Of a DNA stretch of 64,000 bases, positions 1 through 64,000 are shown piece by piece (positions within the stretch are counted from its first letter, which is position 1; the number at the start of each line of letters is the position of its first letter). The notes under the pieces are model-generated. The model was not told where the DNA came from. It searched no databases and worked only from the letters and a program-made list of their open reading frames with translations. The translations under genes and the position numbers were made by a program. The DNA is from Labyrinthula sp. Ha (Eukaryota > Sar > Bigyra > Labyrinthulida > Labyrinthulaceae): positions 124,001 through 188,000 of the forward strand of contig JAALGZ010000003.1 of assembly GCA_015227615.1 (NCBI GenBank). The letters are read 5' to 3'.

Positions 1-339
1 CTGAGTGGGAACGTGAATATTTTATTAAATGAATGTAAATCTGCACAAGGGTTTAGTTGCTTCTGGAAATTGACATCCAACTTGTTGAATAGTTACAAAG
101 AAAGTATAGTTGACTCCGATCCAGTATCGAGGATAACGAAAATTTCAGCAAAATTCACACAAAGGGAAATTTGTCTTTGAGAACATACATTTTTATTGAA
201 CTGGAATGCCATAATCCTTTGGCTGGCTCCTTGGATCAGTGGATTGGATTTACCTAAGAAGGATATCAATGTCCCAAAAAATTGGGAGAAATTGCAGGAA
301 GAGGTGTTCGAACCATGAAAACCAGTTTTTTTATGACTT

Positions 340-1900
340 GAATTATTATTCACGCAGTGCTTAACATTCCGTTTATTGTATACCGCGATGCTTCAATATT
401 CTATTTGGGAGAAATTCTATCCTGGAACATAGCTAAACCCGAAAAAAAGTTACTCGCTACTTTTCAAAAGGCTAAGAAAACTCAAAATCAACAAAAAATT
501 GAAAAAAAAAGCTCACCGCCTTGCCAGAAGAATTAGAATACTCGAAATCTTACGCTCTTGGTTTTAAAGTTAAGGCGAAAGTAGACCAAAGGAGTTTACA
601 GCGACCTTCTTATGCAGAGCACCCGAATGAGCTCAGTTCGTATGCACTAAGACTAGTACTCTGTGATATTTTCATTAAAGCTAGTCATTGAAAGGAGAAT
701 GTGGTCAGCTGTTCGTAGTGATATCTTCTTTTTACCAGAAGCCCAATGTATCGAAACTTAACTAAAATCCGCTTTATATGAAGTTCAAGAAGAGTTTGAA
801 TCAAGAGGAATTAGTTTCGGAAGGTAAGATATTCTAGACGAAAGATTTTATATTGAAAATGACACATTGTACTACAAGGAAAGATTATTGTTCCATTAGT
901 AGACGCAAAAAGCCTATTACGACAACTACACCACAGTAAGATGGAAACTGCGAATTTAGGAATTGGCAGTGCATAAAGAATAGTGGTTGAACAATATTAT
1001 TGACTCGGATGTGGTAACAGAGCTTATTTAGTGGGAAGAGAATATATGGTTTGCAAAGGGAACCAAAAACTTAGAACCCCGTCGAACAAGCTCAGACATG
1101 TTGGACATCCAACAAATAAATTTCAGTCGATACCCGTCTATATGTTTAGGACAAGAGTCTTAAAACCTATATATGTATTTAAAATATTCTGTCTGTAGTG
1201 GATAACCTCACAGGTTTTACGATATTCTTACCCATTAAAAAGTCTGAAACCAGTATTATGTTGAATCTATAGGAAGTATGTTGCCTCTTCCTTGGTTTCC
1301 CGGAGCACCTACACATACGCAATACATTTAAAATCGAATTGATGACAAAATGAGCCGAGCAACACAGCGTAATCTTATTTTGTAGTTCCATCTAAACGGC
1401 TTACCAAAACGGGTATATTGAAAGGGTGCAACATTTACTAAAAGAGCAACTCAAGTGCAGCTTAGACAAACTAGACGAGAACTGGATGAATAATCTAAGT
1501 TACATTGCCTTCAAGCTAAACAATCCAAAGAATGAAGTGATAACCCCGCTAGAATGGGTGGCAGGAGAAGTAGGTGTTAGTTTACACGAAACGTATAAAA
1601 AGACGACAAGAGAAAGGTAAAACAAATAAAAGCGTGAAAATTATATGAAACCGATGAAAAAATCTTAGTAACCATAGCTACAGAAAGAAAATGAGACCAG
1701 GAGAGAGTAGAAGGGGAAATATTGAAAAAGATTGGAAGCCATTGTTTTCTTGTCGGTACAGAAGGGGTTAAATAAGTTGATTCGAAGGCGACAGTAAGGA
1801 TCCACTCATGAGAGTAGAACCGGGTCAACTAGATATTGAGAAAAGACAATATGAAGTACCTTCCATAATGGATAGTTAAGTTATGTATTTATCAGGTTGT
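340..1900 (+). mobile_element. Decayed Ty3/gypsy pol remnant (RNase H to integrase)
   Basis: The plus strand shows, in scattered frames, an RNase H-like start (IPFIVYRDAS, about 370-420), an integrase zinc-binding-like stretch (about 880-1060) and integrase-core text near 1190-1600, including NNPKNEVITPLEWVAG (the usual segment before the integrase C-terminus). The order RNase H then integrase is that of Ty3/gypsy. The element is heavily broken, with many interruptions, and no LTR was recognised, so it is an old fossil. The left 340 bases may belong to the same copy but show no clear motif. Confidence 0.55.
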
Positions 1901-2129
1901 GTTCAGTTGTCGGCATACTACCATAGTGTTCCACTTTCCAAAACAAGAAGAAAACATAGTTTTACTCAATAGCCGACTACTATAAGAGTTAAAGGTTAAG
2001 AAAAGGGGTATGTTCTTAATTTACAACAGAATATATATTACTTTCCGATAATACCTGTTATTGGTGTCAAGATTTCAGTTAACCTATATATCTTCGCCCC
2101 TTGAAAAATTGACGAGTACATATATCTTC

Positions 2130-4929
2130 TGTAGTCAGCTACAGAAAAGGATTCTCCATTCTCCTTTCCATATACTTCCTGCCAGCGTTTAATTTCTGCA
2201 GCTTTTCGTTCTTGTTATATATTTTTAGGGAACCATTGTTTCCCGGCTTTGATTATTATGTGTACATAGCTGTGTAATTATGCTGCTTTTGAGACCTTTG
2301 CTATGGTGTAATATTTTCATTTTTTGAATATTCTTTATTTTCAGAGAAAAAATTTGTTGTTTTCAGTTCTTTTGACAAACTCCTGAGTCACTGAACAGAT
2401 TTCTCTGAGTTTATTTCATTTCTTGTGTCCTAAAATTTATGTCAAATCGATTATACATCTAAGTTTTTGAACGTTTCTCTTGTTACGTTTCTAATCATCT
2501 GCTTGAATATGTGACCTGGATTGGTATCTCTTATGTGCCTGGTGGTAGTTATATTTCTAGATTTCTTCTCTAATAAGTGATATTCCGAAGAAGTTATAGT
2601 TGGTCCAAAAAAATAAGCTTCAGGCGTATGATTTTGAAGTTTTAATCATTTCTATTTGCTTAGGTAATATATTTCTGGCCAAAATGAGTATGTGCTATAT
2701 ATATCGGGCATTCTTGTTTTTAGGATAGCGAACGATGAGTTTTCAAGACCTTTCTACATTACTACATTATCTATATTAACTACTGCAAGAGCTTCGAAGG
2801 ACTAGTGCTTCTTATTTATTCTAGCCTTTAGTAAGAAAACACACATATTATATAGGGTTGTATCATTTGCTATCTACGCAGTTCCATTGAGTTGCGGAGT
2901 ACTTTTTGAAAGAATCTTCAAACTATTCTTCCTTTACTGCAAAAATTGGCTATGGATTTATTATTAAATTCTTGGCCTGGTCCATAAAAAGTGTCTTTAT
3001 AATAGATTCTTCTTCGTTCAAGATCTGTTGCAAAAATTCTTTTATAAATTTGAATGTATTTCTAATAGAATTGTGAACTTGAATCCATTTATAGTTAGAA
3101 AACGACTCAATGAGAACAATAACCCCCCACATTTTTCTTTGTATCGTTGAAGCAGATGCTAAGCGTACCGAAATATCAACGCTCAAGTGGAAATGCAGTT
3201 ATCTCTTCCATCATAGGTTTAACGATGGGGTTCTTGTGTCTACCAGGGGAGTACGCTGCACATACTCGTTTCGTATTGTTTTTGTAAGTTAAGTTATTGT
3301 ATTCCATAATATTTTTTTAGGATGTTTATTCTCGGATGTCCAAAGAAGTTATGAAATTTGAAAACGAATAGAATCTTTTTGTTCACGTAGACTATTAGAT
3401 TCTGAAACTAAAGATGCACCGAAAAGAATCGGTTTTTTCATAGGTACATTTTTATCTACTGTTTGTCATTACTAGTATATTGGTACATTTTCTAGGTTTT
3501 GCGGTATCCTTTAACTCCTTGCGGAGTAAAGATCTTGAAGAGAGCAGTAATATACCTTTTTTGAACACAGAACACTGATTTATCTATTTCTAGAGTTTTC
3601 ACATTAGGTAAAAATACGGCTGTTTCACCTGTTTTTTGTAGTCTCCGTCTCATGTTCCAATAAACTTGATTTTATCAATGTCTCTATTTTTTTGTAAACC
3701 ACATTATCTATTGGATGTAACATTCACAGATGCACAAGTTTCTAAAATAACTTTCCATTTTCTGTTCGGAGTAATAGTTAAAGCTAAAACAAGATCAGCC
3801 GAAAGATCTGAATCAAGAGACCCAACACCTTATTTTTTTTATCTGGACGAATCGTGGAGATCAGAGTCATTGTCGATTTTTTTGTAAAGTTGTTGTCTTC
3901 CTCTTTCTTTTTACTACATAATCCATTCGAGTTTAAGGCATATCATGGGATTAGTAAATAGCGATATGATATTCAGTTCTAATGTGCGCTCTCCGGCTGT
4001 ACTGGTGACAACAGACACCTTAGTGTGTTTTGCTACCTTTTCTCGAACAACCCTTACTTGAAAAAGCAATGTATTTCTTGTTAGATATAATATAACTGAC
4101 GTCTAACTCTTCCACATATTGAATAAATTTGTTTTAACCTCAAGATATGAATGTTTATCTGGATCAAACACTATGGTTTGTTCCAGATATTCTACCTTGC
4201 TAAAAAGAAACACTTTTATGATTGCCTCATTCCGTCAAAAGAAATAATCGTGTTGATATGAAACTCATTGTATTTCTGTATTCATTGATTAATAGTTCGC
4301 AACTACAGTATAACTGTAATTATAGTGTCTCTGTAATAGAACATAGCAGTTCGCAGCTTATGTAGTTGATACAAACTTCTGATTTTCTGATATTTTGCTG
4401 TCATAGTACTCATAAACTTAAAGTACATAGTCCAAGTTGAATACTTTCTTTTGAAGAGAGTTACTTAGAACATTTCCGAGAACCTTTTCGAGTGTTTTCA
4501 CTTGATGAAAACGATTGATGGCAAGAATTTCTTTAATTTCCTTCAATTCTATTTTCTGAAGTTGAAATATCTCGAAGGTTTCGAATGATGTTGATAGCAA
4601 CGTACCCTCAGATATACACCAAGCTTCATCGTCCTACTCAAGGGTGGAGCTGGGAGATTATTCTTTTTCTCCTGCCTCTTTATTGATTGTGGTATTGGAA
4701 ACTTTGAGATTGTAAAGGCTTCTTGTAAGCAGTTTTGTTTCGATTATCATACGCCAAGCTGCGTAGTCTTCCTTGGAAGTCAAAATACAACTATTATCTT
4801 TAGAAGTCAAAGTATTTGTAGTGGTTATGCTCTCTCTCTCTCTTGCAAAGCGGCTGTTAACCTGCAAGTTCGTATCATATTTTATTTGGTGCCCGAAAAT
4901 TAGGTGTCGGGTTGAAACTAATCTATATT
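2130..4929 (-). mobile_element. Old Ty1/copia remnant (gag to start of RT) with LTR fragment
   Basis: On the minus strand, gag-like text lies at about 4418-4867, an integrase core at 2950-3186 (VIVLIESFSNYKWIQVHNS) and a copia-type integrase/RT junction near 2160-2230. The order gag, integrase, RT start is Ty1/copia. A primer-binding-like site, complementary to the anticodon arm of tRNA-Asn, lies at 4851-4862. The sequence beginning TGCAAGT at 4863 is therefore its 5' LTR, which is split at 4929 by the next element and probably resumes at 9820-9854 (ending ACTTGCCA). Broken in many places. Confidence 0.6.
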
Positions 4930-5054
4930 TGTTGGAACAAGATTTATCTTCTAAAAGTTCTTATTATTATATTCTGCCTTGGTACCGAATAATAAGCTTG
5001 AAACATACAGTTATAACTAACTAACCTACGCAAAACTACTTATTTGCATCAACA
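4930..5054 (-). repeat. 3' LTR of copia 4930-9814
   Basis: It shares a long central block, including the pyrimidine-rich TTCTTATTATATTCTGCC-like stretch and CGCAAAACTACTTATTT, with 9687-9814. It starts TGTTGG and ends TCAACA. Confidence 0.85.
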
Positions 5055-5294
5055 CCTTCCCTTCGTCGGTACTCATCTAATATAACATTCTTTTGGTAAA
5101 TCTTTTAAACTCAGCGCTAGTTACAGCTCTGGTGAACATATACGAAAGGTTTTATTCTCTGGGAACATACTTTAACACGACTCCAATTCTTTTAAATTCT
5201 TGCCACACAAACTTAAATCCCGTATCTAAATGTTTTGTTCTTCCTGTAACCTCCTGATTATTTACTATACTCAGTGCACTCTGACAGTCCATTA

Positions 5295-6836
5295 CTATGT
5301 CTGTTGAAAATTGCACTTCCAACTCCCCAAGTAGAAAATAACATATTTCAGATCTTTCATCGCAATAGACGAACCAACGTACGCTGCTTCCATACTGCTA
5401 AGAGTTACAATAGGTGATTTTTTGCATGCGTAGTGTACTATTGATTTATTGATAAAAATACATCTTCCTGTTATTCGTTTTCTTTCTGGTGTGATAGTAT
5501 ATGATGTATCCACCAACATCTGAACTCTATTCTTCTGCTGGATCCTGTAGATTAACATTTTCTTCTCATGTGTTTGGTATATATATGCTAGGGTTTTCTT
5601 TGCTCGTTTCAATAAATTTTCTGTCGGCTCTTGTAAATATCTGCTGAAATAGTGTGAAGAGTAAGACACATCTGGTCTACTTGTTCCTGCTAGGTAGTTT
5701 ATTGATCCTACCACTTCCTGATATAGTTTTATTCCGTTTAATTTCTGTTTTCCAATCGTATCAACTTCTGTTCTAGATAGCGCGATCGTTACTGGCTTCA
5801 TATTCTCTATTTTAAACTTCTCACCGATTTTCTTGATTCTGTTCGATTGAGTTATTTCCATTTTTTCTTTTGTTTTCCTATTAAATTCTACTCCTATAAA
5901 TGTTTCTACTTTTCTTAAAGATTTCAGCTTAAACTTTCGTTGCATTTCTTTTTCGAATACTTCTACTTGATTCTTATCTCCCGCATATAACAAATGGTCA
6001 ACATAATAAAGAACAATTATTATATTTTTCCTTCCTTTTCTTTTTATGAATATGCACGATTCTGAACCTAAAGTAATTAAACCTAGATCCAGGAACACTT
6101 TGTTTACAGTCCCATACAATATTCTTGGAGATTCCTGGAGTCCGTATATCGAAGTTGTGGTTTTCCAAACGCAATTATTTCCGTCTTTTCCCATGTGTCC
6201 AGTCGGAAGCTCTAGGTACACTGAGTACGGTAATGTTCCGTATGTGAACGCAGTTGTAACATCAAGTTGTCGTATGTTTGTTTCCGTATCCATAGCTATA
6301 ATTGTAAATAATCTAGCTGAAATAATAGAAGCTACTGGGGAGTAAGCTATTGCTGTTTCAGGTAATATAAGTTTTGAATAGTTACCTTTTGCAACTACGC
6401 GAACCATTGCAATATATTTACCGTTTATATTCTGTTTCTTCACAAACAGTTCTATTACCGGAACCACTGTTTTATCTTTTGGTCTTTCTACCACTTCAAA
6501 TTCACCCACGGTTTCGAGAGAGGTTATCTCTTTATCATATGCGTTTAACCAAGATTCTTTATCTTTCCATCCCTCGATATCATTGAAACTCTTTGATACA
6601 GTTGCAGATTCAGAAATAACTACTGAGTAAATAATGCTTTTTCGAGCTCTAGAACCTGTAACAATATTTGAAGTGTCTATGTCATCGAATTTTTTAGGAT
6701 GAAACAGTGTTCTTGAAATTACTTCTGAAGGTTGTTCTTTGCTCAATATTATGGTATTTTCTGTCTCGGTTATAGTTTCTTCGTCAGTTAATTCTTCTTC
6801 GATAACAACATCGAAATCGATTTCTTTAAATGACAA
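5295..6836 (-). pseudogene. Copia reverse transcriptase and RNase H region
   Basis: A 513-residue frame contains Ty1/copia RT text: a start resembling WLNAYDKEITSLETVGEFEV, then VVAKGNYSK, LDVTTAFTYGTLPYSVYLELP, the YYVD region and the RNase H end around VDTSYTI and SSMEAAYVGSS. It is the longest preserved part of the 4930-9814 element and would act in reverse transcription of the element RNA. It is part of a broken fossil. Confidence 0.85.
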
Positions 6837-6932
6837 AGAAGAAAAGTGTTTGTGAAACCTTTCATAGTTAGAGTTGAATGTTCCTAGCTCATTCCACTTA
6901 GCATCCCGGACTTTTACCAGCTCTTGTTTATC

Positions 6933-7361
6933 TTACAAGGAAACTATTTGCATTTTAGATGATGGATCGTAGCCAAGAAAAGTTGCTTCAAGCTCAGGAT
7001 CAAGCTTGGGTTTATTATACACTTTCACAAACCCTCTTAAGCCAAAAAAATGTATTCTTTTTCGATCAGGTACTTTATTATAGACTAATTGGAAAGCTGA
7101 GATATTTTTCTTTCTTGCGGCGAAGTTGAGAGTTAGTACAGAATATATCGCTGCTAAGCACCAAAACCTTACGTCCAAGTTCGCTTGATATATCAGTGCT
7201 TTTGCTAAGAGGAATTTGGCCCTGTTGTAGCGCTCTACTTTATCATTCTCACTGAGTTGGTATGCACCTGAGTTCTCGTATAGTATCCCTGCTTCTTTTG
7301 TATAGTTTTTTGGTTCATGAAACTCTGTGCCATTGTCTGAGAATATTGTTTTTATTTTCAC
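6933..7361 (-). pseudogene. Copia integrase core fragment
   Basis: The frame opens with IFSDNGTEF, the second catalytic-Asp block of copia integrases. It continues with YENSGAYQLSENDKVERYN, the block with the catalytic Glu, then the segment that precedes the integrase C-terminus (FQLVYNKVPD). It lies upstream of RT as expected for Ty1/copia. Confidence 0.8.
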
Positions 7362-8159
7362 CTCCAGGTCATTCTGTAGTTTCAGTATTAGTTTTTTTTT
7401 ATTTCAAAAGACATGGAACCTTTTGACTTGGTCAATATCAATATAATATAGTTACTGAAGTTATCAACAACAGCCGCTGCATATTTATATCCTCTAATTG
7501 AGGTCAGAAAAGATCCAGCGGTATTTACATGAATTTTCTCAAACGGTTTCTTTGGAATGAATAAGGAAGTGGTTTCTGGGTTTACATTCTTTTTTATTTT
7601 AGTTTTGCTTTACTTGCCAGCTGCACATCCAATACAGAAACTTTGGGTTGAAAGTTTGAGTTTATTCTTTGTCAAGAGCATATTGTTTAACTGTGCAAAA
7701 CGGAAATGGTCGAGGTCCTCGTTTTTTATCGTTTTATTCTGTTGCAGTTTCATATTAAATACAGTTTCTACTGGTTGTTTTCGTGAGTATTGTGTAAAAC
7801 TATGTAGAATGAATTGTTCGTTTTGTTCCTGTAGTTTTGCTATGGTTCTACTTTCTTTTTCAATGGTGCACTTTTCTAACCTTTTGTTTACACCAAACCC
7901 TTGTTTCAGTAAACACGACTCAGATATTATAGTTCCTCTTTGATCTGGAATCTAATACACTTTGTTAAGAAGAAGTTCTATGTTGTTTTCCAGAAGTATT
8001 TTCATATCACCAATTTCAGTATTGTACTTGGATTTTCCTAATATTCCTTCAACTTCCAGGTCCTTAATTTTTGTTGTGTTAACTTGGTATTTTCTGTTGT
8101 TGGTGATATGACTAGTTGCTCCGCCATCAATAATAATATTTAAACAGTTTTCTTTGAAC

Positions 8160-8696
8160 CTACATTTTTTTTTCTTCGAATAACTTGGTTTTCAATATAA
8201 TCTTTGGATACTGTATTCTTAACATATAGTAAAATGATGTCCCGACTTCCTGTTCATATTGACTTTGAACATTTTCTGAATTTTCTGGTCTATTGTTATT
8301 TTCAGAAGTATGAAAATATTGTTTGAAAACTTCTTCAATAACATCCATAGTTTTGATTCTCACCAGTTTGGATTTGCAGTTCTTGCATTTATGATCTGTT
8401 CCTCCGTATCTGAAACAGTGTTCTTCATTGGATGTACATTGTTTTTTAACATGTCCATATCCTGTACATTGTCTACAACGTATTTGCTTTGAGTTTCTGT
8501 GCTTATTTAATCTGGCTTTGTTCACTGAAATTTCACTTGTTTCTGTAACGTTTTGTTGTTCATTGAAACGAAGCTCAAAAGTTGACTGAACTTTCACGAA
8601 ATAATTTATTGCTTCATCCAATGACGTACTTGGACATAGAAAGTTTACGGTACTAAACTGGTCATTTGATATCTTCCTAATAAAATGTTCCACCAT
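8160..8696 (-). pseudogene. Copia gag C-terminal part with zinc knuckles
   Basis: The gag-like frame contains a CCHC knuckle (CRQCTGYGHVKKQC) and a second Cys/His cluster (CFRYGGTDHKCKNC). It belongs to the 4930-9814 element and would bind element RNA in the capsid. Confidence 0.75.
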
Positions 8697-9004
8697 TGAC
8701 CTAGAAGAGTATCCACCATATAGTTTGAGCCTTGCAAATTTCCGTTTATATTCGTTTAAGTACTGCGATAATGTGCTAAACGAGATATCTGTTATATTTC
8801 TTTAACTTTTAACCTTTTGGCTTTCAATATCTTTCTCAAAGTGTTTCCTTAAATCTTCAAATGCTTTATACGGTCGTTTTTAATCGTTTACAAAGTGTAA
8901 CAGTTCCATAGTAATAGTTGCTCTTAATATTGTTATAACTTCTTCTCTAGATGTAGTAAATGCTAATCTCATTTTGTTAAAGCATTCAGTTGTTCTGCAT
9001 AGTG

Positions 9005-9379
9005 TCAATACATCTTTTGGTATACTACAAACGTAAAATCCAAACTCAGTTTTAATAATTCTGTTGGAGTATTCAAACTTTCCGGTGTGTATACCACCAC
9101 TTCGTTGTCATTGTATTCTAAGTTTTCGCTCATAATTCTCTTCTTAATTTCTTCTCTAGTAAATGGAAACTCCACTTTATCAAAACCTTTCTCTAATGAA
9201 ATTTTATCCATTGGTACCTTCAATGAAGCAGGTACTCTAACATCGTACATAACGTAGCATTTTGCATTTTTCTTTCCCAAAAATGAGCATATTGAATTCT
9301 TCCAATGAAGATAAGTTACTTTATTGTTTTCAAGCTTTGGAAGAGTATTCACCTTAATAATTGAACTTTCACTTCTCAT
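9005..9379 (-). pseudogene. Copia gag N-terminal part
   Basis: The frame begins about 300 bases inside the 5' LTR of the 4930-9814 element, with the typical copia gag opening (LPKLENNKVTYLHWKNSI). It is part of a broken fossil. Confidence 0.65.
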
Positions 9380-9686
9380 ATTTATCTTTTTCTTTGCTGT
9401 TTTGTTTCGTATTTCTTACTTATTACGGTATTCTGAAACGGTAACTTTCAGAATTTATAAGAGAAACTGCACACGTCACTAAGTGTTCACTTCTGTTTAT
9501 GAGCAATACCAAAGAAAATTATAAACAGTTATATTATCTAAGCTTTTCTCTGCTTATCAACTACTTTCACCTTTCAGAAATATTTCTTCTCTGAATATCT
9601 TCTATAGTTTCTTAAGCTTCAATAACTAGAAATTTGCTTCTTGTAATTTAATGTTTATATAATCTTCTGGTGTTAGGCTCTTAACC

Positions 9687-9814
9687 TGTTAGAACAAGTT
9701 TATCTTGTAAAAGTTCTTCTTATTATATTCTGCCTTGGTACCGAATAATATTTTCGAACCGAACAGTTAAAACTAACTAACTAACCTACGCAAAACTACT
9801 TATTTATATCAACA
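9687..9814 (-). repeat. 5' LTR of copia 4930-9814
   Basis: This is the partner of 4930-5054, starting TGTTAG and ending TCAACA. A primer-binding-like site lies directly inside it at 9676-9686. Confidence 0.85.
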
Positions 9815-9955
9815 ATATTCCTATCCCTAGTGAGTACTGAACCAGCACTTGCCAATGGCTCCTCTCGCGAAAGCACTATTATTAAAGACATCTTAAAATA
9901 ATGGTCCTAATCTTATCGATTTTAGTGCAAGAACAACATACCTAAAGGTTAGTGC

Positions 9956-10829
9956 TTAAAAGAAAGCTAATTGCTGAGTGATAATATTACTTCCAGAGTA
10001 GAAGATTGGATTATTTTTTTTATCATCTTCTTTCTTTTGTGGAATGTTCTCTGCATCCAATACCATAACTTTAGCTAATTTTTCAACTTCAAGAGATGGT
10101 AAAACAGCAGTAAGTTTTTCCATTAATCTTTTAGTTTCCCCCCTTTTTAACATTCCAGGCTGAAAGATAGAAATTTCCTGGAAATTTCTCGTTAGAGCAG
10201 TATCTTGTTTTCTTCCCATAGTGTTCTAAGAATAAAAATACAAACAAAACAAACTGTGTATAACAGCGGATGAACAAAATTAACAGCAGGAACTTTTGAG
10301 TTCGCACCTTGAGCAGCAAGGATCGAAATGTGTGGAACTTTTGCTTCCTCAGCCACTTGTGCTAATTTATCACTGATCCCAAACTCAATTTCCACAAATT
10401 TCTAAAATATTGTTTTCATGGAAAAATATACTTTTGCGCTACCCGCAATTTTTCGGGTGGTTCCAATGCAGTTGAACACACTATCGACTCCATCGAACTT
10501 TTCTTTTACTGATTCCATATCATCTTTCACATCCTCAACAACAACATTTTCTAACTTGTTGGATTGTGCATCGGTTAAATCAAACTTATACTTAGTTGGA
10601 TCAAAAGCAGATCTTCCAACACATATAACTTTTTTCCATGCATCTCTTTCTAATAAGTTTTTTACCACGTGTCTTCCTGTAGCCCCTGTTCCGCCTATCA
10701 CCTGAGTTCTAAGAAAAACACTAACTTATCTACCAAGGCTGTTCTTGGCGGCACAGGCTCTATTATTTAAACACAGAAAATGAAAAAACCTTTTAATTTA
10801 GCTCTCAAAGGTTCGTTTACTGAAACCAT
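9956..10829 (-). CDS. TIP30/HTATIP2-like NAD(P)-binding protein, five exons with tiny introns
   Basis: The exons are 10829-10790, 10759-10734, 10701-10432, 10401-10255 and 10225-9956. Together they give 753 nt (250 residues plus stop), against 242 for human HTATIP2. Each junction keeps frame and has GT...AG ends. The protein starts MVSVNEPLRAKLK and has the Rossmann glycine motif ALVIGGTGATGRHVV, then KVICVGRS, the conserved FNCIGTTR loop, the ISILAAQGANSK strand (like LLSSKGADKSS in HTATIP2) and ISIFQPGMLKRGE (like YSVFRPGVLL). HTATIP2 relatives are extended/atypical short-chain dehydrogenase-fold proteins; in animals HTATIP2 binds NADPH and regulates import and transcription. The substrate here is unknown. 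It is transcribed divergently from RPLP0, with 213 bases between the starts. The family call is firm; the exact function is inferred. Confidence 0.88.
10226..10254 (-). other. Intron 4 of TIP30-like gene (29 nt)
   Basis: It starts GTTTGTTTTG and ends ATTCTTAG. Removal shifts frame so that HPLLYT continues into NTMGRKQD and the family's C-terminal part. Phase 0. Confidence 0.85.
10402..10431 (-). other. Intron 3 of TIP30-like gene (30 nt)
   Basis: It starts GTATATTTTT and ends ATATTTTAG. The length is a multiple of three but it contains an in-frame stop, so it must be removed. Phase 0. Confidence 0.82.
10702..10733 (-). other. Intron 2 of TIP30-like gene (32 nt)
   Basis: It starts GTAGATAAGT and ends GAACTCAG. 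Removal joins RTAL directly to VIGGTGATG, restoring the Rossmann strand in phase 0. A nearer AG would break the frame. Confidence 0.8.
10760..10789 (-). other. Intron 1 of TIP30-like gene (30 nt)
   Basis: It starts GTTTTTTCAT and ends AATAATAG. It holds in-frame stops, and removal joins LK to EPVPPRTAL in phase 1. Confidence 0.75.
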
Positions 10830-11042
10830 GCTTGATATGTAGGTATAACTGAGTAATAGAACAACGAATGAAACTAGCAAAGTTTTCGTTTCTGTTTGCA
10901 TTTAGGCCATGTGGCCTCTAAGCTGCAATGGTGCATTACCCAAAATTGCTAAAACAGCAGAAAACTTCAAACCAACAAAAATTTAAAACAGGTTAAATAC
11001 GTTCTTGTTCAATTGAAGCACGGACTCCTACAGAAAATTAAA
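10830..11042. promoter_or_regulatory. Divergent intergenic region between TIP30-like gene and RPLP0
   Basis: These 213 bases separate two start codons that point away from each other, so both promoters and 5' UTRs must lie here or nearby. No TATA box or other defined motif could be assigned. Confidence 0.5.
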
Positions 11043-12005
11043 ATGCCAACTCGCCAAAGAAAAGAAGAATATTTTACTCGAATGACCGAACTCTTGGATA
11101 CGTATACACGTGTCTTGGTAGTTCACTGTGACCATGTTGGGTCTCAGCAAATGCACGCTATTCGTCAATCACTTCGTGGATCAGCTGAAGTTTTAATGGG
11201 AAAGAATACATTGATGAGAAAGGTCATCAAAACTTTCTTGGATGCTAACCCAGAACATCCAATTGAGAGTTTGGTTCCCTCCCTTTTAGGAAATGTGGGA
11301 CTAATTTTCACTAACGAAGACTTTGGACCAATCAGAGAAGTAATTGCTGAAAATCGTGTTCCTGCTGCTGCAAAAGCAGGAGTTCTTGCTGAAGTGGATG
11401 TAATTGTTCCTCCAGGACCAACCGGGTGTGATCCAGGGCAAACAAGTTGGTTTCAAGCGCTTAATGTACCAACCAAGATTTCCAGAGGTCAAATTGAAAT
11501 TGTTTCTGAGTTGAAACTTGTTGCGAAGGGAGAAAAAGTAACTCAGTCGCAATCAGCTCTACTCCAGAAGTTGAACATTCGCCCGTTTACATATGGGTTA
11601 GTGCTTAGAGAAGTATATGATAATGGGAAGATTTTCTCTGCAAAAGTTCTGGACATTACATCAGAAGACTTGGAGCAAAAGTTTGCTATTGGTTTAAGAA
11701 GATTTGCAGCTGTTTCCAGAGAGATTGGTGTGCCTACTTTACCAAGTTTGCCTCACAGTTTTGGTACTGGAATCAGAAGATTGATTGCTGTTGCTGGAGA
11801 AACTGGATACTGCTTTGCCGGCATGGAAGAGTGGGATAAGTTGTTCAAAATGGATCCTGAAGAATTAGCTAAGTTGCAAGCTAGCGCTGGAGCATCGGGG
11901 GATGCAGGAGCTGCTGAAGAGAAGGCTGAGGAGAAAGAGGAAGAAGAAGAAGTTGATATGGGAGGGGCAGGTAACTTGTTCGGAGGGGATGAGGACGGGT
12001 ACTAA
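11043..12005 (+). CDS. RPLP0: 60S acidic ribosomal protein P0 (uL10)
   Basis: This is an uninterrupted 320-residue frame from the MPTRQRKEEYF methionine; an in-frame ATG 30 bases upstream adds MKHGLLQKIK, which the family lacks, so the inner start is preferred. Landmarks along the protein are the MGKNTLMRK rRNA-binding block, GNVGLIFTNEDF, KISRGQIEI, QSALLQKLNIRPFTYGL (L10 insertion domain), LPHSFGTGIRRL, the spine helices that bind P1/P2, and an Ala/Glu-rich hinge. P0 anchors the P1/P2 stalk that recruits and activates translation factors on the large ribosomal subunit. The C-terminus is unusual: after a Glu-rich run it reads VDMGGAGNLFGGDEDGY, where most eukaryotes end in DMGFGLFD. The acidic/hydrophobic plan is kept, but with insertions and an added tail. 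No intron is needed. Confidence 0.97.
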   Translation: MPTRQRKEEYFTRMTELLDTYTRVLVVHCDHVGSQQMHAIRQSLRGSAEVLMGKNTLMRKVIKTFLDANPEHPIESLVPSLLGNVGLIFTNEDFGPIREVIAENRVPAAAKAGVLAEVDVIVPPGPTGCDPGQTSWFQALNVPTKISRGQIEIVSELKLVAKGEKVTQSQSALLQKLNIRPFTYGLVLREVYDNGKIFSAKVLDITSEDLEQKFAIGLRRFAAVSREIGVPTLPSLPHSFGTGIRRLIAVAGETGYCFAGMEEWDKLFKMDPEELAKLQASAGASGDAGAAEEKAEEKEEEEEVDMGGAGNLFGGDEDGY

Positions 12006-12189
12006 GTTTTAACTCTAGCTCAACAAGAGTTCATTTTAAACTTCCTCAGGCCATAAATGAATTAAAGTTAAAAGTCTCTTAAGTTGGAACCAAAGGATTC
12101 TGTTATACTTACTACAATGAAGTTAAGATAAAGTCCGTTAAAGGTGAATACAGTATCCGTAATACTACTGGGGTAGTAGATATAACTAA

Positions 12190-12930
12190 TATATAATACG
12201 CTAAGAGTCTCTTAATTCTTCTGAAAATAGCCATCTTTTAATGTTTTCGAACACTTTTACGCTCACTGACTTCGTGAGAATATCAGCTGGATCTTCATCA
12301 CCGTCCGCGTGATCCACCATCCATCTATCTCTTCTAAGACGTTGTCTAGCAAAAAAGTATTTGAGCTCCATATGCCTGGATTTATCAGTAACGTTCTTTC
12401 CCTTGATAACCATAATGGTTCCAGCATTATCGCAATAGATTTTCACGTTGACATTGTTTGTTATAAAGAACTTTAACAGGTTGTTGAACCTCTTCAAAGT
12501 AAATATTCCAGTCGTGAGGCTGAAAGTTCCCATCTATGTACTTGACTTGGCTTTAATCTTCTATTGCTTACTTGGCCAACTAATAGGTGCTCCCTTCCAT
12601 TTGAATATGAATACACTCAAACTTGAAGCATCTCCAGGTACGTTAGCCTAACTGCTGTCCGTGAATAGCTCTACTATATTCTGGTTTGTATTTTTCCTAA
12701 ACTTAATTCCTTGTTTGGGATATTGTTGTAGGTATTTCAATACCTTCTTCACCGTTTTTAAGTGTTGTACACCTGGATTTGCGTTAGACAGGCTTAATCT
12801 ATTTATCAGTCGACGAGTGACTAATAACCTCAACACCGGATTGCCCAAGAAAGTGACTCGCGAAAGGGTCATAAATTTAGACTCAAAGATACAACCAGTG
12901 CTCTCGAACGAACTTAGAAGAAGCTAAGTT
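12190..12930 (-). mobile_element. Ty1/copia 3' fragment (RT end and RNase H)
   Basis: The minus strand shows, at 12648-12872, the copia RT/RNase H connection (HLKTVKKVLKYLQQYPKQGI) and, at 12201-12533, the RNase H end (IYCDNAGTIMVIKGK, SRHMELKYFFARQ, DPADILTKSVSVKVF). It lies just downstream of RPLP0 in opposite orientation. Only the 3' end of the element survives; it is broken and no LTR was recognised. Confidence 0.75.
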
Positions 12931-14195
12931 ATCTAGTTCAAGACAATAGATCAATTTCCGAAAGGTTTAAAGTACTACAAAGTGATTGTTATCCTAGTAT
13001 TCGGAGAAACGAATACAACAATCTTTTATTTTTACTTTTAGATTGGTCGTTAATTCTCTTCCCATGGCTCAAACAGCCACTGTCTAAACTACCTACTTTT
13101 ACCCCAGGACAAAAAGGGTAACTCTATATTGCAAACTCAAATACTATACTAAATCTATTAAGTAGCACAAACTGCAATCGAAGAATAAAGTTCACACAAA
13201 AGTTTGATATAAAAGCTCTACTATTTACATAACGATTTATTGGACTTATATTCAGCTACTTACAAATAAAGTTATTTTAGAATCCTGTTTTTCTCTCTAT
13301 TCTTTTGGAATCCAGTAGTATTAGTTTTAATACCTAAATATAGAATAATATATGAACATATATATATATACGGTGAAAAGCGGACCGTAATGACAGTACC
13401 AAGACACGGGGAGCTCGAAAAAACCTAAAAGTTAAGAACCAACAAACATATTTACTAAGTGTAATAAGATAACAAGTAACGCTCGTCTTTTAAGCTAGTA
13501 CAAGGACGGAAAACTTAAAGACTTCGTCTTTTCTCTGGATCTTTTCTTGGACTACGTGGTCTGTTAGTATTGTGGCTTTGTTGTCTGGTGGTTTGAGTAT
13601 AATTTCTTGTCCTGTTTGGATTTTGGTTGCTTCCTTGGTATCTTGCCGGTATCTCTGGATTCGTTGTTGAATGAACTTTATCCTCTGGCGACTCTTGATT
13701 CTTTGCACAAGCGGCGTTTCTCTGTATTTTCTATGTTTACCCTGTTTATTGTCGTTTCTTTCCTAAACAATAGTAGTTTTCTGTAGTATTATTCCGGGTA
13801 ATTTATATGCAACACCATTTTCCAGACAACTAGTTTCAGGATCCTGTCCCTTCTTCCGTCCGTGCCTGTTACTCGACTAGCACGTGCATCAAACAGGGAA
13901 GTCGCTACGACCGCCGCTTTTTAAGGTAGCTTTGAAAAAAACCACTTTCCTGAAGCCGGACTGACTAGGGTGTTTAGCGAGAGAGTTTTAACGAGAAGCT
14001 TCTCGTTAAGACTCTCCCGTTATCTCGCAAAACAAATATTTAGGCAAAATCGTTCTTGAGAAGTTCTTGTTATCTCGATAAACATGCCTAGTATACGAGT
14101 TAAAACCGTTAAATGCTCTTGTTATTAATATTTGTTAGTGAAGACTAAAATGTCGTCACAATGAATAATGTAACTCTTCATATACTGATCCAGTA
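12931..14195. other. Gene-free stretch
   Basis: No gene is recognised in this AT-rich stretch. A 72-residue minus-strand frame at 13490-13708, rich in Gln, Arg and Lys, has no assignable motif. Around 13970-14085 the plus strand has two partly inverted copies of AACGAGAAGCTTCTCGTT-like text, a small hairpin-forming palindrome. Confidence 0.4.
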
Positions 14196-14199
14196 ATAA

Positions 14200-15500
14200 C
14201 TCTACGAGATTTCTCTGTAAAGACCAGTACTAACACCAAGTCCCATAGTAAAGACAGTATAATACAGTACTGGAGTTCCCGAACTTCCAAACACCAGAAG
14301 TAGTCTCCAATTTTTCTCAATTGGGGTCTGAAAAAAGATCTCCCTTAAGTCTAATGTTGAATATAATCTGGAATCCGAAGGTACCACCTTGATAACATTC
14401 AACTCTGTAATCCTTGTCCCGAAATGTTTAAATATTTATTGATATTAAAAAATAGCGTTTACTATTCTGCAATTGGTTTTCTCGGATACGTCAAGGGTTT
14501 TTGTTGTCGGCTTCGGTACCGGAAAATGGAGCTTCTAAATTGACTCTTTCAGTGTTCTAAATAACCTTCTTTTAAACCTTTTCGAATCCATCAATTGATA
14601 CGTTCAGTTTTCATGTGAGGTAAGGATACCAGTTTACTGATTGTTCCTTTACTATCTCTCGGGTTACAGCTCAAAGTCAATTCGAGGTGGTCTAACTTTA
14701 ATGCACCCTCTCTCAATCCTGTAAATAATTTCGAGTGTTTGTAAACAGTTATTTTAATGATTGTGGATTGTAACAAAATTTCAGATATTTCTTCGTCAGT
14801 AACTGCGGAATTTAACCTGTTTTGACATCGGATTCAAATTCTTTAATAATCCCATTGACATCTATACTGGGTTTTTTATCCTCGAAATAACACCAATGAT
14901 CCAAAGTGTGATTTCCATCTTGTTCCTGGATATAAAATATGTAATCATGTGAAGTTTGGTTTTCGGCCTGGGTAATTACATTACAATTCACACTTGTGGT
15001 TATCAACTCTACTAAAGGAACTTCTATTTCTGGGTTAATCTTCCGAATATCGTGCTCAAGATCTATGAGTTTATCTTTTGCCGCACCCATTTCCAATAAT
15101 ATATCAACTTGTAAGCCTTTTAAAATGGTAAAATCAGGTACTTTAGAGAGGTCGGAAATAATAATTGGAATCTTGATTGTACCATGCTCTTAAATAGCCG
15201 TTCCATAAACATTTTGAACTACGGAATTCTTGAAGCTTACAAAATTAGCGCTGCTGAAATTTTCTTTGAAGTAATTATAGGAAATTGTATTAAAACGCGC
15301 ACCAATTTCAAGCAAAGTTGGCTTTTTGTCGCCTCTAATATCAGCAGTTGGATCTCTCCAGGGGGATCTTGTTTCGGATAGAATTCCACCCACTTCTTTG
15401 TTGCTCTGCTTTTCCCTTGTATCTTTTGATTAAGAATTTGTATTTGAATGGATGTTATCATTTTAACACCATGTCCAGTATTTGAAGCCACAGGTCTTTA
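14200..15500 (-). mobile_element. Ty3/gypsy-like remnant (protease region and RT start)
   Basis: On the minus strand, a protease-like region (about 15190-15393, GARFNTISYNYF) is followed by a linker (14812-15096) and by RT text at 14202-14402 (YSTLDLREIFFQTPIEKN), which resembles the gypsy RT block FSTLDLKSGFHQIP. The order fits Ty3/gypsy. It is strongly decayed, and the MULE element begins at its right edge. Confidence 0.55.
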
Positions 15501-15900
15501 TACTCCAGAGTTTCACACGTCACTGCATTCTAATTGATCAGATTATAAAAAAATATACTTCGCCTGGATTTTGAGTACGCAGACGACAAAATTTCATACT
15601 TTGCGAAAATTTTTAAGTTGCGGAATTGAAATTCGCCTAGAAAATTGAAGGGCACAAACATTCACAACTTGAACCGAAATGATATAAAGGAAAATACAAA
15701 TTTAACAAAAATTCATAAGAAAGAAACTCTTATGAAGGAAAAACACAAAAAAAACTTAAACAGAAACACAAAAAAAGAAACTTAGACGGAATTAAGACGG
15801 TAAAGGCCTCTGGCTCTGCAGAAGAAATGTTGGAAACACTTGAGAATTACGTTGCAGAACGCTTTAGAACTATTAAAAAGTCCTCACACAGCTTCACGAA

Positions 15901-16848
15901 GTGAGAATCAACCAAAAATTTGGAATTGAAGTAGTTAAGTTACGAAGATGTAAAATTGTTTATACTAGCTCAAAAAATTGCACTTTTGAATTTAATCTTA
16001 AGTTTGATTTAAACAAGAACACCTACGTCTTTAAGGTGCTGAACCTAGAACATGTTGGACATGATTTTTGGAAGTTCTCAACAGTGAAGAAGTACTTAAA
16101 TGACTTAACAGAAGCTGAACTGGAAGCTTTGCATACACTAGGTAGAGCTGAAACTTCAATTGCTGCAGCAGAATTAGCTCTTCACAGGACTTTTCCAGGA
16201 ACCGTGTACGACAAAACCTTGATCAAACGTGAGATGGTGAAAGCAAGATCCAACAAAGAAGATTCAGGAGATAGTAATATAGAGGTATTGGTCCAATGTG
16301 GTCATCGCTGCCAAGCCAGAGGTGGAAAATTCGAACTCTACTTTAATAGATCTGCTCAGGACAAGGCACAGTTTCGTGGATTAAAATTTCAGGAACTAGA
16401 ACAGAAACAACTAGCATCCATCTACATCGATTGTATCCAGATAGATACGACCCACGACATCTCCCGGTATAAAATGTTAGTAATGATGCCAGTGGGTGTC
16501 GATTGCTTCTTCAGGTTCATTTCATTTGGATGTAGCTTCATGGAAACAGAGAACAGTTTGGACGAGGTAAAAGGTTTGAGATTAATTAGCCTAACAGGTG
16601 CCAAAGTACTCATGAGTGATGGATCTAAGTCACTTGCAAAAACTGCTAGGGAGCTTCACTCTACTCACATTCAATCTCTGAAGCATTTTCTTGCCAGTTT
16701 ATCTTCGTGTTGCAAGTCTTTGTCTGGCGAAGATTTGTCACATTTCAGGGCAAGCATAAATAAAATCTTGTGCGAAACATTCACTTCACCATCTACACTT
16801 GTACCTTTTATTGAAACTCTTCTCAAATGTTACCAAAACCCACCTTAA
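15901..16848 (+). pseudogene. MULE transposase N-terminal and DDE part, copy 1
   Basis: The 315-residue frame has an N-terminal zinc-binding-like region (CKIVYTSSKNCTFEFNLKF, then EHVGHDF), the helical stretch TSIAAAELALHRTFPG, the first catalytic Asp in QIDTTHDISRYKM, MMPVGVDCFFRFISFG, and the second in LMSDGSKSLAKTA. The frame ends before the catalytic Glu, which lies downstream in another frame. It is a plain cut-and-paste transposase fossil. Confidence 0.75.
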
Positions 16849-17553
16849 CAAGATTTCCAAAAAAACTTAATTAAAAAAAAGACTCCATTTGTTGGACTTC
16901 CACACAAAAAAACTTAACTTTCAACAACAAGACTACACAAAGAGTTGAATCTATGCATAGTAGTTTCAAAAGTAAGGGTATTTTGAGAAAATCTTGACTG
17001 AAATGGACGTTGGATGAGGTTGTAAATTATCATGATGGGCTTGTTCAGAAATATATCAACGGAACTATCTAGAAGCTAAGATCATTAATAACATCTGATG
17101 CTAAACTTTCATCTAAATTGAAAATTTTCTGAAAAATGAGAGTAGGGAGATGTATTGTACCTATATCCGAATGTATAAATCTGACGTTAAATTTGAAGTA
17201 ATGGGTGAGAACCAGGAAAGAAATTTCATCATAAAACTAATTGAGAAGAACGGCTCAAAGTTTCCATGTTGCACATGTTCAGTGTGGACAAATATGCATT
17301 TGTCAAGTAGACATTTTGCAAGGATATATGTCCCACTTGGTCTAGATTTTTTTTGATCCAAATTAATTGTTATCTAGATGAAACTATCGTAATCATCCTT
17401 TGTACAAGAGAGTTTTAACAACATTGGGCAGGGTTCAAACAATAAAACTGATGGTGATGGAGTTTAGAGTCCAAATTCCAGATCTGAAAAACTTCAAAAC
17501 ATCAGCAAACCTTCAATTAAATATTCAAAAATGTTGGCTGAACCTAAGTTGTT

Positions 17554-17820
17554 GTGCACCGAAGCATCTCAGATAAGCGAAGTTGGCGTAAAACTTTTGC
17601 AGCCATAAGAATGATGCGCAAGTCATTTCGTAATAATGTGGATGGGGTTTTCTATGATCCAGAGCTTGAGGAAGTAACAGATCTATGTCAAGAAACAGCA
17701 GTGAACTTGGAATCAGTTTTGAACATCAAATCAACAGCCAAGAGAAAAAGAATATATAAGCTTGGGGTTGAAAAGAATCAATCGCGTCTGAGTGTAGAAT
17801 TAAAAAAAAATAAAAAGTAA
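17554..17820 (+). pseudogene. MULE transposase C-terminal tail, copy 1
   Basis: The basic tail (SWRKTFAAIRMMRKSFRNN) matches the 3' frame of copy 2 (GWRKVFTTVRKMRRVLQNN), which shows that both elements keep the same C-terminal region after the SWIM finger. Confidence 0.65.
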
Positions 17821-17966
17821 TAAATTATATTTTCCTTGAACTCTTGACTTGAACTTTATCCATTTATATTTTTTTCCAAACGGCCAACCTAAACCCCATC
17901 CCTCTTCAGAGTAAAATTCAATTTAGCAAACATTTTGAAAATTATATACCTTCTTGAAGTTTTCAA

Positions 17967-18120
17967 TTATATAAAACATGTTGAGCTTTCTTTTTCTTTT
18001 TAAAATATAAATTAAACTTTTTGTTATATAAAACGTGTTGAGCTTTCTTTTTCTTTTCATATATAAATATAAGTTTAACTTAGGTGTAACTTTTTTAGCT
18101 TTCTTCTTTTCTTTTTCTTG
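17967..18120 (+). repeat. Short tandem repeat, about 57-bp period
   Basis: TTATATAAAACATGTTGAGC plus a pyrimidine-rich run begins at 17967 and recurs at 18024 with one change in the quoted part. A third, weaker copy follows to about 18120. It lies between the two MULE copies. Confidence 0.7.
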
Positions 18121-18799
18121 AGATTCTTTAGCTCTATTCTTTATCTTTTATATTTGTAGGAACATCCAACTTGAAAATCCTTGAATAACCTAAAAAAATA
18201 ATATGATTTTTATTTGAATATATGCAGTAATAGAGAAATCCGCGTTTTTAACATGCGTGTAGTTTACACTCAACATTTGATTGGTGGAATTTCAATGTGA
18301 ATGGCCAATTATGTCATAGTTGAAATTAAGGCATTAATGACATTTGTGATTTCAGGATTTCAAATTTGGACCATATAGCCAAAAAATCATACTTTACGAA
18401 AATTCGGAGCTGGTGGAGTTGAAAAGTGGGCCATTTGACCCAAAATCAGAGAAAACAAAAGAAGGAAAAAATGCAAAAAATTAGGAACAGTATTGAGGAC
18501 GTCTCAACTTCGGAAAACGACACAGAGAACGCCCCAGAAAGGACAGAGCTAGAAGTGTGGGAACATGTTAAACCTGCCACAGAAGACAAGATGTTTTTGC
18601 ACGTTTCAACGGTTGAAAACGGTCGCTTTAAGTGCTTCAAGAGAACATCAGTGTTTTTTTGTGCAGCACTAAGTAAAGTTAAATTTGGAATGGACATAAG
18701 AAAATAGAAACGTTGTATCATTCAGTGTAGCTCCTCTAAAAATTATCAATTTCAATTTACTCTTAACTTTGATTCAACGAAAATGAAATATTTTTTAAA

Positions 18800-19342
18800 G
18801 TGATTGAGTCAAATCACACTGGTCATGAATTTAAAACTCTTGAGGAAAATATTCAACAATTACCAGCAAATGAATTTCTGTTCATTCAAACTCTTTTCAT
18901 TGCTGAAACTAACACTTCAGCAGCTATGATTGCTTTACATCGCTCATTTCCTGGAGTTTTGTTCTTAAAACGATTAATTAGACGTGTAATGAACAAAGCT
19001 AAAGAAAATAATTCTAATTCTGAAGATACTAATCTTGTTAAATTAATGAATTGTGGAAATAAATGTATTTTAAGAGTCGGATCTTTCAATTTAAACTTCA
19101 ATCATGGTTCAATTTTAACTGGAGTTACGTTTCAAGAGGCTCTTCAATTGAAATTAGCTGAACTTTACGGTGATTCTATTCAAATGGACACTACACATGG
19201 ACTTACAAGATATCGTCTTGTTGCTATGTTCCCTGTAGGAGTTGATTATTTCTTAAAAACAATCAATTTTGGGTTCACGATGATGGAAAATGAGAACTCA
19301 AACGATGTGAAACGTGGGCTAAAAGAGCTTAATCTTAACTAA
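18800..19342 (+). pseudogene. MULE transposase DDE part, copy 2
   Basis: The frame matches copy 1 through the helical block TNTSAAMIALHRSFPG, the first catalytic Asp in QMDTTHGLTRYRL and the VGVDYFLKTINFGF strand. It ends just before the second-Asp block, which is in the next frame (19352-19618). Confidence 0.75.
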
Positions 19343-19351
19343 ACTGAGGTA

Positions 19352-19618
19352 ATGATGCCAGATGGTAGTCCTGCACTGGCTAAAGTAGCTAAACGTTGTG
19401 GAACTAAGAACATTTCCTGCTTAAAAAACCTTGAAGCATACTTTTCTGAAGGAGATAAAGGTCTTAAAGTTTCAGATTTAGTTGAATTTAGAAAACAATT
19501 AATTGAAATTATTACAGGATCCTTTCCAAATCTTAGAGCTTTAGACAATTCTTTTAAAGAGATGACGGAAAAGTTTACAGAACCTGCTCAGCAAAAATAT
19601 TTAAAGTCTCTAGTGTGA
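19352..19618 (+). pseudogene. MULE transposase second-Asp block, copy 2
   Basis: MMPDGSPALAKVAKR matches the second-Asp block of copy 1 (SDGSKSLAKTAREL). The LKNLEAYFS helix and the following region align with the copy 1 frame end. Confidence 0.65.
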
Positions 19619-20145
19619 CTCCAACAAATGCTTTTTTCATCTTTCTCTAAAGAATTTTTAACATTTGCTCATCGAGCAACGCAAAGAGTAGAATCCTTTC
19701 ATTCAAAGTTAAAAGCAAGACGAAGGAAGCAGAATTTTAAAACTTAGACTTTAGATGACTTAATCAAACATTACGAAATAGTTGTTAACCTGTACTTCAA
19801 CACTACACTAGAAAAAATCAAAAAATTAGTTAAGAAAGATGTTAAAGTTTGCAAAGAAGTTGAAGATTTGATGTTGTTGGAGCTGAAGTTGATGCACAGT
19901 TGCTGGATTCAACAGGAACCTGAGCCAAACAAATACATTTTTATTGATTCTACATCTAGGGTTAGAAGAACACATCTTCTAACTGTAAAAAAATTAAAAA
20001 TGATGTTGTGCCTAAGTGCACATGTGCCACATGGCAAAATCATCACCTACCTTGCAGGCATTTTGCAAGGGTGTGTGACAAAAGAAGAGAAAAAATTATA
20101 AATCCTGGTAACCTGCTTCCTAGATGAAGGTACCAGGACAATCCA

Positions 20146-20529
20146 TTGTACCAAGTGGCGTTAAAAGAGCTGGGAAGAGTAAAAACACCTGAGACAAAAG
20201 GGATCGAGTTCAAAGTAAAAGTTGCAGATCTAGAGATGAAAGCTGTTCCTAAAAGTGGCGAAGCTAAGTACTCCCGTCTCCTCGCTGAATGCAAGTTGCT
20301 TGCGGAAAAAGCAAAACATTCAGACGAGGGATGGAGGAAAGTCTTTACAACGGTGAGAAAAATGAGGCGCGTCTTGCAAAATAATCCTGATGTAAATTTT
20401 GCACAGCTACAGTGCGTCTCAGATGACACCGTTGTGACTTTTGAATCCCCCAGGAAGCGCCAGAGGAAAACCCGCACTACCCAGGCTGTAAGCCCAAGTA
20501 GATTAGATTTTTCCTCACTTAGCCAGTAA
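20146..20529 (+). pseudogene. MULE transposase C-terminal tail, copy 2
   Basis: The 127-residue basic tail (AKHSDEGWRKVFTTVRKMRRV ... SPRKRQRKTRT) follows the SWIM finger and is related to 17554-17820. The RKRQRKTR cluster could be a nuclear localisation signal. Confidence 0.55.
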
Positions 20530-20559
20530 CCTTTAAGGTCTAAGCCTGCACTAATCTGC

Positions 20560-20970
20560 TTCGATCTTTTGTTTGAGAATATTTTTATTTGACTGATCTT
20601 GCATCGACATTTTGATTGAGTTTTTTTTTTGAATGAATTTGCATCGATATTTTTTTTAACTTTCATCATTTTTCTTTTTTACATTTTTTTATCTAAAACG
20701 TACATCCTGTTTCTTTTTCATATTCTTTTTTGTTTAACCATTAATCCTGTTTCTTCTTGAAGTTTTTGTTATCTAAATGTTGCCTCGTTTTTGTTTTTCA
20801 TATTCGTTTTTGTTTAAACTATGATCCTATTTTTTCAATATATATTTTTTCTGAAACGTGCATCCTGTTTCCTTTTCATATTCTTTCCTCCTTAAGTTTT
20901 CATACTGGTTCTTTTTCATAATTTTTTATCTAAAACCTGTATCCTGTTTCTTTTTCGTAATCGTTTCATT
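20560..20970 (+). repeat. Degenerate T-rich tandem repeat in the MULE 3' region
   Basis: A motif like ATCCTGTTTCTTTTTCATAT recurs about every 55-75 bases (near 20706, 20744, 20869, 20940) with variable links such as TATCTAAAACGTAC. It lies between the transposase tail and the candidate 3' end of MULE copy 2. Confidence 0.65.
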
Positions 20971-21451
20971 TTGGCTTTATATTCTTCTTGGTTGCTTTTT
21001 ATATAAACCTAAAGAACAAAGAAAAGAAAAAAGTTTATTCATAAGCAGTGAGAGGCACTGCATGTCTCTCGCACTTTTTTTAAACCTCTCTTGGAGGTTG
21101 TGATCCTTTGATCGTCTTTTCATGTGCATTTTCTGATTGTAGGACTGTGCTTTTTGAATTTAATATGCTGTAATTGGTCATTTCAAAATAGGGTCAATGA
21201 ATTGGCGAGTGTAGATTACATGCGTGTAATAAAAGTAATACCCCTTCCCAGTTCTTCCTTTCTTCGGTCATCCCACGCCGTTCTTCCTTTTTAGTTCCCA
21301 ACAAAAATATTTTGATTTTTAGAAAGTTAAAGCTTGGTCAATAGAATACCACGTGTTTTTTACATGTGTCTTAGAAAACCTAAACCTACCAGTTCATGTA
21401 CAGGTCTTCAGTTTGTAAAACAGAGCCCAAGTATGAAATATTAAACTTAAA

Positions 21452-21472
21452 CACAGTACAGCATTACTGTGT
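21452..21472. repeat. Small inverted repeat upstream of 21494 gene
   Basis: ACACAGTA and TACTGTGT are separated by a few bases, about 20 bases before the start codon. It may form a hairpin in the 5' leader or promoter; the function is unknown. Confidence 0.4.
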
Positions 21473-21493
21473 TACCTATATAACCTGCTATTT

Positions 21494-22195
21494 ATGAAGT
21501 GGTTTATGCACTTGTCACACTTTGTCTCATTTGTTGTTCTCATTCAAAGTCAAGACACAGAAAACCTTGATCTGCATGAATTGGATAAGAATCTTCCTCC
21601 TTTAGGCGGCTATGAAGGCGATCCTACAGATATGAAGTACATTCTTTGTGAAACTTGTGAAGCTTTGCTTAATGCTTCCCTTAAAATCCTAACCCACGAA
21701 ATAAATTCAAATCAAAAGCTTAAGAAAAACAAATTTCTATCAACAAAAATACTGGAAAACTCGCATAGCAGTATTTGTGATGCATCAACTGAAATAGGTT
21801 CTTGGATTACCAAGTATGATATCGATGAGTCAACGGATTACTTGAAGTTAATTAAAAAGAAAAAGAAAGGAAAATGCAAATCAAAGTGCAAGACTATTGA
21901 AATGACATGCGAAGAAGTTTTTAAAGAAGCTAAGGATGCATATTATCTGACCATTATTTCGAAAGCAAAACAGTTTAACTATATTTTTAACAAGAGAAGT
22001 AAAGATCTACTTTTTAAAGATTTAAGAGAAGAAATTTGCATGAAGAAACTTTCAAAAGCTGGATTTTATGGAAGCTGTGGTAGAGAAATAAACGTGGCTG
22101 ATAATAGAGAGAAATTTAATGAAGAATGGGAAAGAGAAAGTAAAAAAGATTCATGGTATACTAAAATAACTAATCTCGCTAAACTAGAACTCTGA
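21494..22195 (+). CDS. Secreted Cys-rich protein, Canopy/saposin-like candidate
   Basis: A 233-residue frame with an N-terminal signal peptide (MKWFMHLSHFVSFVVLIQS), so the protein enters the secretory pathway. The mature part has a CETC pair (LCETCEALLNASLKIL), a Cys in SICDASTEI, a Lys-rich loop with CKSKC, then MTCEEVFKEAKDAYY, REEICMKKL and YGSCGRE. A CxxC followed by a helix, a middle Cys, a Cys before a long helix, and two late Cys is the pattern of Canopy/MSAP-type (saposin-fold) ER proteins, which assist receptor folding or maturation. The match rests on Cys spacing and helices, not on close identity, so the family is tentative. No intron is needed. It is the only host gene between the MULE block and the methyltransferase retroelement. 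Confidence 0.6.
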   Translation: MKWFMHLSHFVSFVVLIQSQDTENLDLHELDKNLPPLGGYEGDPTDMKYILCETCEALLNASLKILTHEINSNQKLKKNKFLSTKILENSHSSICDASTEIGSWITKYDIDESTDYLKLIKKKKKGKCKSKCKTIEMTCEEVFKEAKDAYYLTIISKAKQFNYIFNKRSKDLLFKDLREEICMKKLSKAGFYGSCGREINVADNREKFNEEWERESKKDSWYTKITNLAKLEL

Positions 22196-23486
22196 TTTAA
22201 CAACCGAGAGTAAGCGCCTCTTGCAGAATAAGCACTAAAATTTAATATTCAGACTTGGACTAACTTTAGACGTATTTGGGGCGAACAAAAACTTTTTAAC
22301 ATTTTGTGCTTGCAGTGATTAGAATCTACCAAGAACAAAATATATTTTTAAGGAGTTTTGAAGATTATTCAAACCTACTGAACACAATCAGCAGCATGCA
22401 TAAATAAGCCTCATTCATTGGAAAGCTCTACACCAACTTTGTTTAAGAAACGATTCAATCGTCATCAGTGCTATATTTTGAAATAACAGGGGCACAAAGT
22501 AAATACAAAATCTTTCTTTTTTTGAATTGTTTCCTTATATAAGCTATGTATACTTGTCTTCACTACAATTTTTGAAAATAACTTTTTGCGGCTCAGTTAA
22601 AAGTAAACAATGTTCTTGCTGCTTGTAGTATTCTGCAGAAAGGTTAATGCAGTTGAGTCTAATGAATTCTTTTCACACTAAACTGGCATTCAACAAATGA
22701 ACAAGAAATGCAATTCCGGGGTATACAGGATTTATGATCACATCCTTCAATCTTTGCTTCGGTTTCTATTCTTCATGCCAAACAGGGGTTTTAAATCCCA
22801 AGTAAGATACACACCAAGTTGCCTATTATAGTGACACAACTTAATACTACTGGTTTTCGATACACCTTCCTGTATATTGAGTTTTTTCGCTTGATTTTAT
22901 CCAACTTCAGACGGATTACGAACTCAAATATTCGAAAACCCTTGTTAAGTAGCTAATTTGTTAGTATCTTTCGAGCTCTCTTGAAAAATAACTATCCCTT
23001 CATTCAAATCATGTTTTATGTAGAAAGTTCCAGTAATTACCAAATACTGAAATAGGAATATTCTCATAATATTCAATAGCATGCATAGAGATCCCATAAT
23101 AAATTTTCATGTCTGTCTATATTCCTTCAAGGCTACGAGAGTCAACACAAACTGGTTTGCAAGGTTCCAATGTAAAAGAAGCCAAGAAAGAAATTTGAAA
23201 CATTCTGAAGAATGTGTCCTCAGGTAGATATATTCATATTTATGTCACTATTGTGGATTTCTTGCAAGGGGAAAGAGTTTGTCCTGAATATGAATATGAC
23301 TTCGAGAACTGTTATCATGTTGATTTCCTTCGAAATGATCTGGCCATCAGTTGGAAAAATATGTCAAATTGCTTAAGGATAGTCGTAATTATCGGAGAAA
23401 TTCAATCACAGTAAAAGTTTCATGAAATGAACTCTAGTTTTGCTAAGTTTGCCAGGAAATTCTACATTTCTTTGACATATATCTTC
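22196..23486. other. Gene-free stretch
   Basis: No recognised gene, repeat or RNA. A 66-residue plus-strand frame at 23214-23414 has no known motif. Confidence 0.4.
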
Positions 23487-24054
23487 TGTTAGTCCTGCTT
23501 TGATATATAGCAGTGACTAACGCGCAGTTGTATTCTAGTTTGCTGTAAATAGTGACCCCTTGTGATAATTGGGTCGTGTCTTAAATGGTCGCGAATAGTT
23601 TCGAGCACCTTTAGTAACCGTTTGCAATATGACATTACTGTTGTTATTAACCGTTAATTACATTTCGTGGAAAAATAAATAAGGACACGACATTGAAAGA
23701 ACAGAGCTATATTATTAGGACAAAGTAATTTTATAAGAAACTAATCCATTTTATATCATCTATAGTATTTGCACTTTGGATTTATCACACTCAAGTTTAT
23801 TGCATCGTTGTATTTGTGAAGCACTACTCACTTCTTTATCTTTTATTCACATTTCACTTGACACGTCATATACATTTTACTCAGAAGACTTATATTACTC
23901 ACTTTACTTACTTTATACATTTACTACTTTTATTCATTCTATTTTCTATATTCTATTTCTCTATTCACTCTATATTTTCTATTCAATCTTATCTCTTTTA
24001 CACTTATCTTAATTCATCCAGATTCCACGCAACATTAAGCCGGTGGAACGATTA
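23487..24054 (+). repeat. 5' LTR of the methyltransferase element
   Basis: It starts TGTTAGTCCTG and ends GGTGGAACGATTA, and is the partner of 30624-31191. A pyrimidine-rich TTCTATATTCT-type low-complexity stretch lies at about 23930-24000. Short frames inside it are not genes. Confidence 0.93.
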
Positions 24055-24066
24055 TTGAAGCTTCAA
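24055..24066. other. 12-bp palindrome at the primer-binding position
   Basis: TTGAAGCTTCAA is a perfect palindrome and starts at the first base after the LTR, where a primer-binding site is expected. It does not begin TGG as tRNA 3'-end sites do. The related element at 54644-62435 has a different perfect 12-bp palindrome in the same place. Confidence 0.7.
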
Positions 24067-24067
24067 A

Positions 24068-25537
24068 TTGTTAAACCTCGACAATTCAAGATTATTTTTG
24101 GAACTCGATAGTAAAGGAAAACCTAGATATTACTTTAACGAAGGAAACCAGAAGATTTATTTGGAAATGTCTGACAATGATAGTGGAAGTATGCCAATTA
24201 CATCGGAGATGCTTGAAGCACTAAGGAAATTAGGTTCACCCTCCTCAAGACCGCCTCGCCTGCAGGTCTTGAGGAGTTTCGACATAGAACCGCTTTTGGA
24301 TTTTATCGTCCGTGCTAAGCGAATGTTTAAAAGTGACCCAGATCTTAAGATCATCGATTGGCTCTCGGGGGAAGTTTGCTATAAACTCGAGAGCCATGAC
24401 GTGAACCTGGAGGACACTAAAGCTGTGCTGGAACACCTCGACAGTATTGAAAAGCTGAGAGCTGAGTCGAGGTACCAGCACAGCATCGCTAGATTAGCTA
24501 ATGAACTTAAATTTCCTCAGAATGCCAACAGTGGCAAAGAAGCAATTACTAAATTTTTCTTCAAAATCAGAGAAATCCTAGGACCAGAGAAATCAAAAAA
24601 TATTAAGACACAGAAGACGGCAATAAAATCTATCATAAAGAAACTACCTAAATACTTTCAAGTCAATTCAGAAAATTTCAATGACCTTTTCCCACACGTA
24701 AATACGGTGGAAGATTTAGAGAAGACCTTACAAGTTCTGGCACCGATTGAGGATGCTAACATCCGCCAGCGTAGGTCAAGCTCGAAAGCACTTACTTTAC
24801 ACTCCCAGGCAGTCTCAAATTCAACAAACTTACCTCAATCCAATGATTCCATTGTATCTCCGATGTCATTTAATACCAATACATTCTTTGAACCCATTGA
24901 AAGAATGATTATTGCCCTCAACTCTATTCAAGCTAACATGAATAGATGTTACAACTGTGGGGGCACTGACCACTATGCTGCTCAGTGCACCGCTGCCAAT
25001 AAACCTTCTAATTTTACTCCGAGATCGAACACTTTATCGAGCTCCAATAGATCAAAAAACTTTAGAAACCCGAAGAAGGGGATGAAGCCTCCTAGGTTAA
25101 TCATGTGTTTCCAACCTAAGGCAGACCCTGTTGAGTTCGTAGAAGTTTTTGGAAGAGGGGAATGGCACACAGTTAAAGGAGTGTTGGATAGTGGGGCAGG
25201 ACAAACTATTGGCTCAATTAAGTCACATGAAAGATTCTGCTCGATGATCTTTCCTCCATACTCCAACCTCCAAGTTAAACTCGCAAATAACACTCCTATT
25301 CCAGTTGTCAAAGTAGGAGACATCACGGTTCGAGTTAGGGTACACCACGCAGAACCAGTCCACTTGGGCAAAATGCGTATTTTCATGGTCGATGATCCTA
25401 ACTTTGAGACGATTTACATAGGAAGAGATACACTTTTTAAAATCGGAGCTATGCCGGAACAAGTTTTGGTTAAAATGGCTCCGTGGCAGAGGAACTTGTT
25501 GGCTCTATTTATGGGAGGAAAGCCACAAAGAAACTGA
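24068..25537 (+). CDS. Gag-protease of the methyltransferase element
   Basis: A 489-residue frame with a helical capsid-like N-terminal half, a CCHC zinc knuckle (CYNCGGTDHYAAQC, about residue 296-309), a basic linker, and an aspartic protease with the DSGAG active-site motif (GVLDSGAGQTIGS, about 374) and a later hydrophobic strand near IYIGRDTLF. Gag forms the particle that packages the RNA; the protease cuts it. The start is the first ATG after the LTR and palindrome. Confidence 0.88.
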   Translation: MLNLDNSRLFLELDSKGKPRYYFNEGNQKIYLEMSDNDSGSMPITSEMLEALRKLGSPSSRPPRLQVLRSFDIEPLLDFIVRAKRMFKSDPDLKIIDWLSGEVCYKLESHDVNLEDTKAVLEHLDSIEKLRAESRYQHSIARLANELKFPQNANSGKEAITKFFFKIREILGPEKSKNIKTQKTAIKSIIKKLPKYFQVNSENFNDLFPHVNTVEDLEKTLQVLAPIEDANIRQRRSSSKALTLHSQAVSNSTNLPQSNDSIVSPMSFNTNTFFEPIERMIIALNSIQANMNRCYNCGGTDHYAAQCTAANKPSNFTPRSNTLSSSNRSKNFRNPKKGMKPPRLIMCFQPKADPVEFVEVFGRGEWHTVKGVLDSGAGQTIGSIKSHERFCSMIFPPYSNLQVKLANNTPIPVVKVGDITVRVRVHHAEPVHLGKMRIFMVDDPNFETIYIGRDTLFKIGAMPEQVLVKMAPWQRNLLALFMGGKPQRN

Positions 25538-25558
25538 AGCGATGGAGATGATGCTATT

Positions 25559-27469
25559 TTGCTCAAGCGTCATTGGAATCCGGTACTATCAGCTGTGCCG
25601 GACAACAGCAACAACAACTTACTAGTCATTGATACAAGTTATTTTTATTCAAAGTTTGAAGATATCTTCCCACTTATTGAGTGCGGGAAAGCAGTTTTAA
25701 ATGATTCAACGTTTTTTAATATAAAATTATCAAAATTAAATTTATATTCAAGCACAAGAGAAATCGATTTCACCACTTCAGATAAGATCCTTAACATGGA
25801 GAAGGCAGCAGACCTTTTGGACTTACCATCCAAACACCCTATTCGACTAGTTAACCCGTATGAAGATGTTGACGACAAAACCTTTCCCCAAGCTTCCTAC
25901 TTTGGAGGGGATGGCAAGGATCTCCCGATCGATGTAGAGAGGGCGAAGATAAAGAAGATTATTCCAGAAAGCATATCTAAAGTTCAATTTATCAATAAGA
26001 GTCAAAAGGAGAAGTTAAAGTCTATGTGTATTAACAATATTGCAGCCTTTGGACTTACCCAAGGCACTGGACAGGTTAGCGATTTAACGCCTGTGCCATG
26101 CCATTTGGCTCCAGACGCCCCACCGGGGATTTCAGTTAAACCAAGACCGGTGGGCCAGAAGGAGGAAACCTGGTTGAAGAACAGGATTGAGGAACTTGTC
26201 GCAGCTAACATTCTAAAGCGCGTCGAGGATTCAATATATTCGGTTCCGATACATATAGTGCCCAAGAAGAGTGAGGATCCCAACAAGCAATACCGCTTAG
26301 TTGTGGATATGAGGCGGGTGAATGACTTTACCATTCGCACCTCACTCCAACCTCCACATCTTGAACAACAACTTCAGAGAACGAGGCACGCAATTTATTA
26401 TGGTGCGGTCGACATCATGTCAGGCTTTGATTATTTACCAATACGGGAAGATGCAAAAAGATTCTTCAACATGGCCACTCCATGGGGGGCAGCGTACCAG
26501 TTCCAAGGCACTGTCCAAGGCTGGAAGAACTCCCCCCTTTACTTCCAAGACAGAATATTTAGAGAAATCTTGGAAGGGAGTGGCTTCATGGAACCTGACT
26601 CCATCTCTAGGGGTCTCGTTCAATGGGTAGACGACGTACTGCTATATTCTAGAGATTTCGATGCGTACGTGGATATGATGGATAAAGTCCTAAAGAGGTT
26701 TATTAAAAAGAAGGTGAGGCTTAACGTCAAGAAGTGTATTTTTATTTCGCAGAAGCTAAAATACTGCGGGAAATACCTGGAAAAAGGCACTGCTGCCTAC
26801 GAACCGGAATTATACACTTCAATCTTGAAAACGAAAAGGCCCACTTACCAACACCAACTTGCAGGAATATTATATGTCTGCAATTGGTTGGGTCCAACCA
26901 TATACAACTTAAACGAATTTAGAACCAAATTTTCCAAGGCTGTTAGATTGGGCATGAAGCAATCAAAGCTGAAAAGATTAAAGCTCCCAATAGCCTGGAC
27001 TGATGATTTAATAAAAGTTTGGGATTTATTTTTGTTGGAAATATCTAACGCGATGCGCAGGAACCTCTCAATGTATGATCCCGATCGCAGACTAAATATT
27101 TTTACAGATTCTAGTGAAATACATTGGTCATCCTTAATGACCCAGACCGATATTGAAGAGGATGCTTTACACATTATGAAGAAGAAGCACTACCCTGTAC
27201 TCTTATTGAATGGATCCTTCGCCGTGGGACAAATAAAATGGCATATTAGCCAAAAGGAAATATTCCCCATCTCAAAATTGTTGAAAAGGGTCGATTATTT
27301 AATTTTAGGCCATCCGAATCCTGTAAGGGTCTACACAGACCACAGGAATCTGATTTACCTCATTAAATCAAACTGGAATGAAAACAAATCGTATTTAGCT
27401 AGGCTAGGGCGTTGGGCTCTTATCCTTCAAGACGCGAATTTAATATTTTTCATATCAAAGGCGAATTAA
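25559..27469 (+). CDS. Reverse transcriptase and RNase H of the methyltransferase element
   Basis: A 636-residue frame with RT landmarks in order: KSEDPNKQYRLVVDMRRVN, GAVDIMSGFDYLPI, VQGWKNSPLYFQDRI and the catalytic QWVDDVLLYSR. RNase H follows, with NIFTDSSEIHWSS and KWHISQKEIFPI, then VYTDHRNLIYL. It copies element RNA into DNA inside the particle. RT type and order are Ty3/gypsy. Confidence 0.92.
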   Translation: MLKRHWNPVLSAVPDNSNNNLLVIDTSYFYSKFEDIFPLIECGKAVLNDSTFFNIKLSKLNLYSSTREIDFTTSDKILNMEKAADLLDLPSKHPIRLVNPYEDVDDKTFPQASYFGGDGKDLPIDVERAKIKKIIPESISKVQFINKSQKEKLKSMCINNIAAFGLTQGTGQVSDLTPVPCHLAPDAPPGISVKPRPVGQKEETWLKNRIEELVAANILKRVEDSIYSVPIHIVPKKSEDPNKQYRLVVDMRRVNDFTIRTSLQPPHLEQQLQRTRHAIYYGAVDIMSGFDYLPIREDAKRFFNMATPWGAAYQFQGTVQGWKNSPLYFQDRIFREILEGSGFMEPDSISRGLVQWVDDVLLYSRDFDAYVDMMDKVLKRFIKKKVRLNVKKCIFISQKLKYCGKYLEKGTAAYEPELYTSILKTKRPTYQHQLAGILYVCNWLGPTIYNLNEFRTKFSKAVRLGMKQSKLKRLKLPIAWTDDLIKVWDLFLLEISNAMRRNLSMYDPDRRLNIFTDSSEIHWSSLMTQTDIEEDALHIMKKKHYPVLLLNGSFAVGQIKWHISQKEIFPISKLLKRVDYLILGHPNPVRVYTDHRNLIYLIKSNWNENKSYLARLGRWALILQDANLIFFISKAN

Positions 27470-29352
27470 ATGTTTTAGCTGACATAGTCAGTCGATGGGG
27501 CAATCCCAATTATGAAGAACCACCTAATAAAACTATTCAACTTAATGCTTACAATCTTAGAAAGAAGAAAAAGAAAAATTATAATAACTCTGCTGATGAT
27601 GAAGAATCTTCTGAGTCCTTACAAGAATATCTTAAGAAGATGGACCAGGATCGTCTTTCATTCCTTAACCCATATTATAAAGGGGGTTGGAAGAGAATCA
27701 ATGAGCAGGAACTTTTATCTTTGCAAAGGAAATTAGAACCGACTTTGACGATACTTAAGAAAGTTAATGATAAAATATTTATACCTCTCTCTCTGGTTCA
27801 AAGACTTATAGTACATAATCATATCGCACTTGGCCATCCTTCGCAAACCTTGAAACTCAATGAACTAAACAAATATTATTATTTTGAACTACCCTACGGG
27901 ATAAAACTTGAGGACCTAATTAAGGAATTACACAGGCAATGTATTCACTGCGTCCGGGTTCCGTCCCTAATAAGGACCCCACACCATTCCACAGATCTAG
28001 GTGAGAAACGGGGGGATGTTCTCAGGTTGGAAATTTTATATATATCCAACGAGGGATATATCCTGGTGTTATTAGATAATGCAACAAGGAAAATTTCGTT
28101 GACCTATTGTAAGAAGTGTACAGCTATGGATGTGGTCAAATCTCTTCTAGTTTGGCACTCCTGGTTGGAACTTAGGCCTACTTTTACAAGTATCACCGAT
28201 AGAGGCTCACACTTTTGTAACATCTTATTACAGGAGTTAAGCCAATGGCTAAGATATACGCACTCCTTTGCGATATCTTATGCCCCATGGACTAACGGAG
28301 GTATTGAGGACTCCAATGTCCGTATTTTACTTATTCTGAGGTCGATCACTGACGAGTTACATCTTTCTCAAAATCAATGGAAAGAAACTTTACCATACAT
28401 TCAATCTACTACTAACATGTCAAGGAGTACTAGGAATAAAAATTATACACCTAATGAGTTATTTTTGGGTTTAACTAAACAAGAAGTAGATACAGATGAA
28501 GATTTTTTAATCAAGAGACATTTATTTAAGGCTGAAGGTGGGTCGAAACCACTGCAACGAGCTAGAAATCCAGATGTTATAATACAAGAGAGCAAGAAAT
28601 TAGCCAACTTTATTGATGAGAAGCAAAATATGGTCTATTCCTTCGTCAAAATGCCGAGGAAGAATACAAATGACAGATACAATGCCAAGTTCGCTAAAGG
28701 CATAATACAGTATAATTTAGGTGACTGGGTACTTACAAGCTCAGCTAACACCCATCGAGCAAGATTAAAATACAAGCTCAAGTGGCAAGGTCCCCTCCAA
28801 GTAGTAGACACGATTTCTGATAATGTCTACAAGTTGAAGAGCCTGTTGGGGAAGGAAATGGTGTGCCATGCATCACGGATGTGGTGGTATGAGCCTCCAG
28901 AGTACGAACCCTCAGAAGAAATAATGAAACATTTTAGGAGAACATACGGTGCACTTTCAGTTGAAGGAATATATGATATCAAGCTGACCCCGGAAGGACA
29001 TTATTTAAAGACGAAATGGCTTGGTTTTGAAGAGAAAGACTATACCTTCGAGCCATTAGAGATATTGGCGTCTGATGTTCCAAACCTGGTCAAAGATTTT
29101 TTATCAGAAGGGGGAGGATTAAAGAAGCAGCTAAGGAAGGGCGCTTTTGATATGGTCCCTGGAATTTTGAACAATGACAATGAAGCGGTTCACCTCAACG
29201 CGATACGCTGTTTCGCCAAGACACCATCAGAGGCTAAAACGTGGTTGCCAATCGAAAAGATCATCCTCAAACAATGCATTGCAGCATACGGAGTCGGCAA
29301 CTACAAATCCATACATGATAATGCCCACCTACCATATAAAAATACTAAATAA
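27412..29352 (+). CDS. Integrase with chromodomain and SANT-like C-terminus
   Basis: A 646-residue frame with an RNase H tail (ELNVLADIVSRWGNP), then an HHCC zinc region (HNHIALGHPS ... CIHC), a DDE core with VLLDNATRK, TDRGSHFCN and SYAPWTNGGIEDSNV, and a GPY-like segment ending VCHASRMWWYEPPE. A chromodomain-like segment (YLKTKWLGFEEKDYTFEPLE, about residues 520-560) and a SANT/Myb-like start (TWLPIEKIILKQCIAAYGVG, from about 610) follow. YSPWTNG-type integrase cores with HASR... and a chromodomain are known from oomycete gypsy elements. Chromodomains steer integration to modified histones. Confidence 0.88.
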   Translation: MGSYPSRREFNIFHIKGELNVLADIVSRWGNPNYEEPPNKTIQLNAYNLRKKKKKNYNNSADDEESSESLQEYLKKMDQDRLSFLNPYYKGGWKRINEQELLSLQRKLEPTLTILKKVNDKIFIPLSLVQRLIVHNHIALGHPSQTLKLNELNKYYYFELPYGIKLEDLIKELHRQCIHCVRVPSLIRTPHHSTDLGEKRGDVLRLEILYISNEGYILVLLDNATRKISLTYCKKCTAMDVVKSLLVWHSWLELRPTFTSITDRGSHFCNILLQELSQWLRYTHSFAISYAPWTNGGIEDSNVRILLILRSITDELHLSQNQWKETLPYIQSTTNMSRSTRNKNYTPNELFLGLTKQEVDTDEDFLIKRHLFKAEGGSKPLQRARNPDVIIQESKKLANFIDEKQNMVYSFVKMPRKNTNDRYNAKFAKGIIQYNLGDWVLTSSANTHRARLKYKLKWQGPLQVVDTISDNVYKLKSLLGKEMVCHASRMWWYEPPEYEPSEEIMKHFRRTYGALSVEGIYDIKLTPEGHYLKTKWLGFEEKDYTFEPLEILASDVPNLVKDFLSEGGGLKKQLRKGAFDMVPGILNNDNEAVHLNAIRCFAKTPSEAKTWLPIEKIILKQCIAAYGVGNYKSIHDNAHLPYKNTK

Positions 29353-29394
29353 CTTTCCACTCAAACCCAAAAACTGTTAGGCAAACAAAGTATT

Positions 29395-30555
29395 ATGGAA
29401 TATAGTACCCTCAAAGTGAATGCTGACTTGGTTTTATCTTACAACCTTACGAAATATGGAACGACATTTTATAAAGAATTGGAGAAGAAGAACGCTATAG
29501 CTGACCACATGGTGCAAAGATTTTTCAACTTATTCAGATTCACGAAGAATTTTAAACCACGACATCCATCTTCTATAATATTTTTTAGAAGATTGGACAG
29601 GCTGGATCTCGTTAAATCTAAGCTGAACTACTTAAGAGGGGTGGATGATGTCCGAGAACTTAGTAAAGTATACTCTAAAATAAGTTGGAGCAGTTTACCT
29701 TCAGAAATTCTAAAATTGGAAATAGAAGTCAGTGACAAAGAAGATGAAATAAAGATTAGGAATACTATATTCAAACAGATTCTGGTTACTGTCGAAGATT
29801 TACAGAAAGAAGCTTTCTCTAAAGAAGATTTTAATGTTCCGGCGGTCATTGTATTTAATCAAAAGAAATGCACGACGAGCTGGAATAAGGAGGATTCCGA
29901 AGTTGAAATATTATATGAGAAGTTTTCTCTTAACTATCCCTTTCTCGAATATGGAAGTCTACCTTTACATTTGGATTTATTGAAAGCTGATGATTTTTTC
30001 AACTTTTTAAAGAAAAACGTAGTTTATTTTCAATGCATTATCCTAGACCCGCCGTGGAAACTAGCCAATGAGATACCTACTAGAGGCCCGGCACTTACTT
30101 ATTCTCAGACGAATTTTCAGTCTATACCTTTCAAACAGCTGTTTTCTACTATAACAAGTGGGTTTGCTTTCGTTTGGGTTATACATTCCTACGAGCAACC
30201 TCTCAGATCGTTGATTACTGAGCTTGGCTACAAGATTGTGGATACTTTTACATGGGTCAAGGTCAGTGACCAAGGGCATTTATTATCTTCAACCGGCCCA
30301 AATATGAACAGAGCAAAGGAAACTTGTCTGATGATTTCTATTGGACAATCTTCTTCCTTACAAATTAAATCGAACTTTGGAGTCGATGTTATTTTATCTA
30401 AACGACGTGAACAATCTAGGAAGCCAGACGAACTCTATACGCGGATCGAAGCTGCCTATTCACAAAAGGCGAGGTTCTGTGAATTTTTTGGTCGCTCTTG
30501 GAACGCAAGAAGACGCTGGTTGACGATTGGAAATGAAATACCTGCAAATTTTTGA
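29395..30555 (+). CDS. MT-A70-family adenine methyltransferase inside an LTR retrotransposon
   Basis: A 386-residue frame between the integrase frame and the 3' LTR. The N-terminal half is helical with FFRRLDRLD, a segment shared with the 54644-62435 element. The C-terminal half has the MT-A70 plan: CIILDPPWK (catalytic DPPW at residues 218-221), FAFVWVIHSYEQPL, YKIVDTFTWVKV, NRAKETCLMISIG, DVILSKRREQSRKPDELYTR and RFCEFFGRSWNARRRW ... GNE. MT-A70 enzymes (METTL3, METTL4 and ciliate MTA1 relatives) transfer methyl from SAM to N6 of adenine in RNA or DNA. All recognisable motifs are present, so it may be active. Whether the target is element RNA, element DNA or host chromatin is unknown. Confidence 0.92.
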   Translation: MEYSTLKVNADLVLSYNLTKYGTTFYKELEKKNAIADHMVQRFFNLFRFTKNFKPRHPSSIIFFRRLDRLDLVKSKLNYLRGVDDVRELSKVYSKISWSSLPSEILKLEIEVSDKEDEIKIRNTIFKQILVTVEDLQKEAFSKEDFNVPAVIVFNQKKCTTSWNKEDSEVEILYEKFSLNYPFLEYGSLPLHLDLLKADDFFNFLKKNVVYFQCIILDPPWKLANEIPTRGPALTYSQTNFQSIPFKQLFSTITSGFAFVWVIHSYEQPLRSLITELGYKIVDTFTWVKVSDQGHLLSSTGPNMNRAKETCLMISIGQSSSLQIKSNFGVDVILSKRREQSRKPDELYTRIEAAYSQKARFCEFFGRSWNARRRWLTIGNEIPANF

Positions 30556-30609
30556 TTTGGAAAATTTTAAATCGCGTTATTTTGATTTCTTAGGTCTTGT
30601 TGAGAACAA

Positions 30610-30623
30610 CACCTAGGGGGCGA
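30610..30623 (+). other. Candidate polypurine tract
   Basis: The G-rich CTAGGGGGCGA directly precedes the 3' LTR, where the plus-strand primer of LTR elements forms. It is only partly purine. Confidence 0.5.
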
Positions 30624-31191
30624 TGTTAGTCCTGCGTTGATATATAGCAGTGACTAACGCACAGTTGTATTCTACTTTGCTATAAATAGTGACCCCTTGT
30701 GATAATTGGGTCGTGTCTTAAATGGTCGCGAATAGTTTCGAGCACCTTTAGTAACCGTTTGCAATATGACATTACTGTTGTTATTAACCGTTAATTACAT
30801 TTCGTGGAAAAATAAATAAGGACACGACATTGAAAGAACAGAGCTATATTATTAGGACAAAGCAATTTTATAAGAAACTAATCCATTTTATATCATCTAT
30901 AGTATTTGTACTTTGGATTTATCACACTCAAGTTTATTGAATCGTTGTATTTGTGAAGCACTACTCACTTCTTTATCTTTTATTCACATTTCACTTGACA
31001 CGTCATATACATTTTACTCAGAAGACTTATATTACTCACTTTACTTACTTTATACATTTACTACTTTTATTCATTTTATTTTCTATATTCTATTTCTCTA
31101 TTCACTCTATATTTTCTATTCAATCTTATTTCTTTTACACTTACCTTAATTCATCCAGATTCCATGCAACATTAAGCCGGTGGAACGATTA
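30624..31191 (+). repeat. 3' LTR of the methyltransferase element
   Basis: The same length (568 bp) as 23487-24054, with about 98% identity by eye. It is followed by the CTTC target duplication. Confidence 0.93.
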
Positions 31192-31195
31192 CTTC

Positions 31196-31790
31196 TTTTC
31201 AAAGTGGCGCAATAAAGTGACCAGGCTAATGCCATATCATGATCAGGCGAAGAATTATGTACTTGCACTCAATTGCATACTAGCAGAACTTCAGTGAAAC
31301 CATTTGAAAATGATGAGGTCTATGACGCCAGTGCACGAAATAAGCTTTAGAAATTGATAGTAATCATAATAAAAAACTAGTAAAATTAGTGCAAAAAATT
31401 TGAAAAATCAGTTCTTACTAATCTTTAAAACAAGTTATCCTTACTACATCGGACAGAAAAAAGGAATCAATGAAATGATGAGTGCCTTGAGACAGTATGA
31501 TCGTCTAAATAATATTCACCTTCGAGATATTTAAGAGCAAAATTAAACAACTATCCATCTCCGTTGACATTTGTATCGATATGAAGAAGTTCTGTGTTTT
31601 GAATATTTATGTATATGTAGTTTGTGAAATGTGATTAGTTAGAAAAGAGACATCTGATTGGATAAGTTAAGGTTTAACAGGGGTTTTGTGGTTGTTTTCA
31701 ATTGGGCCATGTGGTCTAACCCTACGAGCCTGTGGTCTTGCCCTCCTTAGTACTACACTATTCGTGATTGGTTTTTCCCGTCTTGGTATA
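31196..31790. other. Gene-free stretch
   Basis: This is flanking DNA between two retroelements; no gene or motif is recognised. Confidence 0.4.
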
Positions 31791-31966
31791 TGTTGAAATC
31801 TATTCTTTCTTTATATTTAAACCTTATGATGTTCTTTATTCTATATGATATTCTAAAGGCTATACGATATTTAGTTAGTTCAATTATTTCATATATGTTA
31901 TATATATTTAGTCATAGGGAATAAAACAAGTCTGACTTGTAGAAACTGTGCTGGAATACTTCAACA
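31791..31966 (-). repeat. 3' LTR of copia 31791-36176
   Basis: It shares TTCTTTCTTTAT, TTTAGTCATAGGGAATAAAA and CTGACTTGTAG blocks with 36001-36176. Confidence 0.85.
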
Positions 31967-32100
31967 CTATCCCCTTTCTTTTCTTCCTAGCTCTCCTTCT
32001 CCTTTACCAACCACTTTCTTAATTTAATGTAAGCTGCCTTTGAAACTGGTTTTGTAAATAAGTCTTCTGGCTTCAGGATTCCGCTTATGTGTTTCAGGTT

Positions 32101-32613
32101 CTAATTATTCACTATAATTATTTTTCTTGTGAAGAAATATTTGACACCCATGTGTCTTGGCTTCTCAGATAATGTCTGTCCCTGTATTAGTTTCACCGTA
32201 GACAAACTATCGGTAAAAACGTTTACGTCCAAGTCCTTTACGTCCATGAAGTTTAATACGTTTTTTATCCACTCCGCTGTAGAAAGGGCCCTTGTCAGTC
32301 CCACGAGTTCGGCTACCGTTGACGATATACTGATGTTCTTTTGCTTCTTGATTTTCCACGACACCGCACCTCCATTCAGTGTGATTAAGTATCCCTTCAG
32401 GCTCCATTTATCGCCGGTGACGTTTTTCCAGGATGCGTCACTATATACATTCATGGTCCAGTTATTGAAGTTCTTTCTATACAAAATTCCGTATGTTTTT
32501 GTGCACAACAGGTATTTTAAGACTCTTTTGGCAGGTCGTATGTGTTCGATCGCGGGTTTCTTTGTAAAGGTAGCAAGACGATTTACTATGAGTGACACGT
32601 CAGGTCTTGCCAT
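32101..32613 (-). pseudogene. Copia RNase H region
   Basis: The frame opens with ARPDVSLIVNRLATF and continues to VYSDASWKN, the SSTVAELVGL block and KPRHMGVKYFFTRK, the standard copia RNase H end. It belongs to the 31791-36176 element. Confidence 0.8.
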
Positions 32614-32737
32614 TTCACAAATGAAATGTAAGGTACCTATGATCCTTTGGTATAATGTTGGTTATACTTCGTTGTCTTCTTGTAAGATATACATTCCAGG
32701 TTGATGCGGAGTGTCAGTCGTTTTCGTTCGTTCCATA

Positions 32738-33457
32738 TCAAGTAGATGTGCAGTTCGGGTAATGTACCCTTGTAAATTCACAAATTTCCCGTTTTCCGTG
32801 TCGGTAATCGAAACCGATAAAATTTTGGGCATGATCCGTACTTTTGATGTCATAAACCGTTTGCAATTCTTTCAGAATCTTGATCGCGTTGTTCCTGTCC
32901 TTTGAAGAGATCAAAATGTCATCAACATAAATAAGGAAAAAGTCAAATTGGCCGTGAGCATTGTGGCGCTTGAACAGTGTAGTATCGATCAAGGAGTTCG
33001 TAAATCCAATGGATTGAAGTGTCTTCGATATGTGTATATACCATTTTCTTCCTTATTCTTTTAGGCCGTAGATAGCTTTGAATGAGCTCTAGACGTATTT
33101 GCCCCGCTTTTTGCTGAAGATCTGAGGAAGCTAGTAATACCTTTTTGTGTCCAGAGAGGCGTTTAAGTATGCGTTCGATATATCGACCTGATGGATCTTG
33201 TTCTTGTAAGCGGCAACGTGCGCCAGGAAGATCCTAATTGTTTCTTTATTGCTGACCGGAGAATGAACAGATTCCATTTGAGGGATGTTCTTGCCATTAG
33301 CTGTGAAACGGACTTTATATATGTCCTTCTTGTTCACGTTGTCGTATTTTTTTGTAAAAAGTTCCAGAAAGTGGTATATTTGGGTTCCTTGTGACAGCGG
33401 TTCCCCATGTTCCAGTTTACATTTTGCGACTTTGATAAATTTTTTAGCTCCTTCCAA
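32738..33457 (-). pseudogene. Copia reverse transcriptase region
   Basis: Two frames carry RT text: YKVRFTANGK, SPVSNKETIRIFLAHVA and IHQVDISNAYLNASLD at 33131-33457, and the catalytic IYVDDILISSKDR at 32738-32992. It belongs to the 31791-36176 fossil. Confidence 0.75.
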
Positions 33458-33918
33458 TATGCTTGAAGCCAGAACTCTCTCTCGCTGGATCTCATAGCTG
33501 CTTTGAAACTTTTGGGTAACGTCTTTTCCTTTACTTTTGTAGCGTTGTATATATCAAAGTTGAAAACGAAGTGTTTCTTCAATTTTTGAGCAATGATGTA
33601 GTTCGCTGTTATTGGATGGGTATCTTTCTTTTTCTTTTGTTTTATTCTAGAGCTTCTCCTGACCCAGTGCTCAGTGTTTTCAGTATCAGGTTCGTTCCTT
33701 ATCTCAAGGAAAGTTTTGTATGGGTCTTCATCTGCTAGATTTTGTATCAAGTTTTTTTCTTTTGGAGCTCGTTGAGTTATAGCGTATTGTCTATATTCAT
33801 TTCTGAAGTTTCTGGTATAGATATCATTTCTCGTGCGGTTATTCAGTATCGCAGACTCGGATGATATTCTTGAAGGTGCGAGATATATTCCTTTTTCGTT
33901 CTTAGGTAGTACTTTTTG

Positions 33919-34248
33919 TTACTTTGCCCCCTTTCTGTAAGATAATGGCTCTCCAAATCTAAAATATTTGTTCAATTCCGGTGTTTTATTGTAGAAGAGG
34001 TGATATGGTACTTCTTGTGCCATATTATTCCAGGTGATATTTAGAATTTCGACTGCGTAGGTTGCTGCAAAGTTCCAGTATAGGACCGATATCTTGGAGT
34101 CGTTCAAGAGCATTTTGATTTTCTCCAATACACTGCGGTTGGATCTTTCCGCGATACCGTTTTGTTGCGGTGTATATTTTGCACTAAACCTGTGGCCGAT
34201 CACATGTTGTTGCAGGAATGATTTGAGTTTTGAGTTTCTGAATTGCAT
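33919..34248 (-). pseudogene. Copia integrase core fragment
   Basis: YTPQQNGIAERSNRSVLEKIKML is the copia integrase catalytic-Glu block, followed by LNITWNNMAQEVPYHLFYNK. It belongs to the 31791-36176 fossil. Confidence 0.8.
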
Positions 34249-34453
34249 ACATTGGTCTCAATACAGTTCTTTTGGGTATGTTCCACTTTTCCTCTATTTC
34301 ATTTAGTATGTCTATAACGTGTCTTGGGATCTCTTAAGCTTTTCTGTACGTTCGAAGAAACCTCATTTTCGTAAGGCTGTCTGTAAGAAGTACAAATGCA
34401 ACTTTACCTTTCTTTGACTTGAACCCTGTTTTGACTGTATCACCGTATATTCG

Positions 34454-34873
34454 TTAGTTTGCTATCGTTGCTGGATCTTTTCTCTTTGATTTATTTGGTA
34501 GTCTCGCATCTTTGCACGCGTTACAGATTCCGCAGTTGCGATGTTGGCGTTGTTGTTCTTTGGATATGTTATAATGTAGAAGTGTTCTATTCAGGATCTG
34601 CTCACTTGGGTGCATAAAAAATCTGTACCAGAAATTTTGGCAGTGATTCACGTCTCCTTCTACTCTATATAGGTTGTTCTTTTTCTTTTCTATATTTAGG
34701 ATGTTACAATTGCCACTTTGAATGGTGAGTTTCTTATCATTCATCTCAAAGTCGAACCCTTTGGTGGCAAGTTTTCCTAAAGATACTAGTATTGACTTGT
34801 TCGTTGAATCTATCAAACACACTTCTTTCAATTGTAGTTCCATATTGTACATTTTTATTCTTAGGGATTCCAT
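34454..34873 (-). pseudogene. Copia protease-integrase linker with zinc-binding motif
   Basis: The frame ends in an H...H...CxxC pattern (FMHPSEQILNRTLLHYN ... CGICNACKDARLP), the copia pre-integrase zinc domain. Confidence 0.65.
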
Positions 34874-35274
34874 TTTTCTGGTGTCTGACGAGCTGTTTAT
34901 GCCCTTTACCTTTGTACCCTTTATTTACTTAACCTCCGACATATATTTTTCGAGTTCTATGGGTGCGATATGCTCGCTGGCCCCGCTATGAAATACGATA
35001 TCATAAATTCCTTTTTTGTTCTTCTTTTCCTTTTCTAATTATTGTTTTGTTTTTTCTTTTTCTGATTTATTTATATTTATGTTTGAAACATATCCTTGTA
35101 TTTCTTTCAAATAACTGCTTGTCTTCGTTGATGAAGTGACCTGACTTTGTCCCTCGTTTATGTTGGATATGTCCTCTTCTTCGTCCTTCTGTTTATTTAC
35201 GTATTTTGCCTTGGGTTCTCTTTTGACTCTACATTCTTTCGTAGAGTGTCCGAAACCATTGCAGTTATTGCATT

Positions 35275-36115
35275 TTATCTCTCTACATTGGGCTCTAACG
35301 TGTCCATAACGTTTACAGTGATGACATTGTAAACCTTTGCCTTTTCTGTTTCACGTTTTGTGTCCGTTTTTGTTATAATGTGAACCTTTTTTTTATTTTG
35401 GGCACCCTTTGATCTTTCAAATTTATTTGCCAAAATATGTAAATGACGAAGGACCTTTTCAACTGAATAAAAATCTGGCTGCGTGTCCACTGCAATTTGA
35501 AGTAACCTGCTTTCCTCTGTGTTCATTATTTTGATTGCTCTTTCTATGACCTTATCGTCATCAATCATACGTCCCGCCTGTTTATATGCTGTGATGTTTA
35601 TCTCGAAATCCTGTAACTTCTCATTCAGATTATTTCCTGCTGGTTTCTTGAACTTATCCTTAGATATTTGTTTTTAAGCACTGTCGGTAAGAGAAAACAT
35701 CTTGGCAAGTTTGCTCCAAATTTCTGCAGCAGATTTGATACCTTTCAGGCGCATCAGTACCTTGTCGCCGATTCTATTTATTATGAGTGACACTAAGACT
35801 GCGTTTTTATTTGCAGCTGAAACCCCTATGAGTGGGTCCTTGTTGTTCTTAAGCTTGGTTAGTTGCGACTCAAGGTCGACCATCTTTTCCTTTTCACGCA
35901 GAAATGATTCAATCCTCCACTTCCAAATTTCATAGTCTTCCTCTCCTTGGAGAGGGCTGATCATATTCTTTATTTCCATTTTTTGTTTCGGCTGTTAACC
36001 TGTTTAATTCCATTCTTTCTTTATGTTTAAACCTTATTACATTCTCTATTCTATATGATATTCTAAAAGCTATATGATATTTAGCTAGCTCAATTATTTC
36101 ATATAGTTTACACAT
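35275..36115 (-). pseudogene. Copia gag region
   Basis: Frames at 35674-35979 (MISPLQGEEDYEIWKWRIE, then AAEIWSKLAKMF) and 35275-35568 show the UBN2-type copia gag. Cys/His-rich knuckle text follows near 35230-35330. Confidence 0.7.
35987..36000 (-). other. Primer-binding site matching tRNA-Asn anticodon arm
   Basis: The minus strand reads GGTTAACAGCCGAA from the LTR edge. Its complement TTCGGCTGTTAACC is the anticodon stem-loop of eukaryotic tRNA-Asn(GTT). This implies priming by a tRNA half, as known for Drosophila copia with initiator tRNA. Confidence 0.7.
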
Positions 36116-36176
36116 ATTTAGTCATAGGGAATAAAACAAATCTGACTTGTAGGAAGTGTGCTGGAACAATTCAACA
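36001..36176 (-). repeat. 5' LTR of copia 31791-36176
   Basis: The partner of 31791-31966. Its inner edge touches the tRNA-Asn-like primer-binding site. Confidence 0.85.
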
Positions 36177-36480
36177 AAAGGAGCTTAAACTCTTATCAAA
36201 GTTCCCTCCTCTGGCTTCACACGATTTGCCAGTTGGTCGGTTGAAAAGTTTTTCTAGTCGTTCCAGCTCCTGCTTTGGATCAAGTTCGAAAAATGAAGAT
36301 GGTTTATCCCAAATCTCCTTTGTTGTTTCCAGATCGGAGATACGTTCCAAAAGATCGTTACTCAGGTGGACGTAGATAAGATTATTTTGCTTTTCCTTCA
36401 AGAATTGTTTCCGTTCTGGTTTGATGAGGATTATCATTGGAGGACGACGAGTTAGTAGTAGAATGTGAATTCGAATCAAT
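36177..36480 (-). mobile_element. Copia gag fragment
   Basis: The minus-strand frame at 36171-36479 has the copia gag block LLERISDLETTKEIWDKPS and a leucine-rich tail. It directly flanks the LTR of the previous element and may belong to yet another, older copy. Confidence 0.55.
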
Positions 36481-36719
36481 GAGGGACCCTAGTCCCTTTT
36501 ACAGTAACAGGACTTTTATTCTTAGCTTGAAAGGAGGTCAATATTCCTTTTTCTCAACTTTCCAGGCACTGTTTTCTGTTATTTCGTTTAGTTTTTTTCT
36601 AAAATATTTCGGCTGTTCGCCTTTTGTTGGATATAAAGTTATATGTCAAAAAAGTGTAATATGATATATCTATTACGCAAACTGTATCTTTAAGACAACT
36701 AAAATATGATATAATACAT

Positions 36720-38008
36720 ATATGAAAGAAGTAGATAAATTCAAAGAACTAGTTAAGGACAAACTTGTCCCCAGAGCATGCGTGTTAGAACAAGAAAAAA
36801 AAACGGTTCGATTCCTTGAGTTGCTCAACAAGAACATAGATAACGTTACGAAGGAAAAGATACCCAAAATTTATTTCGGATCAGACGGTAGTAAACTTCA
36901 GTCAGAAGAGGATGTATATTCGCCGGTTTCAAATAAGGAAACTACCAGGATCTTTATCGGACTTTCAACAGCAGAAAAATAAGACAATATGGGAGCTGAA
37001 TATATCCTCAGCATATATAAATTCAAACTTATCAAAGAAAAAATGCTTTGAGCTGCCACCGCTATTCAGGAAAAGGCAATCCAAGTTCTTATGGAAGTCC
37101 GTGAAAGCTATCTATGGATTGAAGGAGAACGGCCGTGCCTGATATCTGAATTTGTCCAAAACCCTCAAAGGTTCATCTGTGTGCCCTGCTTCGCCGAGAC
37201 AACCCCAATTAAATGGTTGATGTCAGATCAGGGAACAATTTATCTTTTTTATGTTAATTACATTTCATTCGCCACAAATTCAACAAGAAATGGTAATTTC
37301 ATCTTGAGAAAGCTTCAATCCACCTACGACATCAAAGCATCTCAGAAAGAAACAAAAATCGTTGGGTTTGAACTTAACCAATTAGAACACTGGTTGTTCA
37401 TTAATGTCTAGAAGTATATCGAGGCAGTTACGAAGGCTTACGACTGCAAGAAAACAAAAGGACAGAAGACACCTCACGAGCTAGCTAAATATCATACACC
37501 ATGAGGAAACAGAATCGAGGAGAAACTATATCAGAGAATAATTGGAGCCATTCACTTCATAACTGAAACATGTAGACCGGACATTGCCTACGCAGTGAAC
37601 AGGTTAACCCTTTTTACAAAGGATCCAACCTTAAGTTACTATAAGTAGAGAAAAAAAGTATTAAGTACCTGAATCATACAAGAGAATACAGTCTCTATTA
37701 TAGAAAAAAACACAGAATAATGCAAAATAAAAACATAATTAGATGCATCTAGGGGAAACATTACGGGAGACAGGTTGCCTCTTGATGAACATTTAATCAC
37801 ATTGAACAACACAAAAATAAGCTGGAAATCTAAAAATAAACGGTAATAGCTAAATATTCTACAGTAGAATTGGTTGGAATGACAGGAGCATTAAGTTCAA
37901 CAGAGTGGTTGAAACACATATTGGACTTTGTGGGGACAAAAAATGTAGCATGGAGTATCAAGAGTAACAGCTTATTGATAATATAACCACTACCGGGACA
38001 GAACCTGA
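36720..38008 (+). mobile_element. Ty1/copia remnant, left part (split by the 38009-42340 element)
   Basis: The plus strand shows RT text at 36722-37411 (PVSNKETTRIFIGLS, WELNISSAYINSNLS, VKAIYGLKENG, LFYVNYISFATNS) and RNase H text at about 37540-37980 (TCRPDIAYAVNRL, then a VELVGMTGALSSTEW block). The RNase H reading is cut at 38008 and resumes at 42341, so a second copia landed inside it. The remnant has several breaks. Confidence 0.75.
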
Positions 38009-38150
38009 TGTTTATTTATGCTACTTAGACCTTTTTTAGTAACACAGTTATTGGTTTAAGTCGCCAGCGATATATGTATTGTTCAGTCAAGGGGGATTTA
38101 ACCTTTAGAATAAAAATAAAATACAGACGTTTTTCTTATACTTTACAAAA
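38009..38150 (+). repeat. 5' LTR of copia 38009-42340
   Basis: It starts TGTTTATTTATGC. The end at ACTTTACAAAA is set by the adjoining primer-binding site and by the target duplication on the other side. Confidence 0.8.
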
Positions 38151-38219
38151 GGTTAATAGCCTAAAAGTTAAAAAATGAGCCAATAACATAAACCTTCTGT
38201 CCCTAAGCCTGAGCTAGGA

Positions 38220-38960
38220 GGTAACTTTCACTTGTGGGAATGGAGGCTTCGTGCCTACTTGTCTGAGATGGGATTTTGGGGTTATGTTTCCGAAGGAACT
38301 GTGCTGGAAGTACAGGAAAATGGACAATTTGTAACCGCCCAAGAAACCAAGTGCCTGTCTATCGTTGTCAACACCCTTGACAACGACATCGTCCATCAAA
38401 TAGTCCATTTAAGTGATACCCACAGCATCTAGAAGAAAGTAAAACTCCTTCTGCTGGGCAATGCAGCAGCTCAAACACTAAAGATTAAGAAAAATATAGC
38501 AGAACTTGCTTTCCAGGGAAGCCAATATTGCCTTTTGAATAATTTTATCCAGTTAGTAGGGCGTTTGGGGAGCCTGAAAGCAACTTTAGACAATAAAGGA
38601 CTTTTCTTGCAACTGTTGGACAAGTTTCCGAACGGTATGTTCGGCTTTGTGTTTCGTACCCGAAAAGAGACTGAGGGAGTTCCAGCACTTACCAGAACAG
38701 AATTTAGCAAGAAAATAGACAGTAATGAGGTACCTTGTCGAAAAAGGAGTATACAGACCAACCGAAAAACAGAACGTCTTTTCAGTTGTAGCTAGATGAA
38801 AGCGCTGTTCAGAGTGCAGGTTAGTCCATAGGACCAAAGAGTGTCCTAGGTGTTATAACTGTAACGGAACTGGACACTTGAGAAGAAACTGTCCTAAACT
38901 GCAGCGCTCTTCCAATAACTCTACAAGTTCAACAAAAGAAGATGCCGCAGAAACAGCTAC
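38220..38960 (+). pseudogene. Copia gag region
   Basis: Frames start with GGNFHLWEWRLRAYLSEMGF, the typical copia gag opening (38232-38432), and end with a CCHC knuckle CYNCNGTGHLRRNC near 38850. It belongs to the 38009-42340 fossil. Confidence 0.7.
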
Positions 38961-39987
38961 TACGAAACAACACAATGGAAAGTTCAGCTTTGTAGCCTCT
39001 GCTCTTAATAGCAGTGACGAAGCTAAAAAGAGCTTTGTTATTGACTCTGGTGCAACTTACCATTTTTGCGGAGACAAAAAATTGTTCACTGTCTTAGAAG
39101 CTTGTACTCCCAGAAAAATATCTACAGCAAACGGCGTTATTGTGGTAAGTAAAGTAGGAAAGGTTGAGTTTGAAACAGAAGCCGGGTTGAATATTGAACT
39201 GACCAACGTATGTTTCAACGAAAATATGCCTAACCTTATTTCTGTAGACCAATTGGTCAAGAGAGGTGTCTCTGTTATTTTTGAAAATAATTATTGTACT
39301 CTCGAAAGTGATACTAACAATTTTTCCTTACAGCTCCCAATAAATGATGGTGAGGCCCAACTTAAAATGAAGGGATCGTTTTTACTAGCTGCCAAAGAAA
39401 ACACTAGGTATGAAAGGTTTAATCATCTCTATCAAAAAAGTGTGGATGGACTTAAGGAAAAAGTTAATGGCCTAGATGTTGGTGAACCAAAGGAACCCTG
39501 CGAAGGATGCTTGAAAGGGAAGTTTCTAAGAACAAAGATTAAACATGCACCCTCAGGGACAGTAAGAAAACCCTTGGAGCTCTTAGTAGTAGACCTCATG
39601 GAACCTTTTCCGACTAGTAAAGACAAGAAGACAGGTGCTCTCATTGTTACTTGTGCCGGTAGTAACTACTCATGGAGCTTTGCTTTCACAAATAAATCAG
39701 AAGCACCCCAGCTAGTGAAAAACCTAATCTTAAAGTTAGAGAGACAACATCTAGGAAAGATCAAATTTTTACAAAACGACAACTGTTTGGAATTTTACAA
39801 CAAGTTTTTGATCGGTTTTCTAGACAACTTAGGAATTGAAATAAGGTACTCAAATGCCTACACCCATGAGCACAACGGCAGGGCTGAAGAAAAGAACAAC
39901 ATCTTGCTAAAAGCATTGAGAACTAATCTCAAAAAAGCTCTACTGCCACCAGTTTTTTGGTCTTACTCGCTACTTTACATCACTTAG
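38878..39987 (+). pseudogene. Copia protease and integrase region
   Basis: A 369-residue frame with the protease motif FVIDSGATYHFCG (about residue 50), a pre-integrase zinc region (FNHLYQKS ... CEGCLKGK) and the integrase core, including VVDLMEPFPTSKD, FLQNDNCLEFYN and AYTHEHNGRAEEKN. It is part of the nested copia fossil. Confidence 0.85.
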
Positions 39988-40687
39988 GTCCAAAGCCGAA
40001 CCTGTTCAACCAAGATGCCTGAAATATCTTACCAAAAACTGACAGGCCTGAAGCCAGACCTTAGCAACCTCAGAGTCTTTGGATCACTTGGTACGCGCAA
40101 GTTCCAGTAGAAAGTAGAAAAAAACTTAAAGACACAGCTACCAAGGTCCGTTTTTTAGGTATTTCAGTATACCACCACGAATTGCTGGTAATGGACTTAG
40201 CAAGTAAACGGGTGTTTCCCACAGCAACGTTGTCTTTAGAAGAAAACAAGTTTCTTAATCCAGGCGACAGATACAGCTTTGTTCCCCTAGAAATCCTAGA
40301 AAATGATGTGCTCAAAAATTCTGAGGAATCCATTCAACACTTGGTTACTAGAATTCCTTCCACAAGATTACCAGCTGAAGCTACCGAAGAGGCCTACCAG
40401 GACAATTTTCAACAGAATTATTTAGAAGTAACGGAGGAGATGGAGCTCCAGAGCGCTTCTGATGACTCCCTTGAACATGTTCTTGAGTCCTCTTAGACGA
40501 CTGAATCCGAACAGACAGCACATGAAACGGAGGAGAAGCCGTACCTCAATCGAAACTTCGACATCTCAACTAGTAACATCATCGCAACTCCTCGAGTGAG
40601 ATCCTCTGTAAACCATTACTCAGCAGTAGCAGTGGACGCATGACAGAAGAAACTCCAAAAGTAGTTCGAATCTGAAGACAAAGAGGA

Positions 40688-41518
40688 ATGAAAAAAGCTT
40701 ACGAAAAAGAGCTTGAAGTTTTGGAAACAGTAGGAAAACTAAAGGTGATAGAACAGCCTAAGAACTGCCTGTCCATACCATTCTATGAGGTCTTTGAAGT
40801 CAAAAACGGCGCTAACGGCGCTAACAGTAAACAGAGAATGAAGGTCAGGCTAACTGCCCGCGTGGATCTTGTCTCGGATTTTAAACGGTATTATTCCCCG
40901 GTCGTCTCAAATGAGATTATTAGGATATTTATTTTTGTAAGTTGGACGAAAGGTTTAGAAATAAGACAAGCGGATATAACTAGTGCATATCTCTACGGCC
41001 GTTTGGAAGAACCAGTGTACTTACTACTACCTGAAGGACACCCACAGAAACTAGAAAATAACTCAAAAGTTTACGAGTGTGTAGCTAGTTTGTATGGTTT
41101 AAAACAGAGTGCCAAAGTGTGGTTTAGGACAATAGACTCTTTTTTAAAGAGGTTAAAGGTCCATTCATCTGCATTAGGGGGAGGATTGTATACTTACGAG
41201 GAAAATGGCAAGACTATGTATCTGGTGGTTTATGTAGACGACTTAGCATATAGCTGCACAGAAAAACAGCTTTTAGGCTGGTTTGAAGGAAAACTCAAGG
41301 AAAGTTTTAAAATACGTTGTGAAGAACTTACTACTAGCTTTGTGGGAACAGAAACAGTTCGCCACAAAGACTATTTATATTTGTCACAACGAAGCCGAGT
41401 TTTGAAACTGGCGGAGGAGTACAACCTCAGAGAGGGTGAAGCGCCCAGTGTGGTCATACATGTGGTTGAAAACCCCCAGTTACCTGATGGTAATGAAATT
41501 GATCTCAGGGCATTATAA
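40688..41518 (+). pseudogene. Copia reverse transcriptase region
   Basis: A 276-residue frame with LETVGKLKVIEQP, YYSPVVSNEIIRIF, IRQADITSAYLYGRLEEPVY, CVASLYGLKQSAKVWF and the catalytic VVYVDDLAYS. It is part of the nested copia fossil. Confidence 0.85.
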
Positions 41519-41539
41519 AAGTAGGTCGGTGAACATTCT

Positions 41540-42160
41540 TATGTTTCAAATAATGGTAGACCAGATATTGCGTTTCTAGTCAGCTTCATTGCTAGACATA
41601 TACAATATAAAAAACTGGGGTTATTCAGAATGGGACGTAAAACTTCGAGGTATTTAATCAATACGAAGAATGAGGCTATTATGATGAAAAGAAACGAAAG
41701 CTTAACACTCACTGCATTTTTGGATGCTGCATTCGCAGATTGCCTAGAAGACAAATTCAAATAATCTTCTGGATTTGTTATTCTGTTGGGTCCGTACCAA
41801 TTGTTTGGAAAGCAAAGAAGCTTAAGGAGGTGACAACTTCTACAGCAGTGGCTGAGTTTTTGGCCTTACACGGTCTAGTGAAGGGGCTAATCTTTGTGCA
41901 CTACCTCATTGTTGAAGGTTTCAATTTAGAGATGGGCAGACCCGTAGTCTACTGCGATGCCAAGACTACGAGAGGCATTGCACTTGGATAAGCCCCATCA
42001 AAAGCCACGCGCTACTTAGGCTCAAAGTTTTTCCTGATTCAGCAACTAGTAGAGGATCAAATGATTGAGATCAAAGAAGTGGGTACTGACGGCAATGTTG
42101 CTGATCAATTTACGAAAAGCTTGGGACGAAAAAAAAACACGACATGTTCTCAAAACTGTT
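41540..42160 (+). pseudogene. Copia RNase H region
   Basis: Frames contain NGRPDIAFLVSFIARH, then STAVAEFLALHGLVKGL and VYCDAKTTRGIALG, and finally TDGNVADQFTKSLG, the standard copia RNase H end. Confidence 0.75.
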
Positions 42161-42193
42161 AATGAAAACAAAGCTCTAAGTACGGATGGGAAT

Positions 42194-42340
42194 TTTATAT
42201 TTATGCTACTTAGACCTTTTTAATGTTTAACAGTTTTTGGGTTAAATATCCAATGAGATATGTATTGTTCAATCAAGGGGGATTTAACCTTTAAAATAAA
42301 AACAAAATACAGAACTTTTTGTTCAGACTTTACAACAAAA
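42194..42340 (+). repeat. 3' LTR of copia 38009-42340
   Basis: The partner of 38009-38150, followed by the CCTGA duplication. Confidence 0.8.
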
Positions 42341-42450
42341 CCTGACAAAAAGCTCAAGACATATGGAGTTTAAGTATTTTTTTCCAAGAATAGTAATAAA
42401 AAGAAACAAGTAGAAACTGGATTAATTAGAGGGGGGGAATCCGGTAGACG
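42341..42450 (+). mobile_element. Ty1/copia remnant, right part
   Basis: The RNase H end (KSSRHMEFKYFFPR) of the 36720-38008 remnant resumes here after the nested element. It is followed at about 42428 by a purine-rich AGAGGGGGGGAA, the likely polypurine tract. Confidence 0.7.
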
Positions 42451-45249
42451 TGTTCACGATTCCGGTCAAAGAATACATCTTTAAAAGAATGAGAAAATAC
42501 TTAGTTGTCTCGAGCAAGGAATAAAAAGAAAAATAAAAGTAAGGAGATGTTATATATATATATATGCGTGAATTTTATCGACATCATAATAAATAGAATA
42601 GAAATAGTCGGTTCATGTATATATTTGTTGTATCTTTCTGCTTATGCTTCTACTTCTTCTAAAAGCCTTGACTCATATCCACCTTCGTCACGCATTCCTA
42701 CTAGCTAGAAAAGAGTTATATTTGCCCTCTATGTAACTTTTAGTTGTATTTAACTTAAACCAATATAGAGTATATTAATCTTTTGAACTGTTTGCAACAT
42801 AAATAACCATATCTCGATCATGCAAGCTTAGAAGAAACTTAAATATTTTTCATAAGTACTATTTTTTATCCCGAATATTTAAGTTTAAAGTTAAAAGCAA
42901 AGATACATTAATATTTGCTCAGTAATAATGTTAAGTGGTAATTTTACTGAAAAAGAATAATTTTCTTCATAATAATTTTGTTTTCATAGTTTTTTCGCTT
43001 GACTTAAACTTCCGTGTATTTTCTTCTCATAGATTTTCTTCTTGAATTGAAGTTTCGTATATTTTCTGTTGCTTTGATTTAAAATAAATCTTATGCTTTA
43101 ACTTAGTGCAACAGATATCCAACTTAAAAATTAATATATAAGCTAAAAAATAATGTAGCTTTTGTTTTAATACACAGAACAGTGAAGATACATTAACTTG
43201 ATCAAGTTTTCATTTTCATTTCATCCTTTCTTGTGCCTGAGCATGGTGCTTTAACAATCTCGACACATTTTTCCTTGTTTTGCTATTTTGATTACTTTCA
43301 TTTTGAATTTTGATTTTGGGAAATTTCTAATTCCGCCAATGAGAAAAAAACGTTTAAAAAATAATCCTGATATTGATTGAAAAAAAAAGCAATATACAGT
43401 AATACCACATCGTGATAATAGAGAAAATTATATACTTCTGCTAAAAAAGGATGTTACAGGAAAATGATTTAAATTATACTGAGAAGAATAAGAATTATTC
43501 ATATTATCCCAGATCTAGTTTAGTTTATTTTACGAATCTGCATATATGTGCACAATATTCGATGGAACGAGGCTACCTCTCCGAAAACAAAAAAAAACTG
43601 TCTCTTTGCCAGAACAAAATAATGATTTTGCTCCAAGTTATTATGAAGGAAACCTTGATTTATTGCATTTACTAAGGAGTCAATAAATCTTACAGAACCA
43701 TTATCTCTCCGGTTCATTGTTCGTCCTTGCCGTTCTGTAAAGCAAAGTATAGGACCTAGTCACATGCAATAATTCGACCTGGATCTTGAACAAAAACTTT
43801 TGATGACTAACAAACACATCTTTTCTGGTTTGTACAGGTTCTCTTAATCCTTTTTATCATCCACAAACCACGGAAGGGTTTTGGCGCCCATTACCCCGGG
43901 TATGGTAATAATTACTTATTCATTGACACTGGGCCAAAGACAGCTGCCAGTGAAAGTATTTTCCTTAAGTCGGTATCATCATTAATTGATAGAATGCTTC
44001 AAATTTTTGCACTAGCTTTTCATATCATTTTTTTTTCTAGTTTTACCCGGTGTAAAGTATTCAAAAACGCATAATTGTTAGTACAAAGGGGGAAATTCTA
44101 TATTAAAAAAGTTCTATTGTGACTTTTTTCTAGCGCATTCCAACTTAAGAGTGATGTCCTTGATTTTGAAAGATAAGAATCATACTTTTAAACTAATAAA
44201 ACGTGTTTAGTAACATTATAAGTTTCAAAAATATTTTTCTATTATTTTAATAATATTAAGTATATTCTTGGCAAAAGCTACCTATAAATTCATGTTGTTT
44301 AATGTCAAAATACATTCCTCCAGTACTCAAACACACAATAAGAGTCCAAAATATATACCAACTGAAACAGGTCAAGAAAGCATATAAAGAGACGACCTAT
44401 GGAAGGTCAGGACAAAAAAGATATACCGAAGTATACGTATACAGTTTTGGAAGCAGAAGAAGTTGAGCGTAAAAAGATTAAAGTTGAAGAAGTGCAGCAG
44501 AGGAGCTAGATCAGAATTCTACAGTGGAATTGAGATCAAAGGAAATTTAAATTCAGAAAGAAGCAGCAGCAAGTTGAAAGCTCTAAGGTTACTTAAAGAA
44601 ATACCTGAGTCTGTTTTAGAAGAATTTAATAAACTTAAATTTATACAAACTTTTACTAAATAAGAATTGGTGTTCGTATTCTCTATCTTCATATGTATTT
44701 GTATCTATTCTCATTTTATTTGCGTACCTATTGTGCTATACAAAACAACCTTCTTCTATATTAAAAGTAGCGTTACCGTTAAGAAATCTATATTTCTCGG
44801 TACACTTCTTACTAGAAAACCCAAAATACTTATCAACAAATTATTGGAATCCTATGTACCATTGTTTCTCTTATGTCGCTTTCTATCATTAGAAATGTTA
44901 ACTTTCCTCCTACTAAATAGTCTTGGTTTCTGGGAAACAACTACCCGTGGTATTTAACACCCATATGGACTGCATAGGGCAAAATATGTGTAAAATTTCC
45001 AATATTTAATTAAGTAGCGTCAGAAAGAGTCAAATCCAATAAAAAAGAAATCTTCTGAAGAACAGAAAGTACAACATTCGCTTTTTTATAGCATAAAGAT
45101 AATCGCAAAGCAACAGGAAAGTGGACCGGAACGGTTGTATATGATATAGATATAAATATAAAATATTTAATAGAGTGGTTTTTATTTCATAGTCAAAACA
45201 AGAATAAATACAAAATCAAAATAAACAATATTCAAGTCAACGCAAAGTT
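42451..45249. other. Gene-free AT-rich stretch
   Basis: No gene is recognised. Short frames (44463-44663, basic; 44667-44957, hydrophobic) have no motif and look like chance. An (AT)n run lies near 42551. Confidence 0.4.
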
Positions 45250-46165
45250 AAGCAAAGAATGAACAAAGAAAATAAATTCAACTTACGTGAAATAAAATAG
45301 AAGAAATATAAGTTTTAAACCCAGTTGAAGATCTCTCAAATGGAATGAAATGTATTAATCTTGTTGATGATGATAAGTTTAACTTGGAAATCCCTTCCGC
45401 GTTGGATATAACAACCGTCAAAAAAAAGATACAAGTAGAGAAAACAAAGTCGCAAAAAAAAGGTGCAGAAATACCAGAAGTGATTTCCATAAATATTTCA
45501 AGAAGCATCCCACTGATCTGCATAAAAGAATATGTAGAATTTGTAGCCGCGAGGTTTCTTATAAAAGCAGTACTTCCTCCATGATTTATCATGTTTGAAA
45601 CAGATGTATCCGGGCACTAAAGGAACATGAGCAAACACTACAAGATTATTTTTCAAAAATGACGGGCTCAAAAAAGCTTGGGAATTCTGTATATTCTAAC
45701 GATCAAAGAGCGAAAGTAGAGAGCTATCTTTTTTTCCGCTCAAGAAGTTGAAATGATTAAACATTAGCTACCGTTGATTTATTATTTTAAAGATGACATT
45801 GTAGATACGTTCAGAGTTTTCCTGTATAATTTAAAAGGATCATCAGCACAAAAACTCAATACAGCCTTTGTTAAAAATAAAAAGTTTTATTTGATGATGT
45901 TGCTGCCTTATTCAAGAAGCAGTTTGAAGATGGAATCGTTTGTGTAATTACTGATGGATAGTCAAGTAGGGGCTTGAAGGGATATTGCTCGGTAACTGTT
46001 CAATTTAACGACCAAAATTTTAACATGATGTCAGGATGTTTAGCCGTGGAACGGTGCTTAGTATTAAATTTTATTGTTTTGAAAATTTGTGGGAAATGAG
46101 CTAAAAATACAACCGATATATTCGATGGCGTCTTAAAGAGGTTAGGCTTGGATCAGCATGTGTAG

Positions 46166-46492
46166 ATGGTAACCACTGATAACGCAGCTGACATGATTAA
46201 GATGACTGAAGAGCTGAGAAATATGAATAAAAAATTATTTACTCAAGAGCCCCAGAAAAACTGGTTTGTTCCAGAGGAAGAATTTAATATACGTTGCACG
46301 GCTCACATTCTAAGCATAATTAGGAAAGCCATCCTAAAACTGCTACAAGATTATAATCAACAAGCGAGGGATTTCTTCATTCTTTTTAAATATAAAGAAA
46401 AGAATATGGAAGAATGTAGAGTATTGTGTACTTATGCATTGGGCGATGTATCTTTTGCAAGCCTGCCTTCTTTGGATGTGCCACATTGCTGA
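46166..46492 (+). pseudogene. hAT transposase middle part, copy 1
   Basis: VTTDNAADMIKMTEELRNM and RCTAHILSIIRKAIL are the hAT blocks with the second catalytic Asp region and the CxxH motif. It is followed by broken frames. Confidence 0.75.
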
Positions 46493-47217
46493 AACTTAAC
46501 TTGGAAGATTTTTTTTCGATCTAGGAAACAAGGAGTCAGTTATCATGGTCATGTCTGCCGCTCTAACATAAAGTGATTAAGAATTTAAATGCTTGCAGTT
46601 GACTGCAATCTTTTTTTACAATTTGCGTTCATAGTGGGAACTTTAGAAAGTTTTCACACCCTAAGCTTAATTGCTCAGATGAGAAAATTATCACTAGTAA
46701 TACCATGAACCTCGGTAACAAAAAAAAAACTGGAGGAAAGTCTGTTGGGAGCAATGTAGTGTACGGAGAAGGTTTGTCATATTTTTAACTCAACTGATTC
46801 TCTGGAGATGAAGTTGCAGAAAAGTCGGGAAAGACCTGAAAATGACTGCAATTTTGGGGAAAATTTCATGCTGCTTCTTGAGAAGGTGTCTAGAGCACTT
46901 TATCACGCATCTGAAGGCAAAGTTGAAAAGTGTCCAGAAGTTGTACAGTATTTTAAGATTAACCTGTTAGCGCAAAAACTGGGTCGTCGAGCGCCTCTAA
47001 CTTTTGCTCCTGATAATGAAAACTATGACATTTTGGTTTATGTTCTTGTTCAAACTATGAGATTTGCTACTATATTGGAAAGTTCGAATTAAAGTGAAAC
47101 CTAAACTGAAACAGATGAGTTCTGAATGAAAAGCCTAGTTCAAACAGGTAGTTAACCTGAAGGAAGTGATGAAGATGAAGTCGACAAGTTTTACGTGTTT
47201 CCAGACTGTCACATTTT

Positions 47218-47427
47218 GTGAATATATTAAAATGGTTGAAGGAACAGGAAAATATTTCCTCGAAGCTTCGTCAGGTGGCGCGGAAGATCTTGACATTCCA
47301 TTCGAGCTCTATCAGCAGCGAGAGAGCTTTCTCTCATGCTAAAGATGAGTTCATGGGGAAGGAGCAGATGATGGACGATACATTCACGCTCCGAAATAAT
47401 TTGAGGAGCTGGAGGGAATTTTCTTAA
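47218..47427 (+). pseudogene. hAT C-terminal dimerisation region, copy 1
   Basis: SSISSERAFSHAKDEFMGKE is the diagnostic hAT C-terminal block, followed by TLRNNLRSW. It lies about 400 bases before the element's right end. Confidence 0.85.
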
Positions 47428-47826
47428 GCTTAGACAAGATTTAAAAATCTAAATTCCATTACTAATAAAACTGGTTTGTATCTGATCCTGGTTTCAACTT
47501 CTTAATTTTAAGATTCTGCCTAGGAACTATCTCAAGTTAAAAAATGAACAAAAAAAATACCTTCCAGGATTATGATATGGGCCATAAATGGCAAAACACT
47601 TTAATTATCCTATTCCAGAAGCTTCATATTTTCATTTCTCAGCAAGTTGTTTTTCAAATTTTACTTGGTTCATGTTTGAAAAATTCAAATGTCCCGAAAT
47701 TTCTGAAACTAACGATAATCTAACGTTCCAGCGCGTAACTAACGCTTAACTAACTTTAATTGCAAGAATTGTGATATAAGTACCCGTAACTTTACTAAAG
47801 TTAGCTTATCATTGGTTAAAGTTCTA

Positions 47827-48076
47827 ACGCTAACGCTATCAATGCCTGGATATATTCATCCTCTGGTTCAACAGTCACAGCGTGAATAAGACCAACATTC
47901 CAGATCTCTGGGTTGCACTTGTGGGCTTGGTGTTTCCATATCTGCTGGAAACGACTGAGAAATTCTTTCTCAAATTGCAACTTGTGTAAAATGTGTGAGA
48001 AAATACGATACCTGGACCAGCGTTTTCCAGTATTTTCAGGACCACCAGATAAACAAGGATAATTGAATATATCCAC
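47827..48076 (-). other. Unrecognised coding remnant between two hAT insertions
   Basis: An 86-residue minus-strand frame (47816-48076) with FEKEFLSRFQQIWKHQAHKC and VTVEPEDEYIQALIALA does not match a family I know. The first hAT appears to end at its left edge and the second hAT starts at its right edge. Related-looking reading continues beyond 52349. It may be part of an old retroelement or a dead host gene. Confidence 0.4.
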
Positions 48077-48240
48077 TAGGATTCTTTAACGTTACGTTAA
48101 AAACGTTAGTTAACGTTTATTTTCCGTTAACTCTGCTTAACATTATTAGCGTTTAGCAAAATTCCAACTTTTTTACCGTTATTACCGTAAAATAAACGTT
48201 AAAAACGCTAAGTACGTTAAGTAACGGCACATACCGATAT
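48077..48240. repeat. Left subterminal AACGTTA-rich region of hAT copy 2
   Basis: Many direct and inverted copies of ACGTTA/TAACGT occur. Such subterminal motifs are known transposase-binding clusters in hAT elements; binding here is inferred. Confidence 0.7.
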
Positions 48241-48720
48241 ATTTGAGAAATTCAGCAAACTCCAAATCTTCTCTTTCTGTTCAACGTCAAAACCAAACAA
48301 GCCCAGAAAAACTCCTTATGTGAATAAAAAAGGTGGTACAAAGAGAAGTAAAAGTAGTTTTCGAACATGAAAAAAGAACAATGTGCTCGTCGAAGCTTCA
48401 AAATTAGTTGTCTTCTACTTGTTAGAGAGTTTGCTTAGGTGAACTGTCTGGGAGACGTGTTTGATTGAGAAGAGAAAAGCTAAACTTAAGTCAAAGTAGA
48501 AGAAATCGGCCAAATGAACTAAAATGACGCTACAGTAATGTTTGTTTAAGCATAATTTCAGCTTTTCCTGTGTTAAATTTTCAAAAAGAGGTAAAATTTT
48601 TATTAGTTTTGGATACAAAACAAGTAAAAATTATGAAAAATATTTTTCAATAGTTAAGAAAGGGAGAAAACCTGCGCCAACAGGTTAAAGAACCCAAAAA
48701 AAACTAATTTCATAGCTTTT

Positions 48721-49215
48721 CTATAACTTCGTACACTCTCTTGCATTCATCCTCATCATAAAAGTTTGATCCGACATGTTCTCTTTGCTTCCACATTCAA
48801 ATCTACAATGAGAGAAGGCTCTTTCAGAGGTAACAGTGCTTGTTTGAATAGCTAAAAACGTTCTAGCAACCTTTGCAGGCGTTGGATTCCTCGGATCAGC
48901 ATCTTTCCAACATGCCAAAATGTCAACATTTCCCGCAACACCGTCAATATCCAAGGAGCGCAAGAGCTCTCCACGGCTTGACTCAATATTTGTAACTAGT
49001 CTTGAACTATCTCCATCTTCAAGCAGCAAGCTAAAATCCAATTTGCTCTTCTTCAAAACTTGAGTCCCTGGAGTATCACCACCTATACTCTTAACCTTAT
49101 CCATCTCTAGCACCATTTCTTCAACAATATCCTTGAACTCATCACTCTCTCTAGGAGCAAAAAGCTTACACCTCTTGTCTAAAAGTGATGCTATCTTGAA
49201 ATGTGTACATTTTCC
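48721..49215 (-). pseudogene. hAT transposase C-terminal part, copy 2
   Basis: The open frame runs from about 49215: KIASLLDKRCKLFAPRESDE (the hAT block before the C-terminal region), an acidic linker, then PAKVARTFLAIQTSTVTSERAFSH, the dimerisation block, and MSDQTFMMRMNA. The upstream DDE core is missing or unrecognisable. It lies about 650 bases from the left end of the element. Confidence 0.82.
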
Positions 49216-52209
49216 ACTACAGCCGTCTACTTGGGAAGGTAAGAAGTGAAGACCGAAGAGTTAGTGCGAAGATGAATATTATAAAGGTAGACGCTATTGA
49301 AAAGGTCACGGCTTCCTACATTCGATTAAAGGTGTGGGGAAATCGATTATTTTGGTATATCATTTCTTAGCTTCTTGTTTGCTTGGGTTGAGGGTAATTT
49401 AATATTGAGTTTATTGGAGTATAAAAGTAATATCAAGATATCAGAAACTATGAGAATTTTCAAATAGACTAAGATTAAAGTTAGAACAAATAAATAGGAC
49501 CATTAAAATTAATATTTTCCTCTTTAAAACTATATCAAATACGTTATAGAAAAAGAGGAAGGTATTTAACTTTGCAAAACAATAATATCACTTTACTTTC
49601 ATAAATACGTCAGAAAAACGACCACAACATGACTTTTTTTCAAAAACTAAAAACCTATATCTTCTTTAATTTATACTGGTCTTCTCCGCGTTAATCTATA
49701 TATGTTTTTGAAAATTTAATCATATGTAAAACTTAAAACAAAACATGTATTTGTACATAGATATTTGCAATAATATGATAGAGCTTTATATAATTAAAAC
49801 CAATAAAAACATCAAACCTTATTTTTTTTTCTTTTTTAACTTACTATAAATTGGTCTTAGATAAATTTAGAGTCAACGTTCTTTATGTTTGACCTATTAG
49901 AAGTTTAGATTTGGTTATTTTATGGTTGAGTTTGGAGTCAAGTTAAATTAAGACAAATAACTATTTCTGAGATTAATAGGGAAGTTCTTGAAGTTTCCTC
50001 GAACAAAACTCAGAGGAACCCTAATTCATTCATATCTCTAAGTGACTACCATTCCTCAGGATGTTTTGTCACTTAGTATCACCCATTGAGGAATATTTGA
50101 CATTTAAGGGTATCCTTTTTCAGAGTTTCTGAGTACTTGAAAACAGGATACATTATTAGGAAATGTATACAAAATACTCTAAACCTTAAAAAAAGTTTTT
50201 CCTAGACCTAAATTCACCCGTTCTTTCGACTGGTGAGGTCTGTTTGGACTCTAGACCAGTATTTCTTAAGGTGTTACACTGATTGAAGTTAATAAAAACA
50301 GCATTATAGCCCAATATCGACTTTTCTTAAAAATTTCAATAAACATTTAAAAAAAATAGAATTAAAGGTTACAGGTCGTGTTTTGTAGTTACTTGGGGCT
50401 ACCTATTACAAAAATTCAGGGGATCATACCAAAACTGAGTGATTTCGTATTTTCAGATGTGTAGATTTTCATCATTTGGCTTTTCTGAGTGAAGTTTAGC
50501 TCATTTACAATTAACCAGAGAAGAAAAATCTTGAGAAATTGTTTGAGAAGTCAGGAATAGTGAATCATTAGGGTCTGATAAGAATCAGATCATCTATAGA
50601 GTTGCTCTTAATGATGTTACGTTTGAATGTATGTTTTTTAGAGGTGTTTAAACTTAGTGAAACGGAACCTAAAAGCTAAACTTCTTAGGGTTTAAAATTC
50701 CAATCCCTATCAAATACCTTGACAAAATACATAGTTAAAAAGTTTTTTAATGTGAAACACATTGTTGGTGATAATATTTTATTTGAGGAAGCTTTCGTGA
50801 AAAAAGCTAACAAATACTATATGCTTTGTTTTCAGTAATGGTGAGTTTTTTATACTTTATATTATTTTAATCCAGTAAATTTTTATATGAGCAAGTGCTA
50901 GGTCCAGTTTTTAAAAATTTTAGAGATTTGTAAAAGAGCTTAAAAGGTATTGTTGATTATATGGCCATTATACTGCTTTGTTGAAAAAATCGTGGATAAA
51001 GTTTGCAACACCCTGTAATAACAAAAATTATAAAACACTATTGTTTTCCACTAGGCCTAACTTCAACATAAATCCTAACCTTGACGGTTTAGAGGTAGCG
51101 TAACCTTTTTCTTGCTGTTTTCTGATCGATATAAAATGGATGTGCCATATTTTGGTGATTTTTGCGTTCTACCTGAATTTATTCTTTTCATATCCTATAT
51201 TGTATTATGTGGCTCAATATATGTTTAAAAGAGCTTTCCAGGACTGTGTTTTGCTTTTCATAACTCAAAAAATTCATTGAAAATTATCTTTGCAATTATT
51301 ATGAAATTGATCTAAAATACAGGATGACGTGAAAAGAGTGGAATAGAAAAGTATCTTCCAGTAATCTAATACAGAAAATTTTAAAGGCCAATGATTAAAA
51401 ATACTTTTCGAGATAAGTATCATTACTTACAATAGTGCTTTACATAAAAATTAAGCGACATACAAGATAAACAAAAATATGACTTGGAATTAACCAATAT
51501 TTTAAAAATATAGAAACACGTAGTTTAATCCCAGTATTTCCAACTAAAAAAAACATAAAAGTTATAATATCTTAAGAATTAAAATTTAAAATGTCTTAAA
51601 CTTTTATTTGGTTTAAAAAGAGGAAGTATTTACTGAGAAAACTGGTTTTTACTACGGCAAGTGCTGATGCGCTAAATTTTGCTTTTATTGTTGGATATTA
51701 AAACGCACATAACTCATGATTAACTTCTGAAAAAAACTAAACTACTTTTTCCAGTATATAATAAATTAAAATATATTTCCAATGATGTGTCATAGCTTTT
51801 CTGAAAAGGAATTTGAGCCAAGATACAAATATTTCTATTTGAAGACTATGTAAATTATTGCTATAGCCAAGGTATTACCTCTATTTTCTCAGTTGCATTT
51901 TCTCTCAGAAAGTAGAATTGGTTCTTTAAAATTGTTTATGAAAGGTATTTGAAATATTTCTCGACTCTCTAGGAGCTCAGTTTGAGCTTGGATCGAAAGA
52001 ACTTTAAGGGTAATGTTTGTAGTCACAAGAAGATTATCATATAAAATAATTTGCAAATGATGTTGATTTTATGTTCCATCTACTTCTAAGTCAGGCTTTG
52101 CTTCGATTTTATCTCTTTACAGGAGGCATATAGGTATAAAATATTATGGAGATATGATTTGGGACAAAATACTAAATTGGTAAAAAATTTGGGGAACACC
52201 AAAATCTAT

Positions 52210-52341
52210 CGGTCTTACCGTGCTTAACGTTAATTTCCGCTAATAAACGTTAACCAACGTATTCCTTAACGTTAATAACGTTAAGCAAAAGTTGGACATT
52301 TTTTTACCGTTAGTTAACGTTTTTAATGTTAAAGAACTCTA
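52210..52341. repeat. Right subterminal AACGTTA-rich region of hAT copy 2
   Basis: The inverted counterpart of 48077-48240, with GCTTAACGTTAA, AATAACGTTAAGC and TTAGTTAACGTTTTTAA. Confidence 0.7.
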
Positions 52342-52349
52342 ATATCCAC

Positions 52350-53395
52350 TACTCGAACAAAGTCAGCAATAACCTGGGTTCGAGCTGGAAGACCATCAAC
52401 TTTGAAGGAACTAATCTTATTCTGCTCCACTTTTAATTCTTCAGAAAAGTTGTAATGAACTTTCGCTTTGTCTATGAACTGTTACAGATCAAGAGTAGAT
52501 GAAGAATCCAACTGCTAAAGTGTTTACCAATGTATTACCTTTTTCAACTGAAGAAGTATACTTTCACTTGAATATATTGGAGCTGAATCTCTCGGCTTCA
52601 GAAACTAAATACAGTAGCTTTGATCTCGTGTTTCTTGACATAAATTCTTTCTCTGAGGTATTCTTAATTAGGTTTTTCGTTGCTTTATACTTATAACGTC
52701 TAGGAGGGGAAGAAGCTCGTGGGGAAGGAGATTACATCGTTGTATTTTCACTAGCTAGAAGTGGAGAAGCGTTAGGGGGCAGAAGCATCTATAGGGCTAT
52801 TTGAACGCAATGTTGTTAGAACGTCGGTAGTTTGAGTGGAAGAGATATTCACCTGTCTTGGGTTCATGGTGTAAGTACGTATCAGGTTCGTTAAGCTTGC
52901 TACTACATTCGAGAGGGTTTCTATTCTTCTCAGTATGCTACTGTTTGAATAATTCTCATTTAGTGATTCTAGTTCACTGGGGGCAGGACTTCTGGATTGT
53001 TATTTTTATTAGAAGACATAGTTTCTTCGAGTGTTTAAAAGTCTTTGTATTAATAGAAAACAGTTTTTCTCGACTTTTAAATAAATCTGGGTGTTAAGCA
53101 AAACTATATATCAGCTTTTTATTTTGCAAAGCTACCTTGGGAAGGTAATCAACTGGCTTCGTTTATCACCAAACCAAAATATAAATATAACCAAATATAT
53201 CTCACTTCTCAGCAGATCCTTTACGTTCTTGGGGGTGGCTTAGATATAAACTCTTCATTTTATCTTCTTATTCTGTTGTATTGGATTCTAACTACGACCA
53301 TATGAGTCATAATTCCTGACCAATCATATTCTCTATGCTAACCAATAGAATCTCCCCGTTTAAATATATGATACAATTAAATCATTATATCGATA
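52350..53395. other. Unrecognised remnant sequence
   Basis: The minus strand from 52860 to 52342 reads in broken frames, with a Ser/Pro-rich start, and may be the other half of the sequence interrupted by hAT copy 2. The family is unknown. No other gene was seen. Confidence 0.35.
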
Positions 53396-53399
53396 CAAA

Positions 53400-53525
53400 A
53401 TTGAGGAAATGAAAGCTAATTTAGTTTATGTAAAGACAGAAGAGAACCTGGCGGATGTTTTGGTGAACATGTTTCAAAGAATCAAGATTAACTTATTTAA
53501 TAATAAAGTATACCGCCTCTAACTA
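53400..53525 (+). mobile_element. Copia RNase H end fragment
   Basis: LVYVKTEENLADVLVNMFQ resembles the copia RNase H terminus YVKTEENIADILTK. Only this short end survives. Confidence 0.6.
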
Positions 53526-53839
53526 GGGAAAATGTTATATAAAAAGTAGTGTTTGCGTAGATTTATATATATTTGGTTTTGTTTGATTTTGTGAGTTAGT
53601 GTTGGTATTCGGGAGTTAGCTCATAATAACGGGCATACTATAATTATTGAACATAATAAACTTAAATAAAACAAAACCAGGCATCAGAGCATACCCAAAT
53701 ATCCAAAACGGACTGCAATTTACTAAAACTTTAAAATATCTCAGTCTATCATTCTAAGTTTTCAATAACTTAATTTAGTATCTAAGTTACAATTTCATAG
53801 TAATGATATTTGGTTGTTCTATGACTTGATAATTTTTTT

Positions 53840-54313
53840 GTTACTTGGGACAAAAGTTCCTTCGGCGGGCACCTTATTTTGCTGAACCAATTCCCGGTTG
53901 CGTGGAAAACCAAGAAGTAGAGGACTATTTCAAAGAGCACTACCGAAGCGGAGATAGTTGGACTAGCTCGAGGGATGAGCGCTTTGTCATGGCTGAATCA
54001 TTTGACGGTTTTTATGAAGTTTGAAACTGGGCAAGTGACAATATATTCAGATAATATAGGAACAGTGAAGTTAATGGAAGAACAGATCAGGAGCTTTAGA
54101 ACCATGAACATGCCAGTCAAGTATTTCTTTACGAGAGAAGTTCTGAAAAGAGAGGTATGGAAGTTGAGCCATATTAAGGGAACACTGAACTGCGCAGATA
54201 TCTCTACAAAACCAGGTTCTCCTAAAGTATACAAGTCTGTGTTGAATCAAATAACGAAGACAAAGGTGGCACTAAACGATTTGGGAACTAGAGCGGAGCA
54301 TATTAATAAATAG
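53840..54313 (+). mobile_element. Copia RNase H fragment
   Basis: The plus strand has a TSTTEAEIVGL-like stretch, then the frame 53975-54313 with VTIYSDNIGTVKLMEEQ, MPVKYFFTREVLKRE and HIKGTLNCADISTKPG, the copia RNase H C-terminus. A 3' fragment only. Confidence 0.75.
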
Positions 54314-54643
54314 ATAGAATAGTAGTCGGTTTAGGTGTTTTTTTGTTCACGCAAGCACCAAAAAACCAATAAAGGTTAACAAGTAAGAGTAATAAGTTTA
54401 GTTCAGAATAACATTTTCTGTTAGATTTTACTGTTGAATACAAACGTTTGTTGAATATATAAACACTTAAATATAAAACGTATCCCTTTAAACACTCATA
54501 AAGTAATAAACTCAGATAAAACTTAAACTTCAATTCCCCATGCTTTTCTAGTATTCAAAACATGGTTCCATTTTTATCCCCGAAATGCATCCTTCATAAC
54601 AAAACCATAGAACTCAACTTTTTCTACTTCGCATCTTTACCAC

Positions 54644-54837
54644 TGTCTTTTTCGCTTAGCAAGTGAATTCAAAAATATGTAGTGCTTAAATTATTAACGG
54701 CTAGGTCTTAGTTATGTCAAACCGATATATATATATATATATACATATTTATGTCAACTATATTACAATACAAGGACAATGTTCAAGATGGTTATAGGGT
54801 CCAGGAGTACACACGCCAGTCCAGTAGTGCACGGACT
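54644..54837 (-). repeat. 3' LTR of the second methyltransferase element
   Basis: It shares CGCTTAGCAAGTGAATTC, TTAACGGCTAGGTCTTAG and AGGGTCCAGGAGTACACA with 62254-62435, and contains a longer (AT)n run. Directly inside it (minus sense, about 54838-54852) lies a purine-rich AAAAAAAGGGG, the likely polypurine tract. Confidence 0.85.
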
Positions 54838-54849
54838 CCCCTTTTTTTA

Positions 54850-55802
54850 AGATGACTCTCTGTGGTTCGAAGACAGGTAAGCAAGATGCATCTTCGGTTC
54901 CAGATCCAAGCCGATGTTGGTTCACTGTGACCTGACATTGTTGCTTCTTGAATATATGTCAACTTTTTTTGCAAAGGGATAGAGCTCGTCTAAAATGTAA
55001 TAAAATAACTCTGGTTTAGCAGATGGAGCGATTGTGTAAGTTCTTAAGACAGAACTGAACTTATTCTTACCCACAGCGTTGAAGGTATCAACGTATTTCA
55101 AATCGGGAGAACTTCTTCTTTCAAAGATAAAACATGTCTCTTGAGAGTGTTGGAGAAAATGACCCAAACTATTAAAAGGTTCGCCATGTTTCGTGTATTT
55201 AACCTACGTTAAACAGTCAACTAGATAATATTTTTGATCAATAGCCCAATCTAAAACGCAATGATAACTGTAGTTAGTTACCCAAATATATAAATATGAA
55301 CCAAATGGGAAGTGAGCTAAAGGAAGTTTTATTCTCTTGAAGTCAACTAAAAATAGAGCAGGATATTTTAAACCAACCCCACGGGTTGGATTCTTGCTGT
55401 TACAGCCCATGGTGGATCCATGACATCGACTTGAAGAATGCTGTTTTTAGACCTGGGTTTATGGAATTGTATATGAAAAATATCTGTAATGTAAACCATC
55501 TTGTACAGAGGTTCGAAATAGACTGTTGCCTCGCTACCATCGATCAGAAAAGTGTTGCCTCCGAGGTCTTTTAAGATTATCTTCTTCTGTGTATCAACTT
55601 CCAGGTAAACAAGTTGAACTGCATCAGAGTTAATCGAAATAATCAAAGAGTTGCTGTAATATTTGAATCTTGCCTGCAACGACTCAGCATCAATCAAAGA
55701 TATATATTCTTCGAAGGGAAACGTTATCATTGAAAATAAGGAACTTATTGTGAACCACGTTTCTTCATTCAGGAATAGGAATCTATTGATCTTGTGCAGC
55801 AA
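54850..55802 (-). pseudogene. MT-A70 methyltransferase region of the second element, broken
   Basis: Frames at 55368-55802 (ending VDVMDPPWAVTARI), 55204-55410 (GSYLYIWVTNYSYH) and 54922-55167 (SQETCFIFERRSS ... AKPELFYYILDELYPFAKKV) carry the MT-A70 blocks in the right order. The region has about two breaks. It lies between the SANT/linker region and the 3' LTR, as in the first element. Confidence 0.8.
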
Positions 55803-55861
55803 AGCTTCGGTGTCTAAAATTATACTCTTAACATCCTCATTGAAATGCTTGATCGAATCCT

Positions 55862-56992
55862 TTATCTCTTGAAAAGAGTGTATGTTTTCTTTCTTATGAA
55901 CTGCTTATCTTCCAGCTTCTCCGATTCTTCCATCAGCAACCTTAGGTGTTTCAGATCGTCCAATCTCCTAAAATAAGGAATAACAATACCTGTTCCGTCA
56001 ATCAGCGTCACTTCCTGCTTAAACAGTTGTAGAATATGTTCTTTTTCCAAAAGGGTGTTCAACGATCGAGGGAGGTTCTTATACATTCCAGTGATCCCGA
56101 AATGTTTAGATAAAAAACCCCTCGCTTCGCTTATCTTGAACTTCAGTTCGTGAAAGATTCCGATTGTCTGCAGGTTTAGGAGCCTTTGAAGTTGAGTTGC
56201 GATCTGTTGCTTGCTTCTAAAGGGGAGTGTGTTTGTTCTTAGATAATCCACGTAGCAGCCGCAGCCGTATTTTAACACCAACGCTTCTAGAAAGATCTTC
56301 TCTTCCAGGTACCAACCTAGCATATTTCCTTCCGGTGCTCTGTCTATCTGCCTCAATTTTGTGTGCCTCAACTGGATCTTATTTAACTTCAGGTTTCTTA
56401 TTCTATTTTTCTTGGTATCATATTTCTTTTTATCGATATTTTCCATTAGAACTAGTAAGTGCACTCTTTTTCCTTGATCGTGAACTTCATCTTCCACATA
56501 TCTCCGCACCAGAACTGGGAGGTCTTGGTACATAAGCTCGAAATCCTGCCATGTGTCTTCGTTTTCATCGAAGCCCAACCATCTTGTTCTTATTTCGCAA
56601 TGAGCTTTAATGCCTTGGGGAAAACGTATCCCTAGGAACTTCTCCAGCTCTAAGGATTGAAAGTTATGCACAAAAGGGGCCTTTAGCTTTCGGTTACACA
56701 AAGGCCGACTATCAACGTACCACCAAAGTCGACTGCCGCGAACCAGATTCACCCTATTCGTTAGGGATTCCACCGAATACACGTGTTTTGAAACGATGTC
56801 TATTATTTGATATGGGCCTAACCATGTTAACCTTGTTTTCTCTTTTGCGCTTCGAGTGCCTTCTTCGCAAACTAGAACGTAGTCCCCGACACTAAATTGG
56901 AAAATCAGATTATGGGTAGGATCACGTCGCTTGTTATCTGCTTCTCTTTTTAGTAACACATTGTCGTAAATTTTCGCGTGTAGGTCGTCCAT
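55862..56992 (-). pseudogene. Integrase C-terminus, chromodomain-like and SANT/Myb-like region
   Basis: A 376-residue frame: a GPY-like integrase end (TRLTWLGPYQIIDIVSKHVY, then RGSRLWWYVD), a chromodomain-like segment (IRTRWLGFDENEDTWQDFE), a basic linker, and a clear SANT/Myb-like segment (GWYLEEKIFLEALVLKYGCG ... LPFRSKQQIATQLQRLL, about residues 225-275). A helical linker with PYFRRLDDLKHLR follows, matching FFRRLDRLD in the first element. SANT/Myb domains bind DNA or histone tails; its presence upstream of a methyltransferase suggests targeting. Confidence 0.8.
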
Positions 56993-57810
56993 AACTTAGA
57001 AATATTTTTCACTTCCTCCAAGAGGCTACCCACCTGATCCGGTTGTAGGATCCTGTCTGCCAGCTGTATCGAAAAATGCTTCGGGTCCTGTAAAAACAGA
57101 GGTTCCTTTATTCTAAAATATAGGAACAACTCATTCGGTGTTGCATTCAACCTTCTTGTCATAGGTTTGTTGTTCATTAAATAAGTAATTACCGACAACA
57201 AGCTCAACCATTCTGCTTCCTGCAGGCAAAACTGCGAAACCAAACTACGGGTGTGACTTAGGACTGTTGAATTGATTGTTTCTACTGCTCTGTTTGTCCA
57301 TGGTGAATAAGCAATTATATAACTTTGGGAAAACCCAACTGCTTTTAAGAGTTGAGTTAGCAACTCGTTTGCGAAATGAGAACCATTATCTGTGACTATT
57401 AAGAAGGATTGGAGAAGCCCATAGTTTGCTCTCCACATTAGTAGCGCGTCCACTATGGTACTGGCCATTGCTCCTTCTGAAAACGTCATCTGTATCTTTC
57501 TGGTGGCGGAATCCAAGATAACCAGAATAAATCATACCGACTTGACATATAAGTAGTCCGCTCTTAGAATTTCTCTGGGTTTCTTCACCAGCTTTGTGAG
57601 GTTATAGGGCTATCGGAGTAGCCTAGGTAAACGATTGTAGTGTAGACATTTGCCTCGGAAAGTATTCAAAAGCTTGTTCAAGTTCCTCTTCAACAGATCA
57701 TGAAAATAAACTTCAGACAGAAACTTCTTCTCCGCTTCCTTTTTTGCGTGTCCCCGTTGTGTGTGATTGACAATAATATATTTTACAAGGAGTTTTTCTG
57801 GTATCACCAA
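56950..57810 (-). pseudogene. Integrase region of the second methyltransferase element
   Basis: The core has LIVTDNGSHFANELLTQLL and IAYSPWTNRAVETINSTV, the second and third catalytic blocks, like TDRGSHF and SYAPWTNGGIED in the first element. A zinc-domain-like stretch lies at 57610-57810. Confidence 0.8.
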
Positions 57811-57915
57811 TTTTCCTTGGAAATAAAAAAGATCCTCTTTAATGGAGCATTTTTCCTTAGAACCATCTGGTAAAATCCTCTGTGATCTTTTAATTTCTTT
57901 TTTTAATTAAATTGT

Positions 57916-58413
57916 TTACACTTCTTTTTTTGGATAAAATGGTGAAAGGTAAGATATGTATTCACCAACAAACATATTTTCCAAGTCTGAAACAACAACA
58001 TCTAGAACTTCTTCTCGCGGTTCCAGTGGGTCGTCATTAGAATCCCTTGAGATTTGCATAATCGTGATGCCCCTTACCTTTATTCTACCCATAAAAATAT
58101 TATCAACATGCCTGCTTTCGTCTTCCAGCACTGTAGTCCAGTCCTTTCGATCTGAAATGTGATATTCGGCATCGCTAAGGTTTTCTTCCAGGAATTCGGA
58201 AGAGTCTTCTATACAATCTCCTTCTAATTCATTAGTAGTTAAATCCAACGTGAAAAAGCATTTTGCAGTTTTAAAAGTTTGCCTATTTCCCCATCTTGTC
58301 AACAAGTCACTCGCAAAATTGTTTCTGCTACTGATATGAAAAGCCGTCATATCTACTGACTGTAAGCGGATTGCCCAACGATAAAGGCGATCCCAGTAGA
58401 TTCTTTTTTTCAT
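57916..58413 (-). pseudogene. RNase H tail and linker of the second methyltransferase element
   Basis: IYWDRLYRWAIRLQSVDMTA and SSRNNFASDLLTRWGN match the end of the RNase H domain, as ELNVLADIVSRWGNP does in the first element. An acidic linker precedes the integrase. Confidence 0.75.
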
Positions 58414-58462
58414 TTTCTTTAGTATTTATCACTGATAATAAGGCGTGGTGATCTGTATACAC

Positions 58463-60418
58463 TTAGATCTCACCGCTGTGAGCCCTTACGAGAAATCCTA
58501 TGCGCTCAAATGTATACACTATAGGATATTGCTCCTTACTGGCTATGTGCCAGCGCGTCTCAGACAGGGAAAATGATCCCGATAAAAATATCATAGGTTT
58601 CGGTTGTAAGGTGCACACATCGTTTGTAATAATGTGTTCTTCATTCTGGAAAACTGCCAGGGACCAGACCGAATTGCTCGAGTCTGTAAATAATAAAAAT
58701 GGTTTTGTTTCGTTATAGATAGATAAAAATCTTTTAGACGCTGCAACGATAACTTCCTTCAGGCGAATGTAAGCTTTGTCCAGGTCCTTCGCCCACTTAA
58801 TTTCTTCTTTTTCCTCTTGCACTTGTATTAACTTCTTTCCTTTAAGGTTCGCAAAATCCGCGAAGGGTTGCCGAAGGGATGCTAGCTGTGGTATATTTGG
58901 CGAGAACCAATTAACTAAATATACTAATTGAGCTGCTTCGAAGCGGTAAACTGGCTTGGGCATCGTCAGGATCTTCTCAAAGAAAGTAGGCCAGAAATTC
59001 CATATCCCCTGTTTGATTTCCCTGCCACACCAGATTGTTCGCTCAGGTCCAAACTCACATTTCCGCAAATTAAACCTCACTTTTCGCTTATTGGCGCGTT
59101 CCATAAGATCTTTGATTATTCTACAAAGATCAGAGAAAGTTGTGGCGTAGACTAGTAAATCGTCTAACCACGCAATCACTCCGTTGTTCTCCGCAGTGAA
59201 ATACTTGGGTTCTCCACTATCGATAATCTCGTTAACAACTCTGTCAAAAAATAGTACAGGGGTGTTTTTCCGCCCCATGGGTGCGCCTAACATAGTATAC
59301 GTACTGCACCGAGTGACTAAAGTGAAAATATCTCAGTGCTTTGGATTTGTTGGTAGAAAATCAAACCCACTGAGTACGTCTAAAGTTGCATAGTATGATG
59401 AATTTTTTATTGATAGAAGTTGTCTCTCCAAGTTTGCCAAGTTCAATGACGTTGGCACTGTGATATTATTGAGTCTGATCATATTGCTGACCATCCGAAA
59501 CCTGTTAAGGGTGTTATCCTTCTTGCAGGATTGCTTCTCTTCGTGAGTCACGGTGGGATAATTCGGAGGTAGCTTCATCTTCTTTCCAACGACAAAAACA
59601 GGGTGTCCCCAAATTGGATTTTTTGCTCTTGCTACTATCCCAGCCTTAACTAGCGCCTGGAACTTTAACTTCAGAAACTGTTCTTCTTCTTTAGTCTGAT
59701 GATATCCATCCGACCTTAGTATGAGGTGGTTATTAACAAGGTCTACATCTATCGGCGTAAGACTACTCATCCTTTCATTAGATTGCTTTCTCCCTAGAAC
59801 CGGGACTCCGCCTAAAAGAATCGATTTCAAACTTTGCTTCTGAGTTGCATTAAATATGCTCTCGTTGATTTTATTGTTGATCATCTCTAAAAGAATGTCC
59901 TTTTCAATTTCTTCCTCGATGGCTCCTTCTCCGATTCCCACTTCGTTGAATTCCTCTGGGATGTTATCCACCAAATTCTGTATTATTAGCGGAGTAACCT
60001 CGGATGGGGAAGAATCGTTTTCCAACTGTTTGAAGTGCTCTGAACTGACTTCCTCGATTGGAATTGGCTCTATTGCGCCGACCACTTCATCTTGAGCCCT
60101 TGTTCTGTTATGGAATCTAGATTTGGCAAGCAACAACGTCCTAATGTCCGGCAAAGGTACCATCTTCTGTATCATCATGGAAATATAGTGGCAAAAGGCT
60201 GGCCCGACGTAGTGGGCATCTGTATCTGAATGATGCCTCAACCCTGGTATCCTGGTTGACCATTTCACAAATAAAAAGAAACGACAGTCAAAGTGCACGA
60301 ATATATCTTGTTCCTTCTTTTCCAGCGTGTGGTTATAACTCGCGTCTATAATTGAATCCGCTAACCGAAAACCCTTGGAATAAAGAAGGTTGAAGATTTG
60401 TAGCCAGTCCGAAAGCAA
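58463..60418 (-). pseudogene. Reverse transcriptase and RNase H region of the second methyltransferase element
   Basis: The RT text begins with PIWGHPVFVVGKK, RFRMVSNMIRLNNITVP and SYYATLDVLSGFDFLP, then APMGRKNTPVLFFDRVV and AWLDDLLVYATTF. RNase H follows with PFLLFTDSSNSVWSLA and RWHIASKEQYPIVY. The blocks parallel those at 25559-27469 and mark a Ty3/gypsy-type RT. Confidence 0.85.
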
Positions 60419-60579
60419 AGCTGTGGATAGAATAAATATAAAACTTCCAACTTGATATTATTGTTCTGAGAAGATAAAGCGCAGACGTTTCCATCCTGAA
60501 CAAAAAGAACTTTAGTCCGGTCCTTCATCGGAAAAGATTTCACCGGCTCCAGAAGTCGAGATGCTTCCTTGCCGATTTC

Positions 60580-62225
60580 CTATTTCTTTTCCTTGGGTCT
60601 GTCAGCTTTTGATAAGTCCAACTTTATGTTAAAATAATCCAGAGTTTTTTTCCCAATGATGTAGTCTGTCCATGTCGGTATATCTACGCAGAAAAATCTG
60701 TGGGTTCCCAAATTGAATTGGGTGTCTCCCTGAAAAAGTTTGGCCTTGGCGGTGATCACCTTTCTGATTGGCAACATCTTTCCATCCAGTAGTTCTACTT
60801 CCTTAATATATTTAGGGTCCTCTTCGTTGATTGAATAATTTTGCATCAATTTAAGACTTGCCACGTTACGCGACGCGCCGGTATCAGCAATACCTTGAAC
60901 CTGTTCAAACTCCTTTGAATGAATATTCAATAAACTCAGACCGATATCTTGACCCGAAGACCCAATCTTTCCCAGTTTGATTCTGTTAGCCCTTTCATGT
61001 TTATTCTTTCTTTGTTTCACATATTCCTGCTTAGGCTCTCCAGTTGGTTTCTTGGGATGCGTCTTTAAACCTGCCCGGTTGTTCATGAAAGCTTGCTTGA
61101 TCCTCGGCAAATTTAAATGCTTCGCGCCCAGCATCAGCTCACCCAATTCCAGATTAATAGAAGTAGGTACCTTTTTCAGTAATATTTTGATGATTCGCTT
61201 CCACTGCTGGTCCTTTTCCCCCTCGCTCAGGAATCTTAAAATCTTGTTGACCTTGTCAAAACACAAGTAAATCTGCTCTCCAGGGGATAGGCTTCTTGAT
61301 GGCCACTCCAGTTCGTCAACCAAAGTTTTAAGACATCTCGCACGGTTTATTCTGTCAAACTTGGATACGTGTTTCTTCAGATACTTGTAGATTGCGTACG
61401 AACTCCTAACGTCAACCCCTCTATGTCTCAAACTTGAGGTGACGTCCTCCGTTAAAAGTGCTCGAATATTGAGGTTGGGCACGTTAATCGCCACTCCGTC
61501 GAAGTTGTGGAGAAAGTTAATGATCGCTTTTTGAATCAGCTCCTTCAACTTAGGCGGCAATTGAAACTGTACTAATGGCACTCCGCTGGGTCTTCCTTCG
61601 GTTACCATATGATGGTTGTACTCATACCTATAGCCCTTTTTATTAGCATTTTTATCGAGGTACGAACTTTCCGTTTCGCTCCAGGGATCAAGAGATCTAT
61701 ATGACATTGCACTCTCTCTATCTCCTTTCAGTTTATTCGTTTTCTCTTGTTTTTTTAGGTGCTCAAGGACCTTGTTCTCATCCGCATCCTCATAGTTTTC
61801 AGGTAAATTTGACGCGTGCTCATTCTGATTGGCTTCTCTTTGCCTCAAGCATTCCTCTCTCTCCTCAATTTTCTCCTTCCTTCTAAGTAGGACATCCTGG
61901 AGTTCATCGTTTGCTTCTTTCTGTTCTTGTAATATCTCTCTCAGTTTATTGTTTGAAGCCTCTTGTTCAGCCAAATGCTTCCCCCGCGATCCAGTCTTGC
62001 ACGTTCCTGCTGCTGTCGTAGAACCTAGCCCAAGGCACCCGGCCTCTCTGAATCCTGAGTACCGGTGGCTCGTGTCGACATTCGAGGCGGATTTTCATCT
62101 CCTTCGTCCTTCGGATTCCTTGGCTGGTTGACTTTCTGATTGAGTGTATCATTCGAATTTGACTCGTGATTAGTAGGAGATACCTCTGAAGAAGTATTCT
62201 GATTAGCTTCCGAGGTCCTCTGTTC
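60580..62225 (-). pseudogene. Gag-protease region of the second methyltransferase element
   Basis: It has a charged, coiled-coil-like N-terminal part (EILQEQKEANDELQDVLLRR), a helical capsid-like middle (LKELIQKAIINFLHNFDGV, RCLKTLVDELEWPSRS), a basic linker and an aspartic protease (VQGIADTGASRNVASLKL) at the end. No CCHC knuckle was seen, unlike the first element. Confidence 0.75.
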
Positions 62226-62241
62226 GTCCATATGTTCGACT

Positions 62242-62253
62242 TTATTCGAATAA
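62242..62253. other. 12-bp palindrome at the primer-binding position
   Basis: TTATTCGAATAA is a perfect palindrome that touches the 5' LTR. It has the same place and length as the palindrome at 24055-24066 but a different sequence. Confidence 0.7.
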
Positions 62254-62435
62254 TGTCTTTCTCGCTTAGCAAGTGAATTCAAAAGTGCGTAGTGTTTAAA
62301 TCATTAACGGCTAGGTCTTAGTTATGTCAAACCGATATATGCATATTTATGTCAACTATATTACAATACAAGGACAATGTCCAAGATGATTATAGGGTCC
62401 AGGAGTACACAGGTCAGTCCAGTAGTGCATGGACA
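62254..62435 (-). repeat. 5' LTR of the second methyltransferase element
   Basis: The partner of 54644-54837, bounded outside by CCAC. Confidence 0.85.
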
Positions 62436-62568
62436 CCACTTAAATGTTCTTCGTATCTCTTCGTACTTATAAAGTACCTTCATATTTAGCAGTTTCATTA
62501 TCACGGTGCAATTTTAACGTAAGGAACCACTGAGAGTTTATTAAAAAATTTGGTAGTGTCAACTGATA

Positions 62569-64000
62569 TCATATTAATTGATTAAAACAATTCAGATTCA
62601 CGGCTAATCCACCACGATCTGCAATGTTGGAAACACAATTCCCAAATCGCTTGTGAAACACAATGTCATCAATAGTATAAGAATGCCGCGCCTGAAAACT
62701 GGCCGATGAACTGGGTTCAATTCCTTCAACAACAACAATGACTTCTATCATATTAGTCACCATATGGTCCCGGATTTTCTCTTCACTTAAGCTGCTTATA
62801 TAATTTTTCTGCTTTACCTTCTCCTTAACTTCTCCACCCGAATTCAAACATGGTTCAACATTTAGACCATGATCATAGCGGCAATGCAACTCTAACTGTT
62901 TAGAACCGAGAAACTCTTCTCCACAAACAGCACATATGTTGTTGGCCTGATTGCCAGTTCGAAAGTCAACATCTCTTGATACCAAACTTGGGAATTCATA
63001 CTTAGAGTTGGGACTCAGAGGGGATTTGGAATCAATTTCATGAGTGATCAATTCTGGCAATATCAACAACAAAGGCGCTTCCAGTGCATCATCAGGATGT
63101 TGGATCCTCATGTTTGTAGTCTGAAAATATACAGCAGATCTACCATCGTTTGCAGAAGAAACTGCATACAACCTGCAATGAGCTTCAATCAGCGGAGAAT
63201 AATTTTGTAGATCATACGCTCTAAAAGAAAACAGGATTCGCCCATTTCGAAAATGTATAGTCGCCTTATTGCTGAACAAAATCGTCCTTGATCTTCGGTC
63301 AGCTCGTCCTATTCGATAAACCAAGATACTAGTCATGAGCGTGTTAAAGACTAGTGTCAGCACACTTTGAAAATACACAATTGTGGGAATCGTTCGGCAG
63401 TTTTTAAAGAAACCTGTTGTATCATCCAATGTTCCATATCCAATTGTTGCAGCCGTGTGTATGCTGAATGCCAACGTGGACAAGAAACCAATGTCATCAC
63501 CAGGTTCTGCATGTGAGTTTAGTTTACAATCACCTTTGCCCCTGTTGCTTTCAAGCATATAGAGAATAGCAAAGAAAATAGCCATTGCAGTGTAAAAAAT
63601 CACTGCAAGCATAATCAAGAAGACTGTTGGTTGATTTAGGATTACGTGAAAGAGATCTGATCTGTACAAGTCTACAATTTCACCCCAAACTTTACTGTTA
63701 CTGGCTTGTCGCATCTTCAGTGGTGGTGATGACTGGTAAAATGGTCTGTCTCTTTGAACCAGTCTTCTCCTCTTAAGCTTCTTCTCATTACTCCACAACA
63801 CAGCATTTTTTGGCCGTTTCACGAATCGTAAGCTGCGTGTTTTGGCCAGCATTTCTCTCAGTCCCTTTGATCGCCGCGAAATTGTAAAATTATATACATC
63901 ATCGATAGATCTAACGATATCTAAATACTTTGCATGTTCCTCTGACTTCTCACTTTCTTCATCGGTTTCTTTTTCTTGCTTTTTCCCTTCTTTAACGGTT
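62569..64000 (-). CDS. Inward-rectifier (Kir) K+ channel with inserted C2H2 zinc finger, 5'-partial
   Basis: The frame is open to the window edge: from the Met at 63852 there are 427 residues, and upstream codons (EEHAKYLDIVRSIDDVYNFT) continue without a stop, so the start is outside. Counting from that Met, residues 77-100 are TM1, 130-140 the pore helix and TIGYG filter, 153-181 TM2, then the PIP2-binding-like RADRRSRTILFSNKA, and the cytoplasmic Kir domain (LIEAHCRLYAV, HEIDSKSPLS, IEVIVVVEGIEPSSSASFQA). Tetramers conduct K+ across a membrane, gated by the cytoplasmic domain and PIP2. Residues 307-328 form a C2H2 zinc finger (C-x2-C-x12-H-x4-H) inside the loop after SPLS, which ordinary Kir channels lack. 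Sequence is unlike animal Kir subtypes and closer to protist forms. No intron is needed. Confidence 0.9.
   Translation of the reverse strand, partial: TVKEGKKQEKETDEESEKSEEHAKYLDIVRSIDDVYNFTISRRSKGLREMLAKTRSLRFVKRPKNAVLWSNEKKLKRRRLVQRDRPFYQSSPPLKMRQASNSKVWGEIVDLYRSDLFHVILNQPTVFLIMLAVIFYTAMAIFFAILYMLESNRGKGDCKLNSHAEPGDDIGFLSTLAFSIHTAATIGYGTLDDTTGFFKNCRTIPTIVYFQSVLTLVFNTLMTSILVYRIGRADRRSRTILFSNKATIHFRNGRILFSFRAYDLQNYSPLIEAHCRLYAVSSANDGRSAVYFQTTNMRIQHPDDALEAPLLLILPELITHEIDSKSPLSPNSKYEFPSLVSRDVDFRTGNQANNICAVCGEEFLGSKQLELHCRYDHGLNVEPCLNSGGEVKEKVKQKNYISSLSEEKIRDHMVTNMIEVIVVVEGIEPSSSASFQARHSYTIDDIVFHKRFGNCVSNIADRGGLAVNLNCFNQLI

Follow-up and report, generated by a model that had tools for sequence, protein, structure and literature searches.

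Labyrinthula sp. Ha carries an LTR retrotransposon with a reading frame for an MT-A70 (N6-adenine) methyltransferase. Does this enzyme belong to the element, to which branch of the MT-A70 family is it closest, and what might it do there? "The window" denotes the whole stretch of DNA that was analysed, 64,000 nucleotides of contig JAALGZ010000003.1; L numbers denote loci of the genome.

Anatomy of the window element and its relatives

A Ty3/Gypsy-type LTR element that includes a chromodomain occupies positions 23487-31191 of the window, with an MT-A70 enzyme encoded in its 3' part (Table 1). In agreement with a preliminary description, which had called the insertion recent and its LTRs about 98% identical, the LTR pair shows 11 mismatches over 568 bp (8 transitions and 3 transversions) and is bordered by a 4-bp CTTC duplication. 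The enzyme frame lies where that description had placed it, between integrase and 3' LTR, adjoining the integrase-chromodomain frame on one side and the LTR on the other. The RT/RNase H and integrase frames overlap at 27403-27466, where the frame changes.

Table 1 Features of the window element and of a second, decayed element, in window coordinates
Feature	Position	Strand	Remarks
Target-site duplication CTTC, left copy	23483-23486		Pairs with right copy at 31192-31195
5' LTR, 568 bp	23487-24054	+	98.06% identity with 3' LTR
Perfect palindrome TTGAAGCTTCAA	24055-24066	+	Abuts 5' LTR, at expected position of tRNA primer site
Gag-like frame: CCHC zinc knuckle, then retropepsin-like segment	24059-25534	+	zf-CCHC E 5.5e-5; DSGA near 25187
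TGA stop between Gag-protease frame and RT frame	25535-25537	+	Same layout in L042
Reverse transcriptase (about 26258-26770) and RNase H (about 27077-27433)	25538-27466	+	RVT_1 E 1.4e-17; RT_RNaseH E 2.1e-14
Integrase (core about 28015-28287) and chromodomain (about 28960-29103)	27403-29349	+	Chromo E 4.3e-6 (above cut-off); rve E 7.6e-5 (below cut-off)
p1-like Myb block, split by TAA at 29350-29352	29242-29442	+	Tetrahymena p1 match E 2.0e-7, with one TAA
Open frame: end of p1 block, linker, MT-A70 domain (about 30028-30537, DPPW); stop 30553-30555	29353-30555	+	PF05063 E 8.7e-25
3' LTR, 568 bp	30624-31191	+	Pairs with 5' LTR
Target-site duplication CTTC, right copy	31192-31195		Pairs with left copy
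Second, decayed element of the same kind, C-terminal part	54925-56995	-	p1/Myb block in frame 55865-56995 (p1 profile E 1.1e-20); MT-A70 pieces in frames 54925-55203 and 55207-55446 (MT-A70 profile E 7.2e-11 and 3.2e-6)

A Pfam scan of four elements (the window element, L040, L042 and L044) finds the order RT-RNase H-integrase-chromodomain in each, with matches under the cut-off for rve in the window and, narrowly, in L044, and for Chromo in L040. The part carrying the Myb block and the enzyme sits after integrase and chromodomain in all four. In the relatives L039, L040, L041 and L044, pol and methyltransferase form a single uninterrupted ORF of 2180-2660 aa inside an LTR pair, with the enzyme as its C-terminus. 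Because the enzyme of these relatives is continuous with pol and the window copy has both a stop in the p1/Myb block and a change of frame between RNase H and integrase, the separate "methyltransferase ORF" of the window is a product of damage, and a separate methyltransferase gene with its own ATG was rejected. The start at 29395 given beforehand needs correcting: the frame opens at 29353, directly after the stop, and the ATG at 29395 falls within a conserved block and is probably not the natural start. The earlier statement about an open frame is true of the enzyme but not of the element, whose polyprotein is broken by the TAA, the TGA and the frame change.

Five further elements have LTR pairs of 97.5-100% identity. 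Reading the flanks by eye gave 4-bp duplications of GCTC (L040), TATG (L041) and GTGC (L044), the LTR ends of L041 and L044 being offset from the BLAST ends by a few bases; at L039 and L042 the same reading gave no clear target-site duplication. Behind the 5' LTR, the window element, L039, L040, L041 and L042 have a TTG...CAA palindrome, and L044 has a shorter one. The gag/pol layout of L042 is like that of the window element. The downstream flanks of L042 and L043 differ, as those of independent insertions would, but as L042 shows no clear duplication the difference may also reflect recombination.

Identity of the enzyme and of the Myb-like block

The MT-A70 profile PF05063 is matched in full (model positions 1-172) by the frame 29353-30552, at 88 bits where the cut-off is 23.9 bits, and the translation holds all of the blocks that had been named for it: DPPW, VWV, ETCL, SRKPDELY and FGR...W...GNE. 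The claim of an LTR element with an MT-A70 enzyme is borne out. Taken alone, the window enzyme scores 111.5 bits against MTA1 (E 4.6e-31) and 70.3 bits against METTL3 (E 1.5e-18). A profile of 35 type-A C-termini gives 248 bits for MTA1, 136 for METTL3, 82 for METTL14 and 75 for METTL4, and a profile of 16 type-B C-termini gives 205 bits for MTA1 and 162 for METTL3, so that MTA1 leads METTL3 by 112 and 43 bits, respectively. Judged by profile score, the nearest relative of the element enzyme is AMT1/MTA1, the eukaryotic writer of 6mA in DNA. A tree built from the methyltransferase alone, a kind of check that the preliminary description had proposed, places the elements beside MTA1 and the host AMT1, but the joining node has a UFBoot of 31 (FastTree about 0.54) and AMT1 is not separated from METTL3. 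The predicted type-A fold (pLDDT 85.5) has MTA1 in MTA1c as its top Foldseek match, and for the predicted type-B fold Foldseek places METTL3 above MTA1. The best 50 of the 704 matches to the type-B model include no retropepsin; the assignment of a retropepsin comes from the DSGA motif together with a Pfam match in L040 that is weak (E 0.046) and under the cut-off. In type-B elements the retropepsin appears to sit between p1 and AMT1.

The catalytic motif was compared in 56 non-redundant domains, the host gene included. It reads DPPW in 36 and DPPY in 7; the other 13 have DPAW (6), DAPW (2) or, once each, DPPG, DLPW, DYPW, DFPW and DLPF. Given these 13 altered motifs, some lineages may be catalytically inactive. 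A recent bacterial or phage origin was rejected: in the 20 listed of 23 records, phage matches show 23.5-28.8% identity over 44-50% of the query. Known AMT1/MTA1 enzymes act on ApT sites of DNA together with an MTA9-type partner. Observed/expected ApT in the window element gives no clear signal, at 0.97 in the LTR, 0.97 in gag-pol and 0.83 in the methyltransferase, with 0.83 for the whole window.

Upstream of the enzyme lies the Myb-like block. Its profile finds p1 as the clearly best match in the PDB (E 2.3e-22), followed by SNAPC4 (3.3e-15) and c-Myb (5.1e-13), and a generic Myb domain was rejected on this ground. The type-B profile spans p1 residues 18-158 (E 6.9e-27). Similarity to p1 is clear over about 75 aa and weaker further on, the type-A alignment to residue 239 being weak. 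The structure model predicts helices between the Myb block and the enzyme; in the ciliate complex the C-terminal helix-turn-helix of p1 binds the N-terminal helix of MTA1. Since the enzyme is nearest AMT1/MTA1 and the Myb block nearest p1, the C-terminus of the polyprotein is, by sequence similarity, a p1-AMT1 fusion. The activity of MTA1 is reported to require p1 and p2, and p1 is described as the likely DNA-binding part of the complex (PMC9852454); a 2025 survey reports p1 and p2 only together with AMT1 (PMC12695648).

Spread, selection and co-inheritance

The genome of 50.8 Mb contains at least 150 MT-A70 matches; among the matches listed, 101 of 150 are preceded by a p1 match at a distance of 0.1-1.6 kb. 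We read 74 distinct places, counting as two L027 and L028, whose 4.1-kb sequences agree throughout, also in the flanks, and which may be a single locus assembled twice. Myb-like block and enzyme occur together in 71 of these 74 places and share one open frame in 60 of the 71. Of the remaining three, one belongs to the host itself: L008/L032, with 57% to Tetrahymena MTA1 and no long pol-like frame within the 3.6 kb read, appears from its sequence to be the host AMT1, and among the places read it alone looks like a host gene rather than an element. The host appears to have two p1 genes as well (L087 and L088). By uL3 score the host's highest PDB matches are 9vtg (607 bits) and plant ribosomes (8azw, 606), ahead of Toxoplasma (571), human (561) and yeast (521); chitin synthase, light-harvesting and phycobilisome-linker families gave no match, and an early-diverging fungus as host is not supported. 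A search for the pattern in viral and prokaryotic contigs gave 23 and 7 matches, respectively, none of them confirmed.

Synonymous sites are often saturated between element lineages. Among 26 pairs compared, all ten with a methyltransferase dS of 0.1-1 have a dN/dS of 0.07-0.26, in line with the constraint claimed beforehand; in such close pairs the enzyme is, by these ratios, under purifying selection. The DPAW clade gives 0.15 (L003-L004) and 0.20 (L001-L002). In each of the nine pairs with saturated methyltransferase dS, dN is lower in the MT-A70 domain than in the upstream region (for example 0.19 vs 0.40 for L003-L001). The enzyme and the adjoining integrase end give trees that agree: 17 of the 18 strong bipartitions of the methyltransferase tree are found again when the stretch upstream of p1 is used.

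Possible roles and known systems

We lean towards the reading that a diverse Gypsy family captured AMT1 and p1 as a C-terminal fusion and that element DNA is self-marked with 6mA, favouring expression. A Ty3/Gypsy chromodomain family would have captured the catalytic AMT1/MTA1 and the DNA-binding p1 and joined them at the C-terminus of its polyprotein. Made together with the integrase, the enzyme would methylate adenines, probably in ApT, in element cDNA or freshly integrated DNA, with p1 providing DNA binding within the same chain and a host MTA9-like partner either needed or not. New copies would bear a mark that in other eukaryotes is kept on permissive chromatin undergoing transcription; this would raise their chance of expression and lower that of silencing. 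Such self-marking is, on the sequence evidence, the most likely role. We put forward only tentatively, and with some doubt, that a single-chain p1-AMT1 6mA writer might, independently of the host complex, mark new copies of the element that encodes it.

Chromodomains are thought to steer integration to heterochromatin, and the p1-AMT1 part stands directly in this company, after integrase and chromodomain in the four Pfam-scanned elements. It might instead be a targeting module that docks the integrase on host 6mA machinery or 6mA-marked promoters and so steers integration. The likely DNA-binding nature of p1 (PMC9852454) would suit this, as would the altered motifs in 13 of 56 domains, given that the DPAW clade nevertheless looks constrained. 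We consider it unlikely: 43 of the 56 domains retain DPPW or DPPY, and the lower dN of the MT-A70 domain in all nine saturated pairs is as expected of an enzyme.

Less probable again is that the enzyme methylates element RNA, with consequences for export, translation, packaging or decay. The MT-A70 domain is common to METTL3, which is the first Foldseek match of the type-B model and is left unseparated from AMT1 in the methyltransferase tree, and orchid Gypsy elements with a working m6A demethylase are a precedent for the control of Gypsy RNA through m6A (PMC9289625). Against this stand the lead of MTA1 in both profiles and a p1-like neighbour, p1 and p2 being reported only with AMT1 (PMC12695648). 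Where the preliminary description had allowed m6A marking of DNA or RNA, the MTA1 scores and the p1-like block favour the DNA side; the RNA roles it named (packaging, splicing, translation) are less likely because the profile score is nearest AMT1/MTA1 and p1 is reported exclusively with AMT1.

We give little credence to a decoy role, in which the fusion would interfere as a subunit with the AMT1 complex of the host and leave elements derepressed or host expression changed. An apparent host AMT1 and two p1 genes are available to compete with, and some domains have lost the standard motif, but 43 of 56 have DPPW or DPPY and a decoy need not retain both p1 and the full catalytic fold. An artefact, either a host gene inserted into one element, which had been set beforehand as the refuting case, or an assembly join, is ruled out: although the window's separate ORF and stop codons resemble a chance neighbour, and no other copy exceeds 48% full-length methyltransferase identity to it, both blocks recur in 71 of 74 places, pol-methyltransferase ORFs are intact within LTR pairs, and the enzyme and upstream trees agree.

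The presence of 6mA in eukaryotes has long been disputed. In the 2025 survey (PMC12695648) it is linked to AMT1 and to permissive chromatin, and the MT-A70 families are said to have been relatively static since the early evolution of eukaryotes, with which at least 150 matches in one genome contrast; MT-A70 counts from genome surveys can be inflated by elements. If the single-chain writer is real, a parasite brings its own epigenetic mark of active genes. The family also opens to direct test a long-standing question, whether elements use host-type activating marks for the expression of new copies, beyond escape from silencing. A natural single-chain p1-AMT1 fusion is also on offer for biochemistry.

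The Dam-type methylase of DIRS elements and MT-A70 are unrelated enzyme families, and METTL3, which has DPPW and in METTL3-METTL14 writes m6A in RNA, shares the MT-A70 fold with the element enzyme. Like Tetrahymena MTA1c (AMT1-AMT7-p1-p2; PDB 7yi8, 8xyl), the Labyrinthula elements combine a catalytic MT-A70 with a Myb-like p1, as matched by sequence; the ciliate subunits are described as separate proteins with MTA9 and p2, whereas here p1 and AMT1 form one chain in an LTR-element polyprotein in which no MTA9 or p2 part came to notice (PMC9852454, PMC12695648). Retrotransposons with a captured DNA methyltransferase have been reported as KnitGypsy-Dnmt3 of Klebsormidium nitens, itself a Gypsy element for which purifying selection is reported, and as SymbioLINE-Dnmt and SymbioDIRS-Dnmt3 of Symbiodinium (PMC5890265). 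They likewise hold the enzyme in an element ORF in many copies, but theirs are C5-cytosine DNMTs, not an AMT1-like MT-A70 with p1. The preliminary description knew of no equivalent with an adenine methyltransferase; DIRS elements with a putative Dam-type N6-adenine DNA methyltransferase are such a precedent (PMC5890265, PMC6338049), though they pair a tyrosine recombinase with a bacterial-type Dam, and the Labyrinthula elements an rve-type integrase with a eukaryotic AMT1-like enzyme. The orchid (Phalaenopsis) Ty3/Gypsy elements also captured an enzyme of N6-methyladenine metabolism, an AlkB RNA m6A demethylase, reported as a recent eraser in one lineage (PMC9289625), whereas ours is a writer, judged DNA-type, in a deeply diverged family. 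In the Labyrinthula genome Dam (PF05869) gave no match, the E. coli positive control giving one, and C5-methylase matches number two in the whole genome.

Structure and spread of the MT-A70-bearing elements

The window spans positions 124001-188000 of contig C77 in the host genome G000 and holds an LTR retrotransposon with 568-bp LTRs (11 mismatches between the pair, 98.06% identity) and a CTTC target duplication on either side. Reading on from the 5' LTR, a zinc knuckle lies in a Gag-like frame and is followed by a retropepsin motif, reverse transcriptase (RT), RNase H, integrase, a chromodomain and the MT-A70 frame. The preliminary description had proposed an LTR element carrying an MT-A70 adenine methyltransferase, and the profile search bears this out over the whole Pfam model. 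Its claim of an open frame holds for the MT-A70 frame and fails for the element, which is interrupted by a TAA, by a TGA between gag-protease and RT (likewise in L042, a further locus of the family) and by a frame change from RNase H to integrase. Given these breaks in the window copy, the apparently separate ORF is, as read from the sequence, the tail of a polyprotein.

Coordinates of features in the window and elsewhere in the host genome (G000)
Feature	Position	Strand	Basis or remark
LTR retrotransposon, including target duplications	window 23483-31195		LTR pair and duplications
Post-LTR palindrome	window 24055-24066		TTGAAGCTTCAA
In-frame stop TAA	window 29350-29352		breaks the reading frame of the window copy
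MT-A70 frame	window 29353-30552		end-to-end match to Pfam MT-A70, E 8.7e-25
Copia-like frames	window 32104-35994	minus	Gag zinc knuckles, integrase and RT pieces, by eye
Second element of the same kind	window 54925-62094	minus	decayed family member
Post-LTR palindrome of L042			TTGTTTAAACAA
Free-standing host p1 paralogue	L088 603-1757 (G000:C1)		C-terminal Agenet domain, weak Tudor match
C5-cytosine methylase match	G000:C77:362853-363845		one of two in the genome
C5-cytosine methylase match	G000:C121:1129060-1130208		one of two in the genome

In the host genome (50.84 Mb in 153 contigs searched) there are at least 150 MT-A70 matches, all above the family cut-off (the best 150 of 354 candidates scored); one is a host gene, and 31 of these best 150 sit in stop-free open frames of 1706-2660 aa. 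The same genome shows just two matches to C5-cytosine methylases. The enzyme and a Myb-like block occur together, in any frame, at 71 of 74 distinct places (84 loci read), so the ORF is not absent from all other copies, the case that the preliminary description had named as refuting its reading. The 74 were chosen by search rank, with L039-L084 also favoured for long or open frames, and 71/74 is thus not a random-sample fraction. The three exceptions are the host gene (L008/L032), L018 with 16 stops, and L033/L034, preceded by an RT match. Free of this selection bias, a match to p1, the Myb-like partner of the DNA 6mA writer AMT1, lies 0.1-1.6 kb upstream for 101 of the best 150 MT-A70 matches (p1: best 150 of 316). 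When the best 99 of 690 RT candidates are set against the best-scoring MT-A70 and p1 matches, 45 are followed at a distance of 1-6.5 kb by both, 24 by MT-A70 alone, 8 by p1 alone and 22 by neither, the earliest of the last at rank 36; both places fetched from these 22 (L089 and L090) do encode p1 and MT-A70.

Besides the window element, five elements were fetched with both LTRs (L039, L040, L041, L042 and L044; LTR pairs 97.5-100% identical), plus L043, whose 5' end is missing. A single long ORF ending in the methyltransferase (MTase) is present in L039 (2660 aa), L040 (2358), L041 (2278) and L044 (2180); pol domains were scanned in L040 and L044, and the Gag part of all four ORFs is assumed. 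L042 has two ORFs (573 and 1756 aa) and shares 6290 bp with L043 at 2 mismatches, after which the downstream sequence diverges. No other locus compared in the host genome is a close copy of the window element: over the full length, MTase identity is 41-48% for the nearest relatives, and single pieces reach 56-59%. In the second element of the window, profiles match a Myb block of p1 type and disrupted pieces of MT-A70; frames that by eye, on the ORF list, look like integrase and RT lie beyond these. The Copia-like frames lie just downstream of the MT-A70-bearing window element.

These Ty3/Gypsy elements come in two layouts. In type A (the window, L042, L044 and others) the retropepsin motif stands ahead of RT, with p1 directly joined to MTase. 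In type B (L001-L004, L007, L039-L041, L045-L048 and others) a DSGA retropepsin motif stands between p1 and MTase, possibly a relocation of the retropepsin within one lineage. Strands are predicted at the DSGA segment in the type-B model; its Pfam retropepsin match is sub-threshold only, and a protease is absent from the Foldseek best 50 of 704 matches for that model. The split between the types is one bipartition in the MTase and p1 trees alike (47 sequences); in the tree with references, L072 and L075 fall apart from the remaining type B.

Kinship of the enzyme and its Myb-like block

Against solved structures, the window frame matches Tetrahymena MTA1 best (4.6e-31), followed by METTL3 (1.5e-18), METTL4 (4.7e-5) and METTL14 (1.4e-4). 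We take the PDB chains used to be Tetrahymena MTA1 and p1, and 7cv6 to be METTL4; entry titles and molecule names agree. A type-A profile (35 C-termini, window included) scores 248 bits with MTA1, 136 with METTL3, 82 with METTL14 and 75 with METTL4, and a type-B profile (16 C-termini) 205 with MTA1 and 162 with METTL3. The AlphaFold model of L010 (pLDDT 85.5) has MTA1 of the Tetrahymena complex MTA1c as its top Foldseek match; for the type-B model (pLDDT 73.8) METTL3 is slightly ahead of MTA1 (3.4e-17 vs 7.6e-17). The tree suggested in the preliminary description (56 MT-A70 domains and 6 references, 170 columns) places the elements beside MTA1 and host AMT1, but as UFBoot for that split is 31, the tree alone is not decisive on AMT1 affinity.

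Of 71 open enzyme frames, 60 have the Myb-like block upstream of the enzyme; two of these 60 (the window and L009, its own copy) hold only the half after the stop. The other 11 comprise two of the host gene (L008/L032) and nine that start too far downstream. A profile of the block (n=35) finds p1 of Tetrahymena MTA1c best (2.3e-22), then SNAPC4 (3.3e-15) and c-Myb (5.1e-13); with type-B sequences the match spans p1 18-158 at 6.9e-27. Passages of PMC9852454 state that MTA1 and MTA9 have no nucleic-acid-binding domain, that activity needs p1 and p2, and that MTA1 touches p1 through its N-terminal helix; an excerpt of PMC12695648 reports p1 and p2 with AMT1 only across eukaryotes. The enzyme match and the p1-like block are therefore two separate pieces of sequence that point to a DNA 6mA writer. 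The catalytic motif is altered in 13 of 56 non-redundant domains, so enzyme function may differ among lineages. The lineages with an altered motif are L001-L007, L041 and L045 (DPAW), L072 and L075 (DAPW), and L048, L058, L060, L074 and L078.

L008/L032 appears to be the host's own AMT1, with 57% identity to Tetrahymena MTA1, to which it is joined at UFBoot 87. L087 and L088, each 47% identical to Tetrahymena p1, appear to be two free-standing host p1 genes; L088 is possibly a chromatin reader fused to p1. Identity to host AMT1 is 39-45% for the six elements that score best against it. Their top score of 154 bits barely exceeds the 143 bits that elements reach, at best, with the ciliate enzyme, which argues that capture was old or evolution fast.

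Constraint and joint inheritance

NG86 estimates were made on 26 pairs picked as near relatives, which share sequences and are not independent. The preliminary description had inferred constraint on the enzyme and proposed dN/dS among natural copies as a check: dN/dS is 0.07-0.26 in all 10 pairs with MTase dS of 0.1-1, and 0.12 and 0.24 in two pairs with dS >1. The five pairs with dS <0.1 gave 0.78 (L010-L011), 0.32 (L070-L071), 0.20 (L001-L002) and 0.19 (L062-L066), with zero synonymous MTase changes in L072-L075. MTase dS is saturated in nine pairs, and in 9/9 of these dN is lower in the MT-A70 domain than in the upstream region. In DPAW-clade pairs dN/dS stays low despite the altered motif.

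Of the well-supported MTase bipartitions, 17 of 18 are also present in the tree built from the stretch just ahead of p1, by position the integrase end with the chromodomain (34 sequences; 18/31 overall), and 20 of 26 in the p1-block tree (47 sequences; 24/44 overall). Distance correlations are 0.77 for the upstream region and 0.66 for the p1 block, equalled by 0/999 permutations. These shared bipartitions and correlations argue, at the level of sequence, that the enzyme has long been carried along with its element.

Proposed role, precedents and element ends

Anatomy, profile relationship, spread and constraint are documented here for the p1-AMT1 elements. From sequence and analogy, the module is probably a 6mA writer acting on the element's own copies. 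Within a polyprotein that also has integrase and a chromodomain, p1 and AMT1 would carry the writer to the element's cDNA or to a fresh insertion, and 6mA on the new copy might then favour expression, by analogy with the permissive chromatin that 6mA accompanies in other eukaryotes (PMC12695648, in excerpt). As the chief alternative, the module would direct integration towards 6mA sites of the host. Less likely still are methylation of RNA by the element enzyme and interference of the module with the host complex.

Passages of PMC5890265 and PMC6338049 describe cytosine DNMTs in Gypsy, LINE and DIRS elements and Dam adenine methylases in DIRS elements; those of PMC9289625 describe an m6A RNA demethylase in Gypsy elements of orchids. 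DIRS with Dam is thus a published precedent for a retroelement encoding an adenine methylase, and the preliminary description was too broad in recalling no such equivalent; for MT-A70 or p1-AMT1, no such retroelement is described in the titles and abstract openings of the open-licence PMC papers listed.

Target-site duplications are readable in four of six elements, all of 4 bp: GCTC (L040), TATG (L041), GTGC (L044) and that of the window. Where a tRNA primer site would normally adjoin the 5' LTR, the window element, L039, L040, L041 and L042 have a short, perfect palindrome of the form TTG...CAA, and L044 has a shorter one; it could reflect an unusual priming mode.
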